Assembly: GCA_907163375.1 (NCBI GenBank)
Contig: CAJQUW010015601.1
Location: 161,001 to 225,000 of the forward strand
Length of the DNA: 64,000 bases
Direction: 5' to 3'
Source of the DNA: Prostheceraeus crozeri
Lineage: Eukaryota; Platyhelminthes; Polycladida; Euryleptidae
Every line of letters starts with the position of its first letter. Position 1 is the first letter of the stretch. The notes below the pieces were generated by a model. That model made no database searches. It had not been told where the DNA came from and worked only from the letters and a program-made list of their open reading frames with translations. The translations under genes and the position numbers were made by a program. This document shows, in pieces, positions 1-64,000 of this stretch.

Positions 1-1
1 T

Positions 2-2842
2 CAAAATACTTTTCCTAAAGATGATTATTTAGAATATAATAAATGGTATTTTAAAAATAAAGTACCCTTTACTATTTATTGTGATTTTGAAGCATATAAT
101 GTTAATATGACACAAAATCGAACGGAAAGTTCCAGGGCTTCACCCGATTCTGAAAATTATAATTCTGAAAATTATAATTCTGAAAATTATAATTCTAAAA
201 ATTATAATTCTGAAAATTATAATTCTGAAAATTATAATTCTGAAAAAAGTGCGCCTGAAAGAAGTGCGCCTGGAAAAAGTTCAACTGAACAAAGTAAAGA
301 AAAATATTTATTTGAACAAAAACCATTATGTTGGGGAATGTACATTCATTCAAATTATCCTGAATTATTTAAATCAGAATATTTACAATACTATGGTGAA
401 GACAGTTCAGAAATGTTTACAAAGAAAGTAGAAGAATTACAAGGACGTTTTTCACAATTGCTTGAAACAAATAAACCAATGATACCATTAACGGATGAAG
501 AAAGAAAAGAATTTTATGATGAAATAAATTGTTATTACTGTGGAAAAGGTTTTACAAATAAATATAAAACTGGCAGAGGTAGATATATTGATAAAGTAAA
601 AGATCATGATCATCTAAATGGATTATATAGAGGTGCAGCACATAATTCTTGTAATCTTAATGCTAATAAATTTAAATATAACTTTGTTCCTTTATATTTC
701 TATAATGGTTCTAAATATGATTTCCATCTAGTAATGAAAGATTTATTTTCATCTGAAAAATTACAACAACAAAAAATAAATGTACTATGTAAACAAGAAG
801 AAGAATATTTTTCAATGCAATTAGGTTGTATTAGAATTTTAGATGCATTTAGATTTTTTACTCCTTATTCATTAGATGTTATGGGAAAAACTTTGAAACC
901 TGAACAATGTAAAATATTAAATAAATATAATTTAAAACCTTTAAAAGGAATATTTCCGTATGAGTATATAGCCTGCGGCTCACAGTCGAAGACTGATATA
1001 ACTGGAGATAAAACCTGCGGTTCACAGTCGAAGACTGATTTTAATTCTGTGAATAAAATTATGGAAGAAAAACAACTTCCTCCAATAAATAAATTTAAAT
1101 CAACATTAAAACAATCACAATTATCTGACGAAGACTATGCAGAAGCTGAAAAGAATTGGAGAGAGTTAAATTGTAAAACAATGTATGATTATACAATGAA
1201 ATATCTACAGATAGATGTATTAATACTAGCTGATCTTTTTGAAAACTTTCGTGATATGTGTTTAGAATATTACGGAATAGATCCATGTTATTGTTATTCT
1301 ACACCAGGTTTAACATGGCTAGCAGGATTAAAACATACAAATGTTCAAGCCGATGGCTCTAGGACAAAGTCCGTTAAACTTAAACATTATAAAGAAAATA
1401 CATATGATAAATTATTATTTTTTGAATCTGGAATTAGAGGTGGAGTTTCATCAGTTTTAGGTAATAGATATGTTAAATGTTATAATAAGAAAGTAAATCC
1501 ACAAGAATATGGAATAATGAAACCTTTATCTCCAGAAGAAAAAGAAAAAATATTAGAAATTTTTCGAACGAAACGAGAAGGAGTAGAACGTGAAAATGCA
1601 ATTGATGAATTCATGAGAGAAAACTATTTATTATATTATGATTTTAATAGCTTATATTCTTCTTGCATGATACAAGAATTACCAACAGGTGAAATGACAT
1701 GGTGTAATAATCTTGTTTATCAAAGAACATATGATGGTGAAAATAATTTTGGTTATGTATATGAAGTTGATTTAGTATATCCTGATTATATAAAAGACGC
1801 AACAAAATATTATCCTTTCTGCCCAGAAAACAAAATTCCCAATATAGAAGATTTTTCAGATTATCAAAAATCTATAATTCCGAAAAAATACAGACCAACA
1901 AAAAAACTTATGTTAACACAAAGCAATAAAGGAAAGTATGTTGTTGAAGGAAGAATGCTAGATTGGTATTTAAATCATGGCATGATTCTCACCAAAATAC
2001 ATCGAAAACTAGAGTATAGAAAATCTAAATGGTTAAAAAATTATATAGAGTTCAATATTGAAAAACGTAAAATAGCTAAAAGAAATAAAGATGATTTTGG
2101 AAACGTTTTCTTCAAATTAATGAATAATGCATTTTATGGTAAGACTTTAGAAAATGTACGTAATAGACAAAATATTGAAATAGTTTATGATAGAGATAGA
2201 TTTCAAAATTTAACAAGGAAACCTACATATAAAAGAACTACTAGATTCAGTGATGAACTTTGTGCTGTTCATCTAAGAAGAAGCATTGTAAAACATGATA
2301 AGTTTAATTTCATTGGTTTCACTATATTAGAATTAGCTAAACTATTTATGTATAGTTTTATATATGATTATTTAGCACCTGCTTATGGCAAAAACTATAA
2401 ATTACACTTTACAGATACCGATTCTATTTTCTTAGAATTAACAGTACCATATGGTTCTTCACTTGATAAAGAAATTAATAAAATAAAAGATATTATTCAT
2501 CCTTCTGATTTATGTAAAGTAAAAGATGAATTAGAAGGAAATGAAGATTTCATAACAGAAGCTATATTTTTAAAATCTAAATGTTACTGTTATGATACAA
2601 CTAATAATATTAAAACACATAAAACATTAAAAGGAATTTCAAAGGCATCAGTGGCTAATCAAATAACATTTCAAGATTATAAAAATGCATTATTTAATAA
2701 TGAAATAAAAACAGCATATAATTATAGACTTAATTCAAAGAAACATAAAATGTATTTAAAAGAAGAACATAAATTAGCATTAGATCCATTTGATGATAAA
2801 AGAAAAATTTTACCTGATGGAATAACTACTTTACCTTTTTAA
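2..2842 (+). CDS. Protein-primed family B DNA polymerase (5' end outside window)
   Basis: The reading frame is open from base 2, and the exonuclease I motif (IYCDFEAYN) lies upstream of the first ATG at 107, so the gene starts left of the window. Downstream come a Cys/His insertion with the DHDHLNG motif (residues about 145-185 from the ATG), exonuclease II with YNGSKYD, exonuclease III around YLQIDVLILADLF, polymerase motif A (YYDFNSLYSS), motif B (KLMNNAFYGKTLENVRNR) and motif C with the catalytic FTDTDSIF. All catalytic residues seem intact and there is no internal stop. It would replicate the linear element genome from a terminal protein primer. Odd features are seven 15-bp repeats coding a NYNSE-type linker at 152-242, and several GC-rich short hairpins inserted in frame (983-995, 1025-1037, 1362-1372). 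Confidence 0.93.
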   Translation, partial: QNTFPKDDYLEYNKWYFKNKVPFTIYCDFEAYNVNMTQNRTESSRASPDSENYNSENYNSENYNSKNYNSENYNSENYNSEKSAPERSAPGKSSTEQSKEKYLFEQKPLCWGMYIHSNYPELFKSEYLQYYGEDSSEMFTKKVEELQGRFSQLLETNKPMIPLTDEERKEFYDEINCYYCGKGFTNKYKTGRGRYIDKVKDHDHLNGLYRGAAHNSCNLNANKFKYNFVPLYFYNGSKYDFHLVMKDLFSSEKLQQQKINVLCKQEEEYFSMQLGCIRILDAFRFFTPYSLDVMGKTLKPEQCKILNKYNLKPLKGIFPYEYIACGSQSKTDITGDKTCGSQSKTDFNSVNKIMEEKQLPPINKFKSTLKQSQLSDEDYAEAEKNWRELNCKTMYDYTMKYLQIDVLILADLFENFRDMCLEYYGIDPCYCYSTPGLTWLAGLKHTNVQADGSRTKSVKLKHYKENTYDKLLFFESGIRGGVSSVLGNRYVKCYNKKVNPQEYGIMKPLSPEEKEKILEIFRTKREGVERENAIDEFMRENYLLYYDFNSLYSSCMIQELPTGEMTWCNNLVYQRTYDGENNFGYVYEVDLVYPDYIKDATKYYPFCPENKIPNIEDFSDYQKSIIPKKYRPTKKLMLTQSNKGKYVVEGRMLDWYLNHGMILTKIHRKLEYRKSKWLKNYIEFNIEKRKIAKRNKDDFGNVFFKLMNNAFYGKTLENVRNRQNIEIVYDRDRFQNLTRKPTYKRTTRFSDELCAVHLRRSIVKHDKFNFIGFTILELAKLFMYSFIYDYLAPAYGKNYKLHFTDTDSIFLELTVPYGSSLDKEINKIKDIIHPSDLCKVKDELEGNEDFITEAIFLKSKCYCYDTTNNIKTHKTLKGISKASVANQITFQDYKNALFNNEIKTAYNYRLNSKKHKMYLKEEHKLALDPFDDKRKILPDGITTLPF
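152..242 (+). repeat. 15-bp tandem repeat inside polymerase gene
   Basis: About six copies of the unit gaaaattataattct follow each other in frame and encode a repeated ENYNS linker between the exonuclease I motif and the rest of the exonuclease domain. Being a multiple of three, the array can change copy number without breaking the gene. Confidence 0.9.
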
Positions 2843-2965
2843 TTTTCTAATTTCTATTTTCTAAATATAACAATATAAAAATATAAAAATATAAAATATT
2901 ATAAAATATTATAAAATAATATAATAATATAACATAAAATAATAATATAAAATTATCATATAAAA
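2843..2965. other. Short AT-only intergenic spacer
   Basis: The spacer between polymerase and the next gene is almost pure A/T with imperfect ataaaat repeats and no recognisable promoter consensus. It may serve as polyadenylation and promoter region, but nothing specific can be shown. Confidence 0.5.
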
Positions 2966-3781
2966 ATGGATAAAGTTAGAGCTGATAATTTTAAAAGAAT
3001 AAAACAATTAGACGAATTAATAAAACAAAGAAATATTATGAAAGAAAATCATCTTCAACATAGAATGACAAAAGCTGGTATTCAATCTGATATGTTTGAT
3101 AAATTAAAATTAACTGAAGAAGTAAAAACTGATTATGAAAAAACTGTCGAACCATTTAAAACTCTTGAAAAGGAACTTAATGAAAAACGTGTTGATATAG
3201 CGGATCCTGTACTTAAAACACTATTAGATGACTATGGTTTATTAGAGGCAAACATAGATAAAAAATTACCAAAATCTATGTTATTCGAACATTCTACTTT
3301 CTTTTTAGATAAAAAATTATTTGCAAGATTTTATCTTGGTGGTAAAGAAATATTTCCACAACCTTTACGAGGATTAATTTTTACTCCAGATAAAAAACCT
3401 ATTAGTTTAGATAGAAATTTTGTTGATCTTTTAAGAGGAGCAGATTTAAAAAATTATGCTGTAGAAGATCTAATAAAATATAAAACTATATTAGATAGAG
3501 TAGGTGTAGTAAAATCTCTAAGACGTTATAAACAATTAGAAAATTTATTATCAACGGGAGTTAAAGTAGGGAAAGGTTTATCTGAAAAACAGAAAACAGA
3601 AACAACTGTATTTTTACCAGATGATCCACAAGAATTACTAAATAGATTAAATATTTTAATATCGGCAATAAAAGAAGGACATAATTCTAGTTTTAATGAA
3701 ATTCATGCTATATTGAAAAGACTGTTAGAAAAGAAGATTCTAAATGAAGAGGATTATAAAAGTATAACCGGTCATCTCTGA
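2966..3781 (+). CDS. Conserved Polinton late protein, 271 aa (function unknown)
   Basis: The protein starts MDKVRADNFKRI and is lysine-rich with a coiled-coil-like N-terminal third (residues 1-80). A middle block around RGLIFTPDKKPISLDRNF (about 132-149) and FVDLLRGADLKNY resembles the block RGEIITDENKVIDASRYEDL in the 230-aa protein at 27915-28607, which lies next to the ATPase of element 2. This suggests the two are distant homologues in the same conserved late-gene slot. No catalytic motif is visible. The extreme C-terminus (ITGHL and the stop) is supplied by the first copy of a 36-bp GC-rich repeat at 3767, so the ancestral C-terminus may have been different. The homology is my reading of a short motif and is moderate at best. 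Confidence 0.6.
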   Translation: MDKVRADNFKRIKQLDELIKQRNIMKENHLQHRMTKAGIQSDMFDKLKLTEEVKTDYEKTVEPFKTLEKELNEKRVDIADPVLKTLLDDYGLLEANIDKKLPKSMLFEHSTFFLDKKLFARFYLGGKEIFPQPLRGLIFTPDKKPISLDRNFVDLLRGADLKNYAVEDLIKYKTILDRVGVVKSLRRYKQLENLLSTGVKVGKGLSEKQKTETTVFLPDDPQELLNRLNILISAIKEGHNSSFNEIHAILKRLLEKKILNEEDYKSITGHL

Positions 3782-3839
3782 TGTCCTCCAGGGCTTCGCC
3801 CGAACCGGTCATCTCTGATGTCCTCCAGGGCTTCGCCCG
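3767..3839. repeat. Two direct copies of a 36-bp GC-rich hairpin sequence
   Basis: Copies lie at 3767-3802 and 3804-3839. Each contains a GGGC-TTC-GCCC mini-hairpin in otherwise very AT-rich DNA. The first copy forms the end and stop codon of the upstream gene. Confidence 0.9.
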
Positions 3840-3906
3840 TAGCTGAAATATGTTGTTGTTTTTAATTTTTTATAAAAAAATATTTATTTAAAATTTTAAC
3901 TAAAAA
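3840..3906. other. AT-rich spacer upstream of capsid accessory gene
   Basis: A short T- and A-rich spacer of 67 bp precedes the ATG at 3907. No promoter element can be named. Confidence 0.4.
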
Positions 3907-4695
3907 ATGTGTTCAGCAGATTTAGACAAAATTAATAATCATTTAGAAAATCTAACAGAGATTTTGGGTTCATCAAAATTTAGTACGACGTTAAAAATTA
4001 TAACAACTACTTCATCACACACTTGTAATTTAGAACCCATTCTACATTTGGAACAAAATAAAAATTATCAAATTGCATTGACTAGTTTCTCTACATTTAA
4101 CACTATTCAAAACGTTATCAAAGATGTGAATGATCAATTTAGATATTCTACTGATAAAGGCAAAACATGGAAAATATTAACTTTTCTTCCTGGTTCTTAC
4201 GAAGTTGAATCAATATCAAATGAAATTAAGAGACATTTAGGTATACCATTTAAAGATAAGAAACAATTACATTTTGCAGTTGAACCGGCAGTTAATAAAT
4301 TTTCTCTTACTTTAGACGAAAATCATCAAGTTGATTTTAATCATGATAGATCATTGTCAAAGCTATTAGGATTTAATAAACAAACCTATAGTCAAGGTTA
4401 TCATTTAGGTGAGAAGATTCCAAAAATAACTGAAATAAATTCAATTGTTGTACATTGTGACATTATTGAAGGAGGATATATAAATGGTAAATTGTCAAAT
4501 TTAATATTCAGTTTTCCAGCTTTTACTGTACCCATTGGTTATAGATTAAATGTATTTCCACAAACATTAATATATTTCCCTATTACAAGAAAAACTATTA
4601 ACAACATTAACATTAGAATCACTGATGAGAAAGGACAAGAAATAAATTTTGGAGGTGAAGAGATTATGATAGATCTTTTGGTTCGGGAGGTATAA
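3907..4695 (+). CDS. Capsid accessory protein of the jelly-roll-like Polinton family, 262 aa
   Basis: The sequence has the family pattern of an N-terminal ILHLEQNKNYQIALTSF block (residues about 45-62), a central FSLTLDENHQVDF then LSKLLGFN (about 135-160), and a C-terminal strand-rich part with GYRLNVFPQTLIYFP and IRITDEKGQEINFGGE. The same order of blocks occurs in the longer element 2 genes at 33421-36730 and 36770-38292, so I group them in one structural family, probably minor capsid, penton or fibre-like. The exact virion role is inference. It lies between the late protein and the ATPase in the same direction. A GC-rich hairpin (GGGAG...CTCCC at 4685-4701) overlaps the last codons, so its C-terminus too has been altered by such an insertion. 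Confidence 0.65.
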   Translation: MCSADLDKINNHLENLTEILGSSKFSTTLKIITTTSSHTCNLEPILHLEQNKNYQIALTSFSTFNTIQNVIKDVNDQFRYSTDKGKTWKILTFLPGSYEVESISNEIKRHLGIPFKDKKQLHFAVEPAVNKFSLTLDENHQVDFNHDRSLSKLLGFNKQTYSQGYHLGEKIPKITEINSIVVHCDIIEGGYINGKLSNLIFSFPAFTVPIGYRLNVFPQTLIYFPITRKTINNINIRITDEKGQEINFGGEEIMIDLLVREV

Positions 4696-4701
4696 ACTCC
4701 C

Positions 4702-4877
4702 GTTCGAGAGGTATAAACTTTTACGCTACAATAGAGAAGTTTAATTTTTTTTATCATTTTCATTATTAATCTTATTAATCTTATTAATCTTATTATTAGA
4801 AACAAAAAATAAAAAAAAATAAACTTAAATTAAAATTTTATTTTTATTTTTTTGTTTCTAAAAACACTAATTCAATA
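4702..4877. other. AT-rich spacer with inverted T/A runs
   Basis: The region contains short ttattaatc repeats (4768-4797) and A/T runs just upstream of the ATPase start. No gene is supported. An antisense frame here is a low-complexity shadow. Confidence 0.4.
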
Positions 4878-5666
4878 ATGGATGAATTTATTACTTTAAA
4901 AATGAATGAAATGTCTTTAAATAAAAAAAAACTTAAATTTAATCATCATCCAAATTTATCTAATAAAGTTTTAGCAGTTATTTGCGGAAGATCAGGATGT
5001 GGAAAAACATATCTATTATTTAAAATTTTAACGACTCCAAATTTTTTGGATTATAACAATCTTATAATTTATACAACAACGGCAGAACAACCCGTCTATC
5101 AATTTTTAAAATATGGATTTGAAAATAATCTTACAAAAACAGCAATTGCTTCTCTATTCGAAGAATATGAAAAATCTGAATATGAAGAAGAAATAAATTT
5201 GTGGTGTGAAGAAGCAGCAAAAAATAAACAATTAGTTGAATCCAATAAAAATAAACATATAAAAATACAATTAATAGATGATAGTGGTAATATGCAAGAT
5301 CCTAGTAAACTAGATAAAACAATGAAACATTGTGTAATTTTTGATGATTGTGTTAATGACAGAAATCAGTCAGTTCAAAGAAATTATTTCACAAGAGGTA
5401 GACATAATAACTGTAGTGTATTTTATTTAACACAAAGTATGTATTCATTAGATGGAAGTGTTATTAGAAAGAATGCAAATATATTTATACTATTTGAAAT
5501 AAATGCAAGAAACTTAAGTGATTTGTTAAGAGATTTATGTATAAGAGATAAAGATGAATTTAAACAATCGTGTAATAATGCTTGGTCAAAAGATTATGGA
5601 TTTATCACAATTAATATTGATAAAAAAATTCATGAAAGAGTTATCGAACAATTGTTTACCGAGTAA
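4878..5666 (+). CDS. FtsK/HerA-type genome-packaging ATPase (A32-like), 262 aa
   Basis: A canonical Walker A motif GRSGCGKT lies at residues about 37-44 after VLAVIC, and a Walker B CVIFDDCVND lies near residue 155. It is followed by a TRGRHNNCSVFYLTQ segment typical of the sensor/strand after Walker B in Polinton and large DNA virus packaging ATPases. The protein is expected to pump the linear genome into the procapsid. It has a usual length for the family and no disruption. It stands downstream of the capsid accessory gene and convergent with the membrane-protein gene at 5929-6687. It is only distantly similar to the element 2 ATPase. Confidence 0.9.
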   Translation: MDEFITLKMNEMSLNKKKLKFNHHPNLSNKVLAVICGRSGCGKTYLLFKILTTPNFLDYNNLIIYTTTAEQPVYQFLKYGFENNLTKTAIASLFEEYEKSEYEEEINLWCEEAAKNKQLVESNKNKHIKIQLIDDSGNMQDPSKLDKTMKHCVIFDDCVNDRNQSVQRNYFTRGRHNNCSVFYLTQSMYSLDGSVIRKNANIFILFEINARNLSDLLRDLCIRDKDEFKQSCNNAWSKDYGFITINIDKKIHERVIEQLFTE

Positions 5667-5928
5667 TAAAAATATACAAATATAATGTTTTAATATTTTA
5701 TTTTTTATTATCAGCTTTAATTTTGTCTATTTTTTTTAAATATAATATTTGAATTTTGTGGTAACATTGGTATACAGCAAAAACATTTTACTGAACAAAT
5801 TATTTTTTTATTGCTTTGTTGTTTGTAATCTTTTCGTTTAAAGTTTTCACGTTTAAAGTTTTCACGTTTAAAGTTTTCACGTTTAAAGTTTTCACGTTTA
5901 AAGTTTTCACGTTTAAAATTTTCCTGTT
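5667..5928. repeat. AT-rich convergent spacer with 15-bp tandem repeats
   Basis: From about 5835 to 5925 a 15-bp unit (cgtttaaagttttca) is repeated six times. It is followed by a second 15-bp series (aagttttgtttaata) from about 5934 that enters the minus-strand gene and encodes its repeated LLNKT tail. The stretch separates two convergent genes and may act as their common terminator region. Confidence 0.8.
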
Positions 5929-6687
5929 TTAAGTTTTGTTTAATAAAGTTTTGTTTAATAAAGTTTTGTCTAATAAAGTTTTGTCTAATAAAGTTTTTAG
6001 CTCTTCTAAAAAAATTTTTTCATTTTCTTCATTAAAAATTTTATCATCAATAAAAGTTTTACCATCACTAGAAATTTTACCATCCTTTTTATTTTTATCA
6101 TTAACTTTTTCTGTCTGTGATTGAAATGATATTTGATTTACTTCATTAGCTATTTGATCAAATTTTTCAATCTCATCTAACGTAATAACATTATCATCAC
6201 ATACTCTTTGAAAGTAGTAGTGTAGTTTATCATAGACTTCTTTAATATGTAAATGCTTAGTTTTTAATGATTTTCGTTTCTTTGATATTAAAGATTTATC
6301 TAACATTGTAACAAGTGAAGTTGCAAAAACACCCGTACCTGTTAAAGCTGTAGCAACTACTGGAATTACTAAAACACCTGAAGATATAACAATTGTTAAA
6401 GCACCTAAACTTATTGTTAAGAATATGCCAATTCCTTGTGTTACATTCTTAACTTTACTCCATCTCTTTCTTAATTTTTTATAATGCTCTAATCTTAATA
6501 ATAATTGGGATTCCTTATCTTTCATATAACGTACTCTATCTTTGTGTTTTTCAATATTTAATTCACTTATTTTTAATTGAGATAACGAAGGATATATTCT
6601 TGCGGTTCCTTCCATTTTTGTTTCATCCATTTCTGAAGTTCCTTCCACTTTTGTTTCTTCCATTTTTAAAGAAATATTTTTAGTCAC
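5929..6687 (-). CDS. Two-helix membrane protein with coiled coil, 252 aa (Polinton accessory)
   Basis: After an acidic N-terminus with two MEGT-type repeats, the protein has a charged helical segment (residues 40-80, LNIEKHKDRVRYMKDKESQL). Then comes a hydrophobic hairpin (about 85-130, GIGIFLTISLGALTIVISSG then VLVIPVVATALTGTGVF), a basic helix SKKRKSLKTKHLHIKEVYDK, and a variable tail. This architecture is typical of a membrane-associated protein found in arthropod and cnidarian Polintons. Its function there is not known to me. The C-terminus consists of LLDKT/LLNKT units encoded by 15-bp DNA repeats. It is the only minus-strand gene of this element in the window and lies next to the terminus. 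Confidence 0.65.
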   Translation of the reverse strand: MTKNISLKMEETKVEGTSEMDETKMEGTARIYPSLSQLKISELNIEKHKDRVRYMKDKESQLLLRLEHYKKLRKRWSKVKNVTQGIGIFLTISLGALTIVISSGVLVIPVVATALTGTGVFATSLVTMLDKSLISKKRKSLKTKHLHIKEVYDKLHYYFQRVCDDNVITLDEIEKFDQIANEVNQISFQSQTEKVNDKNKKDGKISSDGKTFIDDKIFNEENEKIFLEELKTLLDKTLLDKTLLNKTLLNKT

Positions 6688-7240
6688 ATGATATATTTTA
6701 AAAACCTGAAAGATGGATAAAATTCATGAATTTGAAATTCTCAACTTTTATGATTTTTTCGGTGTCCGGGTTTTCGGTGTCCTAGAACGGTCATGATTTA
6801 AGCAATGAAAAATGTCATAATCACAAATTTGAGATTCTTAACTTTTATGATTTTCGGTGTCCTGGAACGGTCATGATTTTGGGGGTGAAAATCGAACCGA
6901 AGGTTCTAGGGCTTCGCGCTTCGCCCGATTGTAATTCTCAAATTTGAGATTTTGAAAAATTTGAAAAATTGGGTATTTTTAAAAACACCCAAATCGGAGC
7001 GAAGCTCCTCTGGCTTTAGCCGATTTATGAATTTAGGTCTTCATAACCTGAAAAAGGGTTCAAATTCATGAATTTATGTTGTTTTTAAAAATACCATTTT
7101 TTGAAAAAATGGTACTTTTTGAATAGACTAAATTCATGAATTTAGGTCTTAAAAACCTGAAAAAGGGACTAAATTCATAAATTTATGTCGTTTTTAAAAG
7201 TACTAATTTTTTGATTTTATGGTGTCCTGGAACGGTCTTT
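6688..7240. repeat. Subterminal repeat region of element 1
   Basis: No gene is seen. The sequence GGTGTCCTGGAACGGTC recurs at about 6776 (one mismatch), 6856 and 7221-7237, twice extended by ATGATTT. A block of about 70 bp beginning aattcatgaatttaggtc is duplicated (about 7025-7092 and 7132-7203). GC-rich hairpins occur at 6909-6925 and 6994-7022. These look like terminal cis elements of a linear viral genome. Confidence 0.75.
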
Positions 7241-9359
7241 TGCCCATTACTGACCGAGGTACCTTTTCTCGAAGAACATTGATTTTTCCATCAAACTTTT
7301 TGCACCAAACGAATCCTCTAGTGTGCTAGTTTATAAATCCGTAAAGAAAATTCAGTTTGGTGATGTTGCAAGTGAGCAATATTGATTTAAAAATATTTTT
7401 ATCCGTTTTTTCGACCAGAGTATTTGAATATTCCCAAAAATTTCATATGGATGCTGAAACCAGAAATTTTGTTAGGAATCGATGAAATTTCACAGCATAG
7501 GAGGGATCCATGCTCTTAACATCTATGCAAAAGAAATTTTTCATTTATATTAATTAACTCTCTCAAAATCTCCAAAAACCACGAGAATGTCCTCTGACCG
7601 AGACCCTAAAAAATCTCGGTCAGAGGACAACGTTAAAATTGAAGATCTCAGTCAGAATACAAGGTTCTCGGTGAAAGGACATTGTAATGTATGTAATTAC
7701 ATTTAGATCACTTCGTCTTACGCATTCAAGTATTCGCCCTAACTTTCCAGTCTCATGAACCCAAATGCAGAAGCTGAAGATTTTCGTTTTCGACATCAAT
7801 TTGTCCTCTGACCGAGACCTTAAAAATCTCGGTCAGAGGACAAGGCGGGTCACGGTCAAAGGACATTATATGCAATACATTACATTTTGGTCTTCACTTT
7901 ACGCATGCAAGCATTCATCTTAAGTTTCCAGTCTCATCAGCAACCCAAATGCAGAAACCGAAGAGTTTCCTGTTCGACATCTATCTGACCGAGATCAATT
8001 TGTCCTCTGACCGAGATGTAGAAGAAAATGGCATTTTAAAAGTGCTAGATTTCTATGAAAAGTTTTTATTTGGTGTGGTCGCCACTAAGATTTTCGTGTT
8101 CAGCGTAAAAAAATGAGTATATACGCAAATTTTCACGGAAATCTGAGACCCAAAGTTGTAAAGACAGAAATGTTGTGGAATAAATTGGATTTACCCGTAT
8201 GCAAACTTTTACATATCTCTTAGAAAATAAGGTGTCACAGTCAATTAAAGAAGAGGAGCAACATATCGCTTCGGTTTGTTGATACTTTTATCATTGCTTT
8301 GTTTTTTGGACATTCCTTATGAAGAAAATAGCATTTCTTGATGTCTTAATCACACGCAACACTTCGCTAAATTTTTCTATCTATCGCAAATCTACTTTGA
8401 ACATCCTTTACTGTTCGTAGATACAAGATTTCAGTAATCATGAGTAATCATGAGTTCCCTGGGCTTTCTGCATTTTCTCAACATGGCAAGCTTTTCATCA
8501 AGAAATTGCTAAAATCAAACGCATTTTAACAAAGAGCAATTATTCAATATTTTATGTTGAAAAATAGTTGAACTAAATTGTGAATACATATCTCAACAAC
8601 GAAAGGAATAGGCAAGATTATGAGAACAAAATTACATGCAGTAATATAAACTGCATTATATCATCAAATTGAGAAAAAACGTTTGATCAAATTGTGATTG
8701 TGCTGAGCCAAAGATTGAAATTGTCGAATTAACTAATTAAGAATACACATTACAAAACTATCAAACTGACCAATGCAATAAAAACAAAGGGCATGAGGGG
8801 ATAAGTGGAATTCTGATCATGATGTTGTATCAATGCACATGTCAAGAGACTTCCTGTATAGAGCTCAATATATGGGCTTTGCAACAAATGAGTTGAAATC
8901 AAGAGGGATTAGGCATCAATTATTGGGCAACCAACACGAACACAATGGATTCCCAAAAATAATTCAAGATCAACACAACCTCAAATCAAAGCGATAATGA
9001 TCGAATGGAGATTTTGACACGATTCCCAGACATAGATATTTTGCAGATCGCCGAGACCTCTCTAAACAGTGCTTTCAGATTTCAGACACTGATATCAGTG
9101 CTTTCAGATTTTGGCAAGAAAAATGCTTAATATGTTTTCACGTAATATTTTGAAGCGGCTGAATGGCAGCCATTCTGCAAATAAGGACAGTTTACCAACT
9201 GAACGAAAAGAGCGTTAACTTCAAAGTATAAAACATTGAAGTGATAAAATGATGTGAAAATTGTATGTTGATCATATGTTTATGTTATATTTGAAACGTT
9301 TTGATGTTATGACTCTTTGCAAATCCAATATGAGAAATACATACTACTCATATTCACAG
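7241..9359. other. Host intergenic or intron sequence with palindromes
   Basis: No convincing coding exon is visible. Long near-perfect palindromes built on gtcctctgaccgag lie at 7589-7628 and 7803-7841, with a half copy near 8002. The rest is unique-looking AT-rich DNA. The N-terminal TDO exon was searched for by eye (conserved glycine-rich YG motif) and not found here. Confidence 0.5.
7589..7841. repeat. Pair of 39-40 bp palindromes
   Basis: Both copies read gtcctctgaccgag, a short A/T spacer, then the reverse complement. Related half-sites occur at about 7248, 7988 and 8002. The arrangement fits a decayed foldback or MITE family in host DNA. Confidence 0.8.
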
Positions 9360-9628
9360 GCCTGCGAGGAGAAGTAGTACTGGCAGCGTTCGCTTCCGCT
9401 CATCTAGAATTCCGTGATCCAAATCAAATTATTCAGACAATTATTTATACTCGGCCGAGTTGGATCAAATGTCACAGCACATCTGCGTACCTAGCTCGAC
9501 TCGAGCGAGCCTGCCTTGACTCTTTTGGAGCAATTCCCGTGATTCGAAATTACGAATATGTGATTGGGCGAACCATTGGTGAACAATATGTTAATAATTG
9601 CATCATTCAACTTCAGAAACTCCATTAG
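9360..9628 (+). CDS. Possible 3'-terminal coding exon of an unknown host gene
   Basis: A pyrimidine-containing acceptor (tattcacag) precedes an open frame of about 89 codons with unusually even base composition for the surroundings, ending in TAG at 9626. The product contains RGEVVLAAFASAHLEF and YLARLERACLDSFG, which I do not recognise. It does not match the TDO N-terminus. It may be the last exon of an upstream gene or a chance frame. Confidence 0.3.
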
Positions 9629-10537
9629 TTGAATGTTTCAAAGTTATCCAATGATTTTCTATACTTCATCACATTTTTCATTTTGGAATTATTTGAATGA
9701 TGGTTCAGCGATTTGTTGATTTAAATTACAATTGCAATAGATTTAATCATAGCACACAACCAGAGTGACGAGCTCGACACTGAAATCTATTGACTAAGCG
9801 TGCGAATCAGCTGAACTGACCGATTCCCTGACCACCTTTAGAATAACTACACGTACAAAACTGCTAGCTGCTCATAGAAGTAGGAACGTGCGGGTCTGGA
9901 CGCATAAGGCTGCATGACGATCAATTTCATGATCTTAAGTTGTGAAACGGACAATTGCTGCAATTTCGGTTCAAATTATTGAAAGCCATTCTAATTGGAA
10001 ACACTTAACTCGAGACGGTTGGAATGAATCGTGCATTTCATGACACAAAAAGACCATCGAACTACTTGATTTGATTTTCGATTAATATCGATGACATACT
10101 AGAATACATTGAATTGGTGACATACCGGCGCTGAAGCTGTATTGACACGGGTGCAGTAAATTGTGATTACATGTATGTGATTTATTTTGCGGCATGTCTT
10201 CAAAATTCATCGAATAATGCTGTACAAAAATCTACATTAGAGCACATTAGTGACTCTAAAGGACCGCTACGGAGCTTTAATATCAACTTGATAGTTTATG
10301 ACAGTCGAGGACCACCGGTCATGGCCTAAGGCATCTGGTCGCCCACAGGCAGTAGGATGACTGCTAGCCTACAAGCAATCAATCATTTGTATTTTGTGTA
10401 GCCAGGTTATATTGTGAGCTTCATATGCGCTAATTGTGAGATTAATAGCAAGTAAATAGAATTTGTCAAACAAAAGTCTCGGAATAAAGTAATACACTGA
10501 CTGGTGAATGAAAATGAAATAATATTCCTTTTTTCAG

Positions 10538-10684
10538 CTAAAGGAGCTGTTAAATCTTCAGGACAAGATCCCAAACCGATCCAATGAGCAGCATTTATTC
10601 ATAATAATTCATCAAGTTTATGAATTATGGTTCAAACAGATGAATTTGGAAGTTGATTCTGTTCGCAATCTATTCCAAACAGAG
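10538..10684 (+). CDS. TDO2: TDO exon with substrate-binding His
   Basis: A cag acceptor at 10535-10537 and a GTAAGT donor at 10685 bound 49 codons in phase 0. The block EQHLFIIIHQVYELWFKQ contains the histidine that contacts the substrate indole nitrogen in known TDO structures. Confidence 0.95.
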
Positions 10685-11107
10685 GTAAGTACTCATCAAT
10701 TTCATCAGACCTTTTGAAATACCTTCGAGAGTTTCATTTCCTTCGGCGCACTTCTTCACGGCATACATGTATTATAAGACTTATGGAGTGAGTCTGTAAC
10801 CGCAGTAAAATAACAACATTCAAGTGTAGTTCAAGGGGGTTTACCAGTCACCGATATTCAGTTGAGTGAATTATATAGAAAAAAAGAAAAGCTGAAAGTA
10901 TTAATCTCGTGGAAGATGACATTTATGAGACAGTTTTGGTAAGTGAAGGGTTAAGAATTCAACGCATTATTCGGAGGAAAATCTGCGCGAGGGATGTGAT
11001 GCTGGACATGGGTTCGGCTGTCTGTCACATGTATTTCAGATGTAGTGAAAAATAAATTAATCTTGAATCTGTAATTCGAAATGGATATTGCAACGGTTGT
11101 CTAGAAG

Positions 11108-11640
11108 ATCCTTGAAAAAGTCATCGTCTCAAACATTCGTCTCCCTCTGCTGTCGTTGACAGACAAACAGCAATGTGGGTCTAAACGAAAGTCTTCAACA
11201 TCATGTGCAATTGTCAAATTACATATCTCTGCTATACAGAAAAAGGACAATAGGAGTTGTCAGGCAGTAAGTGTACTTTGACAGTTTGCCTCATCATTAT
11301 TCGATTGGAAAGCTATATAGCAATGTATACTGATGGTTGGAACTCTTATTTCAAGGAAATCATGTGGTCAGCGCTTTTATGTTCTTAAAAGACTACGTCC
11401 TTTCTTAAGTAATTCGCAGCTATTTTTGATGTATATCAGTCTCATTCGAGAATTTTTGGAACATGCTTGTCCTGCTTTTTGTGGAGTGAACCGATCAAGC
11501 AAAAACACTATCAACAGAGTCCATAAAAGGGCAATGAAATTTATCTTCTAAAACGATAAAACGAAGCTCATCATCAAGTACCGTACCCAATATTAGCGAA
11601 AAATCAGAACCATTTCCAACCGGCTTTTTCCAAATGCATT
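11108..11640 (+). mobile_element. Decayed non-LTR retrotransposon (LINE) reverse transcriptase fragment
   Basis: From about 11110 one frame reads LEKVIVSNIRLPLLSLTDKQ and then KRKSSTSCAIVKL. This resembles the start of the RT domain in CR1/Jockey-like elements, where a KGRSTT-type motif follows the Q-G-F block. It continues to a degenerate motif A (FASSLFDW) with internal stops. A second frame at 11366-11551 gives LFLMYISLIREFLEHACPAF, the thumb-region signature of LINE RTs, ending at RAMKFIF. The piece between them (including the YxDD motif) is missing, so it is an internally deleted, dead copy. Confidence 0.7.
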
Positions 11641-11692
11641 GACAGATTCCGATTACTCATCGAAAGAAATCATGCCAGAGAAGCACTTATCT

Positions 11693-13906
11693 GGAGCCTG
11701 TTTCACTTATGAAAAACTTATGATAAGTTATAAGTATTTAGTCTAAAAACTTATGTTCCGTTTCACTTATAACAAATACTTATGATAAGAAACTTATGTT
11801 TTTCACTTATGGCTTATCATAAGTTTCTAAGCTATTTTACTTATAACTTATGTACTTGTCTCACTTCGTGAATTATAAGTGGCTATATGATAAGTTACTT
11901 ATAAAAACATAAGTCTACTTTTACACGACTTATGTTATTCAAAATGAGATTGATGAACTATCATTTCGGTATTCTACAATGTGACTTAGCCTCTATGGGT
12001 TGTTCAATGCTAGGTGTACATTTACCGAATTATACCGGCACTATATCTATCTAAACAGATTGATCAGTGATCGATAATTGATTGATTAATTTAGAAAGTG
12101 ACTTTCTGTAGAATTTAGAGAATTTGACACAATTTTTGTAGTGTAGTCATCAAAATAAGTAAGCCAACAGTTGTATCACGTTGTATAATAAATAAATCTA
12201 CATTAATTGATGAAGTAGGGAGTGATTGATCAGTAATCAATAACTGATCAGAAATCGAATTATGTGATTTTCATGGAATGTACTTTAGTCTAACAAACAA
12301 TTCTGTTATATATTGATACCCATTGATTACTACGCAATATAATTCTGTGAGAGGTAATTGGTATCAAGTATTGATCAGTGATCGATAATTGATTGATTTT
12401 CTGTAGAATTAAGCATATGTGTCACATATATTTTAAGAAAATGAAATTATAAACTTAAGTAAGACGATAATTGTGACAACGGTGTATGATCATATGCATT
12501 TGTTGAGGTATAGAGTGATTGATCAATAACCAATAACTGATCAGAAATCAAATTAGTATGTGATTTTCATGAATGTACTTTAGTTAAACAAATAATTTTA
12601 ATAAATAATGATACGCTTTGAATACTTAAGATATTCCTAGAAACACAGATTGAGAGGTGAAGGGGTACCAGGTATTGATCAGTGATCGATAATTGATTTA
12701 AATTTAGAAAGTAAATTTTGTATAATTTTTATGAATTTGACACTCTTTTTCAGATGTAATACAATTATTAACATGTGTACGTTGCTAATTGTGAGACGTT
12801 GTGTTAATCAACAACTTCAGATACAGCATCTTGTTGATAAATACTTCATGATAAGCTATAAGAAAACACATGTAATGGAAACTGCAAGAATAGTATATTC
12901 TAGAGATACAACTCATTGATCAATCGATCAGCAGTTATCGATCACTAATCAATCAATAAATGAATCTGCATATATTCACAATTACAGATAATATAGATAT
13001 ATGTGCATCATGACGATTGAAATAAGTTTTCATGTAAATAATAACACAAGATTGTCGAAGTTGTATCAAAAATCACTTTTTAACTATCTGATCAGCAGTT
13101 TTCGATCAGTAATCAATCAATAAACGAATCTGCATATATTCACAATTACAGATAATATAGATATATGTGCATCATGACGATTGAAATAAGTTTTCATGTA
13201 AATAATAACACAAGATTGTCGAAGTTGTATCAAAAATCACTTTTTAACTATCTGATCAGCAGTTATCGATCACTAATCAATCAATAAACGAATCTGCATA
13301 TATTCACAATTACAGATAATATAGATATATGTGCATCATGACGATTGAAATAAGTTTTCATGTAAATAATAACACAAGATTGTCGAAGTTGTATCAAAAA
13401 TCACTTTTTAACTATCTGATCAGCAGTTATCGATCAGTAATCAATCAATAAACGAATCTGCATATATTCACAATTACAGATAATATAGATATATGTGCAT
13501 CATGACGATTGAAATAAGTTTTCATGTAAATAATAACACAAGATTGTCGAAGTTGTATCAAAAATCACTTTTTAACTATCCGATCAGCAGTTATCGATCA
13601 GTAATCAATCAATAAATGAATCTTTACGCAATCACTATACATTTCACATGTATAATCATGTAAAGCATCAATAGCATAGGACATACAAGCATTAACTAGT
13701 GTATACCTTCATTCAATGCCTATGTATAGTATAGGTTTTGTTCCTTACTAGAATACTTATACTTATCATAAGTTTATAAGTTCATAAGTAAATACTGAAA
13801 AACTTATGCTTATGAGTGAAACCCACTATAAGCATAAGTTATAAGTATAAGTATAAAAGTATAAGTATTCACTTATGATAAGTTTTTCATAAGTGAAACA
13901 GGCTCC
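11693..13906. mobile_element. Non-autonomous 2.2-kb DNA element with terminal inverted repeats
   Basis: The left end begins GGAGCCTGTTTCACTTATGA and the right end is its reverse complement at about 13887-13906. The match extends inward through cttatgataagt repeats for roughly 35 bp or more. No transposase frame is present. The interior is made of diverged tandem repeats of about 300 bp (12060-12740) centred on TGATCAGTGATCGATAATTG, and an array of 164-bp repeats (12921-13617). Target duplications could not be fixed with confidence (CTGG on both sides is possible). It lies inside a TDO intron. Confidence 0.75.
12921..13617. repeat. 164-bp tandem array, four copies
   Basis: The landmark gaatctgcatatattcac occurs at 12962, 13126, 13290 and 13454, exactly 164 bp apart, and the copies are nearly identical. 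Each junction carries a TGATCAGCAGTTATCGATCA block with TCGAT/TGATCA palindromes. Confidence 0.95.
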
Positions 13907-16900
13907 TGGTCTAATCTGAGTTCCACTGACTACTTCCATGCGTGGATGAAATAGTTTTATCTCGGGCATGTCAAAACATTCAATGATGCATTTCACCGTT
14001 GTTCAAAAAAAATTTCTTTCTACGTAGACGATGCATGTATAACTATATCAATGTGTCAAAATTAGGAAACGTTGCAATCTACAATACACATGTAGTTTGT
14101 TCATATATACGGTACACTTTGCGCGCATGTATGTTACAATTTTAAAATTATGTGTATTGAAAATTAGCAAATAATCTTGTATCTGCTGCATTTTGAAGAG
14201 ATTTTATTCTTTCTCGACTTCTCAAATAAATTAAATCAAGTATTGTGTTCTGTAACAAATGTGCAGCAATGTGAATTTTGGCTATACGTATCGTAGCTTA
14301 TACAGTAGCTGCATCATGATAGATTTTGATTTTCATTCTCCTTGCTCTATTCAATTCTAGGAACATAGTCGAAAGAAAGCGTTGGCATTTTCTTGCAAAG
14401 GTGCTGACGATTTCCTCATTGAATCATAGGCTGAATACTTGATAATTCAGTTAGTCATATTATTTTGAATTGTTAATTGTCTACATGCTCATGCCATTAT
14501 GATTTTAATTAACATTTGAATGTAATGTTATTATCATTATGAGGAAATACAGACATTCATATGCAATCGATCTGTGTCAAGAATTACAGAATGCTAGAAA
14601 ACTATTGTCATTGATTGAACTAGGACTGGAATGAAGACACTGCATGTGCTATGGGCTTGACCGATCAAGAAACTAATCATCCGTTTCATATTAAGTAAAG
14701 CCATTTCAACTGCAGAATGACATGGCCGTTCCCAGCATTGACGCATCGAGTTCATCGCTGACATTCCAATTGCAGCATTACCGAAATGAGGTGAAGCGTT
14801 CCCGTTTCAAATGCAAATTGCCATATCAATAGCACAGTGAAAACAAAACCTGACGTAAATAATTAATTCTAATCAATGTTGATATGCAACGTAGATATAA
14901 AACTTTTGAATAGAGTACAAGATAGCCATTTCAAGTAAAATTATCGTAAATAAAATTAGAATACATCATGTAGATGAATCATGACTGCAGTTGCATGTTG
15001 ACGAGATAGTAGATGAGCATCTCAGTTTCACAGTAAATCAGGAAAATAGAAATTCTGATTTTACTCGAAACTGCAACACCATACAACAAGACTCTTTCTA
15101 CGAATGAAATCGAAAGATTGCCGTTTAGACAGACATTTCCGTTTACATAAAAATCATATATAGTCAGCCGCAAGATTTCTCTACCTGAATGTGCATTGTG
15201 CTCTTGGTCTGTCCCAGATCATGAATTGACTACCAGGTTTTAAGTGATCGTTATCTTTTGAAGAATACAAAGAAGTCAAATGTAAAAATTACAAATAATA
15301 TACAGCAATCATAGTGAATCTTGACTAAGGTTACAAGAACTTTGATGAGATCAGAATAATTTCTCATAAACGTCTTACCATTTTAACAAGGCATGAGTCA
15401 AGCAATTCATTGTAATTTTCAATTTTTCTATTGGATTTAATCGAAAAGCTTAGTTTTACTTAGCTAAATAACACAGCACTGAGGGAAAGAATGCGTGAGA
15501 GGCAAAGCAACTAGCAAGTAAGTGAATGAGTATATTTTGGCCACTATTAAAATGTCTATCTTCCTGATATCGATGAAGAAGTCTTGGCATGTATTCTTCC
15601 ATGGTTGGGAGTCATTGCACATTTGTCGATGGATCTCATGATCAATGTGCTGCATGAAGTGTATTGATATGACTTCACTGAATATTATTGGAGCTTGATT
15701 TCAAGATGAAGCTATCACTAGATATAGCAACTAGCATCCATCTGTATTGTATGTTTTTAGAGACACAGAAGAACAGAAAATTAGTATTATATCATTGATC
15801 GTAGATTATATTAGTAGTACATTGATCGACATGAAATGATAATTGCCAGATCAGCTTAGTCCAACGCTGTAATCTGTTTTGCTCCGAATATGCACATCCA
15901 TCATTCTCTTCATTCTTCTCTGTTCAATCATTATCTACACGAGTGCAACTGACAAAGACGTGCTGTGCCCATTCTGCAGGCCCTATTGCATGAATGCAAC
16001 TGCAGCCAATCAATTAGGCATCCGATTTCATTCTCCCATTTGCTAAGCTGAAAATGCAGCACATTCGAAGGACATGCAGTCATTGTAAAACACCAATCAT
16101 TTGGAAAAAAAGAAGAATGATGCAGGTTTTGATGTTCACGTATTAGTCAGCTAATACTAGAGAAATAAGGGAAAAGATGCGTCTTTATTACTTTCATTGT
16201 TTCATTTTGAAACACAATGATCATTCATAACATTCATAATGATCATTGTTTCATTTGAAACGATAATGCTGCAGTTGATTTGGTAAAGAGCAGTAGTTTA
16301 CGCATTCTAACTGTCAAAAATGCACTTGAAACTACAATGACGCAAACTCTTTTCGACGTTTGCACTTTGAAACGACATTATCAATCTTGAAGCAACAAAA
16401 CTTGTCCTTGACGGGTCAAACCTATAGAAAAGTGCAGCAAAATGCACTACATTTATTCATGTATTGCATGCTCACTAGGCCCACGCGAATCGTGCATGTG
16501 AGGTACATGGTTCACTCACATGTCATCAGATGACATTCAATCTTTCTGACAACATGTGATCGACGGACTGATGAGTTGCTTTCACCTATTTTCCATCCAC
16601 CTGTGAAGGCACGGGACGGTGAAGATATTGTCTCGTATATTTCTAAAATAATGAAAATTATGAAAATTCGACCGAAAAAGAAATGGGAGTTCGTTTTTTG
16701 CTTTTATTTTGACTGTCCTGCTTGCCGTCGTTTTGTCAACTACACAACCTTCAAGAATGATAAAGTGAATGGAAACGAAGAGGAGGACGAAGTTGTAGTA
16801 GAATGCAGTTCAAACATGCCGTTAGACTCTTTCAAAAGTGTGTCATCACATATACCATAGATTGTTTGGTAGATCAAGTCATCACGGTGACTTCTTTAAG

Positions 16901-17619
16901 TTGTTGCAAGATGGCAGCGGAACCACAAGTAGCGTTGCTTCATTTTTTCATTTTTTGAGAAATACATTTTTAACTCGTCTCAGTTAACAAAGTTGATATC
17001 ATTTTGGATTTTCAAATGTAGCAAGTTCTCTATTGATTCCCGCTTTTTTACAGTTTACGAGTGAGCCACCGACTGTTATTACGAGGATTTGTTATTGCAT
17101 ACATAGGATGGCATGCTTGTTATGGCATAAATATTTATTATTCCAGCTGATTCTTCGTGATTATTGGCAATTAATTAGGCACAATCATTCCCCCTCACCA
17201 AAAGAAGACGAATCGAACTGCTAGAAACCTCAAGCACTTTGTATACATGGGATTTGAACATTCGCTTAGCAACATTTTCCTTTATAACCGCATCATTGGC
17301 TAAACTTTGGGCAAACCATTTTGTTACAACTCGTCCAGATAATCGAAAATACACTGAAAACTATATACTGTGAAGAAGTGATGGTGTAGGAAAGAATTCA
17401 CAAGCACCTAAATGAAAGTGACAAATCGTGAATAAGTTAACCGTGTTGGCAGCAGTTTCGAAAATGCAATATGTGATATCACAGTTGAACAGAACACCCG
17501 CATTCGTATGAAATACGTGAAGACTGAATGAAGTGCTTCAAGTAGAGTTTTGTAACTTCAAAGTACGAGTACTATGTCATCATGAAGTTTTGGACACTTA
17601 CTTTTCTCTCCTCTTTCAG

Positions 17620-17685
17620 AACCTCGATGAGGGAAACATGCTCAAAATCAATAATGGACTCCACAGATGTGTTTTAATTTGGCAG
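17620..17685 (+). CDS. TDO2: TDO exon (22 codons) followed by GC-AG intron
   Basis: It encodes NLDEGNMLKINNGLHRCVLI, matching the TDO helix after the substrate-binding block. The donor at 17686 is GCAAGG, a GC-AG type intron of only 66 bp ending at the ttttag acceptor 17746-17751. Confidence 0.88.
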
Positions 17686-17751
17686 GCAAGGCTCTAGACC
17701 TTCAGATGTGCTAATCAAATTTCTGATTGCATCACTCTTCATGCCTTTTAG

Positions 17752-17889
17752 ACTCTTGTACAACAACTTCTCGTATTGGAAACGATGTCGGCGATGGATT
17801 TCCATTCATTCCGAAATGCACTAGAACAGGCGTCAGGATTTCAAAGTCTTCAGTTTAGATTATTGGAAAATAAACTCGGAGTGAAAGAG
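17752..17889 (+). CDS. TDO2: TDO exon with substrate carboxylate-binding Arg
   Basis: Forty-six codons in phase 0 encode LVQQLLVLETMSAMDF and then ASGFQSLQFRLLENKLG. The arginine in QFRLLEN contacts the tryptophan carboxylate in known structures. The donor is GTAGTA. Confidence 0.95.
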
Positions 17890-17961
17890 GTAGTACATCT
17901 TTGTGGTGCAGAATCGCATTATTACAGCGAATTTTTACTTTATATAATTCTACTTTTACAG

Positions 17962-18075
17962 GAAAGAAGAGTGAAATATCAACAGAAATTTTACAAAGAC
18001 TTTTTCACATCACCAAAAGAACTGAAACAGATCAACGAATCTGTGGCGGAATCGTCTCTTTTAGCTCTCCTGGAA
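17962..18075 (+). CDS. TDO2: TDO exon (38 codons)
   Basis: It encodes ERRVKYQQKFYKDFFTSPKE through SSLLALLE, which aligns with the variable TDO segment ending in the LLELVE helix. The cag acceptor and GTAAGC donor are clear, and the exon is phase 0 at both ends. Confidence 0.9.
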
Positions 18076-19486
18076 GTAAGCGATTCCCGTCATTTTCTCA
18101 TGTTCAATGAACACACTACTGAGTCTGGCTTTACATCTTTGTCGTTTAGTTGCGTTGTCGTCGTTCGATTCTTGCCCTGATTAGTCAACTCGCAAAAATC
18201 ATCATTTTTCGCGTTGCTTAGGCCCCAAGTGCTGGAAAAGTAGCTTTGCTAACTTCCTGAAATGCGAATATGCGCAGGAAATCTGCACAATCAGTCCATT
18301 TTCATATCGCTTACTTGCTAAGTAGCCTAGTCATTGGAATCACATGGGCACAATTAAGTGACCAGATGCCGAAGGTCAAGGCGATTGTGCCCGACGGAGA
18401 TGAGGTTCTCGATGGGGCGGAACGATGAAACCTAGGACACCGAAGTTGACTTGGACGTTACGATGCATCGATGGACGTCACCAACCTTCCGGGGAGGACG
18501 AATCTTCGCGTGAATAGCCCTTTTCCCCTCCAAGGCGTTCAATATGACCGAGAAGTATGATTCTTCGCTGTTTGATGGCCAATATGTTTTTGTAAAATTT
18601 GAGGAGAGACCTAGAGGGGCCACTGGAAAATATTTCAATTCGAAGTTTGTCTGCAGTGACCTCAGAACTGTGAAAAGTCAAATTAAATAGCAAACTATTC
18701 ATATCCTGATGCTTCTCTCAACATGATGTTGATGCTCAGAGCGCTTGTAGTATTTGCGTTTGAGAAAATATGAATTTTTGAAAAATGCTTAGGTTTAATG
18801 GGTTGATGAATTACATTTCCCTAAATATGCAGATATGAAATATAATGAAAGGAGCAGAGCATCTTCATTTTGTAAATGCTGAGTATACTGTAAACTGTGA
18901 ACCGCAAATGTCTATTATAATTAACAGCCTGAATTAGTTTCACGGTTTTTTTCTTCAGTCTGAACTGTAAATATCCGTAAAAACAGACGCTTTTTCTGCT
19001 ATCAACGGAAATTGTAGTCAAAATAGTGACGTCATCATTTTTAACAGATATTTGCGGATATTTTCTGAAGCTTTTGTTAAGTCTATAACGACCATTTTAC
19101 TGTATTTAATGGTGTATAGTTGACACTTTATGAGACATCTAGCCTTAGTCTTTAACTCAGATAGGCCTAGAGGCATCACTTTGAGACGTCAATGTTAGGT
19201 CTCGATTTTTGGTGCGTCTTTTAAAATAGAAGGTTATCTGAAGTCTATCCTCGTTTAATTTTTTACTTTTTACAATGGCCTTAATGCAATACAGCATGCT
19301 GATGCCTACTTGCTTTGACCTTTTTGAACTTCCATGACGAATTGTGAAATATAAAAATGCAAAATGCCTTTCGCAATTACGTTTTTTGAGCGAATGTTTA
19401 ATGTTGCTCACAAGGGAAGGAATTTGAAAGTAGGTTCTATGCTGGCGTGCTCTATCCGACCGCATTGTGTGTCAATTAAAATTTCA
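18076..19486 (+). other. TDO intron, 1.4 kb
   Basis: No gene, repeat or RNA is recognised. Short open frames on both strands (for example 18432-18702) have no motif. Confidence 0.6.
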
Positions 19487-19598
19487 GAAATGGCTTGAAA
19501 GAACACCTGGACTAGAACCAAAAGATTTCCATTTCTGGCAACGCTACAAAGATGCCGTCGATTCATTTTTGTCTGACCAATATTTAATTGGCATGGAG
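19487..19598 (+). CDS. TDO2: TDO exon with a one-base surplus
   Basis: The exon encodes the TDO TPGLEP block followed by KDFHFWQRYKDAVDSFLSDQ. Acceptor tttcag and donor GTGAGT are good. The length is 112 bases, while both neighbouring phases need a multiple of three. The extra base lies near 19497-19502, in gaaaggaacacc. It would shift the frame between the conserved WLE and TPGLEP blocks, so it is a sequencing error, a polymorphism or a true lesion. Confidence 0.85.
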
Positions 19599-21275
19599 GT
19601 GAGTGTTATCTAATCATACTTCGAAGATAATGTTAAAACAGTGATTGCCCCTTAGAGTTATGCTATGATGAAAATGTCTCAATTAGTCAATCTGTTTGTA
19701 AAAGCAAAAATTTAATCACTCATGCAAATTGACGCATCGTCTATTTATCAATAAAAGCACAACAAGCCGAACAGAAATTTTGCTAATACGTCAACAGCAA
19801 GATCTTTGAAAGTATAGCCATACTCATAAAAGCTCACAAGTGAAGTGATATCAACTTCTATTTTCAAAAATTGAACCCAACATTTAAATTTTTAAAAAAA
19901 ACGTTTTGAATATATGTAAAGTCTTGGGCATATTTGTTTGAGCAATCCCTTTTGGGACATTGATGAAAAAGTCAGGACAACTATTGCTGTAAAGTCCATG
20001 ATTAAAATTCCTCTTTCTTGACCGTGTTCTTTTTCAAGTAAGCCCTATTATCACATTATCACTTTCTTGCAGAATGATGAAAAATATCTTGAGAACGTTT
20101 GTATTTGTAAAAAGGGATCATAAGATTGTAAAAATATCTTCTTGTATTTAAAATGTAAAAACATCTCCAATGCAAATTCGGCACTCCCCAAAGATATAAT
20201 GAAGTCATCAAGTCAGCAGTAACTCAAGCCGTGATAAAGTCAATAAAATTTGCCCAGTTTTTCTATCTTGTATTAGATAAAGAGCTTCCTCATGTATTTT
20301 CTTTAAAATTTGAACATTCAGACTGAAATTCAAATAAAAGGGTCCAAATAATTACTCACTAAACTAACTACTAACTTTGGTCATTTGCATTCCCCAAGTT
20401 GGGTACTTGCAGCAAACCAAACTTTTATGAATTCATGATTGAAATATTTAGAGCTGAAAATTTTGAATATATCCGAAAGGTTACTAAATTTATAAATGTA
20501 GGTTTCTCATGCACGACATATAAACAAATACATCATTTACAGACTCCTCTCATAGTGCATTAGCTCTATAAGCATATAAAATTCTTGAATAAATATCGAT
20601 TGCTCATCGACGCATTACAGAGTATCATGCAAAACAAATTCCCAGGTTTTATATTGCATTAGATAGTGGTCAATGTTCAGAGAAGGCTGAGAATTCTGGT
20701 ACAGGCCTATCCAGGTCTTGCAATATATCAGGCAATAAAAAATCTTAATGCACTTAAATCTACAATAGCATGTACCTGTTGAGACATCAACTTTTTAGGT
20801 GTCGATGGCAGTCTAATTCTTAGAAATATTTTGATTGTGTCACATTCAGTGAATTAATAATATAAGATTAGCCTGAATTTTCGATGAACTTGGCCTGATA
20901 GTGTTGTGTTGTAGACCTCATTTCGCGTTCCAGTTTTTCACCAGTCTTCCAAAAGTTAAAAAGAAAATATTATTGACCTATCAACAGTGGTTGTCCAGAG
21001 TTCTATCAATTATTATCCTGCATCCTGTTGAATGATAAATGTCATCAAGGAATGAAATTAGGGAATTTCTGCTTGAGAACGAGTAATTGAACAAACCGTA
21101 TATCACTCAGGAGTAAATAAAAAAGTGTTTCTCATTTCATAGTCTGCGACTACATCAGAAGAGAAAGAACGGGTCAGCACTGCACACAATAAATCCAAAG
21201 TAAGGCATTCAATCAAGTCTATATTTTGATATATCGAAAGTTGAGCTCTTCTTGTTATTTGCTTTTGATTTTCAG
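19599..21275 (+). other. TDO intron, 1.7 kb
   Basis: AT-rich intron without recognisable features. Confidence 0.6.
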
Positions 21276-21330
21276 GAGGATTATTATTCCTGCATAGATC
21301 CTGACCTTTACGAAAAGAGTCTTCAGAAAA
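21276..21330 (+). CDS. TDO2: TDO exon, last one before the Polinton
   Basis: Eighteen codons plus one base (phase 1) encode EDYYSCIDPDLYEKSLQK. The donor GTAAGT at 21331 opens the 27.9-kb intron that holds element 2. The next exon starts with the two bases that complete the split codon. Confidence 0.9.
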
Positions 21331-22405
21331 GTAAGTTAGTGCTTTAGTTAGTAGTGGTTGCAATAATCAGTTTCAGCAGGTGGTTGATAAACTTGTTTTC
21401 CAATTCCAAATGAATCCGGATTTAATGAAGATAATAATCATTATAAAATATAACATCATAAATTATCATGATGTCAATGGAGATATTAAAGGATCTTGTT
21501 AATGTACTTGTTATAATATAGCAACGTATTTTACAGACAAAATGGACTGGAATAACATTACATCAAATTTAAACTCCTTTGCGCTCGTTAACAAAATTTA
21601 GAAACAGATAATTAATTTAGGCAGCAGTAAAGCAGGCATCTTCATCATGCTTAAAAACAATATGGCTCAATGACACCACTTGGTGTGATTGGCGCGTTGG
21701 AAGACAGTAGCCCACATTTGAATCTGAATTTGACATGAATTGAAGAATTCTTATTTTGAAATGAACTTCAAATGCCTGTAAGTTTGGTAACGGTAGGTCT
21801 CTGCAGTAGTTGCTAAAAGTGATCCAGACCTCATTTCACATAGGCCGATCACATCTAGATCAACTAAAGACCAATGCATGTATATGCATACAGGGAAAAA
21901 TACATGGCCGAACATCGAGCATCAAACGCCTCCTGTGCGCACCTTCAGTCCGGTGGTGTACCGAGCGCGTCGCCCACTATCCGAATTTGACCTAAAGAGT
22001 GCATGCTACTGTTGCCAACCAAGCCAGTTCCACCATAAGTGATACGATAAACGGTGTCCTCTGAGTCCAGCACAGAATTAGATTCATGTGCTCGCGCTTC
22101 GGTTTCCTAGAAAGGAAGAATTTTATGCAACCTTAATATCAAAATGGCACATCACAGAATTAGACAACTTGCACCTTCTCGAATGGATAATTCGTGTATC
22201 GTTTGCTTTTGGAAATGGAAACAATAAGCTGTCAACAGAGGACACCAGAGCCAGTGAGAGATGCGTGCGTGCTGCGATATCACTTCGCACACACCATAAC
22301 ACACATCGCTGTTTTGGCTAACATTCGATTCAATGTATGCAGTACACAGTGAGCAATGCCGAGGAGAGGATCATCATGTGAACTAATTTTCGTACGCCTG
22401 CTACT
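21331..22405 (+). other. TDO intron left of element 2
   Basis: About 1.1 kb of host intron before the target site. Small open frames (21810, 22088) have no recognisable content. Confidence 0.6.
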
Positions 22406-22411
22406 TTCTTT
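22406..22411. repeat. Target site duplication TTCTTT (left copy of element 2)
   Basis: The six bases TTCTTT immediately precede the AGTAGTAAGC terminus, and an identical copy at 48140-48145 immediately follows the CTTACTACT terminus. Six-bp duplications are the hallmark of Polinton integration. Confidence 0.95.
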
Positions 22412-23056
22412 AGTAGTAAGCAAAACTCCACCACTGGACCGCGCAAGATGGCCGCCGTCGCTGACGTCCCCCCCTCTGGAACGACAGAGTGTCGTGGTCG
22501 GCCGCCGTGGTGCTTCGAGTCTGACTCCCCCCCTCTGGAACGACAGATTGTCGTAGTCGACTTGGGCGACCGCCAGGTTTTGTCTTGAGGCTATAGTGTG
22601 TGATGTTTTTCGTGCAATCTGCTGAATGTTGGGTTGAAAATGGGCTGTTTCGAGTGGAAGCAGTGCTCGGATGTGAAAACGGAGGCCAGATTCGGATTCA
22701 GCGTGAAATTCTGCATCGGTATGGTGAGTTTCAAGTCAATCGGAGAGAAAAAGTTTCGCTGACGTCCCCCCCCTCGGGAGAGCTAGCTTCGATCTTGGCT
22801 TCTAGTGGACGGATTTTGTCGTGCAATAGCTCGTTTGAAAGCTAAGAGTGAGACAAATTCAGTGAAAGAAACGGCTTGTTGATATCTGTCTTCGTTTAGA
22901 TGTGAGACGCCATTTAAGATTTTAGGTCGGAGCTCACCTGAAAAAATCCTAAGTGTCAGAGTGACTTTGTATGGGTAAAATTTTGAAAATTTTCCAAAGT
23001 GTGGCATTTCGACCTGGCACCCTCACCAAAACATTTTTCATCAAATTTCACTGACC
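22412..23056 (+). repeat. Left terminal inverted repeat of element 2
   Basis: It matches the reverse complement of 47494-48139 with only scattered differences by eye, then the two ends diverge in their repeat composition. It contains two CTCTGGAACGACAGA.TGTCGT sub-repeats after poly-C tracts. Confidence 0.9.
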
Positions 23057-23640
23057 CCCCCCCCCCGACAGCGATCTTCTAACTTTGGTTCTAGTGGACG
23101 GATTTTGTCTTACAGCTACTCGTTTGAAAGAGGAGAAAAAACTGCTCGACGACATTTTTTGCCGCGAGTCAATCGGACCAGCCGTTCAAAAGTTAGAGCT
23201 GTTACAAGATTTTAGGTCGGAGCTCACCTGAAAAATCCTAAGTGTCAGAGTGACTTTGTATGGGTAAAATTTTGAAAATTTTCCAAAGTGTGGCATTTCG
23301 ACCTGGCACCCTCACCAAAACATTTTTCATCAAATTTCACTGACCCCCCCCCCCCGACAGCGATCTTCTAACTTTGGTTCTAGTGGACGGATTTTGTCTT
23401 ACAGCTACTCGTTTGAAAGAGGAGAAAAAACTGCTCGACGACATTTTTTGCCGCGAGTCAATCGGACCAGCCGTTCAAAAGTTAGAGCTGTTACAAGATT
23501 TTAGGTCGGAGCTCACCTGAAAAAATCCTAAGTGTCAGAGTGACTTTGTATGGGCAAAATTTTGAAAATTTTCCAAAGTGTGGCATTTCGACCTGGGACC
23601 TTCACCAAAACATTTTTCATCAAATTTCACTGACCTCCCC
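22921..23640 (+). repeat. Subterminal 290-bp tandem repeats, left end of element 2
   Basis: The landmark tttaggtcggagctcacctg recurs at 22921, 23211 and 23500. Each unit contains an 11-13 base poly-C run after TTTCACTGA. The third unit switches to a related variant. No gene is supported here. Frames in this stretch are repeat shadows. Confidence 0.92.
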
Positions 23641-24268
23641 CCCTCGGGAGAGCTCGCTTCGATCTTGGCTTCTAGTGGACGGATTTTGTCGTGCCATAGC
23701 TCGTTTGAAAGCTAAGAGTGAGACAAATTCAGTGAAAGAAACGCCTTGTTCATATCTGTCTTCGTTTAGATGTGAGGCGCCATTTAAGATTTTGGGAGAC
23801 TGTCGAAAAACGACAGAGTTAGAATTTTGGACGTTTTGGGCTGTAGCGCCAAAACGAGGCATCGGATGGAAAAACGGAGGCCAGATTCGGATTCAGCGTG
23901 AAATTCTGCATCGGTAGGGTGAATTTGAACGCAATCGGAGAGAAAACGTTTCGCTGACGTCCCCCCCCGGCACCGATCTTCCAACTTTGGTTCTAGAGAT
24001 CGTAGAAAGTCGTGCAATACCTCATTTGAAAGCTAGGAGTGAGACAAATTCAGTGAAAGAAACGGCTTATTCATATCTGTCTTCGTTTAGATGTGAGACG
24101 CCATTTAAGATTTTGGGAGATTGACGAAAAACGACAGAGTTAGAATTTCCCAAGAAACAGCTCCAGCGGGCGAATGAAGGCTTGGATTGGTAAACGGAGG
24201 CCAGATTTGGAATCAGCTTGATGTTATTGTCCAATGAGGATCATTATCCAATGAGAATCAAGCATTTC
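23641..24268. other. Subterminal non-coding region upstream of the first gene
   Basis: The region repeats pieces of the terminal sequence (exchange of gagctcgcttcgatcttggc-type and agatcgtagaaagtcg-type blocks) and leads to the TATA box. No supported gene. Confidence 0.6.
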
Positions 24269-24277
24269 TATATAAAT
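24269..24277 (+). promoter_or_regulatory. TATA box of the leftmost gene, element 2
   Basis: TATATAAAT lies 108 bp before the ATG at 24377 in a stretch conserved in element 3 (TTTATAAATA at 61321). A start near 24300-24310 would give a 5' leader of about 70 bases. Confidence 0.75.
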
Positions 24278-24376
24278 AGCGAGCCTTCCACAGTGAGAAT
24301 CATTCCATCGTTGAATCACACGAGTGACGGACGCACGTTTTCTCTCTCTAGTTCCCTATTCTATTATCCAACTAAA

Positions 24377-25151
24377 ATGGTAAGTCGCTACTTTCCTCCC
24401 TCTCCTCCCTTGAACGTAAACTTAATACAATCTTTTTCATTTTCAGGCATCTACTCCATCTGCTGCACTAGTAGGACAAAATGGCGGTCAAACGTTACAA
24501 GGTTCGCTACGATCAGATCATCTACAACTGAGGCCAGTGGAAGAAACAACCAAGGTACATAATCCTACACCGCTACAGCGTAAATTTAAACAAGTCTTGC
24601 GTTATGACGATCATGGTGTAGTACTCCAAACGGGAATGCTCCCTTCCACGGATGTCAAGATAATGCACAATCAGTATGGGGACTACATACTGATCCCCGT
24701 GAGTCCGTACATTCGCCACCAACTTGATATTATTGAGGAGTACGTGACATTAAATATGGACATTCCTACTCCTCTTGCTCAAGAGTGGAAGGCGAGAGAT
24801 GACAAGGATACTCCCTATAGAAAGATTTGGGATGGTAATCAAATTTGCCTACCGGTATCACATTGGTGCACTTACTATAAGAAGGAGGGAGATCATTCAA
24901 CACCCATCAGATGTGATGAGCTCGGAGAAGGTACTTGGGATATCCTTTTCAAAGGGAATGGGCTATATTATGGTCGGCATAAGGATAATAAAATAGCCTC
25001 TCTCTCCATGCATATGGAATCCATCCTATATATTCCAAAACCATCCAACGTGGACGACATAATTGATCAAATCCTTAACAGCAGTGGTACGAAGCGCAAG
25101 TCGGAGAAGAATGCTGCATCAAAACGCAAATCAAAGAAGAAGAATTACTAG
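24377..25151 (+). CDS. Left-end early protein, spliced; first coding exon is the ATG alone
   Basis: ATG at 24377-24379 is followed directly by GTAAGT. The 67-bp intron 24380-24446 has a polypyrimidine tract and ends tttcag. The second exon (24447-25151) continues in frame to give about 236 residues. The same structure is kept at 61431-61500 in element 3. The protein has a compact middle (YGDYILIPVSPYIRHQLDII, then IWDGNQICLPVSHWCTYY, then GTWDILFKGNGLYYGRHKDN) and ends in a Lys/Arg-rich tail that looks like a nuclear localisation signal. The strand pattern near GTWDILFKGNGLYY could be an OB-fold single-stranded DNA-binding protein, but this is a guess. I do not recognise the family with certainty. 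Confidence 0.7.
24380..24446 (+). other. 67-bp intron directly after the start codon
   Basis: Donor GTAAGT, pyrimidine-rich 3' part (acaatctttttcattttcag) and acceptor AG are canonical. The sequence is identical in length and nearly identical in base in element 3 (61434-61500). Confidence 0.85.
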
Positions 25152-25185
25152 TCCTTTCCTAACTCTACCCTATGACAATTCGCTT

Positions 25186-25312
25186 ATGTGCTTTGAGTGT
25201 CGTAGACGTGGTCTTATTAGATACATTTTTACTTCTTCGTTGCCATCATATCATTTGTGTATTTTGTCGTGAAAAGCATCGATGTAATTCTTCATTTTGT
25301 AATATGTTATAG
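25186..25312 (+). pseudogene. Small Cys/His protein, frameshifted copy (element 2)
   Basis: This is the counterpart of the intact 41-residue frame at 62239-62364. The element 2 copy has one extra T in a T-run near 25226-25230, giving 127 instead of 126 bases, which removes the second half of the Cys/His motif. The region otherwise matches element 3 closely. Confidence 0.6.
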
Positions 25313-25364
25313 AACGTTTCCTTAGATGTGTAAATTTCCGTTTTAGGCTTCTATCATCATTTTT

Positions 25365-25895
25365 ATGGATTGTGAGGGTGAACCTGTACAGGAGATCAGT
25401 GCTATTGCTATGAACAATTGGACATATCAGATTGTCAGTGTCTATCATCAACATGCCAACTGCAATCCCAATGTTGATCAATGGGCGAGAAAACACATTC
25501 ATGGACTTAATCTGAAATATTTGCAAGACTATGGCTTTTCTTGTGAGAGTGCTCTTCTTATTGACTTTAAACGATGGTTAGCTGCTTTCAATGTTATACG
25601 CATCTTTTGTAATAATCCTGGTAAGGAGAGGAAAGTATTTCCCAATCTAATCATTGATGACATTTTGCTCCCACCTTGGGATAGTAGAGTGAATCAACAT
25701 TATCATGAAGTCACGAAACGTTTTAAGGATTTGTGTGTTCCTATTTTGTCTGTTCGTTGTAGTAGCTACGTTCATAACCAATGCTTCTTTCCTCCTTACC
25801 TCAGCACTGCCAAAGTCCTGTATGGTTATCATTGCTCGCTGTATGATAGTTACCAGCTGTATCTATTTTATCTCTTTCAAACCATTGATTTATAA
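25365..25895 (+). CDS. DEDDh-type 3'-5' exonuclease-like protein, 176 aa
   Basis: Exonuclease motif I is FMDCEGEPVQEISAI, with the Asp and Glu of the D-x-E pair at residues 2 and 4. Motif III near the C-terminus is HCSLYDSYQLYLFYL, a good H-x4-D match to DnaQ/ERI-type enzymes (His and Asp near residue 158-163). In between come HIHGLNLKYLQDYG, and at the motif II position FCNNPGKERKVF, where the usual Asp is not obvious. The copy at 62418-62948 is intact and nearly identical. In this copy an ag acceptor lies 18 bp before the ATG, in frame, so the start exon ATG at 24377 could also be spliced onto it. It probably processes DNA ends or RNA. A motif II change may mean altered activity. Confidence 0.72.
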   Translation: MDCEGEPVQEISAIAMNNWTYQIVSVYHQHANCNPNVDQWARKHIHGLNLKYLQDYGFSCESALLIDFKRWLAAFNVIRIFCNNPGKERKVFPNLIIDDILLPPWDSRVNQHYHEVTKRFKDLCVPILSVRCSSYVHNQCFFPPYLSTAKVLYGYHCSLYDSYQLYLFYLFQTIDL

Positions 25896-25982
25896 TGCAT
25901 GCTTGTTACTATTATTCAATAAATGTTACTATGAGAAGAGTTGTTGTTTTCATGCAATGGATGGGTTAGATAAAGGGCGATC

Positions 25983-26393
25983 ATGTCTTTCTCAAACGAC
26001 TGCGGAACATTACATTTTCATAGGCAAAGTTTAAAAGGAGCTGTTGAAGATTATGTGATAAATTTTCATAAAGATGAGACCGACATCGAAGCATTGGTCG
26101 ATGATGCTAGCACTCTATTTCTAGAGTTAATGAATACATTCTCTGATAGCATTGTCATGGCGCGATTAGTTGCGAAAATTAAGTTTAGTCATTTTGGAAA
26201 GGAAGAGGTGGAAAGTCGCTCTTTCAATTTTGCTTCTTATTCAATGGAAGTGGTAGATCACCCCGAAGAATTTTTTAAAAGACATATGATAAAAATTGCT
26301 GAACGTCTTAACGCATTTAACCATCATGGTAGCAGTCTATTGATTGAAGCGATTTCAGATATTCACATTCAACTTTCCATAAAGAAAAATTGA
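25983..26393 (+). CDS. Stand-alone relative of the polymerase N-terminal region, 136 aa
   Basis: The protein contains VAKIKFSHFGKEEVESRSF, MEVVDHPEEFF and LNAFNHHGSSLLIEAISDIH. The same order (strand, R-x-F, VVD, FN...SSL...I) is seen in the minus-strand polymerase remnant at about 41796-41540 (IQFHVPSSSATEVVD, then FNQRDSALIFDGVDSAIFKI). I therefore read it as a separate copy of the domain that precedes the exonuclease domain in Polinton polymerases. Function is unknown: it could compete with or assist terminal-protein priming. Element 3 has an intact copy at 63036-63446 with two or three substitutions. The stop is followed two bases later by the ATG of the RING-like gene. Confidence 0.55.
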   Translation: MSFSNDCGTLHFHRQSLKGAVEDYVINFHKDETDIEALVDDASTLFLELMNTFSDSIVMARLVAKIKFSHFGKEEVESRSFNFASYSMEVVDHPEEFFKRHMIKIAERLNAFNHHGSSLLIEAISDIHIQLSIKKN

Positions 26394-26395
26394 AA

Positions 26396-26866
26396 ATGCA
26401 GTGGTACTTAATCAATAAAATAGCACTAAGCTTCCGAACAGAAACCACGTAATAAAAAACCAACAGTTTTTTTTTATTACGTGGTTTCTGTTCGGAAGCT
26501 TAGTGCTATTTTATTGATTAAGTATGACCACGTTGAACAATTACGCAGTAGTACTTGATTGTAGCACAACTGGTTTTCGAGCTATGTCTGCTCACTCTCG
26601 AAGTATATTCCTTCTGTACATGCGTCTATTATTTAGAAAAGGCTAGCAAATTCATATCTTCAAGAAGACTTGCTATAGACATCAGTAACGGTGAAACTAT
26701 GTGTTGTGATGTATGTAAGCGAAAGGATGGAAATGAAAAGCGCATCTTCAAGAGATGTAAGCATGCTTTTTGTCAACGCTGTTTCATACGTAATTGCATT
26801 CAACTTTGCAAATGTAACCACTGTGATATTGCTCATTTCGAGTGTCACTTATGTCGCAATAGTTAG
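26396..26866 (+). pseudogene. Membrane RING-like protein, N-terminus broken by a foldback insertion (element 2)
   Basis: The ATG at 26396 is followed by three normal codons, and then by a 141-bp insertion that brings a stop within about 15 codons. Downstream of it the frame for the signal-anchor segment (VAQLVFELCLLTLEVYSF) and the Cys/His domain (CCDVCKRKDGN, CKHAFCQRCF, CKCNHCDI, CHLC) is intact to 26866, but no ATG precedes the anchor. A later internal ATG just before CCDVC could give a soluble domain. Element 3 carries the undisrupted gene at 63449-63772. Confidence 0.75.
26408..26521. repeat. Perfect 52-bp inverted repeat (foldback insertion)
   Basis: Left arm 26408-26459 and right arm 26470-26521 are exact reverse complements by eye, with a 10-base loop. 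The inserted segment 26410-26550 is absent from element 3 and is bounded by GTACTT at 26404-26409 and 26551-26556, a likely 6-bp target duplication. The right side carries about 30 extra bases (tgaccacgttgaacaattac) not present in the left arm. Confidence 0.95.
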
Positions 26867-26918
26867 TACCTATGCAAATGTGGTAAAGATAGGTTTTTAG
26901 CAAAGACTAACACGGAAA

Positions 26919-27269
26919 ATGGCGAAACGTAAAAGTCAAAAGTCTTCAAAGTTTTCTTCAGCCATTCAAGCTCTCCGACGAATGAAAGCAAATCAGCGAT
27001 ACAATGCTATACGACATGCCAACGATAAATTCATTCGTGAAATTATTTCTCATGTCAGAAAGTTGAGGACGAAGAAATTAGCGCCAAAACAACGAAAGTT
27101 ACTTAAGCGATATGCCACAAAATTGCGTTTCATCTCCAATCCTAAAGTCACCCTTCAAAGAAAGAGGAAAACTCTAACACAAAAGGGCGGTTTCCTTCCA
27201 GCAATACTTCCAATGATAGCTCCTGCTGTGGGCAACCTATTGGGCAATATCTTTGGCTCTAAGCGTTAA
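26919..27269 (+). CDS. Small very basic capsid-associated protein, 116 aa
   Basis: The product is Lys/Arg-rich for 90 residues (MAKRKSQKSSKFSSAIQALR) and ends in a hydrophobic GGFLPAILPMIAPAVGNLLG segment with a basic tip. Proteins with this basic part plus a C-terminal GGFLP hydrophobic helix stand just upstream of the packaging ATPase in many animal Polintons. A role as DNA-condensing core or membrane-active capsid peptide, as for adenovirus core and cement proteins, is inference. The element 3 copy has a CGA-to-TGA stop at codon 32. Confidence 0.7.
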   Translation: MAKRKSQKSSKFSSAIQALRRMKANQRYNAIRHANDKFIREIISHVRKLRTKKLAPKQRKLLKRYATKLRFISNPKVTLQRKRKTLTQKGGFLPAILPMIAPAVGNLLGNIFGSKR

Positions 27270-27300
27270 TTAGGCAAATGTTGAATCTCAAAGTAATAAA

Positions 27301-27918
27301 ATGGATTTCAGACTTCAATGTGATAAAGTTCTGACTGTATCAGGTCCATCTCATGAAGGTAAAACTGTTTTCACGCTGAATTTATTGGATAAAAGAAGGG
27401 AGTTGTTTAAGGAACCTATCAATCGAGTGATTTGGTGTTATGGTATTTATCAACCGTCGCTGTTTCAGGAATTGCAAAGTCGCAACTTTATTCGACATGA
27501 AGGAATTATTGCAGTAGATAAACTTCAGTCTAATGATGTTGTTGTATTGGATGATTTATTAAAAGAAAGTAAGAATTCCAAAGATGTTATAGATATGTTC
27601 ACTCGTGCAGCACATCATAAAAGGTGTTTTATCATCTATATCACACAAAATTTGTTTCCTGATGGAAAAGAAGCTCGTACACGAAACCTGAATACACACT
27701 ATTATGCTATTTTCAAGAATCCGCGAGATAAAAGTCAATTTGAAATTTTAGCGCGACAAGTTGCACCCAGAGGATCAAAAGCCTTAATTGAAATTTTTCA
27801 AGCAGCTACTGAAAAACCATACGGTTACTTATTCATTGACTTTACGCAAGAGTGTCCGGAAGAATTTAGATTTCGAAGTGATATTTTGAAAACTCCCATG
27901 ATTATCTACAAACTATGA
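27301..27918 (+). CDS. Genome-packaging ATPase (A32-like), 205 aa
   Basis: Walker A is GPSHEGKT (residues 15-22), a variant GxSxxGKT loop typical of Polinton ATPases. Walker B is NDVVVLDDLL (about 80-89), followed by FTRAAHHKRCFIIYITQNLF, which matches the conserved strand after Walker B. The frame is intact and short, as usual for the family. The last codons overlap the ATG of the next gene (ATGA overlap at 27915-27918), which supports co-transcription. It should translocate the element genome into capsids. Confidence 0.92.
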   Translation: MDFRLQCDKVLTVSGPSHEGKTVFTLNLLDKRRELFKEPINRVIWCYGIYQPSLFQELQSRNFIRHEGIIAVDKLQSNDVVVLDDLLKESKNSKDVIDMFTRAAHHKRCFIIYITQNLFPDGKEARTRNLNTHYYAIFKNPRDKSQFEILARQVAPRGSKALIEIFQAATEKPYGYLFIDFTQECPEEFRFRSDILKTPMIIYKL

Positions 27919-28607
27919 GTTCTTATTCTCGCATGATTGTTATTCCCCAGGATGAATATGTACAATTGACTGCCATGCAGCAAGTAAAGCAACCTCTTGC
28001 AAATCAAATGTATAGGAAAGAAATAGATTATCAGCAAAATGTTCACATCAAAGATCCACATCGTGCTGTATTATTACAATCGGAAACTGTTGAGCAATTG
28101 AAAAACTTGAAGAATAAGATGCGTGACTCTGTATCGACTGCTACACCTTTAGCATCTCGCGCATATGCCATATCTCTTTTCAACAGTATTGAACCCCATC
28201 TCAATGTAAATGATAGAGGAGAAATCATTACAGATGAAAATAAAGTGATTGATGCTTCACGTTATGAAGACTTGATTCAGTATGCGACACGTAGAAAGCG
28301 CCGTCAGGGCTATGTTCCACCTGGTTGGTCATACTTTCTTAAACTTTTGAAAAAGCATAATGTACCAAAATTTGCTTTGAATAATGAGACATTGAAAGAA
28401 CTTGATTCAACAGTGGCTACTGCTCCAATGCTTCAGACGATGAAAATGCCAACAAATTGGTTTAAGACGTCACCTGCTACATCCCCTCCCACACTCACTA
28501 AGCAAACAAGAGGAAGAACTCGACGTAGATCTACACCACCACTAAAACTAGTAAAAGGAAAACGTAAAACAGCTCCTCCCAGGAAATACATGTTCTCAGA
28601 CTATTAA
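27915..28607 (+). CDS. Conserved Polinton late protein, 230 aa
   Basis: After an N-terminal helical part (QMYRKEIDYQQNVHIKD, VEQLKNLKNKMRD) there is a conserved core with LFNSIEPHLNVNDRGEIITD, SRYEDLIQYATRRKRR, PPGWSYFLKLLKKHNVP. The C-terminus is Ser/Thr/Pro/Arg-rich (RGRTRRRSTPP). A protein with the GEI, DLI and GW blocks next to the ATPase is conserved in animal Polintons. Its role is not established to my knowledge. The 271-aa protein of element 1 seems a distant relative. The start overlaps the ATPase stop by four bases. Confidence 0.7.
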   Translation: MSSYSRMIVIPQDEYVQLTAMQQVKQPLANQMYRKEIDYQQNVHIKDPHRAVLLQSETVEQLKNLKNKMRDSVSTATPLASRAYAISLFNSIEPHLNVNDRGEIITDENKVIDASRYEDLIQYATRRKRRQGYVPPGWSYFLKLLKKHNVPKFALNNETLKELDSTVATAPMLQTMKMPTNWFKTSPATSPPTLTKQTRGRTRRRSTPPLKLVKGKRKTAPPRKYMFSDY

Positions 28608-28608
28608 T

Positions 28609-28824
28609 ATGAAGCAGATGTGTTGCTTGCCATGTAATGAGCCGCCAGAGGTGAATGTCGTTGTCACTTGCACTTGCTGCGCCAGGTCTCACAATGAAAC
28701 CCCTAAGCAATGTGAACACGATCGCAAAACCGTTAAAGTTAAATGCTGCAGTTGTTGTAAATGTAGAAAGGCAAGAAAACAAAAAGATGAGAAGAAGGAA
28801 AATGAGTCAGTCGTCATCGACTGA
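28609..28824 (+). CDS. Cysteine-rich small protein, 71 aa
   Basis: ATG at 28609 begins one base after the previous stop. The protein has many cysteines in CxxC or CC clusters (MCCLPC, TCTCCAR, KCCSCCKC) followed by a highly charged tail RKARKQKDEKKENE. A zinc- or disulphide-rich fold is likely, but I recognise no family. Its 3' end overlaps the start of the integrase in another frame, consistent with compact late genes. Confidence 0.55.
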   Translation: MKQMCCLPCNEPPEVNVVVTCTCCARSHNETPKQCEHDRKTVKVKCCSCCKCRKARKQKDEKKENESVVID

Positions 28825-29788
28825 ACGTTTGAAGTCAATCTATTATGATGTAAAACATCCGGCAGGATTTGCATCTATCAAGAAATTATCAAAAGCGAGT
28901 GGTCTTCCACAATCACAAGTGAAACGATGGTTAAAGGGTCAGGCTACCTATACACTCCACAAACAAGCGAAAAAGAAGTACCGCACCCGCCATTATATTG
29001 TTCATGACATCGATGAACAGTGGCAAGCAGATTTGTGTGATATTGCCTCCATTTCAAAACATAGCTCGGGCAATAATTTTATTTTAACCGTCATTGATAT
29101 TTTCTCGCGTTATGCGTGGGCTCAACCTTTAAAAACTAAAGAAGGGAAAGGAGTAGCAAAAGCATTCCAAACAATTTTTCGAGAAGGTCCCATTCCAAAA
29201 AGAATTCAGAGTGATCCAGGAAAAGAGTTTGAAAATCAGCATGTGAGAAGATTATTTGAGAGGCATGACATTGAGTTGTTTAGTGTAAAGAGTGCTTATA
29301 AAGCTGCACTCGTTGAACGTTTTAATCGCACATTAAAAAATCGCTTGTGGCGACATTTTACTGCCAACTTGACACAAAATTGGACAAAGGTTCTACAAGA
29401 TACACTCCATGCCTACAATCACTCTATCCATCGTTCTATTGGACTCAGACCAGTAGATGTAAATGCTGACAATGTAGATAAAGTGCGCGAATCATTCCAA
29501 CGTAAACGCACTCATGTGAAAAGTGATGTGAAAATTGGTGATAAAGTTCGAAACTCAAAAGTGAAAAGTGTTTTTGCTAAAGGGTACCTTCCGAATTGGA
29601 CAGAGGAGGTATTTACAGTATCAAGGATTAATCAAAAAGACTCTCCGACTACCTACAAGTTGAAAGATTACGATAATGAAGAAATTGAGGGTAGCTTTTA
29701 CCGCGATGAGATTGAGATAGTCACTGAAAGTGAAACATATTTGGTAGAGAAAATCATTCGATGTAAAAAACGGCAAGGTGAAGAATGA
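28802..29788 (+). CDS. Polinton integrase (retroviral-type DDE), chromodomain broken
   Basis: The start is taken at ATG 28802 (28787 is also possible), after the Cys-rich frame. An N-terminal helix-turn-helix-like part with LKSIYYDVKHPAGF and VKRWLKGQATYTLH is followed by the catalytic core: WQADLCDI (first Asp), IQSDPGKEFEN (second Asp) and ALVERFNRTLKNR (Glu). A TIR-binding C-terminal region follows, and a chromodomain begins with ETYLVEKIIRCKK. In-frame TGA codons at 29786 and within the VKWTGYP block (about 29819) interrupt the chromodomain, and the frame then continues to 29875. The enzyme would insert the linear genome and make the 6-bp duplication. The catalytic core is intact, but targeting via the chromodomain would be lost. 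Confidence 0.92.
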   Translation: MSQSSSTERLKSIYYDVKHPAGFASIKKLSKASGLPQSQVKRWLKGQATYTLHKQAKKKYRTRHYIVHDIDEQWQADLCDIASISKHSSGNNFILTVIDIFSRYAWAQPLKTKEGKGVAKAFQTIFREGPIPKRIQSDPGKEFENQHVRRLFERHDIELFSVKSAYKAALVERFNRTLKNRLWRHFTANLTQNWTKVLQDTLHAYNHSIHRSIGLRPVDVNADNVDKVRESFQRKRTHVKSDVKIGDKVRNSKVKSVFAKGYLPNWTEEVFTVSRINQKDSPTTYKLKDYDNEEIEGSFYRDEIEIVTESETYLVEKIIRCKKRQGEE

Positions 29789-29875
29789 TGTCTTGTTAAA
29801 TGGACTGGTTATCCTTGAAGTATGAACTCTTGGATGCGTCGTGCCGACATCTTTCATCTAAGTGATCGACAGTGA
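29789..29875 (+). pseudogene. Remnant of integrase chromodomain
   Basis: In the integrase frame after the first TGA the VKWTGYP signature and NSWMRRADIF can be read, split by a second TGA and closed by TGA at 29873. This shows decay by point stops, not an ancestral shorter protein. Confidence 0.8.
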
Positions 29876-29898
29876 TTCATGCAAAGTTGTAACTAACA

Positions 29899-30372
29899 AT
29901 GTTTAGGGTTTGAGCTTTGAATCCAACTGCCTCATTTTATTCACGACCCTCCTATGTAAGTGGTGGAGGACAAATTTACATCGGCGCTCGCCGCCAACGT
30001 GGAGGTAGCATACTTGGGGCACTGAAATCTGTTGTAGCACCTCTCATATCCAATGTTGGAAGATCTTTAAAACGAAATGTTTTAAGTAATGCCGTTGGCT
30101 TTGCTGGTGATGTTGCTAGTGATCTTTCCAGAGGTAGAAGTTTTAAGAGCAGTTTGTTGAATCGTGGGAAGGAACGCGGTTTAAAAACATTGAAGCAGAC
30201 CTTTGCTGGTGTTACTCAAGGAAAGAAATCACCTAAACGAATGAAAAAAGGAAGAAGGAAACATCGCGGAGCTGGTAAGGTGCGATCTTCAGTCAAAAGG
30301 CATTCACGCAAACGTCGCAGAGGCTCTAATCATTCATCAGGCGCTAAACGACGACGCTGCCATAACTTCTAA
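29899..30372 (+). pseudogene. pVI-like basic minor capsid protein, stop after four codons
   Basis: From 29917 the frame encodes SFYSRPSYVSGGGQIYIGAR, RQRGGSILGALKSVVAPLI, a helical NVLSNAVGFAGDVASDL block and a long Arg/Lys/Ser-rich tail. Gly-rich N-terminus, amphipathic middle and basic tail match the minor protein that precedes the major capsid gene in animal Polintons and recall adenovirus pVI/pX. The only in-frame ATG, at 29899, is followed by TGA at codon 5, so the copy is probably inactive unless a non-ATG start or splicing is used. Confidence 0.65.
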
Positions 30373-30374
30373 TC

Positions 30375-31651
30375 ATGGAGTGTAAAACTTCCGGTTTTGT
30401 TTGTTTGATCAACAAGCCATACAGACAGATATTCTTAGTTCAAGTATTGTAGATTATCATCCTCGAACAGCTGAGAATGCTGGCCCCATTGAATTTGTTA
30501 TTCCTGGTGGTAGTGATGACTACATAGATTTGAGTTATGCGATGGTTGATTTGAGGTTTAGAATTCAGCAAGCAGATGGAACTGCTATTGACGATATACA
30601 TAAAGTTGGACTGAACAATTTACCATTGACTACATTACTTCGTGATGTTTCTCTAACGATTGGAGAGCAGCAGGTGGAAGGTGGTCAAAGCGATTATCCC
30701 TATAAATCATATTTCAATCATGTATCACAGTTTCATCCAGCAGCACAAAAAAGTCATATGGAAGCCATGGGATGGTACAGAGATGAAGCAGGAAAATTTG
30801 ATGCTGAAACAAACAGTGGCTTTGTAAAGCGATCTGCTATGATTAAAGATAGTAGAGTATGTCAGCTATATGGTCCGCTGAATTTAGACTTCTTTAGACA
30901 GTCAAAGTTTTTACTCTGTAATACCACCATGCGACTCAAGCTGACATTGAATAAGCCTGAATTTGCGCTGAATGCATTTGCTAAAGTTGACAATTTTAGA
31001 ATTCATGTGGAAGATATTGCACTTTACATTCGTGGAGTAGTACCGAATCCAAGTGTCATTAGAGGACATGCTGAAGGTCTTAACCGCCAAAATGCCATTT
31101 ACCCCATTCAGCATACAAAGCTTCTCACCTTTACAATTCCTAAAGATCAAAAGAGTTTCATGAAAGATGGCCTCTTTCCATCGGAAGCACCGAAGCTCCT
31201 CATGGTGGCAATGGTTGAAAATGATGCATTTAATGGTAATATAAAGAAGAATCCTTTCAATTTTAAACACAATCAGTTAAGTGAAATTGCTTTACGTGTA
31301 AATGGTGTGAGTCATCCTGGTCCACCCTACAAACCAGATTTTGCTGCGGATCAATTTATGCGCAGTTATGTTGATTTTATGGATGTCTTTGGCTTTTACA
31401 ATACGGATGACACCAACGGACTGACTATGAAAGAGTTTAGGAGTGGATATACTATTTATGCATTTGATTTGACTGCTGACAGCGATATTAGTGCCCCCTA
31501 TCGTCAACCGAACGTGCCTCATAATATTCGTTTGGATTTGACGTTCAAAAGAACACTACCTGAGACGATCAATGTATTAATTTATGCAGTCTTCGATTCA
31601 AATATTGAAATTACAAAGTATCGTGACGTGATTCTTCAGTATAATCGTTAA
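30375..31651 (+). pseudogene. Major capsid protein (F54H12.2-like family), 5' frameshift
   Basis: The 416-codon frame from 30401 has the family blocks PIEFVIPGGSDDYIDLSYAM, the SDYPYKSYFNH signature, GPLNLDFFRQSKFLL, PKLLMVAMVEND and DLTADSDISAPYRQPNVPHN. Animal proteins annotated F54H12.2-like occupy the Polinton capsid position, and I take this as the double-jelly-roll major capsid protein. That identity is inference from position and family. There is no ATG at the start of the long frame: the good ATG at 30375 is in another frame, so a one-base shift between 30375 and 30401 separates start and body. The stop overlaps the protease start (TAATG at 31649-31653). Confidence 0.75.
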
Positions 31652-32112
31652 TGAGTTGGTTGACTGCTGACGATATTAAGACTAAAGTGCAGCGTAATGC
31701 AGACGAAGCGACGTTGAAAGCTTTCGATAATGTCTATTCACTCGATACCTTACCACCTGCAGTAAATCACTATCCCATCTTTATTGTGCTAAACACTCAT
31801 TCGCAGAATTTAGGCGGTGAGCATTGGAAAGCGATCTTTATTGGAGAAGACCGACGTGGTGAACTATTTTACACTCTTGCTCAACCTCCAAATATACCAA
31901 CACAGCAGTGGTTGAGAAAACATACGCGTCAATATCAGCGAAATGAACGCATACTACAACATCCACTTTCATCAACGTGTGGTGCTTTTGTACTGTACTT
32001 CATCTTAAAACGTTTACATGTATCTCGATTTGTATCTGTTATTCAAAACTTTTCATGTAATCCATCCTCTAATGAAAAAATGATTTGTAAGTTCTATCAT
32101 GATTTGAAATAA
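31651..32112 (+). CDS. Adenain-like cysteine protease (maturation protease), 153 aa
   Basis: The catalytic His is in NLGGEHWKAIFI (about residue 54), a following acidic residue lies in the ERILQ/DRRGELFY segments, and the nucleophile is in LSSTCGAFVLYFI (Cys near residue 110). This is the Ulp1/adenain pattern found in all Polintons. It would cleave capsid precursors. The ATG overlaps the stop of the capsid gene, so the two are probably expressed together. The frame is intact. An AATAAA lies at the stop codon. It is convergent with the TBP-like gene, with 26 bp between stops. Confidence 0.9.
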   Translation: MSWLTADDIKTKVQRNADEATLKAFDNVYSLDTLPPAVNHYPIFIVLNTHSQNLGGEHWKAIFIGEDRRGELFYTLAQPPNIPTQQWLRKHTRQYQRNERILQHPLSSTCGAFVLYFILKRLHVSRFVSVIQNFSCNPSSNEKMICKFYHDLK

Positions 32113-32138
32113 AAACATCATGTTGGATAAATTGTTTT

Positions 32139-32684
32139 TTATTTTACAATCCGCTGGGTGCGTACATACTCGATGAGATAGTCTAGGATCACATTTGCTT
32201 GTACATGAGATTTTAGTCCAGTAATGATCACTTTACTATTATGAAAGATTGCAACATGCACAGGTAACCAACAACTAATGAGAGCTGCAGGAAAAAGTTC
32301 GGGTTCATAACACAAATTGTAACTGCTGGTACGAATCTTCAAAAATGATACACTGTCACTCAATTGAGTAGAGATCACCATATTGTCCACAGTCAGATTC
32401 GACATCACACACCTCTCCCTCTTCCATATCCGACGTAGTAGTCTTTGTAGCTCTAAGTGCATTGACTGCGCCGATGAATGAGAAAGGACGCCGAGAATCT
32501 GTACAGTCCAATTTGGGAAGAGTTGAAGATTCCGTGAATTGTTCATCTTCACCACTAACACTTGAGGTCGGCCCGGGTAATACTTGCTGTTGGGAAGGTG
32601 TTGGTGTAATGTTGTGAGATCGATTTTGGTGTAGAGTCTGAAGCGATGGAGAATGTTGACGATGGTGTAGCGATGGCGCTTCAT
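32139..32684 (-). CDS. TATA-binding-protein (TBP) homologue, 181 aa
   Basis: The protein from ATG 32684 is the length of a TBP core and has its two-repeat layout. Repeat 1 contains KIDLTTL, NSKYYPGRP and LVVKM (compare KLDLKTI, NAEYNPKRF and VIMRI of TBP). Repeat 2 contains LTVDNMV, CYEPELFPAALI, VAIFHNSKVIITGLK (compare QNMV, SYEPELFPGLIY, LIFVSGKVVLTGAK). Of the four Phe residues that kink TATA DNA, three positions are Phe here (LQLFPN, ELFP, AIFHN) and one, in YYPGRP, is Pro. It would bind promoter DNA and recruit RNA polymerase II factors. The frame is open upstream to 32828, but the homology starts at this ATG. It overlaps the tail of the PC4-like gene in another frame by 329 bp. AAATAAAAAA follows the stop. 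Confidence 0.9.
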   Translation of the reverse strand: MKRHRYTIVNILHRFRLYTKIDLTTLHQHLPNSKYYPGRPQVLVVKMNNSRNLQLFPNWTVQILGVLSHSSAQSMHLELQRLLRRIWKRERCVMSNLTVDNMVISTQLSDSVSFLKIRTSSYNLCYEPELFPAALISCWLPVHVAIFHNSKVIITGLKSHVQANVILDYLIEYVRTQRIVK

Positions 32685-33006
32685 GATGAAAGAATGAGTA
32701 AATTGAGCGATGTACCTTCCTTTTATACTTTTCCCAACTACCTTGATGAAATGTGAAGTTAGTATGAAGTTGGGAATGATAGAGTTGAATTCGCCGATTG
32801 TTGACGCGCAGCCAGATGCGATTTCCAATACGTGAATGTCTTTTCATATATAAGTATTTCAAATCCTTCATGATATGATGTAGAGATTGAAAATGACGAT
32901 AAGATAAAGCAAACTCTCTTCTCACATTTCCAGTTGAATCTTTGAAATAGACGTTTCGATCATGATCCGTTTCAATACGTTGTAGGGAATCTAATTTCCA
33001 ACTCAT
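32356..33006 (-). CDS. PC4-like protein with Ser/Pro-rich acidic tail, 216 aa
   Basis: Residues about 5-50 (LDSLQRIETDHDRNVYFKD, then FALSYRHFQSLHHIM) and 55-100 (RIGNRIWLRVNNRRIQLYH, then FTFHQGSWEKYKRKVH) look like two tandem PC4 units. In each, strands with an IG-x2-x-V pattern are followed by a turn and the helix signature of PC4 (ISLNPEQWSQL type). PC4 binds single-stranded and melted promoter DNA and acts as a polymerase II coactivator. The C-terminal 110 residues are Ser/Pro/His-rich and end acidic (DMEEGEVCDVESD). That tail overlaps the TBP-like gene in another frame and could be partly an overprinted extension. It is a paralogue of 33029-33385, and the gap between the two genes is 22 bp. 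Confidence 0.65.
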   Translation of the reverse strand: MSWKLDSLQRIETDHDRNVYFKDSTGNVRREFALSYRHFQSLHHIMKDLKYLYMKRHSRIGNRIWLRVNNRRIQLYHSQLHTNFTFHQGSWEKYKRKVHRSIYSFFHHEAPSLHHRQHSPSLQTLHQNRSHNITPTPSQQQVLPGPTSSVSGEDEQFTESSTLPKLDCTDSRRPFSFIGAVNALRATKTTTSDMEEGEVCDVESDCGQYGDLYSIE

Positions 33007-33028
33007 GGTGCGTGGTAGTCATGTCTGA

Positions 33029-33385
33029 TTAAGATTTGCATAGTAGGGCGATGAACTCACGACGAATAAATGTCATGATGGAGCGATGTATGTATCTTCT
33101 ATACTTCTCCCAATTGTATTTGCGGAAAGAGAAACAGTTTGCGGAATGAGAATGGCAGATTTGAATTTCATTTCTATAATGTTGAAGCCAAACTTGATCA
33201 CCCAAAGAGATGAATCGTAATGTTTCAAAATATTCCAAATCCCTCATGATATCATTGAGGTTGACAAATTGTCGCCATGTTAATGTAATACCTCTTGATG
33301 AATGACCATGAGAATTTTTGAAATGTACGTTTCCATCACGATCAACTCTGATATATTGTAGAGAGTCCAAAATCCAAGTCTTCAT
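33029..33385 (-). CDS. PC4-like protein, short paralogue, 118 aa
   Basis: The start is placed at the second ATG (33385, MKTWILDSLQYI) because it aligns with the start of the paralogue. An ATG four codons upstream (33397) is also in frame. Two PC4-like units are visible: YIRVDRDGNVHFKNSHG then GITLTWRQFVNLNDIM, and FISLGDQVWLQHYRNEIQIC then FSFRKYNWEKYRRYIH. The W/F-centred helix at the end of each unit matches the PC4 helix. No acidic tail is present. It is divergent from the capsid accessory gene at 33421, with about 35 bp between the starts, which suggests a shared promoter region. Confidence 0.65.
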   Translation of the reverse strand: MKTWILDSLQYIRVDRDGNVHFKNSHGHSSRGITLTWRQFVNLNDIMRDLEYFETLRFISLGDQVWLQHYRNEIQICHSHSANCFSFRKYNWEKYRRYIHRSIMTFIRREFIALLCKS

Positions 33386-33420
33386 GATGTTATGCAAAGC
33401 CAGAGATCAGCAATATCAAA

Positions 33421-33900
33421 ATGTCGTTTTATCATATTTTGCTTAGCAATGCGGCTACAAAGAGATTTGCTAGTAATCGAGCCGCACTCTTTTCTACTCC
33501 CATTGATAATACACAACAGCTAAATGGAAATTGGGAAGTGGGTGTCACTCAACTTGTTTATAGCAACTGTGTCTATACTTTTGATCATGAGGTGATGACT
33601 ATTAATATGAGACGCACAGCTGCTTATCAATGTGAAAAGGGCTGCCGAGTATACATTCCACAGTGTCCAAAGAAAGATCTCTTATCATGTAAAAAGTTTA
33701 TATATGATTTCTTGAATAAAGCGTGTAAACATATTGTCCAATTTACTCCGCACAATGATGATCATAATTATGTACATCATGTAGTTGAGAAAGATTGGAT
33801 TGTTGGTTTAAGTCCAAGTTTAAGAAATGATTTAGGTTACCTCGCTAGCGCCTTAACAAGCTATGATAATTTTAACGTTAATTACCAGATAAGTGGTCAT
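33421..33900 (+). pseudogene. Capsid accessory protein, 5' part, split by a Penelope-like insertion
   Basis: The ATG at 33421 opens a protein beginning SFYHILLSNAATKRF with the family signature LNGNWEVGVTQLVYSN (compare LEGEWEVGVSSICYDS in the gene at 36770). It runs to about residue 158 and then enters the retroelement inserted near 33,900. The same gene appears to resume at about 35807-36730 behind the insertion. It is a structural-module protein of Polintons, perhaps penton or fibre related. Confidence 0.75.
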
Positions 33901-35587
33901 AAACAGTCTTCAAGTCTTCATGAAAGAAAATAACCTCACAGTGGCCCCGTCAGATAAAACCAATAGATTAATTCTTATTAACAGCGATGATTTGATAGAT
34001 CAAACTGAATCTGTCCTAAATGATGAGACCACATACAGAAAACTTGAAAAATCGAACAACAATAAATTAGAAAAACAAGCTAACATGATTATCAGATCTG
34101 CTTGTAAAAATAATTTCACAAAAAAAGAAGTTGAGCAATTGTTGAGCTGTGGTACCGAAGCAGCATCGTTTAGAACGGTCATAAAAGACCACAAAGAAAT
34201 GTGTGAAAACGGACTTTATCCAGTCCGCCCGATTGCTTCATGTATCAATAACCCTACTCAGAAGATAGATTGGCTTGTGACTAGAATACTAACTCAACTG
34301 ATGGAATTGGTCCCAGCCCATTTAAAAAACACAGAAGATCTGATCTTAAAACTAAAAAACATAGAAAGTAGTTGCAAAACCAATACCATCTTCTTATCCC
34401 TTGATGTTAAAAACTTGTACCCCAGCATCCCGATTGCTGAAGCAATTTCAGAAGTTATAAACTTTACCGCTGAAAATTGGGATAAAATAAATAATTACGG
34501 CCTTGACCTTCAGTCGATAGAAAATATGTTAAAATTTATCTGCTACAATTACGAAATACAGTATAACGGTAATTTCTTCCAACAAATCAAAGGCTGTCCG
34601 ATGGGCACACATTTCAGCCCACCATTTGCGGTTATTTTTATGAATAGCTTAGAAAACAAAGCTCTGAAAAAATTGAAAGACAATCATAATATTTCGCCAG
34701 ACATGTACGCAAGATACATTGATGATATAATAATGGGTCCATTCTCGACCAATGCAGATTTCGATATCATATTAGAAACTTTCAACAGTATAAATAATGA
34801 TATTAACTTCACTATTGAGGTGCCGAACAAAACTCTTAACTTCTTAGATATTAGTATAAGCAATGCTAACAAAAAGATACTTTACTGTTGGTACCAAAAA
34901 GAAATGCACTCGGGAACTTCACTAAGAAAAGATAGTTTTGTCCCTGCTCACATAAAATCCAATTTTGTCACTAGTAGCATTAATAATGTTACTAAAAGAT
35001 GCAACAACGAACATGACTTGAAGAAATCCCTCAATCAGTTGGACATAAAATTAAAAAACAACGGGTTCACCCACAATTTCTCTAGAAAATCTAAGTCTAG
35101 AAATAAAATAGTCTCGCAGAATACTAGTAACTTAAAATTACGTTTCATCAATGATCATACAGACAATAAAATTCGTCACTTAATAAAAAAATACGAATTA
35201 CCCGCGAAGTTGATTAGCACCCCAAATAAATCACTTTATTGTAGTTTAAAAAATAAAAACAAAAAACTAAAACATGAAGATTGTGACATTTGCACTCGGT
35301 TGCCTGCCAAAAACAAATGTACAGACCGTTTCCTAATTTATAAATTCACTTGCAAAATTTGCAATCAAATTTATGTTGGCCAAACCTGCAGACCTTTCAA
35401 ATTCCGCTTCATGGAACATAAACGTGCGATCCAGAAGCAGGACAGGTCTAGTGCTTTAGGTGAACATTCGCAGCATGGCCTGATATCTATTGATGACTAT
35501 GACTTAGACATCCTGGAAAAGTGCAGTGACGCGCTAGACACGAGACTGTCAGAAGCGAGACACATAAAGATGATTTGCCCTCACTGA
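33893..35587 (+). CDS. Reverse transcriptase + GIY-YIG endonuclease of the Penelope-like element
   Basis: The frame has no stop for 564 codons, so the insertion is much younger than the decay of neighbouring Polinton genes or was under recent selection elsewhere. The true start is unknown: the first residues are fused to Polinton sequence, and recognisable element protein starts near NNLTVAPSDKTN. RT and endonuclease core residues are present. The His and Cys pattern around the GIY-YIG module looks complete. Confidence 0.85.
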   Translation: MVINSLQVFMKENNLTVAPSDKTNRLILINSDDLIDQTESVLNDETTYRKLEKSNNNKLEKQANMIIRSACKNNFTKKEVEQLLSCGTEAASFRTVIKDHKEMCENGLYPVRPIASCINNPTQKIDWLVTRILTQLMELVPAHLKNTEDLILKLKNIESSCKTNTIFLSLDVKNLYPSIPIAEAISEVINFTAENWDKINNYGLDLQSIENMLKFICYNYEIQYNGNFFQQIKGCPMGTHFSPPFAVIFMNSLENKALKKLKDNHNISPDMYARYIDDIIMGPFSTNADFDIILETFNSINNDINFTIEVPNKTLNFLDISISNANKKILYCWYQKEMHSGTSLRKDSFVPAHIKSNFVTSSINNVTKRCNNEHDLKKSLNQLDIKLKNNGFTHNFSRKSKSRNKIVSQNTSNLKLRFINDHTDNKIRHLIKKYELPAKLISTPNKSLYCSLKNKNKKLKHEDCDICTRLPAKNKCTDRFLIYKFTCKICNQIYVGQTCRPFKFRFMEHKRAIQKQDRSSALGEHSQHGLISIDDYDLDILEKCSDALDTRLSEARHIKMICPH

Positions 35588-35775
35588 ATCGCAAGCATGA
35601 ACTGACCGTATTTTAAATCCAGCTCACCATTACTTATTTTAAGACGAGTTTGACTGTCAGTTTGTCCTCTTCACGATCGTCCCTAGACAAAGCGAGAATT
35701 CGCGAAACGCGTCGGGACCTTGTAAATTTTCTTTTACTTATAATTACAATTATCACGCCGAAAAGCAAGGAGACT
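33893..35775 (+). mobile_element. Penelope-like retroelement (5'-truncated) inside a capsid gene
   Basis: The 564-codon frame to 35587 contains RT motifs: PVRPIASCINNPTQKIDWLV, LSLDVKNLYPSIPI (motif A), IKGCPMGTHFSPPFAVIFMN and YARYIDDIIMGPF with the YIDD catalytic box. These are followed by a Cys cluster (CDIC...CKIC) and a GIY-YIG endonuclease (IYVGQTCRPFKFRFMEHKRA). This combination defines Penelope-like elements. The N-terminal part is missing, as expected for a truncated insertion. The 3' untranslated part (35588-35775) contains a GTCCC...GGGAC stem enclosing CGAAACGCGTC. Exact borders and target duplication could not be fixed. Confidence 0.88.
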
Positions 35776-35806
35776 TTTTTCATCATCAGCCTTCTGGTCT
35801 GATCAA

Positions 35807-36730
35807 CAGAATGAACAGTTAATATATCGAGAGGAAGCTTATTATGTAGATCTTATTCCAAGAAATGAGAAGACGTTGGTGAAGAAGATTGTGATTAAGC
35901 CAAGAAAGACAAACATGACTCCTGAAACATTATTGAAGAAATTTAATTATCTCCTTCGAGTTGATGGTAAACAAGTGGCAACATTGACTTATATCAAATC
36001 ATCTAATCATATTGCAATAAGTAAATTAAATGATGATGATCTAGTATTAGTTTGTTCAAAAGATTTTCATCAGTTCTTACGACATCGTTCTGCAGCTGTT
36101 CATGGAAAATCTGATATGCAACATTTACCATGTGAAAGGTCAAATCAATTTGATACAGAATGGACCGTATCTTTATACAGAAAGTGTGTAGAGCCTTTCG
36201 GTGGTATCTTACATGAAACAAGAGTGTTGATGCCTCGCATTATTACTTCGGTTAAATTGGTTGTAGATTATTTAAATGAAGTGATTAATGAGCAACATAT
36301 TTTATTTTCTGAAAAAGAAGGTACTTTGTCTCTCACTTTAAGTGGAAAAGGTATTGAATTAATTATGGATGAAACTCTAATGGACATTTTGGGTTTTGAT
36401 CAAAATATCTTTAAAAGTGGTACTGTAACCAAAGCTAGCGCAGACATGTCGCTATCGCGTCGTATTAACTATTTTCAGATATATTCCAATATTGGTGAAG
36501 ATGTACGTGTGGGAGATCTTGAAGCTCCATTGCTAGCAATGATACCATACCAGCAAAAAAGCTGCAGTATTTTATCTGAGCATACTTTCAAGAAAGTGCA
36601 TTATACAAAGCTGAAATCAAACTACATCCCACAAATTGATATTGCAATTTATGACGATGCTGGTGCGTTGATTCCTTTTCATAAAGATGTTGTGACAAGT
36701 ATCACACTCCATTTCCGAATGAAGAGTTAA
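35807..36730 (+). pseudogene. Capsid accessory protein, 3' part after the insertion
   Basis: The frame is open before the first usual start and reads EEAYYVDLIPRNEKTLV and then LRVDGKQVATLTYIKSS. It continues through the family block TLSLTLSGKGIELIMDETLM, DILGFDQNIF, and the C-terminal block YIPQIDIAIYDDAGALIPF. The last part parallels the C-terminal half of the 262-aa protein of element 1. It has no ATG of its own upstream and is best read as the downstream half of the gene starting at 33421. Confidence 0.7.
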
Positions 36731-36769
36731 TGCAAACGTATGCTAATATATTTTTCCAATGTGAATAAT

Positions 36770-38292
36770 ATGGAAAGTGAAAATAAGGACTCGTTTCTAA
36801 TCTACTTGCCCAGTAATGCTTCTATGAATAAATTTCCCAAAAATAAACCATCAGACTATCGAGTAGAATTAAATCGCTCACTACATTTAGAAGGTGAATG
36901 GGAGGTTGGCGTTTCTAGTATTTGCTATGATAGCAATATTCAGAATGCGAATGATTTGGAAGAAATGATATTGACTCCTCGCACCCATGATGGAATAACG
37001 ATGAATAATGCATTCCAGTTCTCATACAATTTAACATCAGATGGAAAGTGGAACTATGAATGGATTCAGATAAAATCAGATTCTTATGAACCATTTGGGA
37101 ATGAGAAAATTATTAAGGCATTCAATAGTGGTAATACTTCCATCATGAAGAATAAGGATCAGAAAGTTTATGAGTTCACCATCTATCATTGGAGTGGGAG
37201 ACAGTTCCTTCGCTTTCATTCTTTTACTAAAGGTCTTACACTGAGGTTGGATAATGAATTCTATCCACATCTTGGTTTTGGTCATGGACTACATCTAACG
37301 TCAATTGCTACTGCAAATGTTAAAAAAGTTTATTCAAATCGAATCAACAAATTTCATTATAGATTTAAAATATTTGATGAAGATGTTGTAGAATGCGAAG
37401 AACGCATCATTGTGAAAAAGCGTGGTGTTCAACCTTTATCACTTATTGAGTTAGAAAAACGATGGGATGAGACTGTGGGTAAGAAGTATGGAGATAAATT
37501 ATGGCGGACAAAAATAAGTTGGTTATTCAGAAATATAATGACAAACTTACAGTTTATTTGTCTCCAACCTTGCGTCATTTTGTAAGACATTATACACCTA
37601 TTATTGGAAGCGGAGTGGTGTATGCTTCTCATGAATATCACACTAAAAAAGCTGATTCAGTTAATGATGAATAGTGGGTGGACATCTATGGTGATCGCAT
37701 CAAGAAAATTTACCAGTCTTATGAAGAATCTAAAGTTGCTATCAATATAATACCGCGTCTATATCATACAGTTGAAAGCTTCATTCATGTAGTAAATCCT
37801 TATATACAACAGAAGTTGAAGCATGTGATGAAAAGTAAATATGATGCAAAGACACACCACATTTCGTTTTCAATTCAAAATCAACGCGTTGTTCTGAAAC
37901 TGGGCGATGACATTCAATGTCAATTGAGTAAAAATTTGAAAAAACTCTTTGGTTTTTCAATGCTACAAACTGTGTTCACTGCTGCGCATACGATTGGTAT
38001 AGAAACACCAATGACACTTGATAAACATGAACAGCACCTTTACATTCAAAGTGATTTGATTCTACCTATTTCTGTTGGTGAGAAAAAAGAATACATTTTA
38101 CGCGATTTCATTCATGATAAAGACGCTTCATATGGAATAGTCGAGAAGATGTTTGAATCTATTTTCTATCATCCCGTCGTCAAACAAACTATACCCTCTA
38201 TTGCTATCAAAATTACCAATGGTTTACAAGAGTGCATCCATGTGAAAGATACTAAATCCCTCGTAACTTTAGTGTTTCGGAAAACAAAGTGA
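36770..38292 (+). pseudogene. Second capsid accessory gene (paralogue), frameshift plus in-frame stop
   Basis: ATG at 36770 begins a protein with FLIYLPSNASMNKFPKN and HLEGEWEVGVSSICYD, intact to about 37490. There the homologous reading continues in another frame (start of MADKNKLVIQKY at 37501), then meets TAG at 37672-37674. After that the frame carries on from 37678 with DIYGDRIKKIYQSYEE, HISFSIQNQRVVLKLGDDIQ, LKKLFGFSMLQTV and a C-terminal IAIKITNGLQECIHV block. The order of blocks equals that of the gene 33421-36730, so the two are tandem paralogues. One frameshift and one stop make it a pseudogene unless programmed frameshifting is used, for which I see no evidence. Confidence 0.78.
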
Positions 38293-38471
38293 AGTCATTG
38301 TGATATGTTTATTGAAATAGAAATATGTATATGAAAAAGTCTTTTCACAGATATAGGGGGAATGGGCTGACTGTAGGCATATATTCACAAGGAAGAAACG
38401 ATCTCATGCGATACATAAAACAACCATGTATATCTACAAAAAGCAACATCAAAGTACTGAGTTAATGTTGA
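38293..38471. other. Convergent intergenic spacer
   Basis: The region separates the capsid paralogue and the minus-strand polymerase. It contains A/T-rich stretches and no recognisable gene. Confidence 0.6.
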
Positions 38472-41400
38472 TTATGTCAATACATCTCCTGAATGTGGTA
38501 GCGTGAGTTTTATTCTTTTGGGTGGAGGTATGTTTGTGTCAGGATGTCCATGTGGAAGAGATGTGTTATGTCCTATCCAACACCTCTTATCATCCCACGC
38601 TGAAAGTACTCGTTTCTTGAACGTGTACGTTTTCACAGTATGAACTTGAGATTTTAAGATTGTCATATTGACAAACGTTATAGTTTTATTTTTATAGGCC
38701 TTCTTATAGGACCGATGTTTCATTTTGTGAACAATGGATTTTGATATACCTTTAGCACTATCTGCACATTCTTTTAATTTCATGGAATACATTTTAGGAC
38801 GGAGGAGAATCATTTCATCTATTTCCTTTCCTGCTGTTTCATCCTTAAAACAACCAAGTTTGGCTTTATTCTGTATGGAATAGAGTGGATGAGTGGGATT
38901 GTAGTTAGATGTGTCGAAATATTTTTCTAATGACTTGCCTACTTCATTAAAATTTAAATCTTTTTGAGTGGTAATTCCTAAAAAGAAACTATCTGTTTCA
39001 CCACCCAGCAAGCGAACCTCTTTTACGAGAGGGCATGGTTTTAATATTTTGTAGAAGAGTTGATACATTTCAAGCTTGGAATAATCTAAAACGGCTTGCC
39101 CAATATCGATGGGTTTGCACAACTCAACTTCTGATTTTATCATTTCAACACCTACAAGATCCTCATCGATGATGTCTCTATCAATGAAAAGAGGTGATGA
39201 GGTCAATTTGTGATATTTTTGTTCATCAACGACTAGTTTGTAGTTCATACGTTTTCTAACATCCTCCATGGTCTTTCCGAAAAGACGGTTATTCTTATAT
39301 TTATAAAAATCCTTTTCAAAATTATTTTGGGCGAGTGCACGTTTTTGACTGTTACTATCTATGTAGGGTTTGAGGAAGGCTTTCTGTCTAAATTTGATAA
39401 TGCGGTGAACTGACTTTAGAAGCATGCCCATTTCTAAATAGAATTTTAGTATGCAGAAGTGTACGAGATAATTTTTCTTATCATATTGGGTGAGTAATAG
39501 TTTGCGGCATGGTTTGTACCTTGGCTGTCCACACTCTGTTAAGTTATTATGAAATTGTGACATGAATGGTGAAAACATATCTTCAGTCACTTCACCAGAT
39601 TCAGGTGCGAGTGGGAAATCAGCAGTTTTATTTTTAATGCTTTTTGGATAAATCAAATCCACTTCAAAATAATATCCCCAATCACCTTCATCTGGAATCT
39701 TCAGTATGTTTGAAGGGTTGGAGTAATACTCAAGCTCATCTTGATTTAACCAACTAAACTCGGAATGAGGTAGTGGTTTAGACAGTGAACTGCCATATAA
39801 ATTATTTTGGTCATAATACTTAAGATGAGTCTGATCATCGCCTAATAATTTTGATCTTAACCTATGTTTATTTACAAATGTGAGACCACCGCGTATTCCG
39901 CGCTCAAATATATTATACATCTCCGGGTCTTGTAAGAGATGGATGGTCTCACCAGTCATTTTAAAGGCTGATTTAAAGGACATGGCTGGTAGACTGACAA
40001 AGTGGACAGGATCTAATTTGTCTTCTTCTAATGCCACTCGTCGAAATTCCTGAAAGACATCAGCCAGCAAAATGACATCTAATTCTAAGTAAGCGATCAT
40101 ATAATCGCCAAACGTTTTACTTTCAAATTTTAACCATGCCTCTTAAGCATGTTCATAATCTTCTACTGGACAATCTTGACCCGTCAAATCGTTTTGGAAT
40201 TTGTCAATGGAAGGAAGGGTTGTTTCATTTAGTTTAGACATTGAGCTAAAATACGCATAAGGAAAGACTCCTTTGCGAGTGATTATTTCATCCGTTAAGT
40301 TTGGATAGTGTTTCTTCAAAGTTTGACTATGGGGAAGAAACTTGAGATTACGAACGAGAGAAGCTAGTGACGCTGACATGAATTGGAATGAATCTAAAAA
40401 TTTTATTTCGAAGAAGACTGTCTTATTTTCTTTAGTTTTATCAACTGGTACTTTTGCTGTCATTGCCATGAATTTTTCTCTCGTTTGTGCTATTACATTA
40501 AACTGCCACGATTTCATCTGGCTCAACCCTCCTTTTATGAGCATATGACTGTCATAGCCCTTAAAGTTATGAAAAATGACGGGTAGTACACGACGTCTCA
40601 ACCTAAGTGAAAAGTTACATTTGGAGCAGAGTGCGTTTCTAAATGTACCAGTGATGTGATCATGATCACGCACTTTCTTAATTTTATCGTCATCAAACGT
40701 TTTATGACATTTAGTACAGGATGTGCAACTTTCAAATTTTTGTTTGTCTTCATCTGACATATGTAGTGATTTACGCTGCAATTGGGAATCATATGATTGT
40801 TGAAATTTAGCAGCTTTATCGAGAAATTCTAGAAATTTTGAAATGCAATCTTCACCTTGCCAAGTATGCATTTTGTTTTGTCTATTCCTAAAGTGGTCAT
40901 GCCATACTTCATAGCAGGATATGGCTGCTGGCTTGTGGATGATATCATCAATGTAGCATTCTATGTCTGCGTAAATGACACGCAGGGGACTTAATTCGTC
41001 ACCATTATCCCTATGTGAAAATATTTTATCTTTGGGCATGCGTTCCATCTGTAATTTACCTCGCTTGCACCATTCATAGTGAGTTTCAAATTTATCTTTA
41101 CTCCAAAAGGAGCGGATGCAGCGGTCGCATACAAAATGTTCACCTCTTTTAGAGTGCCCTAAGTGTGTGTACAAGCGAGAGATTTTGGGAATACCACAGT
41201 AGTGCCATTCCTCGCTATCATCTTGTTTTACTAATAAGAGGTTGACTACACGTTCATAACAAGTTGAACGTGAATTATAGCGGGCACCCTTCAACCCCTT
41301 CTCCCACACGTGAACGACAATTTTAATCTTATTATTTGATTTTCATGTTGTTACTATCACAACCTTCAAAGTCTAGTTCATCCTCCCACTGTCTATAGCT

Positions 41401-42258
41401 ATAGGTGCGATCTTGGTGCGCGTTGATATCATTATAGTGAAGGATGGATAGGACTGCATATTTGAAACACTGTGATTTACAATCGACATTGATGACAGCT
41501 TTCTTATTATACAACGTTTTTGGTAGTTTAAATGTACTTCGAGCTGCATGACTTTCTAATAGGGAAATTTTGAATATGGCTGAGTCCACACCATCAAAAA
41601 TGAGAGCGCTGTCGCGTTGATTGAATTTATCTACATTTGATTTTAAACATTGAATGTGAAAATTTAGCCAAGACTCGCAGTCTACAACTTCGGTTGCGGA
41701 AGAGGAAGGAACATGAAACTGTATTCTCTCCGTCACTTGACCCGTTTGAAAATCTATCTTAATATATTTTAGTTTAAGGTAGATGAGCGCCTTCATTCAA
41801 AAATTGTCTAAATTGTTGAAGAGCGCTTCGATAATGTTAGAATTTTGAAGGAGCCACTCAGGAAAATCTACTATTTGAGTATTGGACTCCATGCAGTAGT
41901 CGCGTACTAAATTATTATGTGAAACATTAATGAGGGAGATGGTAGAGGTACCGTTGGTGTAGTGATCATTTGCATGCGTGTGTTGAAGTCTGTGCGAAGA
42001 TCGCTGAAAGTGACTATCAAAAGAAAGAGGGCACAAATCGCAAGGAAAGGAGATGTCATCGTCAGAATCAACTTCACCTCCGGAGATTGACGCCGCTTTG
42101 CGTTGACACACACGTTGTTTGATGTGTCGAAGGAGACTGTGCTTCCTTGTAAACATATGTCCGCAGTCGGCACATTCCCACTCGTTGCCTTGTCGCGAGA
42201 GTCCTGAGCTGGAACTCACATCACCTGAAAGAGAAATCATTCTATCATCTCTGTTCAA
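38472..42258 (-). pseudogene. Protein-primed DNA polymerase B with N-terminal zinc fingers, three lesions
   Basis: Read from 42258 the gene has two C2H2-like fingers (ECADCGHMFTRKHSLLRHIK; FPCDLCPLSFDSHFQRSSH). Then come the N-terminal domain and a LYTHLGHSKRGEHFVCDRC block, exonuclease I (IYADIECYIDD), a DHDHITG Cys/His insertion, exonuclease II (FHNFKGYDSH), exonuclease III (DVILLADVFQEF), motif A (YYDQNNLYGSSL), motif B (NRLFGKTMEDVRKR) and motif C. Lesions are an in-frame TGA just after the finger segment (41797-41799), a frameshift near 41335, and an in-frame TAA at 40143-40145 before exonuclease III. Motif C reads GETDSFF with Glu where catalytic Asp is normal. The gene spans about 1.26 thousand codons, normal for animal Polintons. 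It is inactive in this copy. Confidence 0.9.
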
Positions 42259-42671
42259 GTCTCAGTGTGTTGTTACAACCTACTTTGACTCAACAACTCT
42301 AAACTTTCTTCGAGAAGGGAGGGCGTTGGTGATGAAGTTGATGCCTGAAATTGAGGAAGATGCTATTAGCCACACGTTTGAGGGAGATGAGTGAAGAAAT
42401 TTTCAACTTACCATTTCATCGAAATCGAGTTTAAGGTTGATACTTCAACAAGATAGAGACTTCACGAGAGAGCAGTTTACTTGTACTCCTCAAATATAGA
42501 ATTCGTCAGAGAACACTTCACTTATATGTCACAAAGACAGAGTGAAATGACACGAATGTTACTTTACATATATACTTTCGTATTCATCATTCATTGGCTG
42601 TTCATTCTGATTGGTTGCTTGTTGATACTTAAGAATTAGAAAACATTTCAAAGTTTTTATTCACAGTCAAC
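42259..42671. promoter_or_regulatory. Divergent promoter region between polymerase and right-end genes
   Basis: The polymerase gene leaves to the left and the gene at 42672 to the right. A CATATATAC element near 42567-42575 is a candidate TATA box for the rightward gene, about 100 bp before its ATG. A CCAAT-like ATTGG occurs at about 42592 and 42612. No gene is seen within the spacer. Confidence 0.45.
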
Positions 42672-43067
42672 ATGACAAGCCCTCCGACAACACCAAACAC
42701 AAAATTCTCTTCTCCATCCTCAACACGAAACGCTCCAACGAAGGTAGAGAAGGTGCCATTAACAGCGGACAACGAAGAGAGTGTATGTGAGAAGGAGTGT
42801 CCCGACTTAACAGGCGTGAGGTGGAAGTATCTCCAGTACGATACTGACGATGTGATGGAGATCACCAGCACCAAGCTCCTCCACCAATTATGGGAGTGGT
42901 ACACCCCTAACTCCCAGCCACGAACTATGGCGGAGTGGGAGTATATTGACAAAGTGAGGCTCGCAGTGGAAGAACGATTAAAGCAAGTGAACTGTTTTTG
43001 TTATCTATGTGAAGCCAGACTCTGGGACGATATTGACGATGAAGACCTTTTGAAATACATGCCATAA
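42672..43067 (+). CDS. Right-end small protein, 131 aa (unknown)
   Basis: The protein begins MTSPPTTPNTKFSSPSSTRN and has a folded-looking second half with GVRWKYLQYDTDDVMEIT, LLHQLWEWYTP, EWEYIDKVRLAVEERLKQ and NCFCYLCEARLWDDIDDEDL. It is acidic overall with a single CxxC pair. An AATAAA lies immediately after the stop (43068-43075). I do not recognise it. Location and small size suggest an early accessory gene. Confidence 0.6.
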   Translation: MTSPPTTPNTKFSSPSSTRNAPTKVEKVPLTADNEESVCEKECPDLTGVRWKYLQYDTDDVMEITSTKLLHQLWEWYTPNSQPRTMAEWEYIDKVRLAVEERLKQVNCFCYLCEARLWDDIDDEDLLKYMP

Positions 43068-43124
43068 TAAATTTTTATTTCGTATTATCTTTGCTTTCAT
43101 ACTGACTTACTTGAACGGGGCTTC

Positions 43125-43528
43125 AGTGGATGATTTAACCATGTATACATTTTCATTTGGAAATAGTAGCACGCTTAGTCTAACTTGTAAATCTTAAAAC
43201 ATTTCATATTGACGATGATGATAGATGAAATAGTGTCAAATAAAATTAAGATGGCTTACACTTCTGATACAGGGATAGCAATCGACTGCGATCCATGTGT
43301 AAAGAGCTTGTTAGACTACGGATGGGCTTAAGTGGATGATTTAACCATGTATACTTTTTCATTTGGAAATAGTAGCACGCTTAGTCTAACTTGTAAATCT
43401 TATAACATTTCATATGGGCGATGATGGTAGATGAAATAGTGTCAAATGAAATTAAGATAGCTTACACTTCTGATACATGGAGAGCAATCGACTGCGATCC
43501 ATGTGTAAAGAGCTTGTTAGACTACGGA
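43125..43528 (+). repeat. 198-bp direct duplication
   Basis: Copies at 43125-43322 and 43331-43528 are about 90-95 % alike by eye. The second copy contains the start of the small frame 43421-43636. The first copy breaks off after LLDYG. Confidence 0.85.
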
Positions 43529-43636
43529 AGAGAGAAGTGTGTTATGTTGCGTGTGGCGCGTGAGTGTCCTCCCATTTCATTCCATTCATCAATTCGTCTG
43601 ATTGATGGAGACAGGTGGAACTCATGGTTCTCATAA
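43421..43636 (+). CDS. Right-end small protein, 71 aa (unknown)
   Basis: The start is ATG 43421 or 43424, within the second copy of the 198-bp duplication. The product MVDEIVSNEIKIAYTSDTWR, then DCDPCVKSLLDYGREKC, then SSIRLIDGDRWNSWFS has no recognised family. The first duplication copy encodes a shorter relative ending at a stop, so the gene was partially duplicated. Confidence 0.4.
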   Translation: MMVDEIVSNEIKIAYTSDTWRAIDCDPCVKSLLDYGREKCVMLRVARECPPISFHSSIRLIDGDRWNSWFS

Positions 43637-43820
43637 CGTATGCAATGGAAAGTTTATAAGGCAACCTTCGACAGTTGGCTAAATGTCGCCCTGACGCGAA
43701 TGCATACTACGTTGAGACAGAGGCAATCACTTGCAAACATGACGCAGAGAGGTTAAACAAGATTGACCATTGCCGAATGTCCCTTGCGGTATACATAGCT
43801 ACGGGTTTCACCGCCGCCCT

Positions 43821-43973
43821 TTACAGGAACGCCCGTCGAAAGGAAGTATTACACCGAACTTCATTTGCAACGTTCAAGTTGACTGATAGCAGATTCAACT
43901 TAATGATAGTATTCGCCAGTCCGAAGACTGCCCAGGGCAAACCGCGTGGAGGTTCTATCATGTCTTGCCCCAT
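43821..43973 (-). CDS. Possible 50-aa protein encoded by the 141-bp repeat (copy A)
   Basis: On the minus strand the repeat holds GCCACCATGG, a perfect Kozak context, followed by a frame reading MGQDMIEPPRGLPWAVFGLA and ending TAA at 43821. The + strand of the same stretch is also open, so the coding strand is undecided. Copy B has the equivalent frame at 44362-44499. Confidence 0.3.
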   Translation of the reverse strand: MGQDMIEPPRGLPWAVFGLANTIIKLNLLSVNLNVANEVRCNTSFRRAFL

Positions 43974-44009
43974 GGTGGCCCTTAAGAGAGCCGATGGTTC
44001 GTTCTCGGG
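43869..44009. repeat. 141-bp right-end repeat, copy A
   Basis: It lies 17 bp beyond the stop of the minus-strand gene 44027-44281. Copies B (44395-44535) and C (44871-45011) have exactly the same length and differ at only a few positions. All three are free of stops on the + strand in the same frame (SRFNLMIVFASPKT block). Confidence 0.93.
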
Positions 44010-44026
44010 GTGTGGATTTAAGTTGA

Positions 44027-44281
44027 CTATTGGCTGGAATAGTCAATGGGTATGACGGTTAGGTTGTCATAGACCCTATACCGCCTAGGTCGTGCTGGTG
44101 CATCTGGCACCTTTCGGATGCGAGTGGTATTTGGAGTCCACACCCCATCCGTCCAAACGATCTTCTCAATCTTCCCCTTCTTCTCATCCTTTTCATCCCA
44201 CTCGTCGAGGATGACGAACTCGGGAATGGCGTTGTCTTCATCGATGAAGACGGGAATGTTGTTGGCAGATGTCGCTTCCAT
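44027..44281 (-). CDS. Right-end small acidic protein, 84 aa
   Basis: ATG at 44281 has a TATA-type sequence (CTATATAAG) about 40-50 bp upstream on the minus strand (near 44320-44328). The product MEATSANNIPVFIDEDNAIP, then DEWDEKDEKKGKIEKIVW, ends in a basic segment PARPRRYRVYDN. No family recognised. It is followed 17 bp later by repeat copy A. Confidence 0.55.
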   Translation of the reverse strand: MEATSANNIPVFIDEDNAIPEFVILDEWDEKDEKKGKIEKIVWTDGVWTPNTTRIRKVPDAPARPRRYRVYDNLTVIPIDYSSQ

Positions 44282-44394
44282 TGTGACTTGAAATTGAATG
44301 AGAAGCGCTACAATCTTCTGGCTTATATAGGGTTTTCAACAATGAATTGCTCAACAGCGAATCAAAATGCTTCAGGGATAGCAATCGACTGCAT

Positions 44395-44535
44395 AACGTT
44401 CAAGTTGACTGATAGCAGATTCAACTTAATGATAGTATTCGCCAGTCCGAAGACTGCCCAGGGCAAACCGCGAGGAGGTTCTATCAAATCTTGCCCCATG
44501 GTGGCCCTTAAGAGAGCCGGTGGTTCGTTCTCGGG
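44395..44535. repeat. 141-bp right-end repeat, copy B
   Basis: It lies 12 bp beyond the stop of the minus-strand gene 44548-44814. Its minus strand has the same GCCACCATGG start as copy A and a 45-codon frame ending at 44362. Confidence 0.93.
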
Positions 44536-44547
44536 AGTAACGTCATC

Positions 44548-44814
44548 TTACACCCTACCAATTCTGCTGAGAGAGTCTTTGACTCTCTCTTTGGTAGCAC
44601 TGTCGACTTCCACACTAACTGGTACATGGCTAAAAAGTAGAATGTAGCGCCATTCCGTTGGATTGACAACAGTTGCTGTCATCGGATTGCCAATCCGAGC
44701 AAGATTATTGTGGACTCTGTCTTGCTCCTCTAGCCTGACAAACTCCTCAAATAAATTTCGCGGCCTTAATTGCGGTCCGCGAGGAGAGCTGACTTGACTG
44801 TTCGGCGTCTGCAT
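44548..44814 (-). CDS. Right-end small protein, 88 aa
   Basis: ATG at 44814 is preceded on the minus strand by a GTATATAAACC TATA-type element near 44849-44858. The product MQTPNSQVSSPRGPQLRPRN, then FEEFVRLEEQDRVHNNLARI, ends VEVDSATKERVKDSLSRIG. A helical, charged protein with no recognised family. Confidence 0.55.
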   Translation of the reverse strand: MQTPNSQVSSPRGPQLRPRNLFEEFVRLEEQDRVHNNLARIGNPMTATVVNPTEWRYILLFSHVPVSVEVDSATKERVKDSLSRIGRV

Positions 44815-44870
44815 GATTGAAATGAAATGAAATGAGAGGCAGTGGTTTATATACCCCTCTAACGTGACGC

Positions 44871-45011
44871 AACGTTGAAGCTGACTGATAGCAGATTCAA
44901 CTTAATGATAGTATTCGCCAGTCCGAAGACTCCCCAGGGCAAACCGCGTGGAGGTTCTATCATGTCTTGCCCCTGGGTGGCCCTTAAGAGAGCCGATGGT
45001 TCGTTCTCGGG
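44871..45011. repeat. 141-bp right-end repeat, copy C
   Basis: It lies 87 bp beyond the stop of the coiled-coil gene at 45099. In this copy the Kozak ATG of copies A and B is changed to CAG, while the + strand frame stays open. Confidence 0.93.
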
Positions 45012-45098
45012 AGTGTCGTGATGGGGTGGTGAAGGCGGGCAAAGATCTGCAATGAAAATGATATGTATTAGAATAGGATATACTATCTTATTTACTTT

Positions 45099-45569
45099 TC
45101 ACTTAACAAGTTGGCCATCCTTTGGCAGTCTCGCGCGCTTCCGAATCGAGAATTTATACAGATGGCCGCGCATTCTTAGGCTGGCATGCAGACATTTTTT
45201 CGTCGGATGGCCGTTATAACATATTATAGATTCGTCGAGGCTTTGATTTACCAGTACTTCACCGTCCAAATGATTATCCCGAATAGGGATGTGAAATTCA
45301 AACAAACGATCCTCATTCACACGATTCCACTCATCCCTCATGTGCTCCAACTTCTCAAACGCCTGCCTCTCATCACCCCGCCGAGCCACAGTCCTCTCCA
45401 ACTCAACATTCCTCGCTCTCAACACACTCATCTCCTTCATAATTTCCTCAAACTTCGCTTCTGCATCTCTCATTCTTCTCTCCGCAGCACTCGCCCTCTT
45501 CTCACAGTCATCATTCTTCTCTTCCAACTCTCGCGTCTTATTCTTCAAATCAGTCACACTACGCCTCAT
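45099..45569 (-). CDS. Coiled-coil protein, 156 aa, possibly the second half of the upstream gene
   Basis: The first 75 residues form a strong heptad pattern (TRELEEKNDDCEKRASAAER; FEEIMKEMSVLRARNVELER). The second half is basic with an HLYKFSIRKRARLPKDG end. The ATG overlaps the stop of the upstream gene (ATGA, 45566-45569). The coiled coil of the upstream protein runs right up to its stop, so the two may originally have been one protein separated by a frameshift, or be translated by termination-reinitiation. Confidence 0.55.
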   Translation of the reverse strand: MRRSVTDLKNKTRELEEKNDDCEKRASAAERRMRDAEAKFEEIMKEMSVLRARNVELERTVARRGDERQAFEKLEHMRDEWNRVNEDRLFEFHIPIRDNHLDGEVLVNQSLDESIICYNGHPTKKCLHASLRMRGHLYKFSIRKRARLPKDGQLVK

Positions 45570-46276
45570 TCTAATATTCTCTCCGCTACCTCCTTCGACT
45601 TCAGTTCCTTCTTTTTCAACTCATCCAGCTCCCTTACAACTTCATCCTTCACCTTCTTCAAACTCTCATACTTATTCACCAACAAATCATGCGCCATCTG
45701 CTGCGAAACATGCTTCTTCTCTTCATCCTTCAACCACCTCGCCGACTGCATACGAATCCTACAACTCTTCACTTTTGGGGAAGATGAGCTCTTCGGGGGG
45801 TCGGTGATGACAATGTTTGACACCTCCGACGACGAAGAGCTCAACTTCCTCACACGCTTCCTCACACGCTCCCTATCTAAATCCACATCATCCTCATCAT
45901 CACTCTCAAGCACTCTCTTTCGCTCAATCTCAGCCTCCAACGACGCAACTGCTCTCGCCAACTCATCATTCTCAACAACATTCTCAACCTTACCCTCTCG
46001 CTCGATCGACAACATTCGCTCCCTCTCTTCAACAATCAACTGCGTGAATCGCACGTCATTCACCAAACCTCCACTACAGTCAGCATGCACTCTGTAGAAA
46101 CGCGCCTCATCCTCATCACCCTTCAACACTCTACACTTCACACACGCAACCCTATTCAGGATAATCATGTGGTCGGTGCCCGCCTTCTTGACATGAGCCT
46201 TGGCGTCCGCACTGCGATTGATTCGCCCACATGTGCACATCTTAATATGGAATTTGCGGTTCCTGTCATTAGCCAT
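45566..46276 (-). CDS. Zinc-binding plus coiled-coil nuclear protein, 236 aa
   Basis: The N-terminal 50 residues contain MCTCGRINRSADAKAHVKKA and ACVKCRV, a plausible C-x-C...H...CxxC zinc site. Then come VEERERMLSIEREGKVENVV, an acidic patch ESDDEDDVD next to a basic stretch RERVRKRVRKLSSSSSE (nuclear signal-like), and a C-terminal coiled coil (YESLKKVKDEVVRELDELKK). It is the rightmost gene of element 2 and transcribed inward. A TATA-type element on the minus strand is seen near 46898-46912, but it lies 0.6 kb upstream. Unknown function, probably regulatory. Confidence 0.55.
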   Translation of the reverse strand: MANDRNRKFHIKMCTCGRINRSADAKAHVKKAGTDHMIILNRVACVKCRVLKGDEDEARFYRVHADCSGGLVNDVRFTQLIVEERERMLSIEREGKVENVVENDELARAVASLEAEIERKRVLESDDEDDVDLDRERVRKRVRKLSSSSSEVSNIVITDPPKSSSSPKVKSCRIRMQSARWLKDEEKKHVSQQMAHDLLVNKYESLKKVKDEVVRELDELKKKELKSKEVAERILE

Positions 46277-47084
46277 GCCTGATTTTATCGTTAACTGTAA
46301 GATAATGAAATTTGTATAAGTTTGGAATCATGTAGTACAGTCATATTCCTAAAGTATTACACTTAGTCAGGAATGAAAGATTTGAGTATAGTGAGTGGCA
46401 CTCGATCCCGTCGACAGCCCGAAGGCCTTGTACTGATCACTAGGGAAGTGAGAGATCTTCCCCGATACCCGCTCTTTACAGCTGAAGACATCATTGTCAC
46501 TGCCCCGAAGTGGTAACAGGAACGCCGAGTCAAAGGTAGTGATCAGTAGCTGGGATCTAACCCCTCAAAGCTGCCTTAGACTTAGTTAAATTTCAAATCT
46601 GATAGCAGATTTGAACTCAGCATACTTAAAAACTTTAGTCCACATGTTAAAACTTTGAAAAAACTGAAAATTAAGAATTTTTTAAAAATTCCGCATTTTA
46701 CTACTCATACTACTTTTAAAAAATTTTATCAGTAGTAAAGACACTATCAAACTCTATCATACAAACTTTGAAGTAAGAAGATAGCTTGCCTACTTCAAAA
46801 GATAGAGTCCTTTGAAACACCCGATATCGGGAGCTCAGAGCGACGACCGTCGCTTACCTCGTCTTTCGATGAAGTGATCAGACTTACGTTGTCGGGGGTT
46901 TATATATGCTCGGAAGAAAACTTAAAATGGCTCTATCTCCGAAAGTATTCATCGTAGCGACATGCGGTTTGTTGCAAACGATTCGTCTCATCATTCTCTA
47001 TCATATGACACCTGAACCATTCTCATATGACCACGGGAAGTTGGTCCGTCAGCACATGTCCATGTAACATGCCACAAGTGAAAA
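46277..47084. other. Right subterminal non-coding region
   Basis: No gene is supported. At 46431-46550 the arms gtactgatcact and agtgatcagta form a wide stem enclosing about 90 bases. The remainder is A/T-rich with short inverted repeats (gatagcagat, aaaaatt). Confidence 0.5.
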
Positions 47085-47493
47085 AATTCCTAAGTGTGAG
47101 AGCTCCAGTGTGGTGAAAATTTTGAAAAATTTAAAACTTCCGAATTTCGACCTGGGACCTTTACCAAAACATTTTTCATCAAATTTCACTGACCTCCCCC
47201 CCTCGTTCAGAGAAATTTGATGAAAAATGTTTTGGTGACGGTCCCAGGTCGAAATGACACACTTTGGAAAATTTTCAAAATTTTACCCATACAAAGCCAC
47301 TCTGACACTTAGGATTTTTTCAGGTGAGCTCCGACCTTAAATCTTAAATGGCGTCTCACAAATAAACGAAGACAGATATGAACAAGACGTTTCTTTCACT
47401 GAATTTGTCTCACTCTTAGCTTTCAAACGAGCTATTGCACGACAAAATCCGTCCACTAGAAGCCAAGATCGAAGCGAGCTCTCCCGAGGGGGG
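47085..47493. repeat. Inverted pieces of the terminal repeat unit
   Basis: A + strand copy of the unit (cgacctgggacctttaccaaaac, 47110-47205) faces a minus-strand copy starting about 47215, making a palindrome around 47210. A further minus-oriented unit follows to 47493. Confidence 0.85.
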
Positions 47494-48139
47494 ATCAGCG
47501 AAATTTGATGAAAAATGTTTTGGTGAAGGTTCCAGGTCGAAATGCCACACTTTGGAAAATTTTCAAAATTTTACCCATACAAAGTCACTCTGACACTTAG
47601 GATTTTTTCAGGTGAGCTCCGACCTTAAATCTTAAATGGCGTCTCACATCTAAACGAAGACAGATATCAACAAGCCGTTTCTTTCACTGAATTTGTCTCA
47701 CTCTTAGCTTTCAAACGAGCTATTGCACGACAAAATCCGTCCACTAGAAGCCAGGATCGAAGCTAGCTCTCCCGAGGGTGGGGGGGACGTCAGCGAAACT
47801 TTTTCTCTCCGATTGACTTGAAACTCACCATACCGATGCAGAATTTCACGCTGAATCCGAATCTGGCCTCCGTTTTCACATCCGAGCACTGCTTCCACTC
47901 GAAACAGCCCATTTTCAACCCAACATTCATCAGATTGCACGAAAAACATCACACACTATAGCCTCAAGACAAAACCTGGCGCTCGCCCAAGTCCACCACG
48001 ACACTCTGTCGTTCCAGAGGGGGGGAGTCAGACCCGAAGCACCACGGCGGCCGACCACGACACTCTGTCGTTCCAGAGGGGGGGCGTCAGCGACGGCGGC
48101 CATCTTGCGCGGTCCAGTGGTGGAGTTTTGCTTACTACT
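47494..48139 (-). repeat. Right terminal inverted repeat of element 2
   Basis: Reverse complement of 22412-23056 with few differences. It ends GGAGTTTTGCTTACTACT directly before the TTCTTT target duplication. Confidence 0.93.
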
Positions 48140-48145
48140 TTCTTT
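48140..48145. repeat. Target site duplication TTCTTT (right copy of element 2)
   Basis: Identical to 22406-22411 and directly adjacent to the right terminus. Confidence 0.95.
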
Positions 48146-55407
<7,262 letters not shown>

Positions 55408-55522
55408 TGATCGTTATCGACCATTTTTGGATTTGTTCCATTTATCGACGTACATCATTCCTCGTGATTACATCCCGAGTCTGTCATCAACTATGAAGAA
55501 GCGGTTAAGTTTGCGACAATAA
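55408..55522 (+). CDS. TDO2: TDO last coding exon
   Basis: It encodes [20 protein letters not shown] and [17 protein letters not shown] and ends TAA at 55520-55522. The DRYK/RxFxDLF block is the conserved C-terminal helix of TDO. Confidence 0.95.
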
Positions 55523-55890
55523 CAGCATCGACAGCTATTTTTCATGATTTGAGCACCACATGGAAATCATCCACTCAACAATCTACGTTAACGCCTGTTT
55601 GATTGGTTTAACTGAGTGCAAGTCATGTATAAATCAGTTGGAGAACGTCAGAGAACCACGGATGGATGATTTGCTTATTGACGATGAACTTGCAAGTACA
55701 CTATAGACGTGTCACACCTCGCATCGGCAAAAGACGAAATCCGCCACGTCGGTTGCATTGTTATTTTAATTCTGTTGCACAAGATATTTGGGAGAGAAGT
55801 TTCGATTTGAATTTTGATTTTTACATTGGTATTTATCAGCTTATATTTGAATTAGTTTTCCATACTATTTAGAATAAAAAGTGTTTTCAT
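55523..55890 (+). other. TDO 3' untranslated region with AATAAA
   Basis: AATAAA lies at 55873-55878, about 350 bp after the stop. Cleavage is expected near 55890. Confidence 0.6.
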
Positions 55891-56270
55891 GGGAATATGT
55901 GAAACCTCCAGTTGATGATCATGAGATTGCTCATCAGGCTCGGAAATAAATTCCACAAAATGTTTTTATCACTCCTTCGTATATTGACCGGTTTTGTAAA
56001 ATAAAATCTTAAGACTAAAACAGCCTGTGCTTAGCGCCACTTTTTAACACTTAATATAGGAAATCGATGTCATATTTTATCAAAGCCCAACAGTGTGTCA
56101 GTATACAGTGGCACGAAGCGCTTAAATTTGATTGACGATCGATTTCAACCGGGTGTCCCGGCTTCTCAAGGCAAACTGATTCATTATACACCATTTCAAA
56201 CTGATAGAGACATCATAAACAGAAAAGTCTATGCATTACATAGCATTTAGCGATGGATTGAATATCTTAA

Positions 56271-56883
56271 TATAGGTTTTCCGACATTAATGTAGAAATA
56301 TGCAGATCAAATGTAGAATATGCAAATTTATATATCACCTTTTGCAAATGAAATATTATTTTCAGATCAAATGTAGACATATGTAGTCCTTGGCTTGGAC
56401 TCCTACTTCCACAACCCCAAATGTCATGGTCCATTACCCACAAATGGCAACAGAGGAGTTAATACATGTTTTAGCTTTAACATTGTTTTCATCAAATTCA
56501 TCAATTTGTTTTATCTTTTCAATTCTCGACTTGGTTAGCACGATGCATGAGCTACATGTACATTAGTGATGCAATATTAAATGTTATGAGGGTAAATAAT
56601 TAAGAAAGGTACCTTGAATGACACTGGAATCTGTCATCATCATCCTAAGTGATAGTCTCTATACAGTGATTGATGATTAATCTGAACAATTTATTGATGA
56701 GTAACTACATTTGATCTGCATATTTCTACATTTTGATCACATCCATTTCTATGCTCCCACATTTCATACTGCATATGTCTACATTTGATCTGAAAATAAT
56801 ATTTCATTTGCAAAGGGTGATATCTTATTTGCATATTCTATATTTGATCTGCATATTTCTACATTAATGTCGGAAAACCTATA
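56271..56883. mobile_element. MITE with about 115-bp terminal inverted repeats
   Basis: The left end TATAGGTTTTCCGACATTAA continues for about 115 bp (56271-56386) and is mirrored at about 56768-56883 with few differences. Interior about 380 bp without coding potential. TA or TATA at the ends may be the target duplication. It abuts the GIY-YIG remnant. Confidence 0.85.
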
Positions 56884-57130
56884 GAAAATTTCTTCTTTTG
56901 CCTCGCGATCTATGCGGTTGGCTGTAAGCAGTAAATGATAGAAAGGTACCGCAGTGAAATTACCACCACACTCTGACCCTGATAAATGTCGATTAACTTT
57001 TAAAAGTTGGTATTCTATGTAGTTTATGTGTTGTCTGTGAAGGATCATGCGATGTCTAAATGAGTCCCCAGAGTGACCAATAAACAAGTCAATACAGTTC
57101 TCACAATTCAGTATGTAAATGACATAATAT
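56884..57130 (-). pseudogene. GIY-YIG endonuclease fragment of a retroelement
   Basis: On the minus strand the frame reads LNCENCIDLFIGHSGDSF, RHRMILHRQHI, a SGSECGGNFTAVPFYHLLL block and AKEEIFYRF. This is the order of Cys pair, YIG-like strand, LHRxxI helix and KE helix seen in GIY-YIG nucleases of retroelements. No reverse transcriptase is next to it. It is a remnant cut by the MITE at 56883. Confidence 0.6.
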
Positions 57131-58443
57131 GAGAGACAGTCAATATTCTATTTGATTTCAAAGTTCTTTATGCCTGTCGTAGTTAAAAAAATCGTCTCCC
57201 GGTTATGATGGTATCGTAGCATTTGCAACGGGCTTCACCACAGTGACACCGATGATGGTCTTCCGAATCCTCTTGGACAACATTGATGTAAGAGAAGAAG
57301 GCTGACTGTTCGCTTTCATGAACCGTTACCAAAAGGTTTTAGCATATTGATTGTATGCCAATGGGACGTATTATTTTTCATAAATCGACGAATTGTTTTC
57401 ATTATGAACCTGAACGAAGGATTTAACTTTCCTATCAGCTGGGGTTATAGCGACATTTTCTTCAGCTTCAAAACATGCAAATGGCGTCGACCTGATCAAA
57501 TTGCAGGCACGTGGGAAGAGGGGGTGGGATAGGGATGGCTGAACCCCTCTAAAAATTTCAATTGTTCGCAATTGTAAAGCAAAAACAACCTTTGATTGCT
57601 TGCGCTTAATTATCTATGTCATGAACATGCATCAGAATATTCAAATTGCCACGATTCCTATGTGACGAGCCCTGGGTCAATTTGTTACAAAAGATGCGGG
57701 TCGATGGTAGAAAAAGTGGCGACTCGCAATACATGGATTGAATCCATCTGGAAATGTTTGAAATTTATTTGGACAGATCTGAAATTCATTTGGAAATATC
57801 TGAAATAGAATGAAAAATGACGTGGGCAGTTTGTCCTCAACGAAGATATCGGACAATTTCTATATACGCATGAAGATAGAAAGCTATCATTGATATTCTT
57901 GCGGGCCTATTCATCAAAGATATCATAATTGTTTCCAAATATCTCACGAGTTTACGGTTTTTATATCTTCCACTGTATTTGGTCGTTCATGTACAGCTGT
58001 CCTCTGGGAACGTCGCTTGCTAATATCAAAAGATATCTAGTGAATTAGCGATTTTGTGGCTAACTTAATTTTTACTTATTTTCGTGACGAATAAAACTGT
58101 CGCAAAATGAGTTAATCGCCTATATTTTTTGTAAATGCGTCTAAAATCAAAATTGCAGGTGGCGAATAAGTTGCTATAGCCAATTCGCGGTGCAAAATAA
58201 TTTTAGGGCCCCATAAGGGGCCTATTTGGGACATTTTGTTGGCCCTTCTCGGGGCAGGGCCGCACGTTTCTGTTCGGGTCCCTTATAAGGGCCAAAGTTT
58301 TTCCACGTTGGAAGTGGTACGTGTTTGGACTTTGATTTGCTTTTCTAATAGTTGTAGCTACCAGAAAAAGCATTTTGATCTGGGTTGGTAGATACTCATT
58401 TACTCTTTCAAGCTGATTTTTCACCAACCGACGAAGTAGTGGA
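57131..58443. other. Host intergenic DNA
   Basis: No gene is recognised. A short imperfect tandem (tggaaat.tgaaatt.attTGGA) is seen at about 57745-57808. Confidence 0.5.
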
Positions 58444-58451
58444 CTTTGTAG

Positions 58452-59187
58452 CAGGGATGCGGAGTCCTATCATTTTGATAGGACTCCGACTCCGGGTGAC
58501 AAGTATATATAAGCTTAGTTTTTCAAACATTAAGTGGCAGCCTACATCACAGATCATTGTATGCTTTATGAAATCGATATTTAGTGATCACTGCATCAAT
58601 CATCAATCATTTTCGATGAAAGTTGATCAAATGTCTCTTTAAGTTGGATGCATGCGACTCGGCTCCTCCATCTTCTTTCCCAACTTCACACGGTTTTTCT
58701 CCAGTCTCTATCAGGCACGAAAATCCCCCATCCTTCTCCAAAAAATATGAGTGCACTTTCGATTTTAATATGCGCTTTAGAGGAGCCATCACGCACGATT
58801 AACGTGAGGGTAAGAGGTAATGTTCTCAAACAAACTAGTATATCATTCTTGTCTCTGATGTGACCTTTGGCGCGCAGGTGTGAGGCTAGGAAGGCTTGTC
58901 TTCTGTATACCAAATCACCGAGTGAAAAGACAATCCTTTTTTTCACTATCACGGTTCATTCCCTCAACTACTATTATAAGCTTTGTATGCACTGCTGTCT
59001 CTGTACTTTTGTTTGACATAGAAAGTTGACATCAAGACAATGACAGCTATGCACGAGAATAAATGATTTGCTTGTATTATATTATTTCGGGTCTAGTTGT
59101 AGGCCGGAGTCTGGAGTCCTATCATTTGATAGGACTCCGACTCCAGCAAAACTGATAGGACTCCGGGACTCCGACTCCACATCCCTG
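58452..59187. mobile_element. hAT-type DNA transposon remnant with 8-bp target duplication
   Basis: The ends CAGGGATGCGGAGTCC and GGACTCCGACTCCACATCCCTG are inverted repeats, flanked by a perfect 8-bp duplication CTTTGTAG (58444-58451 and 59188-59195). On the minus strand, 58607-58770 encodes a BED zinc-finger-like piece (VHSYFLEKDGGFSCLIETG, then SNLKRHLINFHRK) with one Cys spacing disturbed by an insertion. The catalytic part of the transposase is missing. Confidence 0.9.
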
Positions 59188-59195
59188 CTTTGTAG

Positions 59196-59388
59196 TGACT
59201 AATTAGCAGAAAGTGTTTGTGTTACCTTCATATGAAAATACATTGCATGGTCAATCTGATCAGTTAAAAAATCTAATTTTTAAATTCCCAAAAGTTTAAG
59301 TTAAAAAATAATGAAATGTTGTAGTAAATACTATTATATGATTCAAATATCTGTTCTTGTTGTAAATTCTTGAGTGTCAGGAGATCAA
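59196..59388. other. Host DNA before element 3
   Basis: Short unique spacer. GATCAA at 59383-59388 would be the left target duplication of element 3, but its partner lies outside the window. Confidence 0.6.
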
Positions 59389-59691
59389 AGTAGTAAGTAA
59401 AACTCCACTTCTGGATAGCGCAAGATGGCCGCCGTCGAAAAAGTCGCTAACGTCCCCCCCCCGCCCGTCGAGTCGGTTGTGGTGCGGCGTCGTGTTGCAT
59501 CGAGTCTGACGTCCCCCCCCTCCTGTCTGTCGAGTCGGTCGTGGTGTGGCGTCGTGTTGCTTCGAGTCTGACGTCCCCCCCTCCCCCTCTGGCCGGCCGT
59601 CGTAGCGCGCGGTGATGTGCTGTCCAGGTTGGCGTGGTGTGCCGGCCAGGTTGGCGTGGTGTGCCGGCCAGGTTGGGAGGGTGGACTGTCG

Positions 59692-60570
59692 TAGCTCACC
59701 TGAAAAAATCCTAAGTGTCAGAGTGGCTTTGTATGGGTAAAATTTTGAAAATTTTCCAAAGTGTGTCATTTCGACCTGGCACCCTCACCAAAGTTTGTTT
59801 CATCAAATTTCACGGACCCCCCCCCCCCCGACAGCAATCTTCTAACTTTGGTTCTAGTGGACGGATTTTGTCTTACAGCTACTCGTTTGAAAGAGGAGAA
59901 AAAACTGCTCGACGACATTTTTTGTTGCGAGTCAATCGGACCAGCCGTTCAAAAGTTAGAGCTGTTACAAGATCTTAGGTTGGAGCTCACCTGAAAAATC
60001 CTAAGTGTCAGAGTGACTTTGTATGGGTAAAATTTTGAAAATTTTCCAAAGTGTGTCATTTCGACCTGGCACCCTTACCAAAGTTTGTTTCATCAAATTT
60101 CACGGACCCCCCCCCCCCGACAGCAATCTTCTAACTTTGGTTCTAGTGGACGGATTTTGTCTTACAGCTACTCGTTTGAAAGAGGAGAAAAAACTGCTCG
60201 ACAACATTTTTTGCCGCGAGTCAATCGGACCAGCCGTTCAAAAGTTAGAGCTGTTACAAGATCTTAGGTTGGAGCTCACCTGAAAAATCCTAAGTGTCAG
60301 AGTGACTTTGTATGGGTAAAATTTTGAAAATTTTCCAAAGTGTGTCATTTCGACTTGGGACCCTCACCAAAGTTTGTTTCATCAAATTTCGCTGACCCCC
60401 CCCCCGACAGCAATCTTCTAACTTTGGTTCTAGTGGACGGATTTTGTCTTACAGCTACTCGTTTGAAAGAGGAGAAAAAACTGCTCGACGACATTTTTTG
60501 TTGCGAGTCAATCGGACCAGCCGTTCAAAAGTTAGAGCTGTTACAAGATTTTAGGTCGGAGCTCACCTGG
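59692..60570 (+). repeat. Subterminal 286-290-bp tandem repeats of element 3
   Basis: The landmark gagctcacctgaaaaa recurs at about 59,692, 59,982, 60,272 and 60,560. Each unit carries a poly-C run of 9-13 bases. Frames read across these units are repeat shadows, not genes. Confidence 0.92.
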
Positions 60571-61320
60571 AAAAATCCTAAGTGTCAGAGTGACTTTGTA
60601 TGGGTAAAATTTTGAAAATTTTCCAAAGTGTGGCATTTCGACCTGGGACCTTCACCAAAACATTTTTCATCAAATTTCGCTGACGTCCCCCCCGGTCGGG
60701 AGAGCTCGCTTCGATCTTGGCTTCCAGTGGACGGATTTTGTCGTGCCATAGCTCGTTTGAAAGCTAAGAGTGAGACCAATTCACTGAAAGAATCGGCTTG
60801 TTCATATCTGTCTTCGTTTAGATGTGAGACGCCATTTAAGATTTTGGGACATTGGCGAAAAACGACAGAGTTAGAATTTTGGACGTTTTGGTGTGTAGCG
60901 CCCAAACGAAGCATCGGATGGGAAAACGGAGGCCAGATTCGGATTCAGCGTGAAATTCTGCATCGGTATGGTGAGTTTCAAGTCAATCGGAGAGAAAAAG
61001 TTTCGCTAACCCCCCCCCCCGGCACCGATCTTCCAACTTTGGTTCTAGAGATCGTAGAAAGTCGTGCAATAGCTCGTTTGAAAGCTAAGAGTGAGACAAA
61101 TTCAGTGAAAGAAACGGCTTATTCATATCTGTCTTCGTTTAGATGTGAGACGCCATTTAAGATTTTGGGAGATTGACGAAAAACGACAGAGTTAGAATTT
61201 CCCAAGAAACAGCTCCAGCGGGCGAATGAAGGCTCGGATTGATAAACGGAGGCCAGATTTGGAATCAGCTTGATGTTATTGTCCAATGAGGATCATCATC
61301 CAATGAGGATCAAGCATTTC
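60571..61320. other. Subterminal non-coding region of element 3
   Basis: Corresponds to 23,500-24,268 of element 2 with high identity. No gene supported. Confidence 0.7.
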
Positions 61321-61330
61321 TTTATAAATA
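61321..61330 (+). promoter_or_regulatory. TATA box of the leftmost gene, element 3
   Basis: TTTATAAATA lies 110 bp before the ATG at 61431. A CT microsatellite at about 61394-61412 in the leader is longer than in element 2. Confidence 0.7.
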
Positions 61331-61430
61331 GCGAGCCTTCCACAGTGAGAATCATTCCATCGTTGAATCATACGAGTGACGGACGCACATATTCTCTCTC
61401 TCTCTCTCTCTATTCTATTATCCAACTAAA

Positions 61431-62204
61431 ATGGTAAGTCGCTACTTTCCTCCCTCTCCTCCCTTGAACGTAAACTTAATACAATCTTTTTCATTTTCAG
61501 GCATCTACTCCATCTGCTGCACTAGTAGGACAAAATGGCGGTCAAACGTTACAAGGTTCGCTACGATCAGATCATCTACAACTGAGGCCAGTGGAAGAAA
61601 CAACCAAGGTACATAATCCTACACCGCTACAGCGTAAATTTAAACAAGTCTTGCGTTATGACGATCATAGCGTAGTACTCCAAACGGAATGCTCCCTTCC
61701 ACGGATGTCAAGATAATGCACAATCAGTATGGGGACTACATACTGATCCCCGTGAGTCCGTACATTCGCCACCAACTTGATATTATTGAGGAGTACGTGA
61801 CATTAAATATGGACATTCCTACTCCTCTTGCTCAAGAGTGGAAGGCGAGAGATGACAAGGATACTCCCTATAGAAAGATTTGGGATGGTAATCACATTTG
61901 CCTACCGGTATCACATTGGTGCACTTACTATAAGAAGGAGGGAGATCATTCAACACCCATCACATGCGACGAGCTCGGAGAAGGTACTTGGGACATCCTT
62001 TTCAAAGTGAATGGGCTATATTATGGTCGGCACAAGGATAATAAAATAGCCTCGCTCTCCATGCATATGGAATCCATCCTATATAGTCCAAAACCACCCA
62101 ACGTGGACGACATAATTGATCAAATCCTTAACAGCAGTGGTACGAAGCGCAAGTCGGAGAAGAATGCTGCCTCAAAACGCAAATCAAAGAAGGAGAATTA
62201 CTAA
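61431..62204 (+). pseudogene. Left-end spliced early gene, one-base deletion (element 3)
   Basis: ATG 61431-61433 followed by the 67-bp intron 61434-61500, as in element 2. In the second exon one G is missing in the ctccaaacggaatg stretch near 61686, which shifts the frame before the conserved YGDYILIP block. The rest of the protein is open from 61689 to the same stop and is nearly identical to the element 2 product. Confidence 0.8.
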
Positions 62205-62238
62205 TCCTTTCCTAACTCTACCCTATGACAATTCGCTT

Positions 62239-62364
62239 ATGTGCTTTGAGTGTCGTACACGTGGTCTTATTAGATACATTTTACTTCTTCGTTGCCATCA
62301 TATCATTTGTGTATTTTGTCGTGAAAAGCATCGATGTAATTCTTCATTTTGTAATATGTTATAG
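62239..62364 (+). CDS. Small Cys/His (RING-like) protein, 41 aa
   Basis: ATG at 62239 opens MCFECRTRGLIRYILLLRCH followed by HIICVFCREKHRCNSSFCNML. The spacing CxxC...CHH..CxxC...C resembles the first zinc-binding half of a RING finger. The tiny size suggests a zinc knuckle adaptor. The frame is broken by one extra T in element 2, so this copy shows the original state. Identity as a gene rests on the Cys/His pattern. Confidence 0.5.
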   Translation: MCFECRTRGLIRYILLLRCHHIICVFCREKHRCNSSFCNML

Positions 62365-62417
62365 AACGTTTCCTTAGATGTGTAAATTTCCGTTTTAGGC
62401 TTCTATCATCATTTTTT

Positions 62418-62948
62418 ATGGATTGTGAGGGTGAACCTGTACAGGAGATCAGTGCTATTGCTATGAACAATTGGACATATCAGATTGTCAGTGTCTATCG
62501 TCAACATGCCAACTGCAATCCCAATGTTGATCAATGGGCGAGAAAACACATTCATGGACTTAATCTGAAATATTTGCAAGACTATGGCTTTTCTTGTGAG
62601 AGTGCTCTTCTTATTGACTTTAAACGATGGTTAGCTGCTTTCAATGTTATACGCATCTTTTGTAATAATCCTGGTAAGGAGAGGAAAGTATTTCCCAATC
62701 TAATCATTGATGACATTTTGCTCCCACCTTGGGATAGTAGAGTGAATCAACACTACCATGAAGTCACGAAACGTTTTAAGGATTTGTGTGTTCCTATTTT
62801 GTCTGTTCGTTGTAGTAGCTACGTTCATAACCAATGCTTCTTTCCTCCTTACCTCAACACTGCCAAAGTCCTGTATGGTTATCATTGCTCGCTGTATGAT
62901 AGTTACCAGCTGTATCTATTTTATCTCTTTCAAACCATTGATTTATAA
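62418..62948 (+). CDS. DEDDh-type 3'-5' exonuclease-like protein, 176 aa (element 3)
   Basis: Nearly identical to 25365-25895: motif I FMDCEGEPVQEISAI context, HIHGLNLKYLQDYG, and motif III HCSLYDSYQLYLF are unchanged. Only a few substitutions occur (for example YRQH for YHQH). One extra T before the ATG puts the upstream ag acceptor out of frame, so in this copy only the local ATG can be used. Confidence 0.72.
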   Translation: MDCEGEPVQEISAIAMNNWTYQIVSVYRQHANCNPNVDQWARKHIHGLNLKYLQDYGFSCESALLIDFKRWLAAFNVIRIFCNNPGKERKVFPNLIIDDILLPPWDSRVNQHYHEVTKRFKDLCVPILSVRCSSYVHNQCFFPPYLNTAKVLYGYHCSLYDSYQLYLFYLFQTIDL

Positions 62949-63035
62949 TGCATGCTTGTTACTATTATTCAATAAATGTTACTATGAGAAGAGTTGTTGT
63001 TTTCATGCAATGGATGGGTTAGATAAAGGGCGATC

Positions 63036-63446
63036 ATGTCTTTCTCAAACGACTGCGGAACATTACATTTTCATAGGCAAAGTTTAAAAGGAGCTGTTGA
63101 AGATTATGTGATAAATTTTCATAAAGATGAGACCGACATCGAAGCAGTGGTCGATGATGCTAGCACTCTATTTCTAGAGTTAATGAATACATTCTCTGAT
63201 AGCATTGTCATGGCGCGATTAGTTGCGAAAATTAAGTTTAGTCATTTTGGAAAGGAGGAGGTGGAAAGTCGCTCTTTCCATTTTGCTTCTTATTCAATGG
63301 AAGTGGTAGATCACCCCGAAGAATTTTTTAAAAGACATATGATAAAAATTGCTGAACGTCTTAACGCATTTAACCATCATGGTAGCAGTCTAGTGATTGA
63401 AGCGATTTCAGATATTCACATTCAACTTTCCATAAAGAAAAATTGA
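63036..63446 (+). CDS. Stand-alone relative of the polymerase N-terminal region, 136 aa (element 3)
   Basis: Intact counterpart of 25983-26393 with three or four substitutions (Leu to Val in DIEA-VDD, Asn to His in SRSFxFASY). Its preservation in both elements, while neighbouring genes decayed, is consistent with a real protein. It ends TGA two bases before the next ATG. Confidence 0.55.
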   Translation: MSFSNDCGTLHFHRQSLKGAVEDYVINFHKDETDIEAVVDDASTLFLELMNTFSDSIVMARLVAKIKFSHFGKEEVESRSFHFASYSMEVVDHPEEFFKRHMIKIAERLNAFNHHGSSLVIEAISDIHIQLSIKKN

Positions 63447-63448
63447 AA

Positions 63449-63772
63449 ATGCAGTGGTACTTGATTGTAGCACAACTGGTTTTCGAGCTATGTCTGCTCA
63501 CTCTCGAAGTATATTCCTTCTGTACATGCGTCTATTATTTAGAAAAGGCTAGCAAATTCATATCTTCAAAAAGAGTTGCTATAGACATCAGTAACGGTGA
63601 AACTATGTGTTGTGATGTATGTAAGCGAAAGGATGGAAATGAAAAGCGCATCTTCAAGAGATGTAAGCACGCTTTTTGTCAACGCTGTTTCATACGTAAT
63701 TGCATTCAACTTTGCAAATGTAACCACTGTGATATTGCTCATTTCGTGTGTCACTTATGTCGCAATAGTTAG
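63449..63772 (+). CDS. Membrane-anchored RING-like protein, 107 aa
   Basis: The N-terminus MQWYLIVAQLVFELCLLTLE is a signal-anchor or signal peptide. After a linker (residues 30-55) the Cys/His domain reads CCDVC, then CKHAFCQRCF, CKCNHCDI, CHLC, a RING-type arrangement of about eight ligands with CxH in the middle. A membrane RING protein would be a candidate ubiquitin ligase acting on host surface or immune proteins, as known for some large DNA viruses. That role is only inference. Element 2 has the same gene disrupted by a foldback insertion after codon 4. Confidence 0.7.
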   Translation: MQWYLIVAQLVFELCLLTLEVYSFCTCVYYLEKASKFISSKRVAIDISNGETMCCDVCKRKDGNEKRIFKRCKHAFCQRCFIRNCIQLCKCNHCDIAHFVCHLCRNS

Positions 63773-63823
63773 TACCTATGCAAATGTGGTAAAGATAGGT
63801 TTTAGCAAAGACTAACACGGAAA

Positions 63824-64000
63824 ATGGCGAAACGTAAAATGACGAAACGTAAAAGTCAAAAGTCTTCAAAGTTTTCTTCAGCCATTCAAGCTCTCCGACG
63901 AATGAAAGCAAATCAGTGATACAATGCTATACGACATGCCAACGATAAATTCATTCGTGAAATTATTTCTCATGTCAGAAAGTTGAGGACGAAGAAATTA
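63824..64000 (+). pseudogene. Basic capsid-associated protein with stop at codon 32 (element 3, cut by window)
   Basis: The start MAKRKMTKRKSQKSSKFSSA carries a small tandem duplication (MTKRK) compared with element 2. At 63917 CGA of element 2 is TGA. Translation after the stop would continue the normal protein to the window edge. Confidence 0.85.

Follow-up and report, generated by a model that had tools for sequence, protein, structure and literature searches.

A TATA-binding protein gene conserved in a clade of Polintons from the flatworm Prostheceraeus crozeri

In a 64,000-nucleotide stretch of the Prostheceraeus crozeri genome (here called the window), a Polinton carries a gene for a TATA-binding protein (TBP; 32139..32684, minus strand; 181 aa) with two TBP repeats, identified by Pfam and PDB matches, a structure model, and a fold search. 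This TBP is real, conserved, and virus-specific within a Polinton clade, and we infer its function below. A preliminary description of the window had claimed a Polinton encoding its own TBP; homology, fold, element boundaries, and conserved neighbors were all examined, and the claim holds.

Identity of the TBP gene and of the element carrying it

The open reading frame (ORF) lies where it was first placed, with 181 codons and a stop on the minus strand and its ATG at 32684, and the TBP motifs quoted in the preliminary description are found in the product. The profile search proposed there (i.e., Pfam TBP; PF00352) scored 63.1 bits (E = 2.2e-17), above the curated cutoff of 22.9 bits, and recovered both of the claimed repeats as two separate stretches. 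Ten NCBIfam TBP models also match the protein, each below its own cutoff. A phmmer search against the PDB matched 35 sequences, which are TBPs or TBP fusions, with one labeled only as ECU04_1440 protein. The structure prediction, likewise proposed, gave a confident model with the saddle-shaped two-repeat TBP fold, in agreement with the fold search. Homology and the modeled fold thus indicate that the ORF encodes a genuine TBP. A chance ORF was rejected on the basis of the 203 relatives counted at an E value of ≤1e-3 in the profile search, purifying selection among 11 copies, and the confident TBP-fold model.

Self-comparison of the window delimited the Polinton by terminal inverted repeats (left, 22412..23343, plus strand; right, 47207..48139, minus strand, 91% identical to the left repeat). 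Both ends read AGTAGTAAG (beginning AG), and the TTCTTT that flanks both sides represents a 6-bp target duplication. Tandem units of ~290 bp occupy the terminal regions (22412-24148 and 47079-47885). The left part of the element carries, all on the plus strand, left-end genes of unknown function (24537..26393; starts at 24537, 25365, and 25983) with homologs in lineage 3 (see below); a packaging-ATPase-like gene (27301..27918; 26% identity, E = 1e-6, to an A32-like ATPase at 4878-5666; no match in a direct Pfam scan); a retrovirus-type integrase (28655..29788; Pfam rve, 1.7e-9); a capsid-like protein (30401..31651; 353 relatives, best 98%); and a weakly matching adenovirus-type protease (31651..32112; Pfam C5, E = 0.046, below the cutoff; PDB S273R, E = 0.065). 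We follow the preliminary description in calling the capsid-like protein F54H12.2-like; this conserved 416-aa protein matched no Pfam family or PDB entry. Beyond the TBP gene lie the 5' part of FBR1 (33421..33933, plus strand) and FBR2 (36770..37585, plus strand), whose similarity is evident from cross-matches of the two queries, and a DNA polymerase B (PolB) region (38472..42258, minus strand; 30% identity, E = 1e-59, to the PolB at 107-2842). That reference PolB carries PF03175; a direct Pfam scan of the window PolB piece at 38472..42258 gave none.

The integrase, PolB, and ATPase-like genes, together with the inverted repeats and the 6-bp target duplication, are features common to Polinton/Maverick and adintovirus elements, and the weakly matching protease-like gene and the capsid-like gene may be further ones. 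The Pfam-scanned ORFs, a part of all ORFs, include no RNA polymerase, in line with the earlier claim that the element has none. The window copy is damaged: FBR1 is interrupted by the insertion of a retroelement that is presumably Penelope-like (ORF 33893..35587, plus strand; Pfam RVT_1, 5.7e-13; weak GIY-YIG, 0.035), PolB is spread across ORFs in two different frames, and the capsid-like gene shows a frameshift close to its start when compared with a related protein (P0122). The TBP frame is intact, although the copy is otherwise damaged. In related copies FBR1 and FBR2 lie nearer each other (~1 kb apart in, e.g., L019 and L021).

The window also holds part of a second, AT-rich Polinton (107-6687) with PolB (PF03175) and the A32-like ATPase; no TBP was found among the five ORFs scanned there. 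At 59688-64000, a second copy of the TBP element lies in the same orientation (~97% identical over 3.5 kb) and leaves the window before the TBP position.

Three lineages of copies in the host genome

We searched the 2.05-Gb host assembly and kept the best 150 scored TBP matches of 10,982 first-look candidates; 141 of these 150, host exons among them, lack internal stops. Twenty stretches, none longer than 9.9 kb, were taken by hand from stop-free rows whose frames had one of the two most frequent lengths, and five shorter loci (L004 to L008) were added. The copies analyzed come from rows without stops.

The copies fall into three lineages. All 10 loci of lineage 1 (L019 to L028) resemble the window, with the order g27915-INT-g29917-MCP-PRO on one strand and TBP-OVa-OVb on the other, followed by FBR1-FBR2; ATP is also present in nine of them. 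The three loci of lineage 2 (L004, L005, and L007) share the order MCP-PRO-TBP-FBR1 and are more distant (identities of 41 to 43% for TBP, 41 to 60% for MCP pieces, and 38 to 42% for PRO). Lineage 3 (L006 and L008 to L018; TBP identity, 41 to 46%) gave no match to MCP, PRO, INT, or ATP at an E value of ≤1e-4 in any of its 12 loci, two of which hold only 3.2 kb. PolB is present in all five lineage-3 loci checked (as fragments only in L010), and homologs of the left-end genes are present in four of the five. One lineage-3 copy has a probable left end, AGTAGTA, that adjoins sequence resembling the terminal repeat of the window element and lies 5.7 kb from the TBP start; no capsid module lies between the two. 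To the right of another copy, only a left-gene homolog and repeats were found, and the right terminus was not located. Given PolB and TBP without a detected capsid module, lineage 3 looks like a reduced element that has retained both genes. Loci L009 to L018, L029, and L030 represent such reduced Polintons: they carry the OVa/TBP pair alongside PolB and left-end genes, and no capsid, protease, ATPase, or integrase was detected in them.

No relatives were confirmed in public viral contigs (searched with TBP, two TBP alignments, the integrase, and a capsid alignment) or in genome contigs. Among 39 TBP contigs no shorter than 3 kb, two coincided in size with one of 92 capsid contigs (mean expectation, 0.29; at least two in 3.1% of jitters), a suggestive coincidence that is superseded by the gene order in the host-genome copies.

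Conserved contact residues and a gene overlapping repeat 1

A protein search with the window TBP yielded 46 relatives (36 to 78% identity). Of the 203 relatives counted in the profile search, 120 were listed, giving 121 sequences with the window's own; 98 of these were aligned after 23, mostly short rows or rows resembling others, had been dropped by eye. We compared them with yeast TBP, taking into account the DNA-, TFIIB-, and TFIIA-contact roles of its residues. Five residues (i.e., N159, V161, P191, F207, and T215) are identical to yeast TBP in all 98 sequences, F116 is kept in 98 and F190 in 97, and N69 is kept in all 90 sequences with a letter there (8 gaps). At the R196 position only 37 sequences have Arg, and the position of L205 in repeat 2 fell in a gap. 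The TFIIB-contact stirrup is retained (E186 in 96/98, E188 in 98/98, and L189 in 86/98, the other 12 having Ile); the corresponding residues of the window TBP are E127, E129, and L130. Repeat 1 has changed, with F99 replaced by Pro (97/98), V122 by Gln (98/98), L114 by Gln (88/98), and T124 by Leu (87/98). The window TBP has Pro at the F99 position, and its alignment with yeast TBP agrees with the earlier statement that three of the four intercalating Phe residues are kept, the fourth being Pro. On the TFIIA side, K138 is Glu in 53/98 and Lys in 17/98, and the window TBP lacks basic residues (K133 to Gln and K138 to Glu). Since F99 and T124 are lost from repeat 1, ordinary TATA binding may be weak.

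Judged from the alignment, the Polinton TBP is a TBP homolog without the canonical TATA-binding surface. It has the two-repeat saddle in common with the cellular TBP core (human, yeast, and archaeal), along with most of the DNA contacts of repeat 2 and the TFIIB stirrup, but differs from it in overall sequence (18 to 25% identity) and in the repeat-1 contact positions, which are changed family-wide. One TBP (P0092) and one capsid-like protein (P0123) of the same families are deposited under "Pseudomonadota bacterium" MAGs; these entries are probably eukaryotic DNA binned with bacteria.

A second gene overlaps repeat 1 in a conserved arrangement, a point missing from the preliminary description. 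This gene, OVa (32356..33006, minus strand; 216 aa), is read in a different frame from TBP, and its last ~330 nt overlap TBP codons 1 to 110; its paralog OVb (33029..33385, minus strand) is identical to it at 47 of 112 residues. The end of OVa falls at TBP codon 110 in lineage 1, 103 in lineage 2, and 114 in lineage 3; repeat 1 is thus dual-coded, while most of repeat 2 is single-coded. Over 99 overlap codons in one copy per lineage, the OVa and TBP frames contain no stops, the third forward frame contains 7, 11, and 9, and the antisense frames contain 2 to 9. The OVa tail within the overlap (FSF..A...L and a final SIE) is conserved across the three lineages; of the lineage-2 loci, L005 has an open OVa frame and L004 a partly open one, and none is listed for L007. 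Among the relatives available as proteins only, 37 have more than 8 extra N-terminal residues ahead of the TBP core, and in 8 of the 37 the other frame could encode the OVa motif W-x-[KR]-Y-[KR] (background, 11 in 18,518 positions), located at -51 to -54 from the GRP motif in seven and at -41 in one (window, -54). OVa had no convincing match in Pfam, PHROG, NCBIfam, or PDB, and its structure model was poor (pLDDT, 54.8); a PC4-like coactivator was dropped as a candidate identity given that model and the lack of support from Pfam and PDB. The sole PDB match of OVb below 0.01, an 18-residue adiponectin stretch (6.5e-4), was taken as chance.

TBP is under purifying selection in lineage 1, in which 11 copies gave dN/dS ratios of 0.27 for single-coded TBP and 0.18 for OVa ahead of the overlap. 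Within the overlap, dN/dS is 0.77 in either frame because dS in the TBP frame falls to 0.022 from 0.067, the pattern expected when both frames are important. Lineage 3 is under weaker constraint (dN/dS, ~0.5; 6 of 10 copies usable, the other 4 being without the start pattern searched for); dS drops little there (0.048 in the overlap versus 0.058 outside), and a dual-frame signal is not clear. The overlap with OVa offers a second reason for the departure of repeat 1 from cellular TBP. With half of a universally conserved protein sharing its DNA with another gene, it also constitutes a natural experiment on what repeat 1 needs.

Promoters, proposed role, and meaning

A TATA box, TATAAAAG (32720..32727, minus strand), lies 43 nt upstream of the TBP ATG within the OVa coding region. 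It is found 43 to 47 nt ahead of the TBP start in all 11 lineage-1 copies (the TBP ATG itself is missing in L022), in all three lineage-2 copies (as TATAAAAAG in L004), and in four of six lineage-3 copies, the other two reading TATAAAG and TATAGAAG. The box falls within the OVa codons for Tyr-Lys-Arg, and its conservation may therefore be partly protein-driven. TATAA was absent at -25 to -60 from 20 other gene starts; in lineage 3, one gene besides TBP carries TATAAAAC 22 nt upstream of its start. The conserved box fits a TBP gene driven by host TFIID. The commonest 7-mer 15 to 70 nt upstream of gene starts was ATGCAAA (5 of 18). Of 2000 random-window sets, 10 reached that count, as did 3 of 2000 shuffles, in a test whose gene starts and interval width were picked after inspection by eye. 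The corresponding numbers were 56 and 28 of 2000 for the 6-mer and 450 and 175 of 2000 for the best 8-mer. The five copies (26872, 29879, 33041 on the minus strand, 33392, and 36730) lie ~29 to 47 nt before lineage-1 gene starts, with modest blind support; across the whole window, ATGCAAA occurs 24 times (24.3 expected by chance), and no exact copy was found at the lineage-2 and lineage-3 starts tested. We treat it as a lead, i.e., a candidate promoter motif of lineage 1 only.

We consider it fairly probable that this selectively maintained TBP of a Polinton (Maverick/adintovirus-like) clade is switched on by the host and then acts at element promoters with host polymerase II. Host TFIID and polymerase II would switch on the TBP gene from its own TATA box. 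The viral TBP would then bind element promoters, mostly TATA-less, via its conserved repeat 2 and altered repeat 1, and would recruit host TFIIB and polymerase II via its conserved C-terminal stirrup. Because TBP is kept in a lineage with PolB and without detected capsid genes, its targets should extend beyond late capsid genes to genes of the replication type. The preliminary description suggested that the TBP might perhaps serve a switch from early to late genes; lineage 3, for which TBP and PolB but no capsid genes are shown, speaks against a role limited to late capsid genes.

The retention of TBP next to PolB in lineage 3, where no capsid, protease, ATPase, or integrase was found, would also suit a protein that is a TBP by descent and acts in replication, bending DNA at the element ends or origin and helping PolB instead of starting transcription. 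The altered repeat 1 is compatible with such a role, but the nearly invariant glutamates of the TFIIB stirrup would be unneeded by a pure DNA bender, and we regard this reading as unlikely. Retention of the stirrup while much of the repeat-1 DNA-contact surface changed could instead point to a decoy that ties up host TFIIB or occludes host promoters, thereby shutting down host transcription or defense. However, the conservation of F116, F190, F207, and N69 suggests that DNA contact is still selected, which makes a decoy quite unlikely.

Two further explanations concern the origin of the gene. Recent capture from the host might be considered, as the host genome contains both an ordinary TBP exon and an exon for a TBP-like factor, the latter pointing to an animal. 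The preliminary description had proposed a phylogeny against several TBP groups; the part concerning host TBP was carried out, and a 50-row tree placed the 45 viral rows and the 5 cellular rows on opposite sides of a split with 100/100 support and long branches; in it, the exon of host TBP clustered with human and yeast TBP. The element TBP is hence not a recent capture, a reading that we consider refuted and highly improbable. The ~330-nt overlap might likewise suggest that OVa is the sole real gene at this site, with the TBP frame as its by-product. The single-coded TBP codons past the overlap are under the constraint described above for lineage 1, and a TBP fold with 203 relatives is not incidental; this explanation is also refuted and has a negligible probability.

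The preferred reading, with a viral TBP acting alongside host polymerase II, has a precedent in herpesviruses. According to PMC4893493, a TBP-like protein of beta- and gammaherpesviruses brings polymerase II to TATT late promoters. These proteins (EBV BcRF1, KSHV ORF24, and CMV UL87) are, however, described there as only distant kin of TBP that act with five other viral proteins (PMC4893493). The Polinton TBP, by contrast, is compact (181 aa), is found by Pfam, and resides in an integrating element of ~26 kb; compared with the herpesvirus preinitiation complex, the present system offers one motif lead in lineage 1 only and OVa as a candidate partner. Giant viruses (Nucleocytoviricota) share a viral TBP fold, and many carry their own RNA polymerase. 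The earlier statement that TBP homologs occur in giant DNA viruses is borne out by several BFVD fold matches named TBP or TFIID. Among the 50 BFVD matches listed (6 to 20% identity), query TM-scores reached 0.70, versus up to 0.80 for PDB TBPs; these 50 include giant-virus, herpesvirus, and poxvirus proteins, many are unnamed, and none is a Polinton protein by name. PMC10132985 reports a TATA-binding protein gene cluster in 59% of mirusvirus genomes and 0% for Nucleocytoviricota. Mirusviruses, herpesvirus-like plankton viruses with genomes of up to over 430 kb (PMC10132985), are likened here by description and not by sequence. No Polinton TBP appeared in the titles and abstracts found by searches on Polintons, Mavericks, adintoviruses, and virophages, which mostly exclude subscription literature, so an earlier report is possible. 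The Polinton/adintovirus papers PMC11071308, PMC10120064, and PMC11071296 contain no TATA or TBP terms, and in PMC12220804 TATA occurs only in reference text.

A broader picture, which we advance tentatively, is that of an animal Polinton clade with a private core-promoter system. Its TBP, with repeat 2 and the TFIIB handle frozen and the repeat-1 DNA reader rebuilt, would overlap an acidic-tailed partner (OVa) and redirect host polymerase II to promoters ignored by host TBP; reduced elements with PolB and no detected capsid genes would have kept this system and the polymerase and would behave as satellites of full viruses. Giant viruses, mirusviruses, and herpesviruses are already known to have TBPs; the present one belongs to an integrating element of middle size for which no RNA polymerase gene turned up. 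For the study of transcription control in Polintons, the TBP family provides a concrete factor together with a candidate partner, and it raises a promoter question that can be tested; lineage 3 suggests that TBP and the polymerase can outlast capsid genes as elements shrink.
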